Shown here one piece after another: positions 1 to 64,000 of a DNA stretch of 64,000 nt (positions within the stretch are counted from its first letter, which is position 1; each line of letters starts with the position of its first letter). Origin of the DNA: Tridacna crocea (Eukaryota > Mollusca > Bivalvia > Cardiida > Cardiidae); the NCBI GenBank assembly GCA_943736015.1, contig OX031059.1:54943159-55007158 (forward strand), in the 5' to 3' direction. The notes beneath the pieces are model-generated. The model was not told where the DNA came from and did not search any database. It worked only from the letters and a program-made list of their open reading frames with translations. Both the position numbers and the translations under genes were made by a program.

Positions 1-913
1 CTGGACCTCTGATTATGTTTTCAAAAGCCCTGTACTAGCAACAGTTGTCTTCATGGACTTATTTTCCTGTTACTGTTGTATATATCACGTGCTCAGCTAG
101 GCCATTTCTAATACCGCCAGGCCTGGAATTTCCGGCTGGACATGATTATGCTCGTTCACTAAACCGGAACCTATCGGGTAATTATACCATGCTTATGTAT
201 CTTGCCTTTTGCAATAAGCCAAGAGCAAAAAGTACAACCATTCTTTTATTATGTGAAATGCTTAAAAGGGATTAAAAACATAGATATATGATCTAAACTT
301 ACTGTATCTTTAAGCTCAATTATTAACTTTTGCTTTGTATTCACAAACTGTTCATGGTCCATTGACAGATGAGCTGAAATTGACAATAACGAATAGGTTT
401 ATACCATTTAGAAATATATAGAGCTAGCTCAGAAACAACCAGGACAAAGTAATTTATCATAAAGTTACATTTAAATAAATAAAAAAAAATGTAACGAAAC
501 TATTTAAAAAAAAAAAAAACTGAGTACTTGGCATCCCCATGTTTCAGAATGACCTATTAAATCCTAGACTTGCTCGAAAAAGCCATGCATCATTTTTTTC
601 GTATCTCGCCTGCTTTACGTAAATTATCATTATTATTAATAGTGTTAATAGAAGTAATTTTATCATCAGTACTATTGTTATTGTAATTAAGTGCTGTTTT
701 CCTATCTTTTCTGTCGTAACGTTTTCTTTTTACTCCATTGCATTTTCTTTTCAGTTACATGTACATATTAAACAGATCGTTTCCGCAGGAAAAATATCAG
801 TATACCTGTATTTCTACATGTTTATGAGTACATACGTTTGTTGATTTCTCAAAATTTTAATTGTTTCTGATGTGGAAGAGAAAAAATACTGCACCGCGTA
901 AAAAAGTTTACAT
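1..913. other. No gene recognised
   Basis: AT-rich unique sequence with poly(A) runs near 480-520 and short ATT repeats near 625-645. No splice-bounded open frame was convincing on either strand. Confidence 0.5.
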
Positions 914-955
914 AAAGGGAGACATTATCTTGTACGAGATACAGCTCCTGGAACT

Positions 956-1183
956 TTAACCCATTACCAAACGACAATATTATAGACCGTTGTCTAAATT
1001 GGAAGCATTGGCAGAAGACAAAATAAAAGTGTCTGAAATTTGAGATTTGTTTTGTGAAGGGTAGAAAACATTGTGGGAAAAGGAGAAAATGCTGGTTATC
1101 AGCATTTTCTCCTTTTCCCACAATGTTTTCAAAAGGCTTCTTTCTCAGAGGCGTCAAAAGTAGGGACTGTGTGGTAATGTTAA
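956..1183 (-). mobile_element. Family A MITE, complete, with demonstrable TTAA target duplication
   Basis: Bounded by TTAA on both sides and inserted in the 100-bp tandem repeat. The unit at 1571 carries the same flanks joined at a single TTAA (GGAACTTTAAATGTCGCCG), so the element boundaries and the 4-bp duplication are read directly. Central palindrome GGAGAAAATGCTGGTTATCA at 1080-1099 and its inverse. Confidence 0.95.
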
Positions 1184-1306
1184 ATGTCGCCGTTGTTAAA
1201 CGCGACAACGAAGTAATTTCAGCTTTGTCGTTTGCATACAAAGAGGCATCAGAGCTCCAGATAAGAGGGAGTGATGGGGTTCTAAATCCATTATTTCTTT
1301 TCCAAA

Positions 1307-1374
1307 CCCTATGTTGTGGGTACTCATTAGAATCGTCTCGATGAGACAATTCTAATGAGTACCCACAACATAGT
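1307..1374. repeat. 68-bp hairpin
   Basis: CTATGTTGTGGGTACTCATT pairs with its inverted copy ending at 1374; the loop is a few bases around GTCTCGATGAGAC. It lies between units of the tandem repeat. Confidence 0.85.
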
Positions 1375-1854
1375 GTTTAGTGAAGAATTATTAATATTTT
1401 TAATTTTAAAATCAAATTCACTCCCTCTATCTGGAGCTCTGAGACATTATCCTGTACGAAATACAGTTCCTGGAACTTTCAATGGCGCTTTTTTAAAACG
1501 CGACAACGATGGGATTCCAGCTTTGTCGTCTACATACATGGAGACATTATCCTGTATGAAATTCAGTTCCTGGAACTTTAAATGTCGCCGTTGCAAAATG
1601 CAACAACAGCTTTGTCGTCTAACTAGTAAACACACTTTTAATATTTATCGATACAGGTATTTGAAACGATTCTCTTCTTGTCTTTGTGAAAAAAAAAATC
1701 ATAAAAGATGCAAATCCTCTCCTGGCAAATATCATCTCCCCCTAAACCAACAACGATAAAGAAATGATTTCGTAATATCGTATATCTATTAAAGATAACT
1801 AAATATATATATGAACCACGCTCTTACAAAAAAATGGGTTTAACGAATCTCCAT

Positions 1855-2079
1855 GATACGAGATACCCAACAAGCCATCACATGATTAGCATTCCATAAT
1901 TGCCATTTCTTTTAAACAACCGACTTAATCATTAGCTAGACCTTTTTTTGGACGTACAGGAAATTGACTGAGAGCGACAAGTTTCGGCCCAGGTCAGCTT
2001 ACGCGGGCTGCGCAGGCTGACCTTGGCCGAAAATTTTCGCAGATGCACCAAGTCCCATGTTTACACAGCACGGTTCATA
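1855..2079. mobile_element. Family H element
   Basis: Carries the H core (GGCCCAGGTCAGC...GCTGACC) and the GATGCACCAAGTCCC terminal part. Its end lies next to the EF-hand candidate exon. Confidence 0.7.
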
Positions 2080-2122
2080 TCATTTTTCACACATAACGAC
2101 ATTTTCTGTTCTATATACGTAC

Positions 2123-2284
2123 GTCGTGTACCGTCCGATAGAATCCTGAGTATCACAAAATTAGAGACGTCAACACCATGTTGTCTGAGACATCGTCCTA
2201 GCTCGTTCACTGACACTTTACCCTCGTCATCAACATCTAGTTCTGTCCACAAGAGGTTATGTATTGTGTCCTCTACGTTTCCGT
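2123..2284 (-). CDS. Candidate internal exon with an EF-hand
   Basis: On the minus strand ATTCATTTTAG precedes an open frame GNVEDTIHNLLWTELDVDDEG... that contains one canonical EF-hand loop, DVDDEGKVSVNE, with Asp at 1 and 3, Gly at 6, Val at 8 and Glu at 12. A GTACGT donor follows at 2122-2117. With these signals the exon is 162 nt and phase 1 at both ends. The frame would encode part of a calcium-binding protein. Other exons were not recognised; an H element starts just beyond the donor. Alternatively it is a remnant of a lost gene. Confidence 0.5.
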
Positions 2285-2350
2285 CTAAAATGAATGAATG
2301 AATGAATTAATTAATTGATTAATTAATCAACCAATCAATCAATCAACCGA
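2285..2350. repeat. Tetranucleotide repeats (TGAA/TTAA/ATCA)n
   Basis: Consecutive short arrays of TGAA, TTAA-like and ATCA units. Confidence 0.8.
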
Positions 2351-2449
2351 CCAACAACCAGTCAGTCAACTGGTAAATAGTGCTCCTCACAGTTATGTAA
2401 CCAATCAAAATTTATGAAACACGATTTAAAAGTAGGAAGCTCATAGCTC

Positions 2450-3140
2450 TAGGTATGGTTGTAAGTTTTTGTGGTATTTGCCGAAGACAATGCCACTATG
2501 AGTTCAAGATTAAATATTGAAGAGCAGGTATCATATTTTGTGCAAACCCGAAGGAAATAAACCCAATTAAGATAATTTTTTCTCAGGAAAATGATTTTTT
2601 TCAGTTGCAGTCAGATATGTAATTTGAAATATTATGTTAAAATACATTGGGTAAATGATACAAAATTTGTCTACCGACCGTGGGCTTTTTCGTTCCAAAA
2701 CCAGTTCGTCCCATGGCTTGTTCATTCTGTGATTGTTTGCTACTTCATTTGATTGCGCATGAATATTTATAGATCGAAAAAAATGATTGTAATAATAGGA
2801 ATTAGAAATTAACGACTAAAGATATTTCAAAATTATAGTTTTCAAGTACAAACTTAATTCTATTCGATATATTCACATGTTTTTCTCTATCATGCATCCT
2901 ACTGTCAAGGGACGTTACTCCTGACTCCTCCTAATAATCAATGGGACCCCTCTAATAAACATGTAATCCAAACTTTGTCATGAGTACTCTCCCTTCAACC
3001 GAAAAGGTATTCGTTTTCTTAGTGGGTTGACTTTTAAGCCAATATTTGAACATTATGTCTCTTTTTCTTTCAAACTATTCATTCCACAAAATACGTTCCT
3101 TGCCACATACCACCTCAGCGTTCTCAACGCTTTGATTTTA
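2450..3140 (+). repeat. Family O interspersed repeat
   Basis: Runs parallel to 49395-50145 over GTGGTATT...GACAATACCACTAT and AAATAA.CCCAATTAAG through to the TTCTCAACGCTTTGATTTT end; an inverted copy is at 52745-53285. It looks like a degenerate non-coding element; class unknown. Confidence 0.7.
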
Positions 3141-3254
3141 TCAGTATTTATGTCTAACAGGCTGTTTTAGCTACATAGTTCATCGCGTGCGATGTTTATT
3201 TTCAAAACTTAGCCCCAAAGACCAATTTTCGAGTTCTATACTTCATGACATGAA

Positions 3255-3487
3255 TCATCCCATTACCAAACAACAATATTTTAGGCTTGTCCAAGTCGAA
3301 AGCGTTTGCAAACAACAAAATAAAAGAGACTGAAATTTTGAAAAAAAAAGTTTTGTGAAGGGTAGAAAACATTGTGGGAAAAGGAGAAAATGCTGGTTAC
3401 CAGCATTTTCTCCTTTTCCCACAATGTTTTCAAAAGGCTTCTTTTTTCACGGTCGTCAAAAGTAGGGATTGTGTAGTAATGGGTTAT
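3255..3487 (-). mobile_element. Family A MITE
   Basis: Near full length; the left TTAA has decayed to ATCC and the right end reads GTAATGGGTTA. Confidence 0.85.
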
Positions 3488-3829
3488 TCAGGCCCAAAAG
3501 TAAGACGTCTGTACCCTTCGAGTTGTTGGGTTCTCAACTTATTTGTTGTCCTTTATCTGACTCATTACTCGATTGGTATTCAATGAAGAGTCCTGACTCG
3601 GCGTCATTGATCTACTTACCCAAACCATCCATTATACTTGTATAGTTGTACGGAGACGTTGGTCAGACAATTGACATCAATCTTTGCCCTGTCCTAAAAA
3701 ATATCAAGCTGTTACTATTTTTTTTACTTTGTCGAAATGCCAAATTTATATCTTTGTAATCACGTAAAACGAGGGCGGTTGCAGTACTTTCATCTTATCG
3801 ACTGGGATCAAGGTCAAAATGGTCCTGTA

Positions 3830-3913
3830 CATCGCCGGTTTGCTTGCAAAACCTCGTAACTACAGCTTGTAACAAGCTGTAGTTACGAGGTTTTGCTAGC
3901 AAACCGACGATAT
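3830..3913. mobile_element. Family F hairpin element
   Basis: 84-bp dyad: CCGGTTTGCTTGCAAAACC and CTCGTAACTACAGCTTG followed by the inverse. Ends ATCG/CGAT. Confidence 0.85.
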
Positions 3914-3984
3914 ATTACATTTTGGTAATACTACATACGGTAGTTTCTATATTTTGACCATATGTCTGTTAGTTTAAACATATT

Positions 3985-4195
3985 TATTTTACATCGATTG
4001 AGAAACAAGTTCTTTAAACTTAAACTAATCTCTCTCGATTCTGCTTCCTGGGAACTACACCAGTACTCGCGCAGAATGTGTGGGCCAATGAAAAATCCCA
4101 AAATTGACACCCGCTCCCAGGTATTGAACTCAGGACCCTTAGGTTATGAAGCCGACGCTCTACCTCACGACCTCGGACACCACCTGTCTGTTTGC
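3985..4195 (-). mobile_element. tRNA-derived SINE
   Basis: On the minus strand, A-box-like TGAGGTAGAGCGTCGG and B-box GAGTTCAATACCTGG lie at tRNA spacing, followed by a non-tRNA body. It lacks a foldable acceptor stem, so it is not called a tRNA gene. Confidence 0.65.
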
Positions 4196-4227
4196 ACGTT
4201 GATACCAAAATTTTAACTATCAGCACG

Positions 4228-4453
4228 GGAAAAGGGGCATTCGGACATTTTGCGTTTAATGCCGCCTCGGGGTAGTGCGCACAGGCTATTCCGAGACGGC
4301 AGTGTACAATTACATTCGATTTTGTGCTACAGAAGACATGCGCAGAGCAGAAAATTACATGAAAACGTCGTTTCGGATTAGTCTGCGCAGATTGCGCAAG
4401 CTAATCCCAGACGGCACTTTCAGTAAATGTCAGAATGGCCCTTTTGGCATGTT
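4228..4453. mobile_element. Family G element
   Basis: Ends AAAAGGGGCATTCGGACA / TGTCAGAATGGCCCTTTT; internal dyads TTTCGGATTAGTCTGCGCAG and its relative. Divergent from the other four G copies. Confidence 0.75.
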
Positions 4454-4697
4454 GCCGGTGTAATGCAGAGAAATGACCCCCATTACAAAATGACCTACGG
4501 TCATTTCTCGACGTAGAATAACAACCCGTGGGTCATTTCTCTACGTCGAAAAATGACCCCTGGGTCATTTCTCGACGTAGAATAATGACCCGGGTCATTT
4601 TTCTACGTCGAAAAATGACCCATGGGTCATTCCTCTACGTCGTGAAATGACCCTGAGGTAATTTTGTAATGGGGGTCATTTCTCTGCATTACACCGG
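4453..4697. mobile_element. Family J: palindromic minisatellite with inverted ends
   Basis: Ends GCCGGTGTAATGCAGAGAAA and its inverse enclose about four ~32-bp units, each a dyad of the form AATGACCC-GGGTCATT separated by CTACGT blocks. Abuts the G element. Confidence 0.9.
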
Positions 4698-4842
4698 CCA
4701 TATTGAAAGTAGTGGGTGGAGGTAAATTTTTTGTGGCCGAGCAAAAAAAAAAGTGATTATGTTACTTCAAATGCTGCACAAGCTGCAGTTTGATAATACA
4801 TTTTTTAAAACCTGTAAACTGTTGAATAAATAAAAATGGCAG

Positions 4843-5072
4843 TTAAACCCTTTACCAAACAATACCTGGTTTTTACGGCCCTGAGAGGGAAGCCTTTTGA
4901 AAACATGGTGGGAAAAAGAGAAAATGCTGGTAACCAGCATTTTCTCCTTTTCCCACAATGTTTTCTTCCCTGCTGGAAATAAATTTTGCTTTTTGAGTAA
5001 CACTGATTTTGTCGTCTGCAAATGCTTTCAATTTGGACCAGTCTAAAATTTTGTCATTTAGGAAAGGGTTAA
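4843..5072 (+). mobile_element. Family A MITE, complete
   Basis: TTAA at both ends; left arm of the CCTGGTTTTTACG type; intact core palindrome. Confidence 0.92.
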
Positions 5073-5194
5073 AACAAACTTTAAAGTCTCCAAAATTTAC
5101 AGGAAAAAACCTGATCGTGTCGGACTATGTAAATCACGCTTCATCTGCACGTCCTGTCAAATTCATTTAATCCACACAATCATCGGGCGACTTT

Positions 5195-5377
5195 TATCAT
5201 CCTTGAAAGAGAAGGCTTTTGAAAACATTGTGGGAAAAGGAGAAAATGCTGGTAACCATGTTTTCAAAAGCCTACCAGATCAAAGAAAACTCATTGTATA
5301 TAAGCAACATCGAAAATGTAATCAGCAATTGCTTTCAATTCCGACAGGTCTAAAATCTTATCGTGTGGTAAAGGTTT
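5195..5377 (+). mobile_element. Family A MITE, internally deleted
   Basis: Lacks the left end and half of the core: AATGCTGGTAACC is followed at once by ATGTTTTC. Confidence 0.75.
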
Positions 5378-5403
5378 GAATGAAGAACATTGATGATCTA
5401 TGA

Positions 5404-5855
5404 CAGGGCCGTAGGAACAAGGGGGGGCCAGGGGGGGCCGGGCCCCCCTAATAATTTTATCACCAATAAAACGACCGTGTCAGTATTTAGCTGAATATTG
5501 CTAGACAATCATCGTGTATAAAGAGAATGAAATAATAGAAAATTCCGAACAATTTAAAATAATTCTAAACAAACGGCGGCGAGCCATGGAATTTTTTCTC
5601 CTACTTTTGTTATCTGACAGACACAAAACAATTTCTGACGTCACATTGCATTCCGTGTGATTTTCTGCTTTACTTTTTCTCCAAATCTCATAATTCACCA
5701 CAATGTTGAACAAATTTCCTTCTTTTTCGGTCATTAGTATTAGTAGGTGGATTATTTCTCACTGCATAACCAAGCGCAATATATGTAAAATCAGGACAAG
5801 CCGATTCTAAAATGATGTTGGCCCCCCCAATCCAAAATTGCTTCCTACGTGCCTG
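5404..5855. mobile_element. hAT-like non-autonomous element
   Basis: 452 bp with imperfect inverted ends CAGGGCCGTAGGAA / CAGGCACGTAGGAA, the style of hAT termini. G-rich left part and matching C-run at right. TATGA flanks both ends, shorter than the 8-bp duplication expected for hAT, so the class is tentative. Confidence 0.6.
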
Positions 5856-6118
5856 TATGAATAGTTAGGAAAGATTTGTTTCAATCGATATGAACAGTAA
5901 TTTAATTCGTGAAAAATAACATGAACAAACTTTAAATAAGAAAAAGAAACTAATACATACCTTTACATGCCAAAGCTCCGGTCAACTTACAGAAAAATTC
6001 CGATGATATGCCTATAGGCCTACACAATGACAGTGATATCCGATACCCATTTTACCTTTACTATATAGAATTCTGTGTCTTACGAACCTGTAGAAGAAGC
6101 CTTTTGAAATACCATTGT

Positions 6119-6571
6119 CAACCCTTTACAACACAATCCCAACTTTTAACTCATTACCAAACGACAAAATTATAGGTTTGTCCAAATTGAAAGCACTTGA
6201 AGACAACAAAATAAAAGTGACTGAAAATTTGAAACTTGTCTTGTGAAGGGTAGAAAACATTGTGGGAAAAGGAGAAAATGCTGGTTACCAGCATTTTCTC
6301 CTTTTCTCATAATGTTTTCTAAAGGCTCCTTTCTCAGGGTCGTCAAAAGTAGGGATTGTGTGGTAACGGGTTCACGACCCTGAGACTGAAAATTTTTGAA
6401 AATATTGCGGGGAAAGGAGAAAATGCTGTTCACCAGCATTTTCTCCTTTCTCCACAATGTTTTCTACCCTTCCCAAACGCAATTTCAATTTTCAAGTCAT
6501 ATATATTTTGAAGTCTGTAAATGCTTTGAAGTTGGGCGATTCTAAAATTGTATTGTTTGACAAAGAGTTAA
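6119..6571 (+). mobile_element. Family A MITE carrying a nested A copy
   Basis: Left 28 bases (CCCTTTACAACACAATCCC), then the inner element, then the element resumes at CGACCCTGAG and runs to TTAA 6568-6571. Its own core palindrome is at about 6417-6463. Confidence 0.9.
6146..6374 (-). mobile_element. Family A MITE nested in another A
   Basis: Inserted at the internal TTAA of the host left arm (CTTTTAACGACC in intact copies such as 46174-46403). The left duplication is TTAA, the right has changed to TTCA. Confidence 0.92.
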
Positions 6572-6639
6572 CATGCATTATCTTCTCTTTCAACAAGATT
6601 TTCTTCCCTTGCTTCGATAAATTTCTCTATTTTAGACGC

Positions 6640-6841
6640 AATTTAACGTTAAACTGCCAAATAAATGAAAGAGTAGTCTCCACATAATAAAAAAAAACTC
6701 ATCTATGCAAATTTTAATGTTAATTTCAATGAGAAAAATTACTATAGCGGACAGCGAGGATCCAAGATCAGACTATACGTTCTGTGCCGTCTGATCTTGA
6801 TCTACAACGCCCGCAAAAGCGCTCGGAGTTGCACTAGGTAG
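6640..6841. mobile_element. Family D element, degenerate
   Basis: Core GATCAGACTATACGTTCTGT with inverse, GCGGACAGC and CCGCAAAAG flanks; left boundary approximate. Confidence 0.65.
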
Positions 6842-7231
6842 CCAAGGGGTCAATATGTGGTGTTCAATATCTTTTAATGTGGGCCGGTCAAAAATATTGC
6901 CGGCTTGTAAAGAATAAGAACATTTCTATCCCATTGACAGTTTTGAGTCGCTTTTGTGGTCAAGGCATATAAAGATAGGACAATACAAGACCTAAGACTT
7001 ATCTTGAAACAAAGGAGAGCATTGAAGAGAATTGAACCAAGGGGTCAATATGTGGTACTCAATATCGCTCAGTGTGGGATGGTCAAAAATATTGCTGACT
7101 TGTAAAGAGTAAAACCACCTCAGTCCCATTGACAGTTTTGAGTCTCTTTTGTGGTTAGGACAGGTAAAGATATGATAATACAAGAACTGAAGTTTAATCT
7201 TGGAACAAAAGAGAGCCGATGAGTTGAAGTG
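6842..7231. repeat. Tandem duplication, ~195-bp unit
   Basis: CCAAGGGGTCAATATGTGG starts both units (6842 and 7037), which share AAAAATATTGC and CCCATTGACAGTTTTGAGTC. Function unknown; no open frame spans a unit. Confidence 0.85.
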
Positions 7232-7359
7232 ACTGGTTGAATATGTTGTCGGAACCACATAATTATGTAAAGACACTAACACACAAAACGCGAGAGGCCT
7301 AAAACTGCTTTAAAAGTGAAGATTTCCAACCGATAGCAAAAAGCTGATTCTGTTTTAGG

Positions 7360-7465
7360 AAAAGTTTCACAATATCCTACAGTGTAGATCAAGATCAAAC
7401 ATCACATTCTGTGAAATCTGATCTTGATTTACTCTGACCGTGCAAGCGCATTACCTTGAGCTTAA
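7360..7465. mobile_element. Family D element, partial, abutting A
   Basis: Core GTAGATCAAGATCAAAC with inverse; its right TTAA (7462-7465) is also the left TTAA of the next A element. Confidence 0.7.
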
Positions 7466-7690
7466 CCCATTACCACACAATACCTACTTTTGACGCTCCT
7501 GAGAAAGAAGCCTTTTGAAAACACTGTAGGGAAAGGAGAAAATGCTGGTAACCAGCATTTTCTCCTTTTCCCACAGTGTTTTCTACCCTTCCCAGAACAA
7601 ATTTCAATTTTTCATTCACCTTTATTTTGTCGTCTGCAAATGCTTTCATTGTGAACCAGTCTAAATATTTGTCGTCTGGTAAAGAGTTAA
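7462..7690 (+). mobile_element. Family A MITE, complete
   Basis: TTAA at both ends, arms of the CCTACTTTTGACGC type, core CAGTGT variant on one side. Confidence 0.93.
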
Positions 7691-7754
7691 TAGCCTAAAA
7701 TTGAAACAGTACTCTTGATTTAGAGTACATTACCAATGTTGTTATCGCCAGAAA

Positions 7755-7952
7755 ATTGTAAACTAAAATGAATTTTTCAAATCGAAAGTAAAAACCTTAA
7801 TATTGCTATTTCGAAGCAATGTTTTGGGGAAAAAACATCTCCACATCGGGCAGTGTAGATCAAAGATCAGACTGCACGTTCTGTGCAGTCTGATCTTGAT
7901 CTACGCTGTCCGCAAAAGGTAACTGGGTCGCGTCTAGCAGCCTGAGGGTTAA
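7755..7952. mobile_element. Family D element
   Basis: GTAGATCAAAGATCAGACTG dyad, TCCGCAAAAGGTAA flank and CAGCCTGAGGGTTAA terminus. Confidence 0.8.
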
Positions 7953-8299
7953 GAGCTGGTAATGTGAAAACCTTTGATTGTGTTTGTTTTTGTATTATCC
8001 TGCACTAAAGACATTAAACCTATAGCTGTATAGCAGATTTCGAAAATTGAAACTTACTAAAGAATTATGAACTTTCTAAACCCTGTATTACTCTATCCGA
8101 CCTTTCACACTTATTTTGCTAAATTAATGAAATAAAACTTTCAAGCCGAAAGTAAAAAAAACAAACAAACTTTGCTCTTTCAAGATGATTTTCTTTTATG
8201 GAAAGATATCTTCTTAACGGACAGTGTTGTTTCAAGGAAGGACTGCACATTCTGACAATTTCTTGTCCATGTACTGAATTCCCATTCTGATAAAAAAAA

Positions 8300-8550
8300 G
8301 CCAAACTCTTGGGAAAGGGGGCTTAATGCATCTACGTGATGCATTATATCAAGCAAAACGGCACATGATGAAGAATCAATAAAACCAGTTTGTATAACAA
8401 ACAACTGAATCCTGAGGTAGACTGGTCCTTTGACATACAGAAAATTGACCAGTAGGAAAAGTTTCGGCCCAGGTCAGCCTGCGCAGGCTGACCTGGGTCG
8501 ATACTTTTTGCAAATGCACGAAATCCCATTATCACAGAGCAATTTCAAAT
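8300..8550. mobile_element. Family H element
   Basis: GGGGGCTTAATGCATC terminus, GGTCAGCCTGCGCAGGCTGA core with one arm deleted, and a degenerate right end. Confidence 0.7.
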
Positions 8551-8563
8551 TAATCTGTCTAGC

Positions 8564-8792
8564 TTAAGTCATTACCAAACGACAATATTTTAGACTGGTC
8601 CAAATTGAAAGCATTTGCAGACGACAAAATAAAAGTGACTGAAAATTTGAAATTTGTTGTGTGAAGGGTAGAAAACATTGTGGGAAAAGGAGAAAATGCT
8701 GGTTACCAGCATTTTCTCCTTTTCCCACAATGTTTTCTAAAGGCTTCTTTCTCAGGGGCGTCAAAAGTGGGGATTGAGTGGTAATGGGTTAA
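8564..8792 (-). mobile_element. Family A MITE, complete
   Basis: TTAA 8564-8567 and 8789-8792; the latter is shared with the next A copy. Confidence 0.93.
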
Positions 8793-8990
8793 CCCTTTAC
8801 CAAACAATCACGGGTTTTTACGACCCTGAGACAGAAGCCTTTTGAAAAGGCTGGTAACCAGCAATTTCCCCTTTTCCCACAATGCTTTCTACCCTGCTGG
8901 AAACAAATTTAAATTTTTGAGTCATGTTTACTTTGTCGTCTGCAAGTGCTCTGAATTTGGATCAGTCTAAAATTTTGTCTTTTGGTAATG
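8789..8990 (+). mobile_element. Family A MITE, core half lost
   Basis: Starts at the shared TTAA; left half of the core is deleted so no hairpin remains. Confidence 0.85.
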
Positions 8991-9133
8991 GATACCGGCA
9001 GTTTCCTCTTTTCCCATAATGCTTTCTACCCTGCTGGAAACAAATTTCAATTTTTGAGTCATGTTTACTTTGTCGTCTGCAAGTGCTCTCAATTTGGACC
9101 AGTCTAAAATTGTGTCTTTTGGTAATGGATTAA
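8991..9133 (+). mobile_element. Family A right half, tandem copy
   Basis: Nearly identical to 8850-8988, a local tandem duplication of the right arm ending in TGGTAATGGATTAA. Confidence 0.85.
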
Positions 9134-9556
9134 AAAATGTTGTCGTTTGGTTAATTGTATCTATGAGAAGGTGTAGCTCCGTTCTATGACCTTGCACTCA
9201 AATCTTTTTCCTTGAAATACAGCAATGAATCATGTATAAACTGTACTAAATAGAACCCTCTCTTTTTCTTTATTTATTTACGTTTCTAGCATTGTTTTAC
9301 CAATTAATCTCCTTATGTGGTTGACATTTGACATTAGTTACCGTATAAAAATTATCACACAACATAAAAATGTCATTGTCTTCAATAAATTATCAATTAG
9401 CTATCCCATAAAACTGTCGATCATGTGATCATAGAGGTAAATATAGACTGATTACAGAGGTTAGATTTTACAAGACCATAAAATTTTAGATTTCTCCAAA
9501 TTCAAAGTATCTACAGATGTCAAATTAAATGTTACTCGGGTGAAAGGATTTGTCCT
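9134..9556. other. No gene recognised
   Basis: AT-rich unique DNA without convincing exons. Confidence 0.5.
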
Positions 9557-9788
9557 TTCACCCTTTAACAAACAATCCCTGGTTTTTATGACTCAGAGGA
9601 AAGAGGCCTTCTGAAAACATTGTAGAAAAAAGGAGAAAATGCTGGTAACCAGCATTTTCTCCTTTTTTCTACCATGTTTTCAGCTCTTCCAAAGTCAAGT
9701 TTCAACGTTTTAGTCTCGTTCATTTTGTCGTCTGCAAATGCTTTCAAATTGGACAAGTCTAATATTTCGTCATTTGGTAAAGAGTTAA
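9557..9788 (+). mobile_element. Family A MITE
   Basis: Left TTAA decayed (TTCA), right TTAA 9785-9788. Core variant ends TTTTCTACCATGT. A short extra A fragment follows at 9790-9850. Confidence 0.88.
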
Positions 9789-9930
9789 AAGGCAGAAAAC
9801 GTGGCAGATAAAGGAGAAAATGCTGGTTACCAGGCGTCTTTTCTAAGGGTTTTTAGGACTCGGGAATGTCCGAAAAAGTGTTTAAAGGCCTTTGATGACT
9901 GTCGCTTTTTGTGGCAGCCACTGTAGATCT

Positions 9931-10128
9931 GGGCCCGTATTCACCAACCATTCTCAAGAACGTTCTTGGTCTTATTCTTCAAGATTTCCTGACTGTGAAA
10001 GTAACAGAACATCTGATTGGCTAAACCGGATGGTTTAGCCAATCAGATGTTCTGTTACTTTCACATTGGCAAAATTCTGAAGAATAAGCCTAAGAATATT
10101 CTCAAGAATGGTTGGTGAATATGGGCCC
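9931..10128. mobile_element. Family I palindrome
   Basis: GGGCCCGTATTCACCAACC at left and its inverse at right enclose a dyad with inverted CCAAT boxes (TGATTGGCTAAACC / GGTTTAGCCAATCA). Confidence 0.88.
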
Positions 10129-10282
10129 AGGACAAAAAACGGATATTGAATCTAGACTCGTTGCTTTGTGCGATTTCTTGTTGATGGCACCCATTAAACG
10201 ACAATGATTTTGGTGTGTTTTTTTTTTTGCCCGACCGAAAATAGCAATTATAATGGAGTCATGGTTTTGGCAATTAGGCCGA

Positions 10283-10620
10283 GCCCACGATAGCTTAGTC
10301 GGTTACATACAGGACTTGAGAACAGGAGTTGGCAGATTCGATCCCCGGCTCGGTATATTTCTGTCCTTGGATTGGTGATTGCGAAGGATCTCTTACTCTC
10401 TTCCCACTATATAAGCATTGCTTTAGCAATGGTTATTTTTGGACAGTGGCTTAATTGAGAGAAAATTGTGCAGAGTACTGGTAAAAGAAATTCCAGGAAA
10501 ACATACATAGGTACAATTGGAACCTCGATATAGATGGAATAATATTAAAAACAGCGTTATGAAAATCAATCAATCAATCAATCAATCAGTCAGTCAATCA
10601 GTCAGTCAGTCAGTCAGTCC
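10283..10620 (+). mobile_element. tRNA-derived SINE with (AATC/AGTC)n tail
   Basis: A-box TAGCTTAGTCGGTT and B-box AGATTCGATCCCCGGC at tRNA spacing, a ~200-bp body and a tail AAAATCAATCAATCAATCAA ending in CAGT units. Confidence 0.8.
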
Positions 10621-10682
10621 ATCTGGGAAATGGCCAGTGATGGATCCTCGTGATGCGTGATTCTAAGCATGCCGCCATATAA

Positions 10683-10770
10683 TATATCGTCGGTTTACTT
10701 CAAAAACCTCGTAACTACAACTTGAAACAAGCTGTAGTTATGATGTTTTTGAAGTAAACCGACAATATAA
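10683..10770. mobile_element. Family F hairpin element
   Basis: CGTCGGTTTACTTCAAAAAC with inverse, slightly diverged in the right arm. Confidence 0.85.
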
Positions 10771-10796
10771 TGAAATATATTTAAATTTCGTATAAC

Positions 10797-10957
10797 AACT
10801 GATTGAGTCTTTAGGTACACTAGTCCTTTGACATTGGAACAATATTTACCGAAAGCAAAGCATATCGATCTAGATCAGCCTGTACGGACTGCGCAGGCTA
10901 ACCCGAATGTATACTTTCTATAGATGCATTAGGTCCCCTTTTTTACAGATCATGGCT
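10797..10957. mobile_element. Family H element, partial
   Basis: TCCTTTGACAT, a diverged GATCAGCCTGTACGGACTGC core and the GATGCATTAGGTCCCC end. Confidence 0.65.
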
Positions 10958-11065
10958 CAATTGTTTGGCGCTCTAAAGTTTGTCTTATAATCTCCTGAAA
11001 CAGGCTTGTGTAACAATTCTGAGAAAGAAGACTTGTAAATATTGTAGGCAAAGGACAAAATTCTA

Positions 11066-11294
11066 TTAACTCATTACCAAACGACAATATTTTGGACTTC
11101 TCCAAATTGAAAGCATTTGCAGATGACAAAATAAACGTAACTGAAAATTTGAAAGTCGTTTTGTGAAGGGTAGAAAACATTGTGGGAAAAGGAGAAAATG
11201 CTGGTTACCAGCATTTTCTCCTTTTCCCACAGTGTTTTCAAAAGGCTTCTTTCTCAGGGGCTTCAAAAGTAGGGATTGTGTGGTAATGGGTTAA
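11066..11294 (-). mobile_element. Family A MITE, complete
   Basis: TTAA at 11066-11069 and 11291-11294. A partial right arm of another A follows at 11295-11430, perhaps an end-to-end pair. Confidence 0.93.
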
Positions 11295-11559
11295 CCAACA
11301 TTTCTCTCTTTTCTACAATGTTTTCCATCATTTCAAAGAGGAATTCCATAACTTTAGTCACAATGGGTAGTCGTCTGCATAAGCTTTCAATTTGGAAAAA
11401 ATTAGAAATTTTGTCGTCTGGTATGGAGAGAGAATGTTGACGCGTTACCGCCTGAATAAATTTGTTGCATACGACAATTTTTAAGACAAAATATTAAATT
11501 GCTTTTAAGTTAGATATTAAACGCAAATTAAGATTTCATACGCCAATGGTCATAATGTA

Positions 11560-11680
11560 TGTGAAAACATGATAGAAAAAGGAGACATTGCTCGTGACGA
11601 GCAATATTCATTCGCCACCATGTTTTCAAAAAGTAATCCGATGCAAGAAACAAAAAGTAGTCCGTTTGGCGGTAATGTAT
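11560..11680. mobile_element. Family A fragment, GCTCGTGACGAGC core type
   Basis: Core GGAGACATTGCTCGTGACGA with a damaged right arm; ends not preserved. Confidence 0.6.
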
Positions 11681-11937
11681 TTATGGTCCATTTTGTGGCT
11701 TTTTCCCAATAAATTTTAAGTACAATGATTATTCAAACTTGCAATAATTTCAATGTGTCGATTTATAGAGTTGTCTTCAGACGTTATTTTCTTGTTTGAA
11801 AGGTATTTCCCATGGATAATACTAGTATTACACGACTTCCTCTTTAGACTCTACCAAATTGGTAGTATTTGCAGACGACAATTAATGTTTTGCTCAAAAG
11901 ATTTTTTTTTCTCTGAAAGGGATGTAAATATGGACTG

Positions 11938-12101
11938 AGTCTTATTCTTCAGAATTTCGTCACTGTGAAAGTAACGGAACTTCTGATTGGCTAAACCATT
12001 TGGTTCAGCCAATCAGACGTTCTGTTACTTTCACAGTCAGAAAATCTTGAAAAATAAGACAAAGAAGGTTCTTAAGAATGGTTGATGAATATGGAACCTG
12101 G
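11938..12101. mobile_element. Family I palindrome
   Basis: GTGAAAGTAACGGAACTTCT dyad around inverted CCAAT boxes; outer left CACCAACC part lost. Confidence 0.8.
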
Positions 12102-12473
12102 CTGCCAATATATGTCCTTGTTTTTTTAAATGTTTCCAAGGTTGGTAAAACTATGGCTTGCATTGTATGAGTTAAACATAAGTCATATCACAATATCGCA
12201 GGGACAGCTCATGTAGAATAAAAAAAAGATAAGCCAGGGCGAAGATGTTCTATCTTTTTAATGAGGGTATATAAATGCATGATAAATTACAATTAATAAA
12301 GGAGACGGCAGATCATTTTGGCATAACATGATAACAGTGCTTGTTGACGAAGTATAGACTACAGTGTTAGAAAACCTCCATATTAAGTATAGAGATATGT
12401 ACTATATTATCTGAGATATTTTCTGTTTTTTTTTTTCACAGTTAACCACACCTTGAATTGCGATATTAGATTG

Positions 12474-12854
12474 TTAAGGTAAGACCTGTGTAATGGAAAA
12501 CAGCTATTTCCACTAAAATATCATCCTGCAAAATTAGCTATGGTTAAAAATGAGTATTATTGAACTACTTTCACCTTTTCATTTTTTTCATTTCTTTTCT
12601 TCTTTGAATTATCATTTATAAATCTAAAACCACTATATTCTCAATTCAAAAAGAGATAATAATTACCTCCCTTTTTAGAAAACAAACAAAAGTATCGAAA
12701 AATGGTTTCAAGATAGACCTAACGGAATTTCTGATCCATTAGAAATGTGCAAAAATATCATTTCTGCATAAATCCTTATTTATCTTTATTTATCAACCAA
12801 TTAAATTTTTTGCCAAATGTTCACCGGAAATGCATTACACAGGTCTTACCTTAA
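12474..12854. mobile_element. Family P MITE, complete
   Basis: Terminal inverted repeats TTAAGGTAAGACCTGTGTAA and its exact inverse at the right end, outermost TTAA at both sides, ~335-bp AT-rich interior without an ORF. A truncated relative is at 21660-21931. Confidence 0.88.
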
Positions 12855-13062
12855 ATGTAAGATCAGCCTACACGGAAGGAGTGCTCTGGCCTTGTTTTTG
12901 TGTGACATTCTGTCCGAACAGCGTTAGATTTACCTTCATAAGGTTTTAGCTTCATCAAAAATACCTAAACAGTTTGAAATTTCCTATCATTTTTAGTCAG
13001 TCGATAGGTAAATGAGTAAATGCATAAACGAGCTAATGACGATCACAACATTTTTTCTCTCT

Positions 13063-13291
13063 TTAACTCATTTCCAAACGACAATATTATAGACTTGTCC
13101 AAATCAACAGCATTTGCAGATGACAAAATAAAAGTGACTGAAAAGTTGAAAGTTGTTCTGGGAAGGATAGAAAACACTGTGGGAAAAGGAGAAAATGCTG
13201 GTTACCAGCATTTTCTCCTTTTCCTACAGTGTTTTCAAAAGGCTTCTTTCTCAGGAGCGTCAAAAGTAGGGATTTTGTGGTAATGGGTTAA
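13063..13291 (-). mobile_element. Family A MITE, complete
   Basis: TTAA at both ends; core with CACTGTGGG / CCTACAGTG arms. Confidence 0.92.
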
Positions 13292-13542
13292 AGCAATTTC
13301 GTATTGTACAATTTTGAAAACGCAAGGATATGTGCACACAAGCTTGATTCCAAAGAACTGTTAGAGTAGGCGAAAGTGAAAACCTGTGTATTGAACTCAA
13401 GGAGGCAGTGCAGTTAAGGAAAAGACTCCTGTAGTAGAGTTCACTCATCACCCCTACATAAGCTCTGTATAAAACACACATTTTTTTCATAATTGTCATT
13501 ATACTGATTAGAGTTGGAATCATTTTACAGAAAAGATCGTAC

Positions 13543-13775
13543 TTAACCCATTACCACACAATCCCTACTTTTGACGCCCCTATGAAAAAAAAAACCTTTA
13601 GAAAATATTGTGGGTAAAGGAGAAAATGCTGGTAACCAGCATTTTCTTCTTTTCCCTCAATGTTTTCTACCCTTTACAAAACAAATTTCAAATTTTCAGT
13701 CACTTTTATTTTTGCCATCTGCGAATGCTTTCAGTTTGAACCAGTCTAAAATATTGTCGTTTGGTAATGAGTTAA
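13543..13775 (+). mobile_element. Family A MITE, complete
   Basis: TTAA at both ends, A-run inserted in left arm (13580s). Confidence 0.92.
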
Positions 13776-13799
13776 AATGGGGAAAAATAAGCCATACTC

Positions 13800-13955
13800 T
13801 GTAAAATAGGGTTTAGATGCATTCTGCAAAGGGTATGGACTCGGGTCAACCTGTGCATTTCGCGTAGGCTGGCCTGCGTCAAAACTCTTTGGTATGCCTA
13901 TTTGGCAATTTTCTGCATGTCAAAAGACCATTCCATCTCATGATTCAGTCGGTTA
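13800..13955. mobile_element. Family H element, partial
   Basis: GTCAACCTGTGC core and the TTCTGCATGTCAAAAGACCA side. Confidence 0.6.
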
Positions 13956-14163
13956 CCGGACATAAGAAAATTATATGACCCACAACAGTCCCTTTTGCCA
14001 CAGCCCCGCTAATTTTTTAATGAAAGAAACGATTATTTTATAGACTAGGAACCACAAAAAATGTATAGGAATGGTTTTGTATTTCACAGTACTATAAGTT
14101 CTGTAATATTCTTTTCCGAGGGTATTCATGTAAACAGTGACACAGAGTTATACCAAGGTTTGT

Positions 14164-14301
14164 TCAGTCCAATCCGGTGTTAGCTTTAAACCATGGTCTA
14201 GAAGCCATTTCTTGTTGTTGACTGTGTCCAGGTGTTTTGCTCAAATGTGGAACAGTGCTTGAGAGAATTCCGGCGTACAGTCTAGTTCTCATTGGCCATT
14301 T
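14164..14301 (-). CDS. TCF23/TCF24-like bHLH factor, exon 2 (last 45 residues)
   Basis: On the minus strand GTTTTACAG is followed directly by an open frame starting KWPMRTRLYAG and ending at TGA 14166-14164. Joined to exon 1 in phase 0 this gives HPVK-KWPMRTRLYAG, the C-terminal motif I associate with TCF23/TCF24 proteins. The tail after it (Ser/Thr/Gln-rich, about 35 residues) has no recognised motif. The total protein is 175 residues, within the range of the family. The join is inferred from splice signals and conservation, not from transcripts. Confidence 0.85.
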   Translation of the reverse strand, partial: KWPMRTRLYAGILSSTVPHLSKTPGHSQQQEMASRPWFKANTGLD

Positions 14302-14380
14302 CTGTAAAACATTATAGAATATGTATATAATTTTAATATGCTTCAGACATCATCATGAAAATTATACAGTCGGACATAAG

Positions 14381-14609
14381 TTAACCCATTACCACACAAT
14401 CCCTACTTTTGACGCCCCTGAAAAAGAAGCCTTTAGAAAACATTGTGTGAAAAGGAGAAAATGCTGGTAACCAGCATTTTCTCCATTTCCCACAATGTTT
14501 TCTACCCTTCACAAAACAAATTTCAAATTTTCAGTCACTTTTATTTTGTCATCTGCAAATGCTTTCTATTTGGACAAGCCTAAAATATTGTTGTTTGGTA
14601 ATGAATTAA
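14381..14609 (+). mobile_element. Family A MITE, complete
   Basis: 80 bp upstream (in gene sense) of the bHLH exon 2 acceptor. TTAA at both ends. Confidence 0.92.
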
Positions 14610-14888
14610 GCATCGCCAAAAGTGACCAGCAATAGCCTATGTGCCTAGACCAGCATTTCTCATGCCCACAATTTGCCATTTCTGGGCTGCGGAAAGTTTT
14701 CTCGTAGCCATCCTTTCATTTGGCTCATAAAGCAGCCTGGTACTTGTCTAGTGGGTTCGTGCATAGCTTGAAAATAAATAAAAGGTTATCTATTGAAAAG
14801 AATTGACTAAATTTGTTCGGGCGATGCTTAACTTATGTCCTACTGTATGTATTGGGCATTTTCCAGTTAAGTTTTACAACAAACTGGA

Positions 14889-15133
14889 CTGCAACACGCG
14901 AAGAGGGACATTCGGATATTTCCGTAAAGTGTCACCTCGGATCGACCTGCGCAGTCCGCACTGGCTAATCCGAAACGACACTTTCCGTTTTTATGTATTT
15001 TTCTTTTTTTGCGTAATTCTACTGTAGCTCAAAATCAAATGTAGTCGTAAAGTGCCGTCTCGGATTAGCCTGCGCGGACTGCGCAGGCTGATCCGAGACG
15101 ACACTTTATGCAAATATCCGATTGTCATATCGC
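14889..15133. mobile_element. Family G element
   Basis: Two dyads, GGATCGACCTGCGCAGTCCG and GATTAGCCTGCGCGGACTGC, between CAACACGCG... and ...CGCATGTT ends; lies in the bHLH intron. Confidence 0.85.
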
Positions 15134-15136
15134 ATG

Positions 15137-15334
15137 TTCTAATGACCCTGAAGGAGAAGCCTTTTGAATATATAGTGAGATAAGGAAAACACGCTGTTAA
15201 CCAGAATTTTCTCCTTTTACCTCAATGTTTTGTACCTTTTCAAAAATAATTTCCACCATTCAAGCAACTTTTATTGTGGCGTCCGCAATATTTTTTTATT
15301 TAGAAGTTTCGAATTTTGTGGTTTGGTTAATTAA
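15137..15334 (+). mobile_element. Family A MITE, degenerate
   Basis: Left end missing; core decayed (CACGCTGTTAACCAG). Confidence 0.75.
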
Positions 15335-15559
15335 CCCTTTACCACTCAATGACACCTTTTAACACCAATGAGGAAGAAACCTTTCGAAAATATTGTAGGA
15401 AAAGGAGAAAATGCTGGTAACCAGCATTTTCTCCTTTTCCCACAATGTTATCCCCCATATCAAGGTAAAATTCCATTACTTGAATCACATTTAAATTGTC
15501 GTCTGCAAATGCTTTCAATTTGGACAATGCTAAAATTTTGTCGCCTGGTAAAAGGTTAA
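15331..15559 (+). mobile_element. Family A MITE, complete
   Basis: Left TTAA directly abuts the preceding copy. Confidence 0.92.
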
Positions 15560-15651
15560 AGGTTTAGCTATAGTTGGTCTATATGACTGAATATTGTTCA
15601 AAATGCTCTAAAAAACATTTTGTAAATGAGCCTCGCTCTCGCAAAAAGGGG

Positions 15652-15883
15652 GCTAAACCCTTTCCCAAACTGCAAGTTTTGGACCAGACCAAATTAAAGC
15701 ATTTAGCAGATGACAAATTAACAGTTGCTAAAAAGATGATTTTTCTATATGCCAGGTTAGAAAAAACATTGTGGGAAAAGAAGAAAATGCTGGTTATCAG
15801 CATTTTCCCCTTTTCCCACAATGTCTTCAAAATGCTTCTATTCCTGACCCGTAAAAACCAGGGATTGTTTGGGAAAGGCTTAA
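15652..15883 (-). mobile_element. Family A MITE
   Basis: Right end GGCTTAA at 15883 is immediately followed by a new TTAA of the next copy. Confidence 0.88.
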
Positions 15884-16110
15884 TTAACCCTTTCCCAAAC
15901 GACAAATTTTGGACTCCTCTAAACTGAAAGAGTTTGCAGACAATAATTTTAGATTTTGAGACATGGCAGAGAGTTCTCAAAAAGGGTAGAAAACACTGTG
16001 GGAAAAGGAGAAATTGCTCGTTACGAGCAATTTCTCCTTTTCCCATAGTGTTTTCAAAAGACTTTTACTGCAGACACGTAAAAACCAGGGATGGTTTGGA
16101 AAAGGCTTAA
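15884..16110 (-). mobile_element. Family A MITE, GCTCGTTACGAGC core subfamily
   Basis: Core GAAATTGCTCGTTACGAGCA instead of GCTGGTAACCAGC. Right TTAA 16107-16110 shared with the next copy. Confidence 0.92.
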
Positions 16111-16325
16111 CCCTTTCCCAAACGACAAATTTTGGACTCTTCTAAACTAAAAGAGTTTGCAGACAATAATTTTAGATTTTGAGAGATTTTGAGAAAATGG
16201 CAGAGAGTTCTCAAAAAAGGGTAGAAAACAGTGTGGGAAAAGGAGAAATTGCTCGTTACGAGCAATTTCTCCGTTTCCCACAGTGTTTTCAAAAGACTTT
16301 TACTTCAGACACGTATAAGGGTTAA
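16107..16325 (-). mobile_element. Family A MITE, same subfamily, end to end
   Basis: Close sister of 15884-16110; the pair shares one TTAA. Confidence 0.92.
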
Positions 16326-16562
16326 TGCGTCTCCGTTATGCAAATTACCAAGCAAGCCATCACATTGTTATGGATCCATCCTAGCCACCTCATTTAACAA
16401 CCTACCTAATCATAAGGTAGACTGAGCCTCAGACATACAGAAAATTGACCAACAGCAAACAAGTTTCGACCGAGATCAGGCTGCACAGACTGCGCAGACT
16501 GACCTAGGTTGAATATTTTCGTAGATGTATTAAGCCCTCTTTTCATAGAGCATAGCTCGTAT
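16326..16562. mobile_element. Family H element
   Basis: Full extent from the TGCGTCTCCGTTATGC side through the GACCGAGATCAGGCTGC core to GTATTAAGCCCTC. Confidence 0.65.
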
Positions 16563-17300
16563 GTATTTTTACTATTTTTTTAATCACTACGTATATAGAA
16601 TAACGTTACTAGTGTCTAAATTTTTATCAGTATTTTCTGTAATTCCTTTTTTGTTTGCAATAATATTCGTTTTGTGCGTAGCCATATTCATGTATATATA
16701 ATTTTTTAAAAGATATGTTTAATTTTGAAAAACCAGAAGGTTATAGACCAATGAGGTATATGAAACATATATAAAAATAGTATAATACATAACGGCGAAC
16801 TTATTCCAATGTTATGAAAGGTAATTCAGTAAATCCTTTTTAGACATAACCCCTCGTCATTCAATCAGTAAATATTTCGGAGGTTTTGGAAAAAAAATAA
16901 CATGGAAAAAGACAATAAAGCTGGGGCGATGTCTTTGCCAGTTTTTTGAAATCTATACATTTTGATAAAATTTGAATGCCATACACATAATGAACTCTAC
17001 AATCCAAAAACCAACATTATAAAGTATTTCAAACTATTCAGAGAATGACATTTATGTAGAATATCCGTCTTCAAAAGCAAAAAGGAAATCCATAGTAAAT
17101 CAAAATGTTGATAACTGTTGACGGAACGTACTTTGTGACCTATATCATAGGTATTGTTGTATCATTATACCTATCAAAGGAGATTTTATTGTTATTTATT
17201 ATACCTTTGTTGCACAACTTTTTTTTAACTGCTCTGTTTTTTTGTCTTAACTCATTTCTACGAAATTACGTGTGCTTGTTCCCGTGCAGTGAATGGTAAA
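16563..17300. other. Unique intronic sequence
   Basis: Inside the bHLH intron; AT-rich, no repeat family or exon recognised. Confidence 0.5.
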
Positions 17301-17306
17301 CGTCTT

Positions 17307-17475
17307 TTGATTTGGTTGTATTGGGGTTTAACGCCACTTTAACAGCTAAGGTCATATCATGGCGGTCGGTGACGCACATGTGTTTCCTGGCTTTCTCACA
17401 CCGGTACTTACACTACTTTCTTTCCAAAGCCACCGACTACTTTTCTCACATGCTTTCAGCAGAGGTGAGAGGCAA
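17307..17475 (-). mobile_element. SINE fragment (same family as 40796)
   Basis: Inverse of 40860-41035: GTTGTATTGGGGTTTAACGC, GGCGGTCGGTGACGCACATG, ending at CAGCAGAGGTGAGAGGC. The tRNA-like head is missing. Confidence 0.75.
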
Positions 17476-17655
17476 ATGCCTTTTGAATCTTTGAGGGAAA
17501 TTAGATAATTGTAACTAGCATTCGCTCCCTCTCCAATGAAGAAATATGTAGATAAGCAGTTGGGCGGGCTGGCGGTCAACCGATTTCCCATTCGCTGTTA
17601 ATTTTCACGAAGGAAAGACCGCTAACCTGGCAAAATGTGGACTTTTGATGTTGGC

Positions 17656-17886
17656 TTATCCCATTACCAAACGACAATATTTTAGACTGGTCCAAATTGA
17701 AAGCATTTGCAGACGACAAAATAAAAGTGACTGAAAATTTGAAATTTGTTTTGTGGATGGTATAGAAAACATTGTGGGAAAAGGAGAAAATGCTGGTTAC
17801 CAGCATTTTCTCCTTTTCCCACAATGTTTTCTAAAGGCTTCTTTCTTAGGGGCGTCAAAAGAAGGGATTGTGTGGTAATGGGTTAA
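17656..17886 (-). mobile_element. Family A MITE
   Basis: Left TTAT, right TTAA; intact core. Confidence 0.9.
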
Positions 17887-18110
17887 ACTATACTTTTAAT
17901 TTGGATTAACAAGGAAAGCCAGAACAAGTACAGTTACAATAATGAATTGACTGATCATCTACTTAAACAAATTTATAACAAGTACAATATGGATTATCAA
18001 CGTTTTTAATGTATGATATATCATAAAAGAGAAAGCAAAGTGACCGTAGGAGAAATTTCTCGTTTTTCATTTTGCCACAGTGTTTTAAAAAGTGCTCTGG
18101 TTTCTGACAC

Positions 18111-18253
18111 AAACCTCTTTATGATTTTTCTAACTTTGAAAGTAACACAACTTCTGATTAGCTAAACCATTCGGTTTAGCCAATCAGAAGTTATGTTACT
18201 TTCAAGGTCAGACAACCTTGAAGAATAAGACTAAGAATGTTCATAATAATGGA
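18111..18253. mobile_element. Family I palindrome
   Basis: TTGAAAGTAACACAACTTCT dyad with inverted CCAAT boxes; outer ends trimmed. Confidence 0.8.
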
Positions 18254-18299
18254 TCAAAAGAATCAGGGTCGATTAAATACGTGATTCTGTGGGAAAGAA

Positions 18300-18515
18300 T
18301 TAACCCAAACAATCCCTGTTTTTATGACCCTGAGACAGAAGTCGTTTGAAAACATTGTTGAAAATGAAGAAAATGCTGGTAACCAGCATTTTCTCCTTTT
18401 TCCACAATGTTTTCTACCCTGCTGGAAACAAATTGCATTTTTTTGAGTAACGTCTATTTTGTAGGCTGCAAGTGTTTTCAATTTGGCCCAGTCTAAAACT
18501 TTGGTAGATGGTTAA
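18300..18515 (+). mobile_element. Family A MITE
   Basis: Left TIR shortened; right TTAA 18512-18515 is shared with a D element. Confidence 0.88.
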
Positions 18516-18696
18516 CCCTTACAGCGCTGGAACCAAGTTAACTTGGTTTTGCGGATAGTGTAGATCAAGATCAGACTGCACAAAACGTGCAGTCTGATCT
18601 TAGATCTGCACTATCAGCTACATTATTACATGTTATGGCTGAAACAATCTTGCAATAACAATATTAGGGCTTCTTTGCCTACTTGAGAAGGTTTAA
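18512..18696. mobile_element. Family D element, complete
   Basis: Begins TTAACCCTTACAGCGC, core GATCAGACTGCACAAAACGT with inverse, ends TTAA 18693-18696. Confidence 0.85.
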
Positions 18697-18726
18697 CTCA
18701 GCATTTCAGCACTTTAAGTGTTAAGA

Positions 18727-19231
18727 ATATTATTATACTGCAAAGAAATTTCTCGTGATCTGATTGGTTAACATGCCGGGAACATAGTATCATGTTCCCT
18801 GGCAAAAACCACCTAAAACCAGTTTCCCTTTTGAGTGCCCCGTGAACATCATTGCACGTACAATACATCATACAACATTGCAACGTCGATCGACCACCAA
18901 ACTGCACATATATACACCAAACTGCACGTTTTAGTGACGTCAATTTCCAGTGACGTCAGTTTTCATTGAAATGGGGCACACAGAAGGGAATTCCTATTTC
19001 GTCGGGATACTCGATTCGTGAAATTATGAAACAGGAAAATTTCGCTTAACACGCTTTGAAAGGGTAAAACTATGCAGTATAATAAATTCGTTGTACGGTC
19101 AGGTGGCAGGGGACTTGGAAACTTGTTCACGGCTGTAGTAAATCATGTCGCCACCTCGCCTTCGGCTCGGGGCGACATGATTAACCACAGCCGTGAACAA
19201 GTTTCCAAGTCCCCTGCCACCTGACAGTACA
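18727..19231. mobile_element. B+C composite element
   Basis: B part (18727-19083) has ends TTATTATACTGCA / TGCAGTATAATAA and two TGACGTCA palindromes. C part (19091-19231) is a hairpin TACGGTCAGGTGGCAGGGGA ... with inverse, loop near CTCGCCTTCGGC. The same B-C junction is found at 53646-54093, so the two parts move as one. It starts 18 bases inside the bHLH intron. Confidence 0.8.
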
Positions 19232-19250
19232 ACTAATAGAGTCTCCATAC

Positions 19251-19640
19251 CTTGACGGGATGCATACATCCATTTGCCGCAAACATCTGAGAGATATCTA
19301 CATCGTCAGCTAGAGCACTCATTAGGTGAGCTATATACGTGGTAGCCAGAACAAGAACGTCAAGTTTGGACAGTTTTGTATCGGGCGGTACGGCTGGCAG
19401 AGTCTTCTGTAAGTCCAAAAATGCGGAGCGTAGCGTCTTCACCCGAGTCCGTTCTCGTGCTGCGCTGTTGGCGATCGGACGTCCTCGGCGTTTGGGGGAT
19501 CGAATAGGTCCGGGTCCAAATGTTCGGCCGAGATGTTTACTGTTCTGTGCTTCGGTGTTGGTATAGTCATTGTCGTGACACGAATCGGTGAAATAAGTCT
19601 CATCCAAGTGGTAAGCGAGGAAATCGTCAGCGTCCGACAT
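19251..19640 (-). CDS. TCF23/TCF24-like bHLH transcription factor, exon 1 (residues 1-130)
   Basis: Nuclear DNA-binding or dominant-negative bHLH factor of the group that includes vertebrate TCF23, TCF24 and musculin. The translation has an acidic, Tyr-rich N-terminus ([17 protein letters not shown]), a basic stretch SPKRRGRP, the basic region [14 protein letters not shown], helix 1 with FLDLQKTLP, the diagnostic loop [16 protein letters not shown] and helix 2 [13 protein letters not shown] place the start at ATG 19640-19638; the upstream in-frame GTG is not used. The exon ends at HPVK with donor AAG|GTATGG (GT at 19250-19249) in phase 0. The open frame runs only four codons past the donor before a stop, as expected for intron read-through. 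The second exon is at 14164-14301. Assignment to the TCF23/24 branch rests on the [11 protein letters not shown]...ATTYIAHL block and the HPVK-KWPMR junction. Confidence 0.9.
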
Positions 19641-19719
19641 GTTAAAAACGATAATCTGGTTAATCAACTGTGAATTATATTCTAAATGACACACTTCGGA
19701 CCAAAACGTAATGATTCAT

Positions 19720-19745
19720 ATGTTTTATCCTATATAAAGTTATAA
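19720..19745 (-). promoter_or_regulatory. Possible TATA box of the bHLH gene
   Basis: ACTTTATATAGG on the minus strand about 95 bases upstream of the ATG. Position fits a core promoter but the region is AT-rich. Confidence 0.3.
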
Positions 19746-19924
19746 GTTTTACTACATATGTGTGGGATACAGATTTTGCCTCTGAGATAATCCGGTTAAT
19801 ATAATGTTTTTTCACATCTTTGTCAAATAACCTAATCAAATGAAGAAGTGATGTTCGGCACAGAAAGTCCTCACAATAAGTCCGTCTCTTGTATCTACTT
19901 ATACTCGAACAATATCACTGCTTT

Positions 19925-19985
19925 AATAACAATAATAAAAATTAATAATAATAATAATAATGATAATTATAATAATAAAAAAAAA
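19925..19985. repeat. (AAT)n microsatellite
   Basis: ATAATAATAATAATAATG array followed by an A run. Confidence 0.8.
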
Positions 19986-19994
19986 GCAGTAGAC

Positions 19995-20223
19995 TTAACT
20001 CTTTACCAAAAGACAAATCTTTGGACTAATCCAAATTGAGAGTATTTGCAGACGACAAAAATAAATGTGAATCAAAAATTTTAATTCGATTTGTGAAGGG
20101 CAGAAAACATTGTGGGAAAAGGAGAAAATGCTGGTTACCAGCATTTTCTCCTTTTCCCACAATGTTTTCAAAAGGCTTCTTCCTCAGATCGTTAAAACAA
20201 GGCATCGTTTAGTAAAGTGTTAA
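19995..20223 (-). mobile_element. Family A MITE, complete
   Basis: TTAA at both ends; intact palindrome. Confidence 0.92.
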
Positions 20224-20478
20224 AGCTTCTGAAATGAGATAGAACACTAAAGCGCCATTTCCAGATTTGCATTGTGATATGGGCCCTTGTTCTTATTAAT
20301 AAATTGGAATTAAGCATTCAGAGCTTGAAATCTTCACTAAATCTATTTACCTAACAATGTACTTGCGTCTAGTGTCTGAAATTCCGGCAAGAGCGATCTA
20401 TATAATGAGCATTAGATCGGACTAATGTCTAAATAATAGCATAGCCCAACTCGACCTATCCACGGAAACAACAGCTTA

Positions 20479-20702
20479 GTCCGTATTCACCAACCATTAT
20501 TAAGAACATTCTTAGTCTGATTCTTCAGAATTTTGTTAATGTGAAAGTAACAGAACTTCTGATTGGCTAAACCACTTTTCTGATTGGCTAAACCAATTGG
20601 TTTAGCCAATCAGAAGTTCTGTTACTTTCACAGTGACTGTTAGAAAATCTTGAAGAAAAAGACAAAGAATGCTCTGAAAAATAGCTGGTGAAAACGGACC
20701 CA
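20479..20702. mobile_element. Family I palindrome with internal duplication
   Basis: CCGTATTCACCAACCATT start; the TTCTGATTGGCTAAACCA segment is doubled near the centre. Confidence 0.8.
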
Positions 20703-20800
20703 GCAAGTTTTTTATCTTGTAGGATAGACTAAACATACCAACAAACGTTATAAAATTCAGACGGCGCGTTTCGTTGTAGTCTGATCTTGATTAATACGGC

Positions 20801-21016
20801 CGGTGTATTGCAGAGAAATGACCCCACCTACAAAATGACCCATGGGTCATTTCGCTATGTATAGAGGAAAGACCCATGGGTCATTTCTCTACGTAGAAGA
20901 ATGACCCGAGTCATTATACTACGCAGAGAAATGACCCCAGAGGGTCATTTCTCTACGTAGAATAATGACCCGGGTTATTTTTTACGGGAGGGTCATTTCT
21001 GTGCATTACACCGGCA
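20801..21016. mobile_element. Family J palindromic minisatellite
   Basis: GGCCGGTGTATTGCAGAGAA and inverse enclose three to four AATGACCC-GGGTCATT dyad units with CTACGTAG joints. Confidence 0.88.
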
Positions 21017-21437
21017 AAAGTCCCAGTTTTCACTTGTGGTGTTTAAAAGATAAATTATCATTAGTTCTATGCATCGAAAGTGTAATCTTTGAATTTCCTT
21101 CTAGACGAGTATAAGTATTCGTGTAACACAAGTGTCTGAATCTTAACGTTAACTGGGATGGTGCTGAAGCTTTTAAACAATAATAGAAAACGAAAAGCTG
21201 AATTCGGGTTTACTTTCAAAATCAGCTCTTTTTATGAATTATTGTCACTTACTGTCTATGTCTTTTTACACCTACCACGACTCATTCGGTTGGCCGCAAA
21301 AGAGGTACTTGCCTTTTCATTTTAAATTGCTGCTACATCTTTAAAAAGAAAAACATTGTGGATATAGGAGAAAGTATTCGAAACGAGCTCTCTATCTCTC
21401 TATTTTTGTAATATTTGATTACGTATATAAACAAGTA

Positions 21438-21640
21438 TTAACTCTTTACCATACTACAATTTTTTTGACTTGGGAAAAAAAAAAGTACAGTCGACACTTT
21501 AAATGTGGCTCAAATGATTGGATTTGTCTTTGCTAAGTTAGAAAACATTGTGGGAAAAGGAAAAAAAATGCTGGTTAACCAGCTTTTTTTTCCTTTTCCA
21601 ACAATGCTTTTTAAGAAAGTATCACTCCAAAACCCATGTT
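21438..21640 (-). mobile_element. Family A MITE, right end lost
   Basis: Left TTAA intact; core stretched to GGAAAAAAAATGCTGG with matching AGCTTTTTTTTCC, so the hairpin is kept. Confidence 0.8.
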
Positions 21641-21659
21641 GTTATCCGTACTTAAACCA

Positions 21660-21931
21660 GTGCCCTCATCATGGAAAACAGCTAATTCCGCCATAATATC
21701 GTCCTACAAAATTAGCTACAATTAAAAATGAGTATTATTGTATTACTTTCACCAAGCCACCTTTTCCTTTTTTTCATCTTAGAATTATCATTTATAAATC
21801 TAAAACCACCATATTCTCATTACTAAGGAAGTTAATAATTATCTCCCTTTCCAGGAAACTGACAAAGGTATCAACAATTCTGGTGGGTTAGAAATGCGCA
21901 AAAATATTATATCAGAATGAATCCTTATTCA
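21660..21931. mobile_element. Family P MITE, truncated by A
   Basis: Parallel to 12490-12770 (GGAAAACAGCTAATTCC, AATGAGTATTATTG). Ends at the TTAA where an A element is inserted. Confidence 0.75.
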
Positions 21932-22160
21932 TTAACCGTTTCCCAAACAATCCCTGGTTTTTACGAGTCTGGAATAGTAGCCTTTTGAAAACATTGTGGG
22001 AAAAGGAGAAAATGCTGGTAAACAGCATTTTCTCCTTTTCCCTCAATGTTTTCTACCCCATCATAGACAGAAATCATCTTTTCAGCAAGAGTTGAATTGT
22101 CGTCTGTAAGTGCTTTCAATTTGGTCTAGTCCAAAAGTTCGTTGTTTGGGTAAGGGTTAA
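21932..22160 (+). mobile_element. Family A MITE, ATCATAGACAG arm subfamily
   Basis: Very close to copies at 27654 and 34317 (shared GGAATAGTAGCC and CATCATAGACAGAAAT), suggesting recent spread. Confidence 0.92.
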
Positions 22161-22213
22161 CTAATAAAAGATTTTATTCCATTTTGCACTAGAAGCGTTC
22201 GGCTGGTAATACC

Positions 22214-22443
22214 TTAACCCATTACCACACAATCCCTACTTTTGACGCCCCTGAGAAAGAAGCCTTTAGAAAACCATTGTGGGAAAAGGAGAAAATGCTG
22301 GTAACCAGCATTTTCTCCTTTTCCCACAATGTTTTCTACCCTTCACAAAACAAATATCAAAATTTCAGTCACTTTAATTTTGTCGTCTGCAAATGCTTTC
22401 AATTTGGACCAGTTTAAATTATTGTCTTTTGGTAATGGGTAAA
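22214..22443 (+). mobile_element. Family A MITE
   Basis: Left TTAA 22214-22217; right end GGGTAAAC. Confidence 0.9.
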
Positions 22444-23019
22444 CATGAATATTTCCAAAGTCGGTTTCGATAGATTTGGATTCAATATGTAAAAAGGTAA
22501 AATAAATCCAGAAAAGTGTATTTCCCCTTCAAGAAACATAATAATTCTGATGCAACACATATATTCAAAATTCGTATACCGTATGAACACGATTCGTTAC
22601 TTATTTCTATCCTATACTAAAATTGTTATGTTTCGGTTGAGAACGTAAACATATAGATATTGCCTGAAATCTTTATCTGAAATTTTGTTTCACTTATTTA
22701 TACCTAACTGACAATTAAAAACAAAGGATGTTTCTAGAAGACAACGCTACAGCAGTTTCTTTTGTTTTTAAAGCACCTCATCCATCTAAACTCGAGATAA
22801 AATCAGCCGAGATATTGTAAACCGATCTTTCTATAAACAACACGTTGGTATCAGGTTGCGTTCCATCTGCACGACCGTTTGAAGGCACGCGCGTCTCTGA
22901 CTGACATCAGGGGGGGCGAGGAGATTTTCGTATATTGTATTTATAACCAACAATACGTCAACCCTGTGCCCTTTTACCATATAAAAATGTAATTTTATTT
23001 TTTTTTTAAATTTTTTCCC
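22444..23019. other. No gene recognised
   Basis: Unique sequence; a 70-codon minus-strand frame around 22831-22990 has no recognised motif and no clear splice sites. Confidence 0.4.
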
Positions 23020-23206
23020 AGGAAGTCGGCCTTTTGAAAACATTGTAGGAAAAGGAGAAAATGCTGGTTACCAGCATTTTCTCCTTTTCCTACAATGTTT
23101 TTAGACTATCTTAAACAAGTTCCATCATTTGTGCATTACACATGTTGTAGCCTGCAATTGTTTTCGGATTGGACCCGTTTAAAATGTTGCGGTTTGGCAA
23201 AGGACA
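23020..23206 (+). mobile_element. Family A MITE, left end lost; second fragment follows
   Basis: Core palindrome perfect with CATTGTAGG arms. A left-arm fragment of another A runs on to about 23280. Confidence 0.8.
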
Positions 23207-23464
23207 TCCTTTAACCACATAATCTTGCGTTTTTTCTACGCTAAGGAAGAGGGTTTTGAAAACACTGTGGGAAAATATAGAACTATATTTATGATTATTT
23301 ATATTTTTTTTTTGTATTTACGACATCTTTCATTTATTGCTTTTTCTTGTGGAGTAGACAGATAAAAAGTAATTAAAGAGGCAATAATACTCATTTTAAG
23401 CCAGTTTTAACTCATTTTGTTTTTATTTTATCAAAATATAGTCATTCTTATATATCTTTGCCAA

Positions 23465-23683
23465 ATATCGCGCCTGACGGTTGCAAGGTTGCTTAGATTA
23501 CGCCTGATAGAAAATGCATTTCGCGGACTTGCGGCCTTCAATGTAAACAGACTGGTCGTTTCCGGATTTTGAATCGAAGACTTTCGATATCCGTTATACA
23601 CTCGGGTAGATTCGTATGATGATCATGCATACTGTAACTGTGACTATATTTGACCTTGGCCTTGATGCGGTAAATAAAGGAAA
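23465..23683 (+). promoter_or_regulatory. Possible promoter/5' UTR region
   Basis: Unique, CpG-containing segment (ATCGCGCCTGACGG, TTTCGCGG, TTTCCGG) directly upstream of the candidate first exon at 23684. Inference only. Confidence 0.25.
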
Positions 23684-23737
23684 ATGGATGCTTCTCTGTT
23701 GCAGCCTCTATTTTTAGACGGAGATCGAGGCCTATAT
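23684..23737 (+). CDS. Candidate first coding exon, MDASLLQPLFLDGDRGLY
   Basis: ATG in a good Kozak context (GGAAAATGG) opens an 18-codon frame that runs straight into a perfect donor TAT|GTAAGT at 23738. The 200 bases upstream (23465-23680) are unique and richer in CpG than the surroundings, as in a promoter region. I do not recognise the peptide and found no second exon. It could also be a chance combination. Confidence 0.35.
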
Positions 23738-24139
23738 GTAAGTTACACCTTATTCGACTCTAGGCGGAAACCAACGATAAAATTCCGTGAGTCACCGCCA
23801 TTGTTTACAGCTTCGATCGTCAGCCAGTTTTCTTCTGGCCAATTTTCGGGTTTTCACACAAACCCGTGTTTCTTTTTTCATTTACACGATACATATGTCA
23901 GTAATTTATCCTTGTCTACACAAAGGACAGATTTCTGTACCATTCTGTTTTTCTTTTTGAAATTTAACAGCGTTTCTGCTCACCGGGTGTAGACAGGCAT
24001 CTTTAACGGACATTTCTAAGGCTAGAACAAAATGAATGTGCTATATAGCTATTAAAGTTTTCATCTTTCAAGAAAACATCTGGACAGGAATACTCTTATG
24101 ATAGTGTATTGTATTATGGTCTCTTTCAGAGAAAATCAT

Positions 24140-24525
24140 TGTCATAGTATTTCCGTCAGTTACCAACCACTCACTATTTGTTGTCTGCCCATGTCGTATT
24201 CTTCGAAGATTCGACCTGTCTGATATGACGCATTACTCTCCCCGAAGTTGGGGGGATTGTAGTAATACTCGCTATAAAGAAGGAATGGAGAAAATGGCTT
24301 TTATCAATACGTTTGAGGAGAATCTAGGCCTGTTTAAGCTCCAGGTTTCTCTAAACTGCTGAATGAATCGCACAAGGTAGCGTTTTATTGAGTTAACGTT
24401 TATTTCAGTTTGAAATTCAAAGTAACGGTTGTCGCGTAAAAAAATAGTCCGGTTCTATACCCAGAATGCCCAAATTAGATAGATGTGTACATGTATTTGT
24501 AGAATGCGATCTAGCGAGAGATAAT
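24140..24525 (-). repeat. Family M interspersed repeat
   Basis: Inverse of 28043-28388 and 30488-30848: TCTTCGAAGATTCGACCTGT, CTTTATAGC..GTAATATTACAG and TAAACGCTACC blocks. ~350 bp, non-coding, class unknown. Confidence 0.8.
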
Positions 24526-24582
24526 GCTCACTTTTAGATCAGTCAGTGATACATATGACTCGTTAATTGTGGTTGTACGAGT

Positions 24583-24662
24583 TTGCCTTTTCCCATGGTG
24601 TTTTCTAAAGACTTCTTTCTCAGGGTCGTAAAAAGTATAGGAATTGTGTGGTAATGAATTAA
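24583..24662 (-). mobile_element. Family A half element
   Basis: Only the GCCTTTTCCCATGGTGTTTT... to GGTAATGAATTAA half remains. Confidence 0.75.
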
Positions 24663-24739
24663 GGCAATACTAGTGCCTAAATTCCGAGGTCCTCTTTTTA
24701 CCTAAGTACACTCAAATCTTACCTTTCTTCTTCGTTGTG

Positions 24740-24950
24740 GCAGGGGTTATCGATGGCCTAGTCATTGTTATTTGGGATGCATTCCTAGTTCGATCCTCAC
24801 CGGCGATGATGGTAGCCCGAGATAGTCATTTGGCAATGCACCAGCGGGCTCCAGCCAGGTACTCGTGTGACTCAGGAAACATATTCATGAAATCTTGAGC
24901 TGTTCCCGCGGAATAAATGAAATACTGTTCAAAGCGACCTAAAAGGTCAC
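24740..24950 (+). mobile_element. tRNA-derived SINE
   Basis: GATGGCCTAGTCATTG A-box-like and CTAGTTCGATCCTC B-box, followed by a body with TCATGAAATCTTGAGC and an AATAAATGAAATACTG tail region. Confidence 0.65.
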
Positions 24951-25129
24951 AGTTGCCCAAACCACGCTGCTAAAAACAGTTGTTGCATCGTAACATCTGG
25001 AAACTTTGCTGAAGACAATTATGAACACATTCTGGTTAAGTTTGTGAACAATCAATACGAATTAACACTAAGAGCATGTATTCAAAGGAAAACATTTGAG
25101 AAAAAGGTACTCTGTCATTGTGAAGAACT

Positions 25130-25400
25130 ATTGCTCTTTTGCCTCTGTTTTCATCGAAGGTCTACTTCAAAGCCAATATTAGAAGCTGCGATCAGACAGA
25201 ATTTAACGCTTTACTACACAATGCCGACTTTTGACGCTCCTGGAAAAGAAGCCTTTTGAAAACATTGTGGGAAAAGAAGAAAATACTGGTAGCCAGCATT
25301 TTCTCCTTTTCCCACAATAACAATTACATCTGTTTTCATCAAATATATACTTCAAAGCCAATACAAGAAGCTGCAATCATACAGAATTAACCCTTTACCA
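25130..25400 (+). repeat. Tandem duplication of an A element plus ~75 bp flank
   Basis: CTGTTTTCATC...ACTTCAAAGCCAATA...CAGAATT occurs at ~25145 and ~25330, each followed by the left end of an A element. Confidence 0.8.
25203..25320 (+). mobile_element. Family A MITE, truncated
   Basis: Left arm and core only; cut where the duplicated flank begins. Confidence 0.8.
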
Positions 25401-25615
25401 CACAGTGTCGACTTTTGACGCTCCTGGAAAAAAGAACCTTTTGAAAACCCTGTGGGAAAAGAAGAAAATGCTGGTAACCAGCATTTTCTTCTTTTCCCAC
25501 AATGTTTTCTACTCTATTAAAGAAACATCACACCATTTGAGCCACGCTGAAATTGTCGTCTGCAAATGCTTTGAATATGGACAAAGTTAAAATGTTTAGT
25601 CTGGTAAAGAGTTAA
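25387..25615 (+). mobile_element. Family A MITE, complete
   Basis: TTAA at both ends; core GAAGAAAATGCTGG variant conserved in both arms. Confidence 0.92.
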
Positions 25616-27338
25616 AGGTGGGTATTTAGAATTTTCACATCACACCAAATTAAAAAAATATATATATCATTGAAATTCATATGAAAAAACAATACAAAAC
25701 ATCAATAATTAAGAATCATAAAATTACAAAGAAAAAAAATTTTGATGGTATTCCCTTAAAAGGCTACGTAGCCACTTAAGCTATTTTTAGATTTCGCGCC
25801 AAAAATCAATAAAGCATTGTGGGAATGTCAAATGACTGGCATGTGACTAATAACGCTTAAATTCCATTACATAAAAAATATGAAATAATTATTTTCCATA
25901 ATGTCTTCTTTGGACGGATGTTTGAAACTTTGTCTGTGTTTTCCTGTATTTAAATGAGGGAATTGATCATCTAAAAATAGAATGTGTCTCCCGTTGGTGT
26001 CAACCTGGTGCGTAATAAATCTCTAATTTCTCGTGTTATCGGATGGTTTTCGACTACTGGGGTTTTATGAAGGCAAATTAAAAGGCTATGGGAGTATAAG
26101 GATGATTTGTTTGCATTTTAGTAAAATTTTCGTCCCAAAATCTGAAGGGCCACCTTTAAGAGAAAAAAGGATATAAACACAAAAAAGTCATGAAATTCGT
26201 GACAAACTGATAAATTTACAATGATGATCAGCGACTCTGTTGTCTACAAACTCTGCACTAATCGATCAAAATAGTATAAATGCTTGCGCAACGCGTTTTT
26301 TCACTTTGGAGCGTAAATGTCAAAAACTTGTACCTTTACCTGAATGACAAGTGCACTATCGAAAGATATGGGAGAAGAAAACGTAAAAATGACGTTCATA
26401 TGTCTCCTGGGGTCAGAGTCCCTTGCAAGGGGCGTAGCAACCTAAACGAAAAATATATGTACTCGCTCTCACGCTAGGAAAACAAGAGGGCTGTTAGAGC
26501 TCTGTATCGCTCCACTTCTATGATAATACCGTCAATGTGCCATGATTTGCTCTGAAAAAGACACTTGCTAGTGAAAAGCCTGTACAAGACATCAATGGCA
26601 CTGCAAATCAGTTGTTTCTGAATATGGCACATTTCAGCGTTTCGAATGTCAAATGTAAATTTATACAGAAATCAGTGAGAAATGAACTGAGAAGTCTTTA
26701 AAAAATCCTTAGAATCCAACTAAAAACTTAAAAAAGAAAGAGACAATAGTGATAAGACACACTCATGGCCACTCTTCGACGAAATTTAACATAAGTTCAA
26801 TTAGAACTATGTACAATAGAAGTTGTCATTCGCCAAACAATAATGGCAAATCTAGGTTCTACATTACCAAATTGATATTAAAAACTGGGTAAGAAATGAC
26901 CAAAGTTAGTACGAAATGATCAAAATAAGAATTATAGGTGAGTACAAAGTGACCAAAATTGTACGAAATGGCCTAGGTACGAATTGATCTTATCACGAAA
27001 TGACAGGAAGACGAGTAAACAATAATGGATGCCTCCATAGGTACCTTTCAAAGGCGAATAGAAATATAGTGGCGCCGCTCATGCGGCCCCTCAATAACAA
27101 AACGCCAAAAAAAACAATACAAGCTTGAAAAAGTAACGATTTTTCTGTCATAAAAGAGATGAAACCAATAGAATGCATAAAAATGAAGTTGTATAGATTT
27201 GTTGGACCATTATGAATCTAAGTATAGCTTGTTACGAAATAAAACAAACTAAATCCACAGCAGTTCGTCTTTTTAACGAACCAAAAATATCAAAAAATCA
27301 AATACTCAAAGTCCTGAAAGTGAATTTGTGCAACACTA
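25616..27338. other. No gene recognised
   Basis: AT-rich. ATTTCGCGCCAAAA at 25788-25801 resembles an E2F site beside GCATTGTGGGAA. A short motif GTACGAAATG(G/A)CC recurs at 26910-26990. No exon supported. Confidence 0.4.
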
Positions 27339-27546
27339 TTAACTCATTACCAATCGACAAAATTTTAGGTTTGTCCAAATCAAAAGCATTTGCAGAGGAC
27401 AAAATAAAGTGACCCGAAATTTGAAATTTGTTTTGTGAAAGGTAGAAGACATTGTGGGAACTAGCATTTCCTCCTTTTCCCACAATGTTTTCTAAAGGCT
27501 TCTTTCTCAGGGGCGTCAAAAGTAGGGATTGTGAGGTAATGGGCTA
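27339..27546 (-). mobile_element. Family A MITE, core deleted
   Basis: Most of the left core arm is missing (TGTGGGAACTAGCATTTCC). Confidence 0.85.
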
Positions 27547-27653
27547 AGCTATATGATACGGTGTATTGGAAAAGGAAATTTCTAGCCTTGAAAAATCAAG
27601 TTTATAGACACTGTAAAAAGAAACAACGACACAGGCTGGTCGTCGCTTCTTTG

Positions 27654-27882
27654 TTAACCCTTTCCCAAACAATCTCTGGTTTTTACAGGTCTGGAATAGT
27701 AGCCTTCTGAAAACATTGTGGGAAAAGGAGAAAATGCTGGTAACCAGCATTTTCTCCTTTTCCCACAATGTTTTCTACCCTATCATAGACAGAAATCATC
27801 TTTTCAGCAAGAGTTGAATTGTCGTCTGCAAATGCTTTCAATTTGGTCTAGTCCAAAAGTTTGTCGTTTGGGAAAGGGTTAA
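27654..27882 (+). mobile_element. Family A MITE, ATCATAGACAG arm subfamily
   Basis: Complete, TTAA at both ends, close to 21932 and 34317. Confidence 0.93.
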
Positions 27883-28042
27883 TCATCATTACAGGGAGAG
27901 TTTACTACATCGAAATAAGAAAACAGGTTCAGAATGAGCATTCTTACTCTCCGATGGCATAATATTGGAAGTGCAAAAAGTAGTCCTGTGTCCTTCGTCA
28001 TAGCACTAATGAGATCCAATGTTATCACATGACGTTCTCGAA

Positions 28043-28388
28043 CATTATCTCCTGCCAGATGGCATTCTATAAATACTTATCTATCTAATTTGGCCATCCT
28101 GGGTACAGAACCGAACCACTTTCCTACGCGACAACCGTTACTTTGAATTTCAAACGAAAATAAACGTTTACTGAATAAAACGCTTCCTTGTGCAATTCAC
28201 TCAGCTATGATAAGCAGTTTAGAGAAATCTGAAGCTAAAGCAGGTCTCATTTCTCCCCAAACGTATTAATATAAGCTATTTTCTACATTGCTACTTTATA
28301 GAGCGTAATATTACAGTCTGCCCGCTTTTGGGGCTAGTGATGCGTCATATAAGACAGGTCGAATCTTCGAAGAATATGACATGCGCAG
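28043..28388 (+). repeat. Family M interspersed repeat
   Basis: From GAACATTATCTCC to GAATATGACATGCGCAG; the last bases would serve as the splice acceptor of the orphan exon. Confidence 0.8.
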
Positions 28389-28565
28389 AAAACGCGTTCT
28401 CGAAGATCTGGTTCGAATATACACGAACTATAACGAAGGTTGCCTTGATCAATGGCGACCCTGAAATCGACGGGCTTCTCGATGCATTTTCGGACGCTTT
28501 TATCAAAGCAACCAATGCAGTAACTGACACGTTCGGGTTATATCCGATCTTGTGTGTTGAAATGG
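28389..28565 (+). CDS. Candidate orphan exon, unknown protein
   Basis: Between an M repeat and an A element lies about 200 bases of unique DNA with a coding-like frame (NAFSKIWFEYTRTITKVALI, then NGDPEIDGLLDAFSDAF). AG at 28387-28388 and GT at 28566 would make a 177-nt exon, phase 1 at both ends. Codon choice and Asp/Ala/Ile content look protein-like, but the upstream pyrimidine tract is poor. I do not recognise the family. Confidence 0.3.
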
Positions 28566-28588
28566 GTAATCCGTTATATTTTCGAGTT

Positions 28589-28816
28589 TTAACCCTTTCC
28601 CAAACGACAAAGTTTAGACTCTTCCAAACTGAAAGAGTTTGCAGACAACAATTTTAAATTTGATGAAAATGGTAGAAAGTTCTCCTAAAGGGTAGAAAAC
28701 ACTGTGGGAAAAGGAGAAATTGCTCGTGACGAGCAATTTCTCCTTTTCCCACAGTGTTTTCAAAAGACTTGTGCTGCAGACACGTAAAAACCAGGGCTTG
28801 TTTAGGAAAGACTTAA
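28589..28816 (-). mobile_element. Family A MITE, GCTCGTGACGAGC core subfamily
   Basis: Complete; TTAA at both ends, 24 bases after the orphan exon. Confidence 0.93.
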
Positions 28817-29243
28817 ACAGTGAAAATTGCCCATTCTGTGGCTTTACTGAGGCTTTAAAGTAATACATGTTGGCCCACTGGTGAAATAATGGTTTTGTAT
28901 CGCGCTAAGTTTGTCGTCTCACTTTAATTACGCAGCAAAATATTTACATGAAATCATAATTAACAGTCTGGACTTGTAAACAAGGTTTTTAAATTAGATT
29001 TCGATATATCCTTCAAATCTATATATATATTTGTTAATTTTTGGTCACCTTTTTTTTTTATCTAATAATCATTGAAAACTAGCAATATTTTTTTCTACCA
29101 TTAATATTTAAAAGGGTCTAAAACACAATCTGTACTTTTCTTTTTATTTGCACAAAATGTGACGCAAGCTTACTGCTTTTGAAAAAGCCGTGCAGATCAA
29201 GACCAGCATGTATAGAATTTTGTAGTCCAAGCGGGACATTGAT

Positions 29244-29460
29244 CTCTTTAACAAACAACACCATTTTAGACTAGACTAGTCCTAATTGAACGCACTTGCA
29301 GACGGCATAATTAATGTGACTAAAAAAATGAAATTTGTATTCTGAAGGGAAGAAAACATCGTGGGAAAAGGAGAAAATGCTAGTAGATCTAATACGATGT
29401 TTTCAGAAGGCTTCTTTCTCAGGGTCGTGAAAAACCATGGATTGTTTGGGAAAGGGTTAA
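29244..29460 (-). mobile_element. Family A MITE, core half lost
   Basis: AAAATGCTAGTAGATC breaks off mid-core; right TTAA 29457-29460. Confidence 0.82.
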
Positions 29461-29604
29461 TGGACAATTTAAAGAAAGAATACTTTGAATTTAGAATAAA
29501 AGGTCGGGCTTCGTGTTAAAATCATTTTCTTTAAAATTTTGGCCATAAGCAGGGATACACTAGTCCCCCCCCCCCCCATGCACACACACACTTGTGAAAA
29601 TAAT

Positions 29605-29758
29605 GAAACATTTGACCCTCTGGGTCATTTCTCTACGTAGATGAATGACCCGGGTCATTCCTCTACGTAGTGAAATGACTTCTGGGTCATTTCTCTACGT
29701 AGAATAATGACCCGGGTCATTTTGTAGGGGAGGGTCATTTCTCTGCAATACACTGGCA
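29605..29758. mobile_element. Family J, left end lost
   Basis: Three dyad units and the right end GAGGGTCATTTCTCTGCAAT. Confidence 0.85.
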
Positions 29759-29925
29759 GGTAGGCTTGCTAAGTGGCTTGGCTTACTATAATGGATGTTT
29801 GGACGGAAGGTTCGACATAAACTCATGCTCACAAGGACATCCATCGTATTCCTTTAGGAACGACATTGTTCATCTCTTTGCAAGATGGATTGCTAGAATA
29901 CGACAAACTTATTGAAGGGAACTAA
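29757..29925 (+). repeat. Family N, direct copy 1
   Basis: GCAGGTAGGCTTGCTAAGTG through GACGGAAGGTTCGACATAAA; matches 32522-32695 in the same orientation at high identity. Confidence 0.85.
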
Positions 29926-30398
29926 CTATAACTGTTATTTGTCTATAATTTTTATCACAACAGTTATCTTCCATTCCAAACAAACAGTGGCTTTCATAGC
30001 GAAACGTATTTGTTCCGGGCAGCTGCAATACATTGCAAATATCAGACTGCACGTTTTTGTGAATACTGATTTACTTTTGGAAATCTAGTGACACTGCTTG
30101 ATGACTTCAACCTGAGCTGAGCTAAGCTTAACAATTTAGGCTTAGTCCAACTCAATCTGTTATATCTTTTCCGCACCAGCGGCCAGCTATTCACATGCAC
30201 AAATTTTAATTTTTAGTGTAATAAACTTCTAAGTTTAGACAAAATATCTTGTTTTAACGTGAAAAACATGAATATGTGCACTGGCCGCTGCGATATAACT
30301 GAAATAATGTTGAAAACGGCGTTAAATAGTATACAGTCAATCAATTAAACTTTCGGTATCAATCCTTGACTTCCAATAACAGCTTTGCAGCAGACAAC

Positions 30399-30470
30399 TT
30401 TAACCTTTTACAACGCAACAAAATTCTTGACCTGTTCATATTCGAGCAGTAAAATGCAATAAGGTGGCTC
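30399..30470 (-). mobile_element. Family A fragment
   Basis: Left end only, degenerate. Confidence 0.5.
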
Positions 30471-30487
30471 TGATTATTTTTTGAAAC

Positions 30488-30848
30488 TTGGGTTATCTGT
30501 CATTATCTCCCGCTAGATGGCATTCTACAAATTAGATAGATATCTAAATTTGGGCATCATAGGTACACAGGACCGGATCACATTTTTACGTGACAACCGG
30601 AACTTTGAATTTCAAAGTAAAATAAAGGAATACTCAATAAAACGCTACCTAGTGCGATTCACTCAGCTTTGATCAGCAGTTAAGAGAAATCTGGAGCTAA
30701 AACAGGCCTAATTTTTCCTCAAACGTATTGATAAAAGCCATTTTCTCCGTTGCTACTTTATAGCGCGTAATATTACAGTCTCCCCGACAGCGGGGAGAGT
30801 GATGCGTCATATAAGATAGGTCGAATCTTCGAAGAATAAGACATGCGC
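30488..30848 (+). repeat. Family M interspersed repeat
   Basis: Parallel to 28043-28388. Confidence 0.8.
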
Positions 30849-31038
30849 ATCAACGAGTTATCTGTTGAAAAAAAAAGCAAAGCAAAAATGTATTTCGCGG
30901 GAGGTAATTAATACATCATATTTGTTATTTATCCTAAGCATTAATTGTCTATGAAACTGATATGGGTCTCTTTCTTGTCTGACGAAAAATAATATCCGCT
31001 TCACTGTTTTTGCTAAGCTCAATTTCAAAACAAGTTTG

Positions 31039-31284
31039 TCAAAAAACTTTCGTTGGATGCGGCATATCTGTCATGCCTTTGTACTCCAGGTGGAAAAATA
31101 CGAAACTAGTATAATTCTTAGGGGAGGCAAATATTGATAAAACTAGAACCGATGTCGTAGTTTCCCGCCACAGCGGTGCCTCACGGACAGTATTGGTAGA
31201 TGAGATCCGGGTTACTCTTTAGTTCGGTCAGGTGATCTCTTCCTTTCAGTCCCATAACAACAACAGACTTGGCTACCATACACG
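31039..31284 (-). pseudogene. Decayed duplicate of claudin-like exon 3
   Basis: Reads in parallel with 48346-48593 from the acceptor (ATTTACAG) through GLKGRDHLTELKSNPDLIYQY and on into the 3' flank (AACTTTCGTTGG). An in-frame TGA at 31183-31181 replaces a Leu-Arg pair, and a 5-base deletion further on shifts the frame. Intronic sequence next to the acceptor is also shared, so this is a DNA-level duplication and not a retrocopy. No partners for exons 1 and 2 were found nearby. Confidence 0.85.
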
Positions 31285-31329
31285 CTGTAAATTAGACTAA
31301 ATGTACGCTGTTAGACGCGTGTTTAAGAC

Positions 31330-31530
31330 TTTACCGGATGGCGACGACTTCGACTTGTTAAAATTGAAAGCGTTGAAAAATGATGAATAAAATGTTGCTA
31401 AATGCTTAGATTTGTCTATGAACGTGCAGTAAAATGGTGGGAAAAGGCGAATATATGCTTGTTATCAGTATTTTCTACATTTCCAATAATGTTTCAAAGG
31501 CTTTCTTTCTCGGGGTCGTTAAATGTTAAA
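31330..31530 (-). mobile_element. Family A, old and degenerate
   Basis: Recognisable GGGAAAAGGCGAATATATGC core relic and TTTCTTTCTCGGGGTCGTTAA arm. Confidence 0.65.
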
Positions 31531-31613
31531 AGATACGTGAATGTTTTGTGACTGGAGAATGCAACCTTGTCATGAATCATACAACGTGCATCGTGGTATA
31601 TTTTAGATTTGTC

Positions 31614-31843
31614 TTAACCAATTACCACACAATCCCTACTTTTGACGCCCCTAAGAAAGAAGCCTTTTGAAAACACTGTGGGAAAAGGAGAAAATGCTGG
31701 TAACCAGCATTTTCTCCTTTTCCCACAGTGTTTTCTACCCTTCCCAGAACAAATTTCAATTTTTCAGTCACCTTTTATTTTGTCATCTGCAAATGCTTTG
31801 AATTTGAACCAGTCTAAAATTTTGTCGTTTGGTAAAGAGTTAA
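31614..31843 (+). mobile_element. Family A MITE, complete
   Basis: TTAA at both ends; CACTGTGGG/CCCACAGTG core arms. Confidence 0.93.
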
Positions 31844-31977
31844 TAAATTATGATGTAGAAGAATGGTACTTTGACATCACGTGACAATGTAACGACAGGC
31901 CTATCAAAAAGTTTTGATTCATGCCAACCTGTGCAGACTGGTCAGGGAGGTATTGATCGATCTTTTCCACAAATGTA

Positions 31978-32130
31978 TTAACTCTTTACCAAACAACAAA
32001 ATTTTGGACTAGTCGGAATTGAAAGCATTTGCAGACGACAAAATAAAAGTGACTCAAAAATCGAAATTTGATTTTGAGAGAGTAGAAAACATTGTGGGAA
32101 AAGGAGAAAATGCTGGTTACCAACATTAAA
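31978..32130 (-). mobile_element. Family A MITE, truncated in core
   Basis: Right half replaced by unrelated sequence after GGTTACCAACATT. Confidence 0.82.
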
Positions 32131-32521
32131 AGTTGCTTTTGCAAGTTAGTGGGTTGATTGATCGGAAATGATTTTATATTTTTAAAATTATCCATGTAAA
32201 TGACCCATTATATATACTGATTAACTTTTAGAAACACATTACTTTTTTCTATAAATAGTTCCCTCTGATTGTGAATATAAAGCAGACCATAACATTCGAT
32301 AGCAGGCTCTAACAAAGTCAGTGAAAATAAAATTGAGTTTGACGTGAATGCCAACTAAATGTTATACGACATTTACACTTGAATTTTGTTTTTTATGTAG
32401 TGTTTAGATTGAACTTCATAGAAAAATGTACATATAAAGGTTTTTATGTAAGCAACGCGTTTCTATAGTCAGTCAGGTATGGTAAGGGAAAATACTTTCA
32501 TCCTTGTCATGGAAGAGCAAA

Positions 32522-32695
32522 CCGGCAGGTAGGCATGCTAAGTGGTTTGGCTGACTAATGGATATTTGGACGGAAGGTTCGACATAAACTCATGCTCACA
32601 AGGACATCCATCGTATTCCTATAAGGACGTAATTATTCATCTCTTTTCAAGATGGATTGATAGAATACGACAAACTTATGAAAGGGAACTAACAA
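32522..32695 (+). repeat. Family N, direct copy 2
   Basis: See 29757-29925; the pair brackets the pseudo-exon at 31039-31284. Confidence 0.85.
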
Positions 32696-32699
32696 TTAT

Positions 32700-34316
32700 T
32701 TTCAATTTCTAGAATCCTGTCACCGAAGTTATCCTTCTTCCACAAGAAAACTGTAAATCGCATCATGCAATGCAGCGGGAAAAAATAAAAGTCGCCAAAA
32801 ATGCACATCGTACATATCTGTCAAATACTAATCCTAATGCTAGATAAGTTAGTTTTGTTGATTGATTAGTTGAAGTTAACGTATAATTTTTATATGACTA
32901 CATGTTGATTCAGCATCAGCAAAAGGCTTAAAAGTGTTATTTTGAGTCATGGCTAAAATTAAATGCTAAACATTTAATTTAGCATTTGCCACATCTCGCA
33001 TATGTCCAGTTTCTCTTGTTTTTAGTTTGCACTTGGCCTGTTCACTTCCCAGATGTGCACGGCCATTATTGAGACCTTGAACAGTCCGTTATTCTTTTGA
33101 TGTACTAAATATTTTCCACAATATGCATTCTTGACTATTCGGTATACAAGTACTTCGGGTGATGGGAGCCATCAAGTCCCTCGGCTGTATCTGGTTGCTT
33201 GATATGCACTTACACGGTACATTTCATCGCCGGAAATACGCCAGTTCACCGTTCTGGAATTGTAAGGCTCCTCGTGAAAAATAAAATATGAGTCTCAATT
33301 TTCTTTACAAAGTTTTCTATTTCAGTTTACAAACAGTTCGGACATTCATTTTTAACATGGGTTATAAATTGCGATTGAAGTTTTCACCGATAGATAGATG
33401 TGAATAATGATAGATAGATAGATGTGAGGTTTTTTATATTGTGGCTAAACGACTTGACACTGGCACCGCCATGAACCAGATCACATGATTGGCAGTTAAA
33501 ATGGAAACGGCCGTTATACAGACGAGGTTAGATGTAGGTGCAGAATCGGCCGAGTTGTGACGAGTGCCTTCATGACATCAGTGTTAAAGATAGAGTTAAC
33601 GATGATTGAAGTGTTTTATTTAGTAACTCAAACGGTCGACCTAGATTCCCGTTTGACCATGGTGTCAATGAATCTCCATATGCAAGGCCCTACATTGCTT
33701 TGGTCTTGCACGTGTGAAATCTTTCTGAGACATACATACATGAGTGAGCTTTTAGCATGAAGTTATAGTAATCCAGTTATCTGTTGCGTAGATAACCATT
33801 CGAAAATGGCCTTTAGAAAGTTTGATAGAAGAACGAGATGATAGGATGCTACGGTCCATGTTTACATTAACTAATGATCAACTGAAACTAAGTTGTGCAC
33901 CCTATATTCACAGTTTAAGCAGAGAGTGTATATTGTAAGCGATTGGAATTCTGTACAGTAACGCTCTGTCACTTTTGGTGTTGAAATTGTGTTAACGCGG
34001 TCAGTCAAGCTGGTCTCTTTTTTTATCATTTATTTATGAAAAAAAAATGTCACTGTGCAATTGTCCCATACAATGCATATTCTTGTCCTGCATTGTGATA
34101 TTACTTTATGATTATCGGCACAAAATATGCATAATCATTATTTATTTTTAATCGAAGACCCGAAAATAACCAACCAAACTAAACTGCGTTCTTTTAAAAA
34201 AAAAAGTTTTTGAAATAAGCACAATGTCTTATTGGCTTCACCATTTGGAATATCTAAAGAGAAATTTCGTTGCTTAGACATTCTTGGAAATAAGACTGAG
34301 AATAAATACTACTTTG
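32700..34316. other. No gene recognised
   Basis: Unique DNA; (GATA)n near 33388-33425. Scattered open frames lack motifs. Confidence 0.4.
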
Positions 34317-34545
34317 TTAACCCCTTCCCAGATAATCCCTAGTTTTTACGGGTCTGGAATAGTAGCCTTTTGAAAACATTGTGGGAAAAGGAGAAAATGC
34401 TGGTAACCAGCATTTTCTCCTTTTCCCACAATGTTTTCTACCCCATCATAGACAGAAATAATCTTTTAAGCAAGAATTGAATTGTCATCTGCAAATGCTT
34501 TCAATTTGGTCTAGTCCAAACATTTGTGGTATGGGAAAGGGTTAA
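34317..34545 (+). mobile_element. Family A MITE, ATCATAGACAG arm subfamily
   Basis: Complete, TTAA at both ends. Confidence 0.93.
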
Positions 34546-34555
34546 TACAGGTCTA

Positions 34556-35205
34556 GGCTTAATCCTTAGGCTGCTAAGCGCGTCTAGCTGACCTTTTGCG
34601 GACAATGTAGATCAAGATCTTGAAACGACACTGTCCGATAAGGGTATATTATTTCATGCTTTCCGGTAGGATATCGAGAAATAGCAGTGAAAATATTTTT
34701 CGATCTTACACTGGTTCCACCAGTGAAAATATCGATTTTCACGTTCTTGTTGCCTAGGTTAATTGCGCGTGCCTCACAACCAGAGAGGAAATATGACGTC
34801 ATATACCCTATATTTCACGCGCTTGACGTCATATTATAATGCGTTGCTATGCGGGAGAGGTACGCCACGGGGAATAAAGGAAAAGAACTGTACTGAATTT
34901 TGATAAAGCTCCTCCCAGAAAGGGTTAAAATCATAAAATAAATAGAATATTTGTTTTTTTCGGTGAAAGATCGAAATTTATTTCATCTCGTGAACACCAT
35001 TGGTAATACTTTCACTCGTGGCTGCGCCACTCGTGAAAATATTACCGATGGTGTCCACTCGATGAAATAAATTTCGATCTTTCACCGAAAAAAACAAATA
35101 TCCTCTATTTATTCCTAAAACATAACTTTGAAACAGCAATATTAGGGTTATTAATATCGTTTTGAAAATTTAATTTTAGTTTTTTCGCAGGATAAGGTTT
35201 AAGGC
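34556..35205. mobile_element. Family D element split by an E element
   Basis: Left part to about 34645 (CTGACCTTTTGCGGAC...CACTGTCCG); right part 35103-35205 (AACATAACTTTGAAACAGCA ... GGATAAGG). The intervening DNA is the E element. Confidence 0.7.
34646..35102. mobile_element. Family E element with 152-bp terminal hairpin
   Basis: 34950-35101 is a near-perfect hairpin: TCGGTGAAAGATCGAAATTT and inverse, loop at CTCGTGGCTGCGCCACTCG. The left part carries two TGACGTCA palindromes (34794 and 34824). An E-like copy flanks the big palindrome at 39.2-40 kb. Confidence 0.7.
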
Positions 35206-36114
35206 GATGATTATCATTTTAACGTTTGGTCACACTTTTTTCTGAAGCTGTATGGTGAAAAAACAAAAACAATAGTACTTTTGTGATTGGTAATTAGTTG
35301 CTCTGACAGGAAAGAAATTTGGTCACCCCGGTGAACCTCGAAGCTTACCTGACATTACGTCTGTCAAATTAAGAACTCCTGCAACTTGGTTATTTGTGCA
35401 GTCACCAACGTTTTGGTTATATATCTAGAACATTGGCGTTGTAAATAAATAGAACCTTTCTACTCGTATATAATGCGTCGCGTGACCGACGTCAGCAGTC
35501 TTCAAAACAGCAGCAACAACGGCAAGAGCAACAACAGTTGCAGAAGGAGCAGTGACTGCTGCAAAAAGTACAACACAATTATGTTTATTCTATCCTATAG
35601 TTTACACTTTCCACATTGTAATTTCTATCAAATCATTGTGCTACAAAGTTAATTTTCGAAAATAGGTCTGGCGATGACGAGATATTTACCAAAACACGAC
35701 AAATTCCTTAAGACTTAATTTACAGGAACCAATTAGAACTGACTCGACAAGTTGTTGTTACCTTTTCAGAAAGTTGTAACCTTTTCAGAACATGAAGTCT
35801 GATCCCGAGTTCATAGCGTCCACTTATTTAGTAAAGCCCATGAAATAAAGATATTTCCGAGTTTCAGTACAGTGTAATCAGTGGTAGAATCAAATCTAGT
35901 TCTGTATCTTTGCTGCTGAAAATGTTAACGTGTCGATGGATTGTGTGAATGTATTATTCAAAAGGAAAGCAATATGGTTTGATATCGTCTACTTTTCATT
36001 TTTAGATAAACAAATTATCTCGAGCTCTAAGATTTGGAGGTCATAGAAATATTCTGCAGCTTGCTTTTGAATTAATTCGTGAAATAAAATGTCTCTGTTT
36101 ATCATAGTAGCCAG
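35206..36114. other. P450 3' flank
   Basis: No repeat family seen; CAG/CAACAG-rich stretch at 35503-35560. Possible poly(A) signal for the P450 at 35584-35589. Confidence 0.45.
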
Positions 36115-37617
36115 TTATACTCGACAGTCCATCCTGACATAAAACTCTTCTGGTTCCAAGAACAACCCAGGTTTGAAGTTCCTTGGGTCTAGGTGCACAT
36201 GTTTATGACTTACTGGTGGGGAAATGTCGAAGGTCTGTAGGATACTTGTGATATACAAAAACATCTTTCCAGTAGCAAAGTCGCTTCCAGGACAACTATG
36301 TCGGCCTAGGGAAAATGATATAAGATTTTGTCTGTTGGCGTGGTTTGGAGACACTAGTTGTCCATTAGCATCTAGAAATCTCTCCGGTTCAAAGGTCCAT
36401 GGATCCTTCCAGAGTGATGGGTCCTTGTGTATAAACCATATATTGGTGAAAACAATGTCATTCTTTTTCATGCTGTAGCCCTCGAAATTATGATCACATG
36501 ATACTTCATGGGGTAAACCAACGGAGCCATGCGAAATGTATCTCAACGTTTCCAACATAAATGCCGTTGTATAGTTCATTTTATCTTTGTCCGCAAGGAT
36601 CGGTAATCTTCCTTGTCCGATAACTTCATCAATCTCTGTCTGGATATTTTTGGCACATTTTGGATGTTCTGCCAGAATGCCGATGGCAGAAGTGATTGCA
36701 TAGGTTGTGGATGTCATACCTCCAGATATAATATCCAGGAGAAGGCTCTTTATATTGTCATCTCGTATCATTTCATATCCCGCTTTCTTGTTCTCTTCAC
36801 GTTGAAGTTTTATCAACATATCAACTATCCCACTCTCTTCTCCTTCGTAATCTCGAAAGTCTTTCCGGCTATAGTAATATCTCTTTTCCACTAAATCACG
36901 CTGTTTGATCACTCTTTGGAACAATCTCCCATACTTTGTGTACGTAGCATGTCGAAGAAATGGTAGGAACTTCAGCATCATATTGACAGAATTTTCGGCT
37001 ATGAAACTAATGGAATCATTTAATTCCCAAATCATTTCAGAATCCCCTTCTTTTGGAAGTTCCCCAGACAATAGTATAGACATAAGATTTCCGAATGATC
37101 GTCGTATAAGGGGCTTAAAAACAAAGTCTTGATCTTTGTGGTCGTGTATATTGTCAACAAACCGAGACAACTCTTCATGAACAATTTCAATGCTGTGCTT
37201 TTTAAGAGCTTTGGTGAACAATTTCTTTAGAACAATAAATGCTTTGTCATATTTCAGTGCAAATGCAATGTCACTGTTACCGTATGCTACATGTTTACCT
37301 ACGACTGTCTGTGGGTGATTACAGTAGGTACTGGCGTATTCATCATCCATGAGCGCTTTCTTTATCAATGACCGATCATTTAACACCACAATCCCCTGGC
37401 CAAATAGAGACACTTTAAAGATTTTGCCGTATTTGGATGCCCATTCTTCGAAACTCTGATGTATCTTTTCAATATTAACATCTAGCGAGGATCCCAAAAG
37501 AGGCAACCCTTGAGGTCCTGGTATCTGTTTGCCAGGGATCTTGTTTGTTGTGAAGCGTTTGTATGCAACAATAAAGAGTAAAACTGTAATCACAAATACA
37601 AGAAATCCTGGATCCAT
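36115..37617 (-). CDS. Cytochrome P450, clan-2-like, complete single-exon coding sequence (500 aa)
   Basis: Haem-thiolate monooxygenase of the microsomal type, expected in the ER membrane and fed electrons by P450 reductase. Seen in the translation: N-terminal hydrophobic anchor (residues about 5-19), a proline-rich hinge with IPGPQGLPLLGS (32-43), I-helix SGGMTSTT (298-305), ExxR as E356-R359, PERF (411-414), and the haem loop F435-x-x-G438-x-x-x-C442-x-G444. The length of 500 residues is normal for the family. The ATG is at 37617-37615; the preceding in-frame GTG is not a eukaryotic start. The stop TAA is at 36117-36115. The frame is open throughout, so the CDS has no intron, which is unusual for clan 2 genes. 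Odd residues: Met301 replaces the usual acidic residue of the I-helix, and His440 replaces the usual Arg two places before the haem Cys. A TTTATT at 35584-35589 (AATAAA on this strand) could be the poly(A) signal. Subfamily and substrate cannot be read from the sequence. Confidence 0.95.
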   Translation of the reverse strand: MDPGFLVFVITVLLFIVAYKRFTTNKIPGKQIPGPQGLPLLGSSLDVNIEKIHQSFEEWASKYGKIFKVSLFGQGIVVLNDRSLIKKALMDDEYASTYCNHPQTVVGKHVAYGNSDIAFALKYDKAFIVLKKLFTKALKKHSIEIVHEELSRFVDNIHDHKDQDFVFKPLIRRSFGNLMSILLSGELPKEGDSEMIWELNDSISFIAENSVNMMLKFLPFLRHATYTKYGRLFQRVIKQRDLVEKRYYYSRKDFRDYEGEESGIVDMLIKLQREENKKAGYEMIRDDNIKSLLLDIISGGMTSTTYAITSAIGILAEHPKCAKNIQTEIDEVIGQGRLPILADKDKMNYTTAFMLETLRYISHGSVGLPHEVSCDHNFEGYSMKKNDIVFTNIWFIHKDPSLWKDPWTFEPERFLDANGQLVSPNHANRQNLISFSLGRHSCPGSDFATGKMFLYITSILQTFDISPPVSHKHVHLDPRNFKPGLFLEPEEFYVRMDCRV

Positions 37618-37660
37618 CACTGTCTGAAAGTATAAAAAGAAGAAACTGTTAAATACAAAT
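37618..37660 (-). promoter_or_regulatory. Predicted 3' splice site in the P450 5' UTR
   Basis: Read on the minus strand, a pyrimidine-rich tract leads into CTTTTTATACTTTCAG, followed by ACAGTG and then the P450 ATG. This is a textbook acceptor about six bases upstream of the start codon and implies a leader exon further upstream (coordinates above 37,660) that I could not locate. An alternative is a chance match in AT-rich DNA. Confidence 0.6.
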
Positions 37661-37950
37661 TATCTGACATAAAGAGATCGGTCATATATTGATTATTCTA
37701 TTCCATACGAGAGCCACTTTTTGAAGCAATGTGACAAAAGAAAATTGCCCACAACGAGCAGCATCTCCTTTAGCTACAAGGTTTACCTTGATTTTATGCA
37801 CCTAACCTGCGTACGCGACACTTGTTATAATAGGTAGAGCTTAGGCTTTTGCCATCATATTTCCATGTCGAGCGGGGCCAACCTTTAAAACTACCTATAT
37901 CATGTTGCGCGTACTGGTTAGCCTGTACAAGAACCAGTCATCGAGACTTT

Positions 37951-38226
37951 TATGGCCTGCAATACGCGAAAAGCGGCATTTAAACATTGGCGTAAAGTGT
38001 TGTCTCAGATCAACCTGCGTAGTCCGCGCAGGCTAATCCGAAACGACACTTTGGGTTTTTATATAACCTAAGAACTGTTTTGCGCTAGTCTACCGTAGCA
38101 CAAAAAATCTGATGTAGTCCTAAAGAACCGTCTCGGATGACCCTGCGCGGACTGCGCTGGCTGATCAGAGACGACATTTTACGCAATTGTCCGAATGCTC
38201 CTTTTGACGTGCTGCAAGCCATATAA
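37951..38226. mobile_element. Family G element, complete
   Basis: Ends TGGCCTGCAATACGCG / ACGTGCTGCAAGCCATATA; dyads AGTCCGCGCAGGCTAATCCG and GGACTGCGCTGGCTGATC. Confidence 0.88.
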
Positions 38227-38267
38227 AATTGAAGAACTTGATTCACTATCGATGTGAAATAAGTGTA

Positions 38268-38420
38268 GGCTATGCTCTTCGAAAAAGGAGTGTAATGTGC
38301 ATCTGCAAGACGTATTGACCCCGTGCGCAATCCACGCATGCTGACATCGATCCAAACAGTTTGCTATTTGTAAATTTTTCTACAGGTCAAAGTACTATAA
38401 CAGCTCATGATTCAGCCGGC
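38268..38420. mobile_element. Family H element, degenerate
   Basis: ATGTGCATCTGCAAGACG start, decayed core, TCATGATTCAGCCGG end. Confidence 0.5.
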
Positions 38421-38867
38421 GGATAGACAGACAAAAAGGATTTTATGGATCGATAATGTTATAATTTGGTTTGTTTAATGCACCACGACATGCACCGATG
38501 TATTACCCTTCCCCACCCCCTTTGCCACAATATGGCTACATCTTATTTAGATATTCCGTAATCAAGTTTTACCATTTTACAATAACGTTTTGAAAGTCAT
38601 CTTCAAGAGACGAAACAAATATTACGCGGGGTAATGGTTTTCAAAATTGAAATTGTTCTCTTTAAATAGTTTTCGCAGTCTTTAGGCGAGGGAATGTAGC
38701 AAGAGTTAGATTGTTTTCCTGAAAGAAGAGAGAAGAACAAATTGATTTCCTGCTTTTGACAGTTTATGGAGAAATAATGGTTGATTATCGTGTGATATTT
38801 CATGGTTGCGATCAGTGAAAAATTCCGATTTCATATTTTAAGCTCTTCATTTGAAGACGAAAATAGC
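38421..38867. other. No gene recognised
   Basis: Unique AT-rich sequence. Confidence 0.4.
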
Positions 38868-39197
38868 ATTATATCCTGCAAGATGGCATTCTACAAATAC
38901 ACATCTACATGTATCTAATTTTGGCATCCTGGGTACAGAACTGGACTACTTTTCCAACTGACAATCGTTACTGTGAATTTCAAAATGAACTAAACCTTTA
39001 CTCAATAAAACGCTACCTGGTGCTATTCGTTCAGCTATGATCAGCTAACATGTAACCTATACACCGGCCATTCATTAAAACAGTCCTCACAGGCTTTGGT
39101 AATAGCTTGTATGTGCTCTACTTTTCCCAAGTATTCGGGCAAGGGTGATGCATCATAGCAGACAGGTCAAATCTCCGAAGAATATGACATGTACAGA
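38868..39197 (+). repeat. Family M interspersed repeat, internally rearranged
   Basis: Start (AAGATGGCATTCTACAAATA) and end (CGAAGAATATGACATG) fit family M; the middle is replaced near 39050-39140. Confidence 0.7.
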
Positions 39198-39283
39198 CTA
39201 CCTGAAAATAATGGTTCTCACGTTATAGTTACCTAGGTAAACAACGTAGGCCATTCAACCAGAAGGAAATGTGACGTAATATA

Positions 39284-39736
39284 TCACGGCGGGGAATCAC
39301 GTGACACAACGACAACAACAATGACCGACATTTGAAAAAATTCCCCGACTTCAGGTAAGAAAATCTTCAATAATTCCGTTAATACGTGACCGATTGGAAT
39401 TTGGTTTGAAGCAGAGAAGGCGGAAGGACTCCGGGGATTTGCTTGATGTGTTAGATTTAAAAAAAAAACACCTGATAAAAAAGTTATTGACGAGTAAACA
39501 AATTATCCAGGGTAAAAAATTTGTTTGTTCGTCAATAACTTTTTTATCAGGTGTTGTTTAAAAAATCTAACACATCAAGCAAATCCCTGGAGTCCTTCCG
39601 CCTTCTCTGCTTCAAACCAAATTCCAATCGGTCATGTATTAACGGAATTATTGAAGATTTTCTTACCTGAAGTCGGGGAATTTTTTCAAATAACGGTCAT
39701 TGTTGTTGTTGTTGTGTCACGTGATTCCCCGCCGAG
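39284..39736. mobile_element. 453-bp giant palindrome with 8-bp target duplication
   Basis: Arms of ~220 bp are inverse copies over their whole length, from TCACGGCGGGGAATCACGTG outward ends to a centre at about 39510 (TTATTGACGAGTAAACAAAT / inverse). GTAATATA flanks both ends (39276-39283 and 39737-39744). The surrounding DNA matches the E element near 34798, which lacks the insert. Confidence 0.88.
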
Positions 39737-40215
39737 GTAATATATGCCCATTAACCCTACATTCTCGCGCTTTACGGGATATTGTAATGCGTTCTCCTGT
39801 GAAGGGGGAACGCCATGGAGATTACCGAAAGCAATTGTACTACACGGGTTAGAAGCATGAAACCATATTTATATTTGTGCGTGGAAGATCGAAACTTATT
39901 TTATCGAGAGACCATCATCAGTTATCCCTGCTGGCTGCGCTTATAGTGCCCTTGGGTAAGGGACGGCGGACGCCAAACCTCTAGGACATGTAACTCAGGA
40001 AAGGCATAGGTGAGCTGTCATTATGATATATCTGAAATACTGTCGACAGCAGCCCAAACGCCTTATGAAAAATAAATTAAACCATTTTGGCAACATTTTA
40101 TCGTCTGCAAATGATTTCGGAGTATTTCTTTGTTTTTGTTTTTTGAAAAAGGACTGATTGCGCTAGTTTTTGCTTTTATTCCCGAAATGATCTCAAGTGG
40201 TGATCTAGATGTCTA

Positions 40216-40445
40216 TTAACCCTTTTAACACACAATTCCGACTTTTGACAACCCTGAGAAAGAAAGCCTCTGAAAACATTGTGGGAGAAGGAGAAAATGC
40301 TGGTAACCAGCATTTTCTCCTTTTCCCACAATGTTTTCTAGCCTTTCAAAATCAAATTTCAATTTTTGATTTACATTTATTGTGGCGTGTACAAATGCTT
40401 TCAATTTGGACTGGTCCAAAATTTTGTCGTTTGGGAAAGAGTTAA
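40216..40445 (+). mobile_element. Family A MITE, complete
   Basis: TTAA at both ends. Confidence 0.92.
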
Positions 40446-40494
40446 TTCAAGTCTTTACGCTAACCACGCTCTGGTTAGAGGGGGGCTTAGTGTA

Positions 40495-40645
40495 TCTCCT
40501 TGGTAACAAGCATTTTCTCCTTTTCCCATAATGTTTTCTAACCTTTCCAAATCGAATTTCAATTTTCGATTCACATTTATTGAGGCGTCTGCAAATACTT
40601 TCAATTCGGACTAGTCCAAAATTTTATCGTTTGGGAAAGACTTAA
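40495..40645 (+). mobile_element. Family A right half
   Basis: Very similar to the right half of 40216-40445 (CAAATCGAATTTCAATTTTCGATTC...). Confidence 0.85.
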
Positions 40646-40795
40646 TTAAAGTCATCTCTGTGATACCAAGCATGTAATAGCACTAGTAAGGATCAATAAA
40701 CTCCATTTTGTCTTACAAGCGACTAGTTCACGAGATACATTGGTCCTTTGTCACGCATATAATTGGACAAAGTAAAAAAAACTTTTGACCCAGGT

Positions 40796-41663
40796 GAGCG
40801 TGTCGGACTCATGACCTGGTGGTTGTGAGTTCGATACCCGGTTGAGGCGAACTTTCTTTACGGCGTATTTTCGCCTCTCACCTCTGCTGAAGCATTGTGA
40901 GAAAAGTAGTCGGTGGCTTTGGAAAGAAAAAAAGTAGTGTAAGCACCGGTGTGAGAAAGCCAGGAAACACATGTGCGTCACCGACCGCCATGATATGACC
41001 TTAGCTGTTAAAGTGGCGTTAAACCCCAATACAACCAACCAATTAGACTGGTGTCAGTCCGTTAAATACATCTTCGCGAGCCAAGGTTACAATCACTACG
41101 TGGATCTTACCTTGGCTGATTGAGCCCGATTTCGAGATTCTTGCGATGCGCCCTCTATTGGATGCTGTTTATTGCCACCTTTACATCATATTTCTAAAAG
41201 CCAGTGAAATATCGTTTTACAAACCGCTTATGAAAACACATCAAGCGATAAGCAGACATCCACGTGGGTTTCCGTGTTTACCTAAGGTAACGACCTTATT
41301 CTATTTTTATCAAAGATGAAATGCTACGAGCGATTTCATTCGTTGCAGTTAGAGCTGGCTGCATCCAATGAAAAACCGTATAGGGGATGGTAAAAATCAA
41401 GCTCGATCCGCCAAGGGTAGAGTAGCGTAGTGAATCGTCAGCCTTGGCTTGCGAATATGGTTAAATAGAGCCTTTTCATTAAAGAAAATCAACAAGTAAA
41501 ACTGCAAAACGAAAACTCTGTGTTCTCAATGTTCTGAACGTCTGATTTCAGAAGAAGGGCAAGTAACAACACATATTTCTGTGACTTTGCTGTAGTTGTG
41601 TACCTTGTTTATTAGAATGACTTCAATGCAGGGCCTGAATGCCAGGCTACCAACCAACCAAAA
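40796..41663 (+). mobile_element. tRNA-derived SINE, host to an L element
   Basis: Head TGAGCGTGTCGGACTCATGA with B-box GAGTTCGATACCCGG; tail ACCAACCAACCAAAA. Nine-base direct repeats GACCCAGGT flank it. The L element 41069-41459 lies inside. Confidence 0.75.
41069..41459. mobile_element. Family L element with 8-bp target duplication
   Basis: Ends CATCTTCGCGAGCCAAGG / CCTTGGCTTGCGAATATG; GTTAAATA at 41061-41068 and 41460-41467. Second copy, inverted, at 42447-42848. No transposase ORF. Confidence 0.9.
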
Positions 41664-41989
41664 GACCCAGGTCAGCCTGTGCGAACTGTGCGGGCTGATC
41701 TGAATCGATACGTTTTGCAGATCAATTAAGCCCCATTTTGCAATGCCATGGCTCAGCATATATTCATCATAGCAAAATGTTCATTCATGCATTCAGAAAT
41801 TTGCTATTGAAACAAATAGGGAGTGATAGTAATGTAAAATATGTCACATAGTGACTTACTTTCATCTCGGGATTTTATTGTATTTACCTCGCAAAACTAC
41901 TACATATAAAATGCATTGATAGCCTTTTATTTTTCTTTAAAAAAGTTCACACCACAAACAAGAGAACATACTTGTCAGATAGCCTGATT

Positions 41990-42221
41990 TTAAAATCCTT
42001 TACTCACATGGCAAAAATTTAGACCTATCCAAAGTTAAAGCATTTGCAGACGACAATTTCATAGTGGCTCACATGAAGCAATTTCCCTAGGATAGGATAG
42101 AAAACTTTGTGGGAAAAGGAGAAAATGCTGGTTACCAGCATTTTCTTCTTTTCCCACAATGTTTTCAAAAGGCTTTTTCCTCAGGGTTGTCAAAAGTCGT
42201 CATTGTGTGGTAAAGGGTTAA
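41990..42221 (-). mobile_element. Family A MITE
   Basis: Left end decayed, right TTAA 42218-42221; core intact. Confidence 0.88.
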
Positions 42222-42344
42222 TATTTATAAGCAATGCTTTGACATAAAGGGGGTTTATGCATCGCCTTGATCCATTATACCTATTACGTCATCATAAGAG
42301 TAAAATGATTAATCGATAAAATCCATTTTGTCAAACAACCCAGA

Positions 42345-42900
42345 CATGAGTCATGAGGTAAATTGGTCCTTTGACATGCAGAAAATTAACCAAAACGAAA
42401 AAGTTGATGCAGGTCCGCTTGCGTGCGGATTGTTTAGGCTGACCCGCATCTTCGCAAGCCAAGGCTGACGATTCACTACGCTTCTCTACCCTTGGCGGAT
42501 CGAGCTTGATTTTAACATTCCCCCGATACGCTTTTTCATTGGATGCAGTCAGCTCTAACTGCAACGAATGAAATCGCTCGTAGCATTTCGTCTTTGATAA
42601 AAATAGAATAAGGTCGCTTCCTTTCGAATAGGAGGTAAACATGGAAACCCACCTTGATGTCTGCTTATCGCTTCATGTGTATTCGTAAGCGGTTTGTAAA
42701 ACGATATTTCATTTACTTTTAGAAATATGATGTAAAGGGGGGTAATAACCAGCATCCAATAGAGGGCGCATCGCAGGAATCTCGACATCGGGCTCATTCA
42801 GCCAAGGTAAGATCCACGTAGTAATCGTAACCTTGGCTTGCGAAGATGGCTGACCTGGGTCATTACCTTTTGCATTAATTTCCACTTTTCCGGGCATGGT
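42345..42900. mobile_element. Family H element split by an L element
   Basis: Left piece ends GGCTGACCCG, right piece resumes GCTGACCTGGGTC, the expected H core. Confidence 0.8.
42447..42848. mobile_element. Family L element with 9-bp target duplication
   Basis: Ends CATCTTCGCAAGCCAAGG / CCTTGGCTTGCGAAGATG; flanked by GCTGACCCG (42438-42446) and GCTGACCTG (42849-42857). Confidence 0.92.
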
Positions 42901-43183
42901 GCAGACATAATTTCTATCATATTTACGTTATTATATAGGTATCACGCACTTCGTGTTTATGCTTTGACAGTTGATAGGTTTGTAAAACATTGTGGAAGAT
43001 AAAGCAACTACATGTATTAGCCATTACCGGTTTCCCAAAATGTCTTTCCAAAGCTGTTGAAAATTTTCCTCCCTTTCTTTCTGGTATTTTTACTTTAAGT
43101 AATTTCTGAAAAGGTTTTTCCAATATAAAAAAAAAGAGACTGCACACTAAATCAGTTTGATGGGCTAATAGAGTAATATACAG

Positions 43184-43374
43184 AGTTCGTATTCACCAAC
43201 CATTCTTAAGAACATTTTTCATCTTATTCTCCAGAATTTTCCAGATTTGAAACTGACACAACTTCTGTTTGGCTAAACCATTTGATTTAGCCAATCAGAA
43301 GTTATGTTACTTTCAAATTTAGAAAATCTCAGATATAATGACTATGAACGTTTTTAAAAATGGTATGTGGATAA
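43184..43374. mobile_element. Family I palindrome
   Basis: CGTATTCACCAACCATTCTT start, GTTTGGCTAAACCATTTG centre. Confidence 0.82.
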
Positions 43375-43539
43375 GCACCTGCTGATTGGAAGCATTTGCA
43401 AGAGAACCGTCGAGGGAAAACACATAATCAGACGTGTCGCAACAATTTTTTAATCAAGACATGTTTAACGATAGTATCATGTTAATAATGATTACAGTAG
43501 CAACTTTTCCGTACCTTTTTGTTGTCCGCGATTAAATTT

Positions 43540-43902
43540 CATCCACGGATACCCCGGGGTCTCCCTATTTGCTACGCTACATCGACCCCTGGGACAATTA
43601 GTTGAATTTCCTTCGCTTAACCGCTGGCCGAATGCTGGCTTTTCATTGGTTCCATCATCATTTTGTGATGAGCGAGTGTACTGTACGCTATGACGTTTCG
43701 TATCGATTTTCGGCGGCTCGCTTTACCGCTGGCCGAATGCTGGCTTTTCATTGGTTCTATCATCATTTTGTGATGGGCGAGTGGACTGTACGGTATGACG
43801 TTTCGTATCGATTTTCGGCGGCTGATTCAAAGTTTTATTAGTCAATTGTCCCAGGGTCGATGTAGCGTAGCAAATAGGGAGACCCTGGGGTATCCGAGGA
43901 TG
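43540..43902. mobile_element. Long-TIR element with internal tandem duplication and 9-bp target duplication
   Basis: ~62-bp inverted ends (ATACCCCGGGGTCTCCCTAT, TTTGCTACGCTACATCGACC). Between them are two ~105-bp units (GCTGGCCGAATGCTGGCTTT at ~43621 and ~43731). ATTAAATTT at 43531-43539 and 43903-43911. Long TIRs plus 9-bp duplication suggest a MULE-like or foldback element. Confidence 0.88.
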
Positions 43903-44049
43903 ATTAAATTTTATCTGTGTTCGAAGGTCAGTCTCCGAAATAAATTGATTTTAAAATAAAACTTCAAAATAAATTGATTGAAAACATCATGAAATAATTA
44001 AATGATTATCGAAAGATACTAACAAGTCGTCTCGATTTTTAAAAATCTA

Positions 44050-44185
44050 AGCGACAGACAGACAGACAAGAGAGAGAGAGAGAGAGAGAGAGTCAGACAG
44101 ACAGACAGATACACAAACACTGACAGACAGACAGGCAGATAGACAAGAGAGGGAGAGACAGAGATAGAGACGACAGAGAGACTTT
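44050..44185. repeat. (CAGA)n / (GA)n microsatellite
   Basis: GACAGACAGACAGACAAGAG followed by a pure GA run and more CAGA units. Confidence 0.9.
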
Positions 44186-44334
44186 TTCTTGCCTGCTAAC
44201 TAACATACCTGTTGACTGTTCAGATGTAAATAAGGCGTTTATATAGAACATAAAACTAGGATAAGTCCTAACGTAAAATGACGTATTTAGGCACGCTCCA
44301 ATAAACAACATATATTAAAGAATTACTGTTTCTC

Positions 44335-44450
44335 TGTGAGGATGGGATTTAATGCAAATGCAAAAAGTTTCCACCCATGTCGGCCTTTGCAGGCCAATAT
44401 GAGCCGAAACCTCTTCGCTATCGCTTTCCAGCTTGTGATTCAGCCAGTTT
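44335..44450. mobile_element. Family H element, degenerate
   Basis: TTTAATGCAAATGCAAAAAG start, CCATGTCGGCCTTTGCAGGCC core. Confidence 0.5.
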
Positions 44451-44725
44451 CAGACAAAATGGGCCCATATAAAGAGACAGTTTGCTTGTTATAATGCACC
44501 ATTATGATTCGTTAATCCCTCTTTTCTAAGAGCTCAATTAACATTGTGATTTGTTTAAGCCTTTTTACACTCTAGTTTATTTCAGAATCACTTGAAACTA
44601 GTATAAATGACGCGTTTGAGAATTATTAATTATCTCTTAATTGTTTTGAAAACATTATGGGAAAAGCAACAGAGCAATTAATACTTTATCTACTTTATTC
44701 TCAAAAGCTCTTCAAAACCAGTATG

Positions 44726-44945
44726 TTAACCCGTATCCTGCTTAGTAACTAAAATAAAATGTTCACTTCGATAGTAAAAACCAAAAGATCGGTATTCCAA
44801 AGTTATGTTTCGGGGAATATATATGTATCTCCATATCGGACACCGTAGATCCAAGATCAGACTGCACGTTTTGTGCAGTCTGATCTTGGATCTACGGTGT
44901 CCGCAAAAGGTAAATAAGTCGCGATAAGCAGCCAAAGAGTTTTAA
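44726..44945. mobile_element. Family D element, complete
   Basis: TTAACCCGTATCCTGC start, perfect dyad ATCCAAGATCAGACTGCACG with inverse, TTAA at the right. Confidence 0.88.
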
Positions 44946-45106
44946 AAAAGTCTTATTAATGAGGTAATCGAAAAAAATGACTAATTTCAATTTAATTTCA
45001 TTTTTACCAAGATATCCCTCTGATGAAACCACACTTCACTAACTTTTCAAATGGTTTGCCGAGTATTCGCCAGTCCCACTGAATTTGATAACGAAAAGGT
45101 CGTCTC

Positions 45107-45316
45107 TTAACCCTAAGGCTGCCGTGCGCGAATCTCTGACCTTGTGTGGACAGTGCAGATCAAGATCAGACTGCACAAAACGTGCAGTCTGATCTTGGAT
45201 CTACATTGTCCGGTAAGGTGACCCCGTCTTCAAAAATAAATTTGAAAACAGCAATAATTTGGTTTTTCCATCGGCTTTAAAAGTTTAATTTTACTTGTTT
45301 AGTATGTAAAAGGTTA
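45107..45316. mobile_element. Family D element, complete
   Basis: TTAACCCTAAGGCTGC start; right TTAA 45313-45316 is shared with the next A element. Confidence 0.9.
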
Positions 45317-45541
45317 ACCTATTACCACACAATCCCAACTTTTGACGCCCCTGAGAACGAAGCCTTTTGAAAACACTGTTGGAAAAGGAGAAAATGCTGG
45401 TAACCAGCATTTTCTCCTTTTCTCACAGTGTTTTCTACGCTTTCCTGAACAAATTTCAATTTTTCAGTCACTTTTATTTTGTCGTCTGCAAATGCTTTCA
45501 TTTTGGACCAGTCTAAATTTTCTTTGTGTGGTAAAGGTTAA
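45313..45541 (+). mobile_element. Family A MITE, complete
   Basis: Abuts D by a single TTAA. Confidence 0.92.
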
Positions 45542-46173
45542 TGGTATATCCTGTTATGTAACCTCTTCATTTCCTGGTTACTGGGATAGGCATGATTAGG
45601 TCCGTAATTGTTTGTTTCCTAAATCCCCTTTTCAGTATTTACTGTTACATCTTATGACAAATTTTGTGTTTATATACCCTTACCGAAGTTGAATGAGACT
45701 CGTTTTTGAGTTGAGAAAGCGAAACAATTTAAAAGATGAGGCTTATTAATCACATAATTTTATACGTATAACTAACTTTGTTTTCAGTGTATTACAGTCA
45801 TTACGAATGTTCTTATCTCGCACACGTTTGAGACAAGAAAACATTGCTGTGTTTGGTCAACACGCTGTAAACATACGTCTCATTTCAAGAAAATTGTTGA
45901 CACAGATTTCTCTGCCAAGTCAACTGTGACAACGCTGTTCAAAATATCCATCGTCTCATAAATTCAAAACGAAATCATAATATTCAAGTTTCGTTGGAAC
46001 TATTTTTTGTCTGTGATGCTCATATACCTGCAAAGAAGCGCATTGGTTTCATGTAAATTTCAATATACATATACATATGGCCCTCTGTTTTAACACTTTA
46101 TTAACTATAAGTCTTGAGATAAAGTTATGTGATAAAAAGAGTTCGACAGTCGTTAGCATTTTGAAGAAAATGT
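45542..46173. other. No gene recognised
   Basis: Unique sequence without supported exons. Confidence 0.4.
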
Positions 46174-46403
46174 TTAACTCTTTACCACACAATCCCGACT
46201 TTTTAACGACTCTGTAAAAGAAGCCTTTTGAAAACATTGAGGGAAAAGAAGAAAATGCTGGTAACCAGCATTTTCTTCTTTTCCCAAAATGTTTTCTACC
46301 CTTCCCAAAACAATTTTCAATTTTTCGGTCACCTTTATTTTGTAGCTTGAAATTGTTTTCAATTTGGACCAGTCTAAAATTTTGTCGTTTGGTAAAGAGT
46401 TAA
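46174..46403 (+). mobile_element. Family A MITE, complete
   Basis: Left arm contains the intact internal target CTTTTTAACGACTC that is occupied in the nested pair at 6119. Confidence 0.92.
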
Positions 46404-46696
46404 ATAACCTCATAAAAACGTTATTAATCTCACAAAAGGCTCGTTTAACAACATATCGTCTTGACTCGTTTAATGCCAACTCATGCGAAATCCTGTATAA
46501 TATAATATAGTACACAAAGTGTATTCACATTCTGTTTCGCTTTACAAAACTACGGGAATTATTGTGATAAGTCTTTGTATAAGTGTTACTCCCGAAACTT
46601 CATAGGATGAAAAATTTGAACTTCATGTAGACCTATCCACGAATTCATGTGACAATTTCGCAGCAGACGAATCTGAAAGATAATTTTTGGTCATCA

Positions 46697-46900
46697 TCGA
46701 GTTCAATTAAAAAATGATCTTCTTTCTATCGTTGTTTATCGTTCAATAAATAACAGTTGTGAGTTATGAGGCACAATAAATAATCCACGAGGAAGATAGC
46801 CCCAGTGGTTTATTCATTGCGCCTCATACCTCACATTACGATAAACCACTTGAACGATAAACCACGATAGCAAGAAGATTATTTCGATTCTAACATGAAC
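46697..46900. repeat. Foldback repeat ~200 bp
   Basis: GATCTTCTTTCTATCGTTGTTTATCGTTCAA pairs imperfectly with TTGAACGATAAACCACGATA and following bases; inner arms around GTGAGTTATGAGGC. Confidence 0.75.
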
Positions 46901-47261
46901 GACTATAAATCAAAGGAAAACAAGTTCATACTTAAATAATTTAATATCAGTTGTTTTCATGCAAATTGGCGAGTTCTGATTGGCTGAAAAATTTTTTACA
47001 TAGCTCCATGAAAAAAAATTTTCAGCAGAGCCGGAACTTCTTTTACTTTGCGAGTCCTACACACTGCTTTGCTCCTTTACTTTCATTCTATTGGTTAATT
47101 TTCAGTATTGGGGATCTGAAAACTGCTTCCTTGTTACATTCTTGTGCCATACAAATATTATTAAGGAACTTTAAAAACTCCAACATTAGATTTAAAATTA
47201 AAGAAAATGAATGCAGTTTGAATTATTTCTGCAGGGGGATGTTGTCTGTAATATTATATTA

Positions 47262-47405
47262 TAAGGAATGAAGAGAATTTTATTTTTTTCATGGAGGTAT
47301 GAAAAAAAAAACCCTAATCATACTTTTGTATGAAACCGTCATACAGTGTGATTAGGTTTTTTTTTCATATCTCCATGAAAAAAATAAAATTCTCTTCATT
47401 CCTGA
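47262..47405. repeat. Hairpin ~140 bp
   Basis: AATGAAGAGAATTTTATTTT ... ATGGAGGTATG and inverse, loop near GTATGAAACCGTCATAC. Confidence 0.88.
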
Positions 47406-47691
47406 AATGAAAACGCGGATGCGGACTAAATTCCATTGAATAAGTTACTTTGCATATAGAATAACGTAGATTTTACCACACTTTCGTTGCCTTGTGTTTA
47501 TAGAGCCGAAATCAAGTGCCATGTTAGAATTATACAACTGTTGAGATTTTGATAAAGGGGAAAACTGGTCGGTATGAGCAATTTCTCTTATGTCATGGTA
47601 TTTTCTTCTTTAAACTTGAGTAACCTACAGCAAAAAATAGGAAAAGAAAGCCTTCGGCAGGAGGTAATAGATATGGTTTCTTTTCTTAATA

Positions 47692-47974
47692 TATGAGCCA
47701 TGCTCTGTGAAAAGGGGGCTTAATGCATCTGCGAAAAGTATCGACCCAGGTCAGCCTGCGCAGACCGCGCAGGCTGACCTGGGTCAAAATTTTTCGCTCC
47801 AAGTCAATTTTCTGTATGTCAAAGGACCTTGGTAGATCTCTACCTCATGATTCCGTAAATTGTTAAACAAAACAGACTTAGGGGATACATTATACTTTGA
47901 TGCCTTGCTTGGTATCATGCATTACGGCGATGCATTAAGCCCCCTTTTGCTAGAGCATGGCTCATACAGAGTGG
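47692..47974. mobile_element. Family H element, full length
   Basis: Inverted ends ATGAGCCATGCTCTGTGAAA / GCTAGAGCATGGCTCAT about 37 bp long show the true extent of H. Core is a perfect GACCCAGGTCAGCCTGCGCA dyad. Confidence 0.88.
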
Positions 47975-47987
47975 ACTTTAAACAGAT

Positions 47988-48258
47988 AATATCGTCGGTG
48001 TACTTCCAAAAACCTCGTAACTACAGCACTAATAATTACCTATCTGTACCAAGAAATTATTAGAGATCTAATTGAGAGACAGGTTTTTTCAAAAACATTC
48101 TACAAAAGTTGGCAAAAATTTAACAACCAATCTGAAACCGGATCGGATTTATACAGATATCACGCAAACTAGCATTTCCTCAGATGTTGGAACTCCGTCT
48201 TTGTGACCTCGTTACAAGCTGTAGTTACGAGGTTTTAAAAGTACACTGACGATATACG
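47988..48258. mobile_element. Family F element with ~180-bp interior
   Basis: The F arms (CGTCGGTGTACTTCCAAAAA, CTCGTAACTACAGC and inverse) are separated by unique DNA, whereas the other four copies are bare hairpins. Lies just downstream of claudin exon 3. Confidence 0.8.
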
Positions 48259-48345
48259 TCTTCCATGGTTGTCTAAAGAAAGATGATCTCCACACTCCAT
48301 ATCACTGTTCTTTGCTGAGCTGAATTGCAAAATGGAATAAGACTT

Positions 48346-48593
48346 TCAAACTTTCGTTGGTTGCGGCATATCTGTCATGTCTTTGTATTCCAGTAGGAAA
48401 AATATGAAGCTGATGAAATTCACAAGGGAGGCAATTATTGCTAAAATTAGCGCCCAGCCGATTTCGTAGTTTCCCGCCACCACGGTGCCCCTCAGATAGT
48501 ATTGGTAGATGACATCCGGGTTACGCTTCAGTTCGGTCAGGTGATCTTTGCCTTTGAGTCCCATAACAACAACAGCCATGGCTATCATACAAG
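48346..48593 (-). CDS. PMP22/claudin-like tetraspan protein, exon 3 and stop
   Basis: Acceptor TTTTGCAG is followed by CT, which completes an Ala codon, then CMIAMAVVVMGLKG, the second half of transmembrane segment 3. The second extracellular loop (GTVVAGNYEIG) and segment 4 (WALILAIIASLVNFISFIFF) follow, then a short cytoplasmic tail ending MPQPTKV and stop TGA 48348-48346. Exons 1-3 join in frame: 193+150+248 nt = 197 codons including stop. An A-family MITE ends only 13 bases upstream of this exon and supplies part of the branch-point region. A decayed duplicate of the exon is at 31039-31284. Confidence 0.88.
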
Positions 48594-48606
48594 CTGCAAA
48601 ATAAGA

Positions 48607-48832
48607 TTAACCCTTTCCCAAACAAGCCATTGTTTTTACGTGTCTGCAGTACAAGTCTTTTGAAAACACTGTGGGAAAAGGAGAAATTGCTCGTTACGAG
48701 CAATTTCTCCTTTTCCCAGTGTTTTCTACCCTTTTTGAGAACTTTCAGCAATTTTCGCCAAATTTAAAATTGTAGTCTGCAAACCCTTTCGGTTTGGAAG
48801 GGTCCAAAATTTGTTGTTTGGGAAAGGGTTAG
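48607..48832 (+). mobile_element. Family A MITE at the claudin exon 3 acceptor
   Basis: GCTCGTTACGAGC core subfamily. Its TTAA 48607-48610 is 13 bases from the exon 3 boundary at 48593; on the gene strand the sequence reads GGGTTAATCTTATTTTGCAG. Confidence 0.92.
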
Positions 48833-48859
48833 ATGCATGAACCACTCTATGATCAAAAA

Positions 48860-49042
48860 AAAGTTTTTGCCAAACAACAAAATTTTAGACTTCTTCAAAT
48901 TAAAAACCTTGGCGGAAAATGACTATAATAAGGCTAAAACGCTGGATTTCCTTTTTTGTCGAAAAAAATGCACGAAAAGGAAAAAAAAAAATGCTGGTTA
49001 CGAGGAACTTTGAAAACGGGATTGTTTGGTAAAAGATTTCGA
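48860..49042 (-). mobile_element. Family A, degenerate
   Basis: CAAACAACAAAATTTTAGAC start and GGGATTGTTTGGTAAAAG end; core decayed. Confidence 0.7.
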
Positions 49043-49084
49043 AATATGCATTGTACAATGTAAGTCATTGCATAAATTGAATCT

Positions 49085-49235
49085 ACTTTGTCTGAAAACT
49101 GATTGGATCATGAGGTAGAACGGCCATTTGACTTGTGCAAAGAATGTTCCAACATCAAATACCTTCGACCAATGCCAGCCTGCGTGGACTGTGTAAGTAC
49201 GGCAATGGTCGATACTCTTAGCAGATACACCAACC
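49085..49235. mobile_element. Family H, degenerate
   Basis: GATCATGAGGTAGAACGGCC and CTTCGACCAATGCCAGCC. Confidence 0.6.
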
Positions 49236-49394
49236 CTTTGGGCCGCTAAGCGCAACTTGCCAGTCTTTTGCAGATAGTTTTGATCAAGATCAGATGGCAA
49301 AGAACGTGCTGTTTGATCTTTGATCTACTCTGTCCGATAAAGTGGTATTTTCCCCAAAACCTACATTGAAAATGCATCATTCAGGTTTTTAAAA
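49236..49394. mobile_element. Family D, degenerate
   Basis: TTTTGCAGATAGTTTTGATC and GATCTTTGATCTACTCTGTC. Confidence 0.65.
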
Positions 49395-50145
49395 TGGCTT
49401 GAAAGTTTTTGGGGTATTCGTTAAAGACAATACCACTATAGATTCAATATTGAATTTTGAAGACTATGTATCGTATTTTGTGCAAAACTGAAGGGAATAA
49501 ATCCAATTAAGCTCTTTTTTTAGGCAAACGAGGTCTGTAGCACTAAGATATGTAATTCAAAATGGTATGTTGAAGTACGCTGAGTGAAGTCATCTATCTT
49601 GGAAATGCTAAAAACTGAAATTAGCTTCACTTGCTCATAGCCTTCTATTGGCGCAATAATACAAAATTTGTCCACTGATCGCTTGGTTCTCGCCCTTTTC
49701 ATTCCAAAAACAAGATCCTCCCATGGTTTGTTCATCCCATGATTGCGCTCTACTCCATTTAGTTTGGCAAAAATATTTATAGATCGAAATAATTGATTGC
49801 AATGTTGGGACTTAAATGTTAACTAGGAAAGATATTTCAAAATCATAGTTTGTATTACATACTGAATTCATTCGATATACTCACATGGTTTCTCTCGCTA
49901 TCCATCATGCATCATACTGTCAAGGGGCGTTACTCCTAACTATTCCTAATCATCAAAGGGAGACCAAGAATACAAAAAATGACTTTGTCATGAGCAATTT
50001 CCCTTCAACCAAAAGAAGGTATTAATTTTCAAGCAAATTTTTGAATAATATTTCTCGTTTCTTTCAAATTACCGGTATTAATTGAACACAATGGGCTCCT
50101 TGACAAATACCACTTCAGTGTTCTCAATGCTTTGATTTTTAAGCT
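49395..50145 (+). repeat. Family O interspersed repeat
   Basis: Parallel to 2450-3140; contains short plus- and minus-strand frames that are not conserved. Confidence 0.7.
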
Positions 50146-51370
50146 TATTCAGCATGAGGGTTCAAACACCTAAGCGGGCATGACTCAAAGTTTTGGGCCG
50201 CATGTTATTTTATGTAAATCTAAATGAACTCTTTACCAAGCGATGTTGCGATTAATCATTCAATGGTAGAAATATTGTGGAAAAAGCTTTATTTCCCCGA
50301 GTTGTTAAAACACGTGTTTGTGTGATTCAGTATTAAAAAGGTTGGTGTACATTCTGCGCAGACAGATCTAAATCCATCCAGCCCACACCACATTTTAATT
50401 CATTAACTGCAAAACACAAAATAATGCCCAGAGGACGTATGGTGTAACAAGTTTATTGATGCAATAAATAACTTAACCCATTAGACTACTGTAAAGGCTT
50501 TTTAGGTCTACCAAAAAACGTTTTAAATTATACAAGGAGCTTTTATGTCGTAAATCAAAACACCCGAATAAATGCTACCATGATTTCTTTTTCTTTGCAA
50601 TCATTTGAAACGGTACACTTAGACAATCTGTGGGCGTTCGAATAATATGATGGCCATTTCGCTTTATGCAACTCTGTCGTTTTTATTACATCAGATGTGA
50701 CGGCATCGCACTGACTTGAAATTTGTAATCGACACAATCAATTGATCAAGTGACCATTGCACAGGTCTTTGCGAAACTCTGGTGTGAATCCTAAAAATAT
50801 CTGAAGCTACTTAATAAATAGTTTATTTTTAATTACTTCTGCATTTCATCGTAATCGATTATTTGCCAGCTATCGCTTTACCTTGGTGCTCTCTCTCTCT
50901 CTCTCTCTCTCTCTGTATACGTTTTTTGAGAAAGAAGCCATTCTTCTGTAACACACGTTGGCCTAAGGGGCAAGTCGAATTAATGCAGTGTTCCAGCACT
51001 GCGATTCGCTTAAAGTAATGGTTAAATTAACGATCTAGTATTGTCTAAAGTCCTGTTTTTCTTCCCGTATCTTAAAATGGCAATGGTGTTCACAGAAGAA
51101 TGAGACATTTTCTGCAGAGAGGTAAACTAAGAACGAAATCTTTTGGGACGAATACTTATTACATTGAAACAACAGACATCTTGGAAAAGACCTTGTATGT
51201 CGCGTGACAAGACTGCGTGATGCGGATTGGTTGTTGGTCGTTTGGGATTGTCTGAACTTCCATGGAATTTCCGGATTAGACTAGAGCGTGCTTCCTCGTT
51301 TTGTACATTAATGTCATGGTTTAAAACCTCAGTTCTGAAATGAACCATCCGCTGAAAAGCGCGACTCGCC
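50146..51370. other. Mostly unexplained intronic DNA
   Basis: (CT)n at 50889-50914. A minus-strand frame at 51127-51360 (HDINVQNEEARSSLIRKFHG) looks protein-like but lacks clear splice sites and family; it could be an old gene fragment. Confidence 0.35.
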
Positions 51371-51399
51371 GAACCCTGATACCCCAGTCGATAGCGTAA

Positions 51400-51480
51400 G
51401 GAACTCAAGAACAGGAGGCCGCTGTTTCAATCCCCGGCTCGGCCAGTCTTCTTCCGAGGACTGATAACAGACAGGATTCT
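51400..51480 (+). mobile_element. SINE fragment
   Basis: GGAACTCAAGAACAGGAG and TTTCAATCCCCGGCTCGGC match the head of the SINE at 10283. Confidence 0.6.
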
Positions 51481-51489
51481 TTCCTATCT

Positions 51490-52081
51490 GTTCGCATGGG
51501 TTCGAATCCCACTAGATGCGGCTTCTATTTCAGCTATACATTTGTTACGAACCTTCATATTCGTAAGACTAATAACTAGAAATTGAAACAATGTATTTGC
51601 AGATCCTTGACACGACATCGGAATACGGTAAAGCCAGGCTATAATTGATGCATCGTGTATGTTTAGGTGTATCCGTATTCTAGACACGTCTCAAATCATA
51701 AATCATATTGATTTCGTGTTTCGGAAATGGTAAAATTTCATGTGGCGGGAAAAGGCTTCCGTAGTAATTACATAAGAAAAACTACTGAGGAAAGCAATTC
51801 GCTTCCTAAAACTAGACATATTTTGTCTTTATCAATACACTAAAATCCCTCAAGATCGTCCCAAAAGAGAAATATCCGGCTATCAAGTTTTTGTTACAAA
51901 TAGGAAAGCATTTTGGTGGTGGAACATCCCGTGAAAAATTCGATTCTGATGGGTCTGATTACTTCTTAGTAAACATGTTTTCTTGAGTAAATACCGAACG
52001 GTACCGAGGAGGTCGATATTGTTGATTCGGAGGTCCACTTATTCTTGGGGTATATTTAGCCCGCCAAAAGTTTCTTTTTTA
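51490..52081. other. No gene recognised
   Basis: Unique intronic DNA. Confidence 0.4.
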
Positions 52082-52308
52082 TTAACCCTTTACCAAACAA
52101 GCCCTAGTTTTACGACCCTGAAATAGAAGCCTTTTGAAAACATTGTAGGAAAAGGAGAAAATGCTGGTAACCAGCATTTTCTCCTTTTCCCACAATGTTT
52201 TTCTACCCTTCTTAAACAAATTTCAAATTTTCAGCCACATTTATTTTGTCGTTTGCAAATGCTTTTGATTTGGACAAGCTTAAAATAATGTCGTTTGGTT
52301 CTGACTTA
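52082..52308 (+). mobile_element. Family A MITE, complete
   Basis: TTAA at both ends. Confidence 0.92.
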
Positions 52309-52507
52309 AATCTTTACCAGCCATAGAAAAAGTAGAATAGTCCAAACGGAAAACGCTTGCGGGTGATACCATGAATGTAACGAAAAAAAAATAAATAAAT
52401 AAGATTTGGTGACAAAATATTTAAAAAAAATCGGGGTAAAAGAGAAAAGCGCCTCTGGGTTACGAGCCCATGTTGCACAGCTAGGCCACGTAGGACTCTT
52501 TAGTGTC

Positions 52508-52705
52508 GGTAACCTGTATCCAGCTATATAACTAAACTAGAACTTTCAAATTTTGCTTCGTCAAAGTTATATTTTGGGGAATAATATCTCCTTAGCGGAC
52601 AATGTACATCCAAGATCAGACTGCATGCACGTTCTGTGCAGTCTGATCTTGATCTATACGGTCCGCAAAATGTCGGTGAGTTGCTCTCAGCAGCCTAAAG
52701 GTTAA
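52508..52705. mobile_element. Family D element
   Basis: TCCAAGATCAGACTGCATGC core with inverse; ends CAGCCTAAAGGTTAA. Confidence 0.82.
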
Positions 52706-52744
52706 AATTCGCGATTGTGTTGCAACTGGTTGAAGTTCTTTAAG

Positions 52745-53285
52745 GCACTAAATTTTATTCTAAAGAACATACATAAAAAATCAAAGCGTTGAGAACGCTA
52801 AAGTGGTATTTGTGAAAGAACACACTGTGAGGAATTAATAATTTGAGAGAGAAAGAGACATAATTTTCAAATATTGGCTTTAAAATCAATATACAAAGCA
52901 AATGAATACCTTTTCGGCTGAAGGGAGAGTACTCATGACAAAGGTTGAATTGTTTGTGTATTAGTGGTATCCCTTTGATCATTAGGTGGAGTCAGGATTA
53001 ACGTTCCTTAACAGAAGGATGGACACATAACTGTGTGAATATATCGAATAAAATGAAGTATCCGAAAACTATAATATTGAAATATCTTTTAACGTTAACA
53101 TTTAATTCCCACCATTACAATCAATTATTTCGATCTATAAATATTCATGCCCAATCAAATGGAGTAGCGCGAAATCATAGGATGAACAAGCAATGGGACG
53201 AAATGGCCATGTAACGAAAAAACCCAGGTCCAGGCGATCAGATGACAAATTTAGTATTATTGCGCAAATAGAAGGCTAAAAGCGA
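52745..53285 (-). repeat. Family O interspersed repeat, inverted copy
   Basis: AAATCAAAGCGTTGAGAACG start equals the inverse of the end of the other two copies. Confidence 0.7.
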
Positions 53286-53345
53286 GTGAAGCTATTTTCA
53301 ATAAAAAAATATAGGCATATATCACAAAAAATCGTAAACTTTTAC

Positions 53346-53495
53346 CTGAAGTAAATGTTAACAATGAAATGACAATCAGGGCTATTCGAGATCTGTGCAC
53401 ACAACGTAGGATAAATGAGGCCACAAGGATACAGCTACATACGATGTAACAGAGGAGCGATATGATGCAAAACGCCTGGGCGGAACGCACAAAGT
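53346..53495 (-). CDS. PMP22/claudin-like tetraspan protein, exon 2
   Basis: A long pyrimidine tract and TTTCAG precede the exon; G from exon 1 plus AC completes an Asp codon, then FVRSAQAF. The exon codes for transmembrane segment 2 (AQAFCIISLLCYIVCSCILV), a short basic cytoplasmic loop (RCVHRSR) and the first half of segment 3 (IALIVISLLTFTSG). It ends in phase 1 at donor TTCAG|GTAAAAGT (GT at 53345-53344). At 150 nt it is symmetric (phase 1 at both ends), so skipping it would keep the frame but remove two membrane segments. Confidence 0.88.
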
Positions 53496-54108
53496 CTGAA
53501 ACAAACAGAAAGAGTGATATTTAGATCTTTCAGCTTTAAATACAGGGTGATTCATAATATCTGATACAGTTTCAATCCTGGGTCTTTTTTTTTTCTGTCA
53601 GCACAAACCTTGTTATTATTTATGTCACAATACTTGACGATAATTACTTGTTCAAGGCTGTGGTGAATCATATCGCCCCGAAGGCGAGGTTGCGACATGA
53701 TTCACCATAGCTGTGAACAAGTTTCCAAGTCCCCTGCCCCCTGACCGTACAATGAATTAATTATACTGCAAAGGTTTACCATTCCAACGCTTATTAAGCG
53801 AGTTTTACCTTTTTTGGGGAGGGGCGTGTTAAAAAAATGAGTACACTGACGAAGTAGAATTCCCTTCTGGGAGATCCAATTCAATGAAAACTGACGTCAC
53901 TGAAACCTTGGTAATACGTGCTAAAACGAGCAGCTTGGCGCATAATCTTGATGTTAATCTTGATCAATGGCGCCATTTTGAATGTTGTGTTGCGAGTGTA
54001 GTCATGTATACGGGGCTTACGAAAGTGTACATGATATATATGTTCGGGTATATTATCCAATCAGATCACGAGAAATTTCTTTGCAGTATAATAAGGCGGC
54101 ATCCTTAC
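53496..54108 (-). other. Intron 1 of the claudin-like gene, largely a B+C composite repeat
   Basis: 613 bp with GTAAGG donor and TTTCAG acceptor. The B+C composite occupies 53646-54093, starting 14 bases after the donor; the remaining 150 bases are unique. Confidence 0.75.
53646..54093. mobile_element. B+C composite element, inverted copy
   Basis: C hairpin 53646-53753 (left arm shortened), junction CTGACCGTACAATGAATT, then B to GCAGTATAATAA. One TGACGTCA is conserved with 18727-19231. Confidence 0.8.
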
Positions 54109-54301
54109 CCGGTATCACGTGCCACGACTCGCAAACCCATTCCTTGTTCACGTGCACCTTGTAGCATTCCTTCCATAAAGAGATCGTAAATTCGTCGGAC
54201 AGTCCTTGCCATGCTGTACTCGATATCGATACTAGGTAGAGGACCACACCAAGGGCAAACGTTGCCAAGGCAACTACTAAGAAAAACGATGAATTACCCA
54301 T
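54109..54301 (-). CDS. PMP22/claudin-like tetraspan protein, exon 1
   Basis: First coding exon: ATG at 54301-54299, then 64 codons plus one base. Residues about 6-27 form transmembrane segment 1 (FFLVVALATFALGVVLYLV). The first extracellular loop has W31, L42-W43, C46 and C57, matching the W-LW-C-C signature of the PMP22/EMP/claudin superfamily. The donor CCGG|GTAAGG is at 54108-54107 (phase 1). Together with exons 2 and 3 the protein is 196 residues, the usual size for the family. Such proteins sit in the plasma membrane or in junctions; whether this is a true claudin or a PMP22/LIM2-type protein cannot be decided here. Confidence 0.88.
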
Positions 54302-54348
54302 TCTTCGTTCCTGAAGGATTTCTGAAAATAGAACAGTAAAACTTGGTC

Positions 54349-54443
54349 ATCGTCGGTTTAGCTCTAAAACGTCGTAACTATAAACAGCTTTAAACAAGCT
54401 TTAAACAAGCTGTAGTTACGGAGTTTTTGAAGTAAACCGACGG
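54349..54443. mobile_element. Family F hairpin element
   Basis: CGTCGGTTTAGCTCTAAAAC with inverse; small duplication (CTTTAAACAAG twice) at the loop. Confidence 0.8.
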
Positions 54444-54649
54444 CATTTCCTTTTATGGTAAAAAAAGTAATGATAATGATAACAATTTGATTTTTGTTCC
54501 TTCTTTTTTTTTTTTCATTTTGCCATGACATCGAAACCGTTCATCGATTCGTATGTTAAATTGTCATTGAAGTACATTGTACCTGTTCGTTTTCGGAAAG
54601 AAAACCTCTTTTTTTTTTCCTTTAATTCTTTTGGAAGCTACACAAATAA

Positions 54650-54771
54650 AGACTAAATCATGGGATGAACTGGTCCATAGAGAAACAGAAAACTGACTGA
54701 TAGCAAAAATGTTCTGTGCAGATAAACTTTTTGTAGATGCATTAGGGCCGTCTTTTCACAAAGCATGGCTT
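54650..54771. mobile_element. Family H, core deleted
   Basis: ATCATGGGATGAACTGGTCC and GATGCATTAGGGCCGTC ends flank a missing dyad. Confidence 0.6.
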
Positions 54772-55048
54772 ATATATGGCCTGCAACACGCGTAAAAGGG
54801 ACATTCGGACATCTGCGTAAAGTGTCGTCTCGGATCAGCCTGCGTAGTCCGCGCAGGCTAATCCGAGACGGCACTTTCCGTTTCAATGCCATTTTCTGTT
54901 TTTCGCATGTCTACTGTAGCACAAAATCTAATGTAGTCGTTAAGTGCCGTCTCGGATTAGCCTGCGCGGAATGCGCAGGCTGATCCGAGACGACACTTTA
55001 CGCAGATGTCCGAATGATCCCTTTTCGCGTGTTGCACACCATATATAC
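54772..55048. mobile_element. Family G element, complete
   Basis: Inverted ends ATATGGCCTGCAACACGCG / CGCGTGTTGCACACCATAT; two dyad cores. Confidence 0.92.
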
Positions 55049-55244
55049 GAAATAATGAATTACGTATATTGGTCTATATGTTGAAGGCTGGTTATCAGCT
55101 TATTCCATCGCGTGCGCCTTTGTATTGTGAAGTAATTTCCAGTCTGACGGATATTTTATTTAGTGTCAAGGCGTTAATGGACCAAAAATCTATGCTCTTA
55201 TTTTATTTCATTACTGTCTGGAGGATTGCTTTCAACTTGTAGTA

Positions 55245-55330
55245 GACCGGCTTTTAAAACATTGAGACCAAAGGAGAAATTGCTATTAACGGAAACGTTC
55301 TCTTCTTTCGACAACTTAATTTCATAAGTG
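55245..55330. mobile_element. Family A fragment, decayed
   Basis: GGAGAAATTGCTATTAACGG remnant of the core. Confidence 0.45.
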
Positions 55331-55589
55331 TCTTCATCGGCACCAGGCCTATATTTATTTCATTATTTCCTGTGAAAAAAAAAATACAGAAAACAATCTC
55401 AAAACCATACAAAAATCAACAAATAGAATGAATAAATCGGAATTACGAGTTTGACAAAGCTGTGCTAATAAGGCATAGCTCCGGTATAGCTCGGACTGAG
55501 CCAGTTTTAAATGTCCTTCACGGGGTGTCCCAGTTGTATTAATTCTCTCGAATCAGCCTGCCCATGTATTCGCCAATTATTCCTAATGA

Positions 55590-55745
55590 CATTCCTAGTT
55601 TTTTTCTTGATTAAGAAAGTAACAAAGCTTCAGATTGGCTAAACTATTTGGTCAAGCCAATCAGATGTGAGTTACACTGAAATGTTAAAAAAAGATCTCA
55701 AGAATTAGACCAAATTCTTTTATGAAGAATGTTAGTTGAACAGGG
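55590..55745. mobile_element. Family I, degenerate
   Basis: CAGATTGGCTAAACTATTTG dyad remnant. Confidence 0.65.
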
Positions 55746-55829
55746 GTTCCGAAAGGGTTTACTAAATGCTCATCTAGGCTCTTCCTGATTGGACACGGTG
55801 ACGAACACCGCAAGAGGGAATCAATTCCA

Positions 55830-56027
55830 GGGCCCGTATTCACCAACCATTCTTGAGAATATTCTTAGTCTTATTCTCCAAGGTTTTCCAAATTTGTAAG
55901 TAACGCAACTTCTGATTGGCTAAACCGAATGGTTTAGCCAATCAGAAGTTGCGTTACTTACAAATGTAGAAAATTCTGGAGAATAAGACCAAGAACGTTC
56001 TTAAGAATGGTTGGTGAATACGGGCCC
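55830..56027. mobile_element. Family I palindrome, best preserved
   Basis: 198-bp near-perfect palindrome from GGGCCCGTATTCACCAACC to its inverse; centre TGGCTAAACCGAATGGTTTAGCCA. Confidence 0.92.
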
Positions 56028-57464
56028 TGGACTTTCTGATTGCCCATCTACCACCATAACTGCTGGCTACAGCAGAACTCTGATATTTTTATATGGTAAA
56101 AAGTCTGCAATCCAAACAGATTGGCAACATAAATATCCACGACAAAGCCACTATGTAATCATTTCACGCAGCCTGGTCAGCTATTTGTCATAATTATAGA
56201 GCGCTTTAATTTCCCAATCGCGCTTCCTCTGACAGATTCCATTTGTCTAGAAGGAAAAAGAGATATCCAGAAATGTCTGGAAACCCATTTCTGGAAATTG
56301 TTTGGTCGACTCGTTTACATTTCAAAGCGAAAAATAGTCTATTTTTTTTTCCATTACAAACAGGTTGGACTTCTGCGGGAAAAATAAAAATGTGCAATTC
56401 CTTCATGGCATTCGAAACCTTTCAAGCAATATTGTCCTAAAGGACTCCTTAGTGCTGTCATTTGTCAACAAATATTCAAGCTCCTTTCTTAGTATATGAA
56501 TTTATTGTGTAGGTCAAAATAGCTTTAAACTTTTATAATTTCTACCTGGTATGTGCTCTGATCAGAACATAACATTCTGATTCTAGTTTCATTTATAATA
56601 AAACTATTGTGTTTTTATTCTTTCATATCCTGCGTTTGTTTGTTTATTTTTTTGCGGGGGGGGGGGGGGGCTGGAAATCATGGTTAGTGTTCCTTGTATA
56701 CATTATATGAAAATAACCATATAACTTGCATGATATTTCCCACTGAACCTAATTGTAGTTAAAAATGTATATATGTCGAGTGATTCCATAATTACATACC
56801 ATGTTACTGTAGCCATGCACTTCTGAAATATTGATAGTTCTAGACTTTTTGTGGCGGTTGTCGCCACAGAGTTAATGAAAATTCAAAAATTCGAAAGAAA
56901 ATTCCAAAATTCGAAACAAAATTCGAAAAATAAATAAGTGTAAAAAACAAACTCATTGTCTATGTATCAGTGATGAACATACCTAACAACCGCCATAACA
57001 TTTCAGTTAACTCCATAAAAGTAGTCAACCAAATATGCTACTGCTTCTAAAGAAGACGGCTTTAACTAATTTTACTGATCAAAGAAGTGTTGATAGTGAT
57101 TGATTTTATGCTTAAAAAAACATTCTAAGAGACAGTTAAGGTTGGCCAACTGTTATTGCATCCTGAAACATCGGCTAATGTCGGTATACTACGTACAACA
57201 ATCGAATTGCCTCGGTAAGCTGCGGAGAATGGACGGGCATTCACGTCAATTAGCGCCGGACACGGTATGATTAAACCATCTTTAGCATTATTTTTATTAG
57301 TTAGACACTGGTGCCAATGGTAGATTTTTAAAATGCAAAAACATCGTTCAGTGACGCATATAGCCAAAATAATACAACTGCATGACAACGCACGTACGAC
57401 CTGATCTTGATCTTAAATTCACTCTCCGCAAAAGATGGAAACGCTACATTGGTTGCATGTAGGA
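56028..57464. other. No gene recognised
   Basis: Unique DNA; poly(G) run near 56657-56670 and a repeated AAAATTCGAAA motif at 56883-56930. Confidence 0.4.
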
Positions 57465-57906
57465 GGGTGATATGAGATAACATCCGTCGTTCGCAGAAGC
57501 AGTGTCGTCAATGTGGGCCGTCTGTTGTTTGCGTTAACAGACAAATTTCCAATACGGCATGCAGCATGCGAAAAGGGGCATTCAGATGTCTGCATTAAGT
57601 GTCGTCTTCGATCAGCCTGCGCAGCCCGTTCGGGCTATTCCGAAACGACACTTTCCCTTTTTATGTAATTTTCTGTTTTGCACAAGTCATCTGTAACACA
57701 AAATCTAATTTAGTCGTAAAGTGCCGTCTCGGATTAGCCTGCGCGGACTGCGCAGGCTGATCCGAAACGACACTTTACGCAAATGTCCGAATCCCCCTTT
57801 TCGCGTGTTGCAAGCTATATGAGACAACGTCCGTCGCTTGCAGAAGCAGTGTCGTCAATATGGGTTGTCTGTTGTTTGCATTAACTGACAAATTCCCAAT
57901 ATAACA
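57465..57906 (+). repeat. ~90-bp direct repeats flanking a G element
   Basis: GCAGAAGCAGTGTCGTCAAT and about 70 further bases occur at 57465-57555 and 57820-57906, on either side of G. Confidence 0.88.
57553..57823. mobile_element. Family G element, complete
   Basis: GCAGCATGCGAAAAGGGGC / CCCCTTTTCGCGTGTTGC ends, two dyad cores. Confidence 0.9.
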
Positions 57907-58308
57907 TGTATCGCCCATGGTTATTGTGTTCCCCATTGTCACCGCTATTTACTTTACAGAGAAGATGAAAACTATGAGTGGGCTGCCATTCTTTTTGAAG
58001 TGTCTTATTTGTGAGAGAGAAAATGGGGGACACTAAACATAAAACAATAGATCTGTCTGGGACAAATAAAAGCTTTTTACGGGTAAAAATTATGATATGC
58101 TAAACCTACGATCAGGATTACGTAAAATTGTCTAAATCATGTTTAAATAAATTGGCTTCTTTACAAAAGACACCAGGAAGTCGCCTCGTAGAAACCTCAT
58201 ATGCTTTACATGGCGGTCATTTGACCTTCTTGCCGCCCTTTCAAGTAGCACGATGTCTTCTTTTTCTAACGAAATTCATCCGTTTTTTTTTTGTTTAGAT
58301 TTATTTGC
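57907..58308. other. No gene recognised
   Basis: Unique DNA. Confidence 0.4.
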
Positions 58309-58536
58309 TTAACACTTTCCCAAACAATCCCTGGTTTTTACGACCCTGAGACTGAAGCCTTTTGAAAACATTGTGGGAAAAGGAGAAAATGCCTGTAACC
58401 AGCATTTTCTTAATTTCCAACAATGTTTTCTATCCTGCTAAAACCGAGTTTAAATTTTTTAGTTACGTTTATTATGTCGTCTGCACGTGCTTTCAATTTC
58501 GACCAGTCTCTAAGTTTGTCGTTTGTTAAAGAGTTA
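58309..58536 (+). mobile_element. Family A MITE, complete ends, damaged core
   Basis: TTAA at both ends; right core arm TTTCTTAATTTCCAAC. Confidence 0.88.
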
Positions 58537-58835
58537 ATGAAAAGTTATAATTATTCTAGAGGTCATTTGCAGCCATGGCAAATTAATATAACGAATCTTT
58601 TCCAAAATGCGTCATATAAAAATAAATCATGTCTATTTCCAGTTTCAGTTTTCCGATTTCGCTCAATTTACTATGGCTACAAATTACATCTCAAATCTTT
58701 TTTTTTATCAAGCAAATAAATCTAAGCAAAAGAAAAAAAAGAAGAAGAATTTCATTAAAAAAGAGAAAGAAGACCTCTTGACAAGATCATGCGACTTGAA
58801 AACGCGGCAAGAAGGTCAAATGACCGTCATATAAA

Positions 58836-58922
58836 GCATATTGTCGGTTTGCTTCCAAAACCTCGTAACTACAGCTTGTTTCAAGCTGTAGTTACGAGGT
58901 TTTGGAAGCAAACCGACGATAT
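58836..58922. mobile_element. Family F hairpin, best preserved
   Basis: TCGGTTTGCTTCCAAAACCT with full inverse; ATAT at both outer ends. Confidence 0.92.
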
Positions 58923-59207
58923 GAGGTTTCATTGTGGCGGCGTTTTTACTTGTTTGTTTACATGTACCAAAAAATATTGAAATTAAAAGCCAACAAATTA
59001 TTTGAAAACATTGATGCTGACCTCCCCTGGCTTCTTGTGTAAAGAAACCAACTTGTACTGTAATAGGAAAGCGGACCTTTTTGTATTCGTTACCAAGAAA
59101 AGGACAAAGTTCAAGCAGTGGGCATCTTTAATACCATTTATTGGATTGGTTTTCCAATAGTAGAACACTACCAGTTCTTCCGTGATTTGTTTTGTTTTGG
59201 AACAATA

Positions 59208-59421
59208 TTAACCCCTTAGCTGATAAGGGCGACTCACTGACCTTTTGCGGACAGTGTAGATCAAGATCAGACTGCACAGAACGTGCAGTCTGATCTTGGA
59301 TCTACACTGTCCGAGAAGGAGATATTATTCCCGAAATCAAAATGATTAAATTGCAATATTTGGGTTTTCTCTATCGAAATGAAAAGTTCATTTTAGTTAT
59401 TTTTGGCAGGATAAGGGTTAT
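59208..59421. mobile_element. Family D element, complete
   Basis: TTAACCCCTTAGCTG start; perfect dyad around CACAGAACGTG; ends GGATAAGGGTTA. Confidence 0.88.
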
Positions 59422-59640
59422 GGACATGGATAACGTGCTGCGAGACCATTAATAAAGAACCGTTGCCAATCAATGGGAAAAAATCTCATTTAACACATTG
59501 TAATCTCGCTAACTGCTACACAGGATACGGCTTCCATACATGTATGTTGTATTTATCTACTAAAGTAATGTACGATACTGAAAATGATGATGCTCAAGAG
59601 AACCAGTGTCATTCTACTTAATTGTTATACGATACCAAAT

Positions 59641-59830
59641 TTAACCCTTTGGCTGCTTTTCGCGTCTTGCTGACCTTTTGCGGACATTGTAGATTAAGAT
59701 AAGACTGCACAGAACGTGCAGTCTGATCTTAGATCTACACTGTCCCTAAAACATAACCTTCACATAACAATATTTGGGTTTTTACCACAGACTGTAAAAT
59801 TTCGTTTTAGTTATTAGGATATGAGTTCAC
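59641..59830. mobile_element. Family D element
   Basis: TTAACCCTTTGGCTGC start; right end decayed. Confidence 0.82.
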
Positions 59831-59859
59831 ATTCCCTAACGATATGTAGTCACGTCATA

Positions 59860-60095
59860 ATTCTTCATCAAACAATACAATTATAGAATTGTCTGAATTG
59901 AAAGGATTTCCAAAAAAAAAAAACACACAAATATAAGATATGTGTCTGAAATAATTCATCTTTGGAAGGGTAGAAAACATTGTGGGAAAAGGAGAAAATG
60001 CTGGTTACCAGCATTTTCTCCTTTTCTCACCATGTTTTCAAAAATACTTCCCCAAAAGGTCATTAAATTACTATATCGTTCAGTAAAAGCCTAAA
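59860..60095 (-). mobile_element. Family A MITE
   Basis: Ends decayed, core intact apart from CACCATG. Confidence 0.82.
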
Positions 60096-60522
60096 AAGAT
60101 GATATGTGTTTTTCTGTAACAAATATCAAATAGTCCTATCATTGGTAACATTTACAAGTAATGGTTTCCAATATTCTTAATGAATTTGTTGAATTTTTGC
60201 CCTAATGCTTTGTTTGTATTGTTTTGTTACAAGGTTACAGAAGGTAGATTGGACACAGTACCATTTAGTTTTGTTTACACACACTATTGTCTGTATAATT
60301 TGGGCAAACAGTTCCAGAATATCGACTCTGAGACACACTATATAATAGGTTGAGGAATTATTTCAATGATGTCAAATTAGGAAATCAATTTTATCGTCCG
60401 CGTCTATTAAACAAAATGAACAGAGACATATGACATGACAGCAGTATGGTCCCGTCTCAATTAAGTTTTCGATGTCTTAGATTCCTAACACAGTTAGGGA
60501 CGAATTTACTAATTAATAAATA

Positions 60523-60690
60523 GAATTTATTTCATCAGCTTGTGGTTAATATGGGGAAATATTTGCCGAAAAAGGGAAAGGTATGCGAAAATAACGAGTG
60601 TCCTAAGACACGAGTTATTCTCACGGACCTTTCCCATTTGAAGCAAATATTTCCCCATATTAACCACAAGCTGATGAAATAAATTGTATA
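60523..60690. repeat. Hairpin ~168 bp
   Basis: AATTTATTTCATCAGCTTGTGG and inverse, inner arms GGGGAAATATTTGCC, loop near ACGAGTGTCCTAAGACACGAG. Resembles the E hairpin in layout. Confidence 0.85.
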
Positions 60691-61212
60691 TTATATTTCC
60701 TCCGATTATTTTGTCAACGAATGCCACTTTTAAAACGAGTGATCTGTAGTCAATTAACCGGATAACCTATATTGTTAAAAAAAAAAGTAGTTCCAGATTT
60801 TCGGCAGGAGGAAAATATTCATTGTGACGGCGAAACAATTCCCCCCAGCTTAAATTACGACATTTCTTTACCCATAACATTTCTAAAACTAGACAAATGA
60901 AATATAGTATATCCAGTTATCAACACAGTATTCTGGAGTTCTGACTCAGTATGTTGAGTATGCTAAAAACTTTTAAAAACGTTTACAAAGATGTCCGGCT
61001 ATTTGTACTATTGCAAATCCATAATAAATGGCTTGGAATGCCTTGTGAAAGATGACAAAATAACATAAAAAAGCTAATTATAAAAAAAAATATTAATCAA
61101 CGTTTATTTCAATTTCATTACCGATCTTTTAAGACATTGTGGTACAACATAGCATTATGTCACTACTCTGATATAAATATCAAATATTTAGTACCAGTGT
61201 TTTCATTGACTC
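60691..61212. other. No gene recognised
   Basis: AT-rich unique DNA. Confidence 0.4.
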
Positions 61213-61441
61213 ATTAACCCTGTACTCCATAGATACTCATTTCTACGCATTGCTGTAGGAACCTTTGGAAAATATTGTGGCAAAAGGTGAAATTGCTCGT
61301 GACGAGCAATTTCACCTTTTGTTACAATGTTTTCTGTGCTATCAAAAGATGTCATATGCAGATAAGAAACGGCTTCATCCTTGCTGTTATTTAGGGTCAA
61401 TTAGAGATACCATAGAAATGCCTCATGGGGTAAAGGGTTAA
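61213..61441 (+). mobile_element. Family A MITE, divergent arms
   Basis: TTAA ends and GCTCGTGACGAGC core with CACCTTTTG arms; arm sequences unlike other copies. Confidence 0.85.
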
Positions 61442-61519
61442 CAAATATAGTTTTTAAGAAGGCCATGTTGAAAATAAGATTTGTACATGTATATGTCTTA
61501 ACATGTTACCTTCTCTAAA

Positions 61520-61525
61520 TAAAGC

Positions 61526-61568
<43 letters not shown>
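61520..61568. repeat. (ATT)n microsatellite
   Basis: About 16 ATT units. Confidence 0.95.
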
Positions 61569-61569
61569 T

Positions 61570-62270
61570 ATACTACAAATCGTAACTATAGACCGTTATG
61601 GAAAAAGCTTGCGAAGGGCAATTTCTACTTTTTTTCCCGGTGTTTGTTTCCATAGCATCCAAGGAAGACGAGAATCATTCCCTACAATTGTTTTTCTCTG
61701 ATGATTCACTGGTAGCATTTTGCTTGTCATTTGTATAAAACCACTTGTTATGGTTCAATAAAATCACTTTATGCCCCAGATAATGACCTTAATCGTTTAC
61801 CCCTAACCCAGATAGAGGCACCGACATGCGAGAAAACATTACGGCAGATCATGACAAGTAGCGAAACTGCCAACAAAGAGCTGTTTCTCCAATTGCCACG
61901 ATGCTGCCTTTACATGTAGTATTCTCAGATAGACTGTTCCATTGTTTATTGACTACTGTCAGATGTAATCACTTTGAAAGCTTTGAGTGGCTGTCTGCGT
62001 ACAAATTACTGGAATACGCTTTATGGCACTTCCTGTGCACGTGACCGACTCAACGCATTAGTGACCAGTTTCTTTATTTGTTTGATCGGTGTGTTCGAGT
62101 TGTAGTTACTACCTCCTGAAACAAATTTGATGCAGACAGCAAAACATCCCTGATACGTATGTATAGTTGACATGAATAAAAACAAGTGTACACATCTAAA
62201 TATACTCCTGTAAAGAAGTTAAGAACCTCCTAAAATTTTTGTCTGTAGTACATTAAAAATCAACAATCGT
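61570..62270. other. No gene recognised
   Basis: Unique DNA up to the Tc1 relic; Tc1 terminal repeat not identified. Confidence 0.4.
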
Positions 62271-62291
62271 CAGACCAATGATGTCAAGGAT

Positions 62292-62845
62292 ATGGCAAGT
62301 GCAGTAAGACCTCGCGTTACGACACAAAGAGAGGATCGAGCTCTTGTCCGGTTTGTACGACGACAACCAATTTCTACGAGTAGCCGTCTTCAATGGCTAC
62401 CTAAAGAACGCCTGTCTCTGAAAACTCTGCGAAACCGCTTAGGACAGCTGGACTAACTTTCAGGAGATTTGATAAAGCGCCCTCTGTTGACAGATGAGCA
62501 TCAAAGAACCCGTTTGCGATGGTGTTTAGCGAAAGGTTGGAGTCTAAAGAAAAGGCGGAGAATCCATTGGTCAAATGAGAGCAGGTTTTTGCTGGATGTT
62601 ACGGATGGCCGAATGAGAGTCTGACGGCACAGGAACGCAGCATACACACCAAGAAACATCCAGCCGACGGTTCTTTACGACGGGGCTCTGTAATGATCTG
62701 GGGTTGCACATCATATGATGACAATCTGGACTTGGTGACCATTCAGGGCAACCTTAAGGGTGAACGTTACAATTATGTCGTCATCGAGCAGGTAGTTGTG
62801 CCTCATTTTCAGACTCATCCACTTTGCCAGTAGGACTGTGTACGT
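62292..62845 (+). pseudogene. Tc1/mariner-like transposase relic
   Basis: Frame 1 begins MASAVRPRVTTQREDRALVR and reaches a stop after about 55 codons. A second frame shows RIHWSNESRFLLDVTDGR, then NAAYTPRNIQPTV; a third continues VMIWGCTSYDDNLDLVTIQG and VVVPHFQTHPL before a stop. These blocks are typical of Tc1-like DDE/D transposases. The usual catalytic Asp of the SDESRF block is Asn here, and there are stops and at least two frameshifts, so it is dead. Sequence ends abruptly at a half A element (62845-62985). Confidence 0.85.
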
Positions 62846-62985
62846 GGACGATCTCTTTTTCCCTCAATGTTTTCTACCCTTCACAAAACGAATTTTCAAA
62901 TTTTTATTCACTTTTATTTTGTCGTCTGCAAATACTGTCGATTTGGACAAGCCTAAAACATTGTCGTTAGGAAATGAGTTTGAAA
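62845..62985 (+). mobile_element. Family A right half, fused to the Tc1 relic
   Basis: CTTTTTCCCTCAATGTTTTC to GGAAATGAGTTTG; no left half. Confidence 0.8.
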
Positions 62986-63594
62986 CACACACCCAAACCA
63001 TTGCATGATAAGTATGCAGCGTTCACTGGTGAAAGAGGAGTGGTTCCAAATCACCGTTGTTCAATTCCTGTATCACGACTGTTGGCGGGCAAAGACATTC
63101 ATCCATTATAAATACGTCTGTTGCGTGTTGCGCTATATATGGACATTTTCATCAAGAATACATGCTGAAGGTTTTAAGATATTTTTCTTTTCGTTCAGAA
63201 TACTGGCTAGCAGCATTTTCTCCTCTTCCTGCAGTGTTTTCAAAGCCTTCTACGCACAGGGTTGCTGAATAGAGAGATTATATGGTAAAGCGTATGATAA
63301 CGAGTTTTTATTCGATGTCGTCTTGGTATTGTCATACCAACAAATTATCGTGACATCGGAATTTTATTAACAGAGATTTGTGTAAGCTTCGGGAAAAAAT
63401 GCTGGGATCGAATAGGCTTTCGATCGATCGTTATGTATATACGTAGCATGAGATAGGAAAAGTAAGGTAAACTTGAGCGGGCGTTTGGTAGAGTGAGATC
63501 AGACTAAACAGTGCATGCAGACAGATCTTGGTCTTTCATTTTCAGCGGGAATTTCGTAAAGCGTTCAAGAGAGAAAACATTTGAAAGTACTATA

Positions 63595-63785
63595 TTAACC
63601 CATTGCCACACAATCCCTACTTTTGACGACCCTGAGAAAGAAGCCTTTAGAAAACATTGTGGGAAAAGGAGAAAATGCTGGTAACCAGCATTTTCTCCTT
63701 TTCCCACAATGTTTTCTACCCTTCACAAAAAAAATTTCAAATTCCTAGGGTTGTCAAAAGTCGGCATTATGTGGTAAAAGATTAA
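63595..63785 (+). mobile_element. Family A MITE, rearranged
   Basis: Both ends derive from the left arm (CTACTTTTGACGACCC and inverse TTGTCAAAAGTCGGC), both with TTAA; the original right arm remains as a fragment at 63800-63880. Confidence 0.82.
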
Positions 63786-64000
63786 ACTAATCTCATCACC
63801 GGAACCACCTTTATTTTGTAGTCTCTAAATGTTTTCATTGAATACTGACGAGTCCATTTTTCCCCGTCTGATAAATAGGATAATAACGTTACAAGTCTAT
63901 CCCCAGGCTTCAGCGTCCATTATTGAGGATCTCGGGGGATTCTGTATGTCCACCATTAAATCTCTAAACAAAACAGCGGAAAGATTTCCGAATTATCTAC
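63786..64000. other. No gene recognised
   Basis: Includes the displaced A right-arm fragment; otherwise unique. Confidence 0.4.

Follow-up and report, generated by a model that had tools for sequence, protein, structure and literature searches.

Among published cases found in open-licence PMC text, the closest to the repeat family described here (family A) is CMITE, a set of families in Acropora corals (excerpts of PMC2872659). It is, as family A appears to be, a MITE of piggyBac type that duplicates TTAA and forms tandem arrays; its ends are of the CCCTTT type (CCCATT in one autonomous element of a coral), its autonomous relative has little in common with it beyond the ends, and its interior is better conserved than the ends, all of which resembles family A. 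The two differ in length and number: CMITEs are about 100 bp long and were estimated by their authors at about 1,600 copies for A. millepora (excerpts of PMC2872659), compared with about 221 bp and 152,335 exact cores for family A. They also differ in the 71-bp palindrome that family A carries. The 60-bp CMITE interior given in these excerpts was not found in the family A consensus when the two were compared by eye.

The piggyBac element of Trichoplusia ni and piggyBat share with the two autonomous elements described below (C15 and C7) a PF13843-type transposase with a C-terminal cysteine-rich tail, a TTAA target and unlike ends, and are to be compared in size with the 6.4-7.2 kb of the autonomous elements found here. 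According to the excerpted text of PMC7351741, piggyBac is excised without a footprint through TTAA hairpin intermediates and inserts at TTAA. Kolobok and KolobokP also duplicate TTAA but differ in their 5'-RR termini and their transposase, and KolobokP is abundant in bivalves (excerpts of PMC9587614). In the available part of a survey of bivalve transposons, MITEs made up a considerable share of the genomes and were left unclassified (PMC10294476). Searches of open-licence PMC text returned no family A sequence strings, and among the titles and abstract openings listed there none described a family of this kind. The architecture of family A is of an already known kind, and its interest lies in its abundance and in its matched pair of autonomous elements.

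An insertion in a tandem repeat and further empty sites

The window, i.e. the whole 64-kb stretch of DNA analysed here, corresponds to G000:C4:54943159-55007158 in an assembly of 1,048,827,098 bp in 31 contigs. The initial annotation had described an element at 956-1183 interrupting a tandem repeat; the element is present there, but this interval counts in both TTAA copies (956-959 on the left and 1180-1183 on the right), and the body of the family A copy, located by reading the sequence and with the family profile, spans 960-1179 (220 bp; all features of this site are on the plus strand). Positions 950-959 read GGAACTTTAA and the sequence from 1180 reads TTAAATGTCGCCG. The interrupted unit of about 100 bp lies on either side (left part 906-955, right part 1184-1248), and excising 960-1179 together with one TTAA rebuilds the neighbouring unit, confirming the interruption. 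The joined flanks matched an uninterrupted unit at 1528-1607, which contains the single-TTAA sequence GGAACTTTAAATGTCGCCG, at 85% over 80 bp, and a second uninterrupted stretch of the array at 1441-1538, in which the site is TTCA, at 84.7% over 98 bp, with an ungapped junction in both cases. As the joined flanks align ungapped to the uninterrupted unit, exactly one extra TTAA came with the 960-1179 insert, and the proposed duplication of exactly TTAA holds at this copy, its empty unit (1528-1607) having a single TTAA.

The left terminal inverted repeat of this copy is CCCATTACCA (960-969), and here the family consensus agrees with the left end of the C15 element. The right one, GTGGTAATG (1171-1179), has two G fewer than the family end: the copy finishes with GGTAATG before TTAA, and the common family end, GGTAATGGG before TTAA, is two bases longer. 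The 71-bp central palindrome occupies 1062-1132. The unit that follows in the array is interrupted by a second, unrelated MITE (about 1249-1442) with inverted ends CAGAGCTCCAGATA, flanks GGCAT and AGACAT, and a central palindrome of its own, the arms of which (1292-1339 and 1343-1390) are 88% complementary.

Beyond the copy at 956, further empty sites were found in the window and in the fetched piggyBac loci. Joining the flanks at 33 window sites yielded six paralogous matches, three of which were good (956, 6146 and 11066) and one of which reached 77% (58537); the candidates at 8992, gapped at the junction, and at 9788, with 75% and without a clear TTAA, were set aside. The copy at 6146-6373 (plus strand) lies within an older copy of the family and its joined flanks matched 23 other places; the one at 11066-11293 (plus strand) entered a further family A copy at the centre of its palindrome, with joined flanks matching 44 other places. 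For the minus-strand copy at 58310-58537, the paralogous empty site was 58665-58764 (77%, site TCAA). The window also holds, at 25716-25839, an empty site with a single TTAA for a copy from another part of the genome (L012:5942-6167), the match being 91.9% over 124 bp, and a copy located inside a piggyBac element (L024:4850-5077) had its empty site in L015 (98.4% over 122 bp, site TTTA). Among 26 joined sites in the fetched piggyBac loci, six gave matches and two of these were good; the other four were dropped, three of them (one homologous locus) matching a neighbouring family A end and one being gapped.

Family A in the window and in the genome

A family A profile was built from 21 full window copies and searched against the window with nhmmer. 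It returned 63 non-overlapping matches, of which 45 were 150 bp or longer and 33 had both ends; the 63 cover 17.8% of the 64 kb, in agreement with the earlier estimate of more than 50 copies and about a sixth of the window. The consensus measured 221 bp between the TTAA copies, and the family showed the features of a MITE: short, non-coding, high in copy number, homogeneous in size and with inverted ends. With a tolerance of 2 bp, TTAA stood where expected in 34 of 48 cases on the left and in 33 of 39 on the right (chance for a random position, 3.9% per end). It was present on both sides of 23 of the 33 two-ended copies, a count at most one too high since the left end at 41997 reads AAAA and passes by the 2-bp tolerance only. 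The remaining ten lacked it on one or both sides, seven of them, by our reading, being one base off TTAA on the deficient side.

The first three bases of the two-ended copies were CTC in 14 and CCC in 12, and the last three were GGG in 22. The initial description of the ends as CCC therefore applied to the 12 copies starting with CCC and the 22 ending with GGG, but not to the 14 starting with CTC, nor fully to the copy at 956, two bases short at its right end. As the second base T stands against G in 14 of 33 copies, the family A ends are not perfect inverses. The fourth bases paired as T-A in 16 copies and A-T in 10 (unmatched in 7), and the seventh as A-T in 21 and C-G in 6 (unmatched in 6).

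Three copies run head-to-tail on the plus strand at 15656-16316, joined at TTAA; abutting copies with a common TTAA, either head-to-tail or in opposite orientation, occurred there and at 8564-8992 and 52083-52467. A TTAA beside an existing family A copy seems to have been re-used as a target.

The best-scoring window copy (8564-8791, plus strand) was used as a genome query, giving 2,270 first-look candidates, 40 of which were scored. These 40 matches, the query itself among them, were near-full-length with 95-100% identity. In the 39 fetched genome copies, TTAA was found on both sides of 31, on the left of 36 and on the right of 33 (right end within 2 bp), the first three bases were CCC in 20 and CTC in 16, and the last three were GGG in 35. 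Of the 27 two-ended family A copies contained in 20 fetched piggyBac loci, 13 had TTAA on both sides and 14 did not.

An exact 39-bp core occurred 152,335 times genome-wide (76,371 + 75,964), with no occurrence of its backwards control, and the exact core patterns were absent from viral contigs and prokaryote genome contigs. Its density was 281 per Mb in the window against 145 per Mb in the genome, i.e. about 2-fold higher. These figures imply a genome total of about 0.5 million family A matches or more (about 0.52 million by scaling from the window). The genome fraction obtained by calibration was 9.1% with the window and 14.3% with the window and the piggyBac loci pooled, the loci alone giving a biased 27.8% (7 exact cores); the calibration run counted 61 window matches compared with 63 in the window search, the searched size being different. 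Ten 4-kb stretches taken at round-number positions contained 18.4% family A (SE 6.7%), which was present in 7 of the 10, and the reversed control gave 0. Because the calibrations disagree (9.1% to 18.4%), family A is stated here as roughly 9-18% of the 1.05-Gb genome.

An open stretch of at least 60 codons was present in one minus-strand frame in 16 of 39 long copies, and in one plus-strand frame in 11 of them. A coding role for the family A open frame was rejected: codon positions differed by about 2 standard errors in the 5' part, and the 3' part was not in the expected order.

Other repeats of the window were inspected as well. Long central palindromes recur in unrelated families, one of which has TTAACCC-like left ends, right ends ATTTTAGTT and the central palindrome AAGATCAGACTGCAC (7758-7955, 44744-44941, 59206-59401, 45105-45295 and others); in its copy at 44837-44903, changes including an extra base are present in both arms. 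In another, the ends resemble GGGCCCGTATTCACCAACCATT and the palindrome contains CTGATTGGCTAAACC (9929-10132, 20479-20703, 55826-56032). A further family, with ends like TATATGGCCTGCAACACGCG (14885-15126, 37951-38227, 54773-55045, 57552-57820), reached a self-comparison depth of up to 15-fold. Concerning genes, a Pfam search was run on 40 window ORFs, after exclusion of those made up mainly of family A, of most others below 80 aa and of stretches with stops. Cytochrome P450 and HLH domains scored above the cut-off and one EF-hand below it, and no transposase was detected among these 40. The 514-aa P450 open frame (36115-37659, minus strand) and the bHLH protein frame (19233-19715, minus strand) are likely host genes. 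By eye, an open frame at 62579-62833 (plus strand) resembles a Tc1/mariner transposase fragment; Pfam matched nothing to it at 0.01. The window was also scanned with Rfam (gathering threshold) and for tRNAs, and neither scan returned anything.

Autonomous piggyBac elements with matching ends

The genome contained at least 118 PF13843 matches, counted exon by exon, and longer flanks were taken for 22 of the transposase loci. Nine of these carried elements with TTAA/CCC ends, belonging to six types other than C15 and C7 (CCCTATCCTCCAC, CCCATTTATGCCT, CCCTTTATATAC, CCCTTTCAGYGC, CCCTTGTCATGC and CCCTAGTCATGC), four had a long block in common whose start, TTAA-CTCATTACCACTCAG, was visible in three, two (L027 and L029) had weaker end pairs, and several had none at the thresholds used. 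Following the shared block further led to the C15 element and its second copy. At L007:775-3762, a CCCTTTATATAC-ended piggyBac (868-3633) apparently lies inside a family A-like element. A transposase block common to L009 and L012 (about 2503-5529; 96% over 3 kb), with edges devoid of TTAA/CC inverted ends, is possibly a degenerate or domesticated piggyBac.

The initial annotation had suggested looking for an autonomous element with the same ends and a DDD transposase, and two such elements with PF13843 transposases, C15 and C7, were found, the presumed DDD segments being aligned to a solved transposase for C15. C15, a 7,202-bp element (G000:C15:28711023-28718224), starts with TTAA-CTCATTACCA and finishes with GGTAATGGG-TTAA; a second copy on C3 was 99.64% identical over 7.2 kb with different flanks, and both lie between TTAA copies. 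Its minus strand possessed a 492-aa open frame matching PF13843 at 1.9e-88 and, in PDB, piggyBat (9c0f, 1.8e-39) and piggyBac (6x67, 2.2e-36). The segments VDEAMIPFSGR, YFDNFF and GGVDLHDQ, which we take to hold the DDD triad, align to those of piggyBat and are followed by a C-terminal cysteine-rich tail. An upstream 122-aa frame, with MSDSDSDN after one residue and no Pfam match, could, as a guess, be a first exon. Five stop-free 492-aa open frames with nearly equal scores were counted among the at least 118 PF13843 matches, and two of these five elements were read whole. The C7 relative measures 6,376 bp and has ends CTCTTTCCCACACA, inverted over 14 of 14 bases, which are those of the other family A subfamily; its transposase was 79.7% identical to that of C15 over 492 aa. 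Both elements start with CTC and, judging from their sequences, are apparently intact.

A consensus of ten window copies was identical to the left end of C15 for 14 bp, counting the TTAA (TTAACTCATTACCA), and agreed with the right end at 31 of 38 aligned bases, the last 14 being identical (CTTTTGACGCCCCT). Alignment scores were 28 (left) and 43 (right) for C15, whereas seven other elements reached 10-16 and 14-20. All 33 two-ended window copies were then compared with nine autonomous elements, namely C15, C7 and a further seven that did not include L027; the best match was C7 for 24 and C15 for 9, and polarity was kept in every one of the 33. At the right end, scores averaged 39.2 for C7, 28.3 for C15 and 13.5-17.2 for the other seven, and at the left end 20.8, 19.9 and 12.8-15.9, respectively. 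The two MITE end variants, CATTACC and CTTTCCC, are the ends of the two partner types.

We consider it about 95% probable that family A is a non-autonomous piggyBac MITE that was moved at TTAA by transposases of piggyBac elements of the same genome, a mobilisation that we infer from sequence. The piggyBac assignment made initially is supported by the end match with C15 and C7, their PF13843 transposases, the TTAA on both sides of 31 of 39 genome copies and the empty sites. Its original argument, that TTAA plus CCC ends is the piggyBac hallmark, is no proof by itself, and it is the partner elements that sustain the conclusion: TTAA and CCC ends alone are not decisive for piggyBac because Kolobok also duplicates TTAA. 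Another TTAA superfamily is Sola3. Set beside the terminal motif CC[C/T]T, family A has left ends in CTC or CCC with A or T as fourth base, and right ends in GGG in 22 of 33 window and 35 of 39 genome copies; CC[C/T]T is the piggyBac motif given in the excerpts of PMC2872659. Against the piggyBac reading stand the shortness of the left-end identity with the autonomous element, the copies without TTAA on both sides (10 of 33, 8 of 39 and 14 of 27) and the central palindrome, for which the autonomous elements showed no counterpart.

Membership of Kolobok, which is present in molluscs and likewise has a 4-bp TTAA duplication (excerpts of PMC9587614), is extremely improbable. The excerpted text gives Kolobok termini as 5'-RR and YY-3', which family A does not have, its own being mostly 5'-CY and GG-3', and the autonomous elements that match it, C15 and C7, encode transposases of the PF13843 type. 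That a piggyBac lineage other than C15/C7 mobilised family A is unlikely: longer flanks were taken for only 22 loci among at least 118 PF13843 matches, and some of these loci had no recognisable ends, but the C15 and C7 ends were best for 33 of 33 window copies, with right-end means of 39.2 and 28.3 against 13.5-17.2.

With family A as a piggyBac MITE, piggyBac transposases of the same genome would recognise its two unlike ends and excise the element, presumably via TTAA hairpins as in piggyBac (excerpts of PMC7351741). The excised element would then be inserted at TTAA, with duplication of the tetranucleotide. The enzymes responsible may be those of C15 and C7 or others very closely related to them, and the palindromic middle was probably kept as copies bearing it would spread better.

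Conservation of the central palindrome and covariation of its arms

The palindrome corresponds to model columns 106-176 (71 bp). Of its 35 pairs, 34 are complementary in the window consensus and all 35 in the one built from the 39 similar genome copies. The copy at 8669-8739 folds as a single hairpin (-39.1 kcal/mol, z -17.3). Across pairs of 39 window copies, divergence in the palindrome was 0.30-0.42 of that in the rest (2.4-3.3 times less) in every age class. Single-copy states were equally frequent in the palindrome (45/2,533) and in the rest (93/5,403) of the 39 window copies, with counts lowered in variable columns, and private changes in ten close window copies were 11/710 and 58/1,437, respectively (p = 0.0016). 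The 39 genome copies showed 39/2,768 changes in the palindrome against 195/5,615 in the rest, including 27 and 78 private ones (p = 0.12). The cells counted in these comparisons are not independent. We read this constraint as acting on transposing lineages and not on inserted copies, with ascertainment a possible contribution since the copies were found by sequence. A like constraint was suggested for the CMITE interior by its authors (excerpts of PMC2872659). In the autonomous elements, no counterpart of the palindromic middle was found beyond nested family A copies.

It is possible, though doubtful, that the palindrome is a cis-acting amplifier kept by selection, its hairpin or cruciform raising transposition or copying and bringing the MITE to a tenth or more of the genome. 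The better conservation of the 71-bp palindrome relative to the ends, and the copies that abut or run head-to-tail, would also suit a family that is chiefly a palindrome spread by replication or recombination (fold-back, tandem amplification), with TTAA incidental; this is made very improbable by target duplications that are a clean 4 bp at sites unrelated to one another, and by the autonomous partners with polarity-matched transposon ends.

The arms could also have been kept alike after insertion by frequent template-switch correction, a known mechanism according to the excerpts of PMC8794818. In 41 window copies, 29 of the 32 cells changed in both arms were complementary (5.6 in shuffles), in 36 sequences 25 complementary cells were counted against 6.2 (reached in 0 of 500 shuffles), and all nine same-branch double changes were complementary, slid controls giving 2-6 double changes. 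By contrast, the 39 similar genome copies contained 32 single-arm changes, one non-complementary double and no complementary double. Genome-wide, arm pair 6 had 2,124 left singles, 2,211 right singles and 96 doubles against 30.8 expected (3.1x), and the control pair 6/12 had 1,919 right singles and 62 non-complementary doubles against 26.8 (2.3x), leaving a complementary excess over control of 1.35-fold (one-sided p = 0.04). At pair 14, the complementary double had a raw count of 1,845, as expected of a subfamily. Ongoing arm-to-arm correction is thus barely supported by these counts and, weakened by the 39 genome copies and by pair 6, was abandoned as the favoured reading; frequent correction as the cause of the likeness of the arms is quite unlikely. 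Given the lack of complementary doubles in the 39 copies, the 1.35-fold excess and the 1,845 at pair 14, complementary arm changes appear for the most part to mark subfamilies. They could have originated by template switching (PMC8794818, in excerpt) or through selection for a perfect palindrome.

For gene annotation, the long family A copies call for caution, as they carry open stretches of at least 60 codons (16 of 39 on the minus strand and 11 of 39 on the plus strand). A single MITE family at such a scale, in an assembly that also contains a matched pair of autonomous elements, both apparently intact, makes mass amplification directly testable, including which transposase moves which subfamily and whether the conserved palindrome matters.
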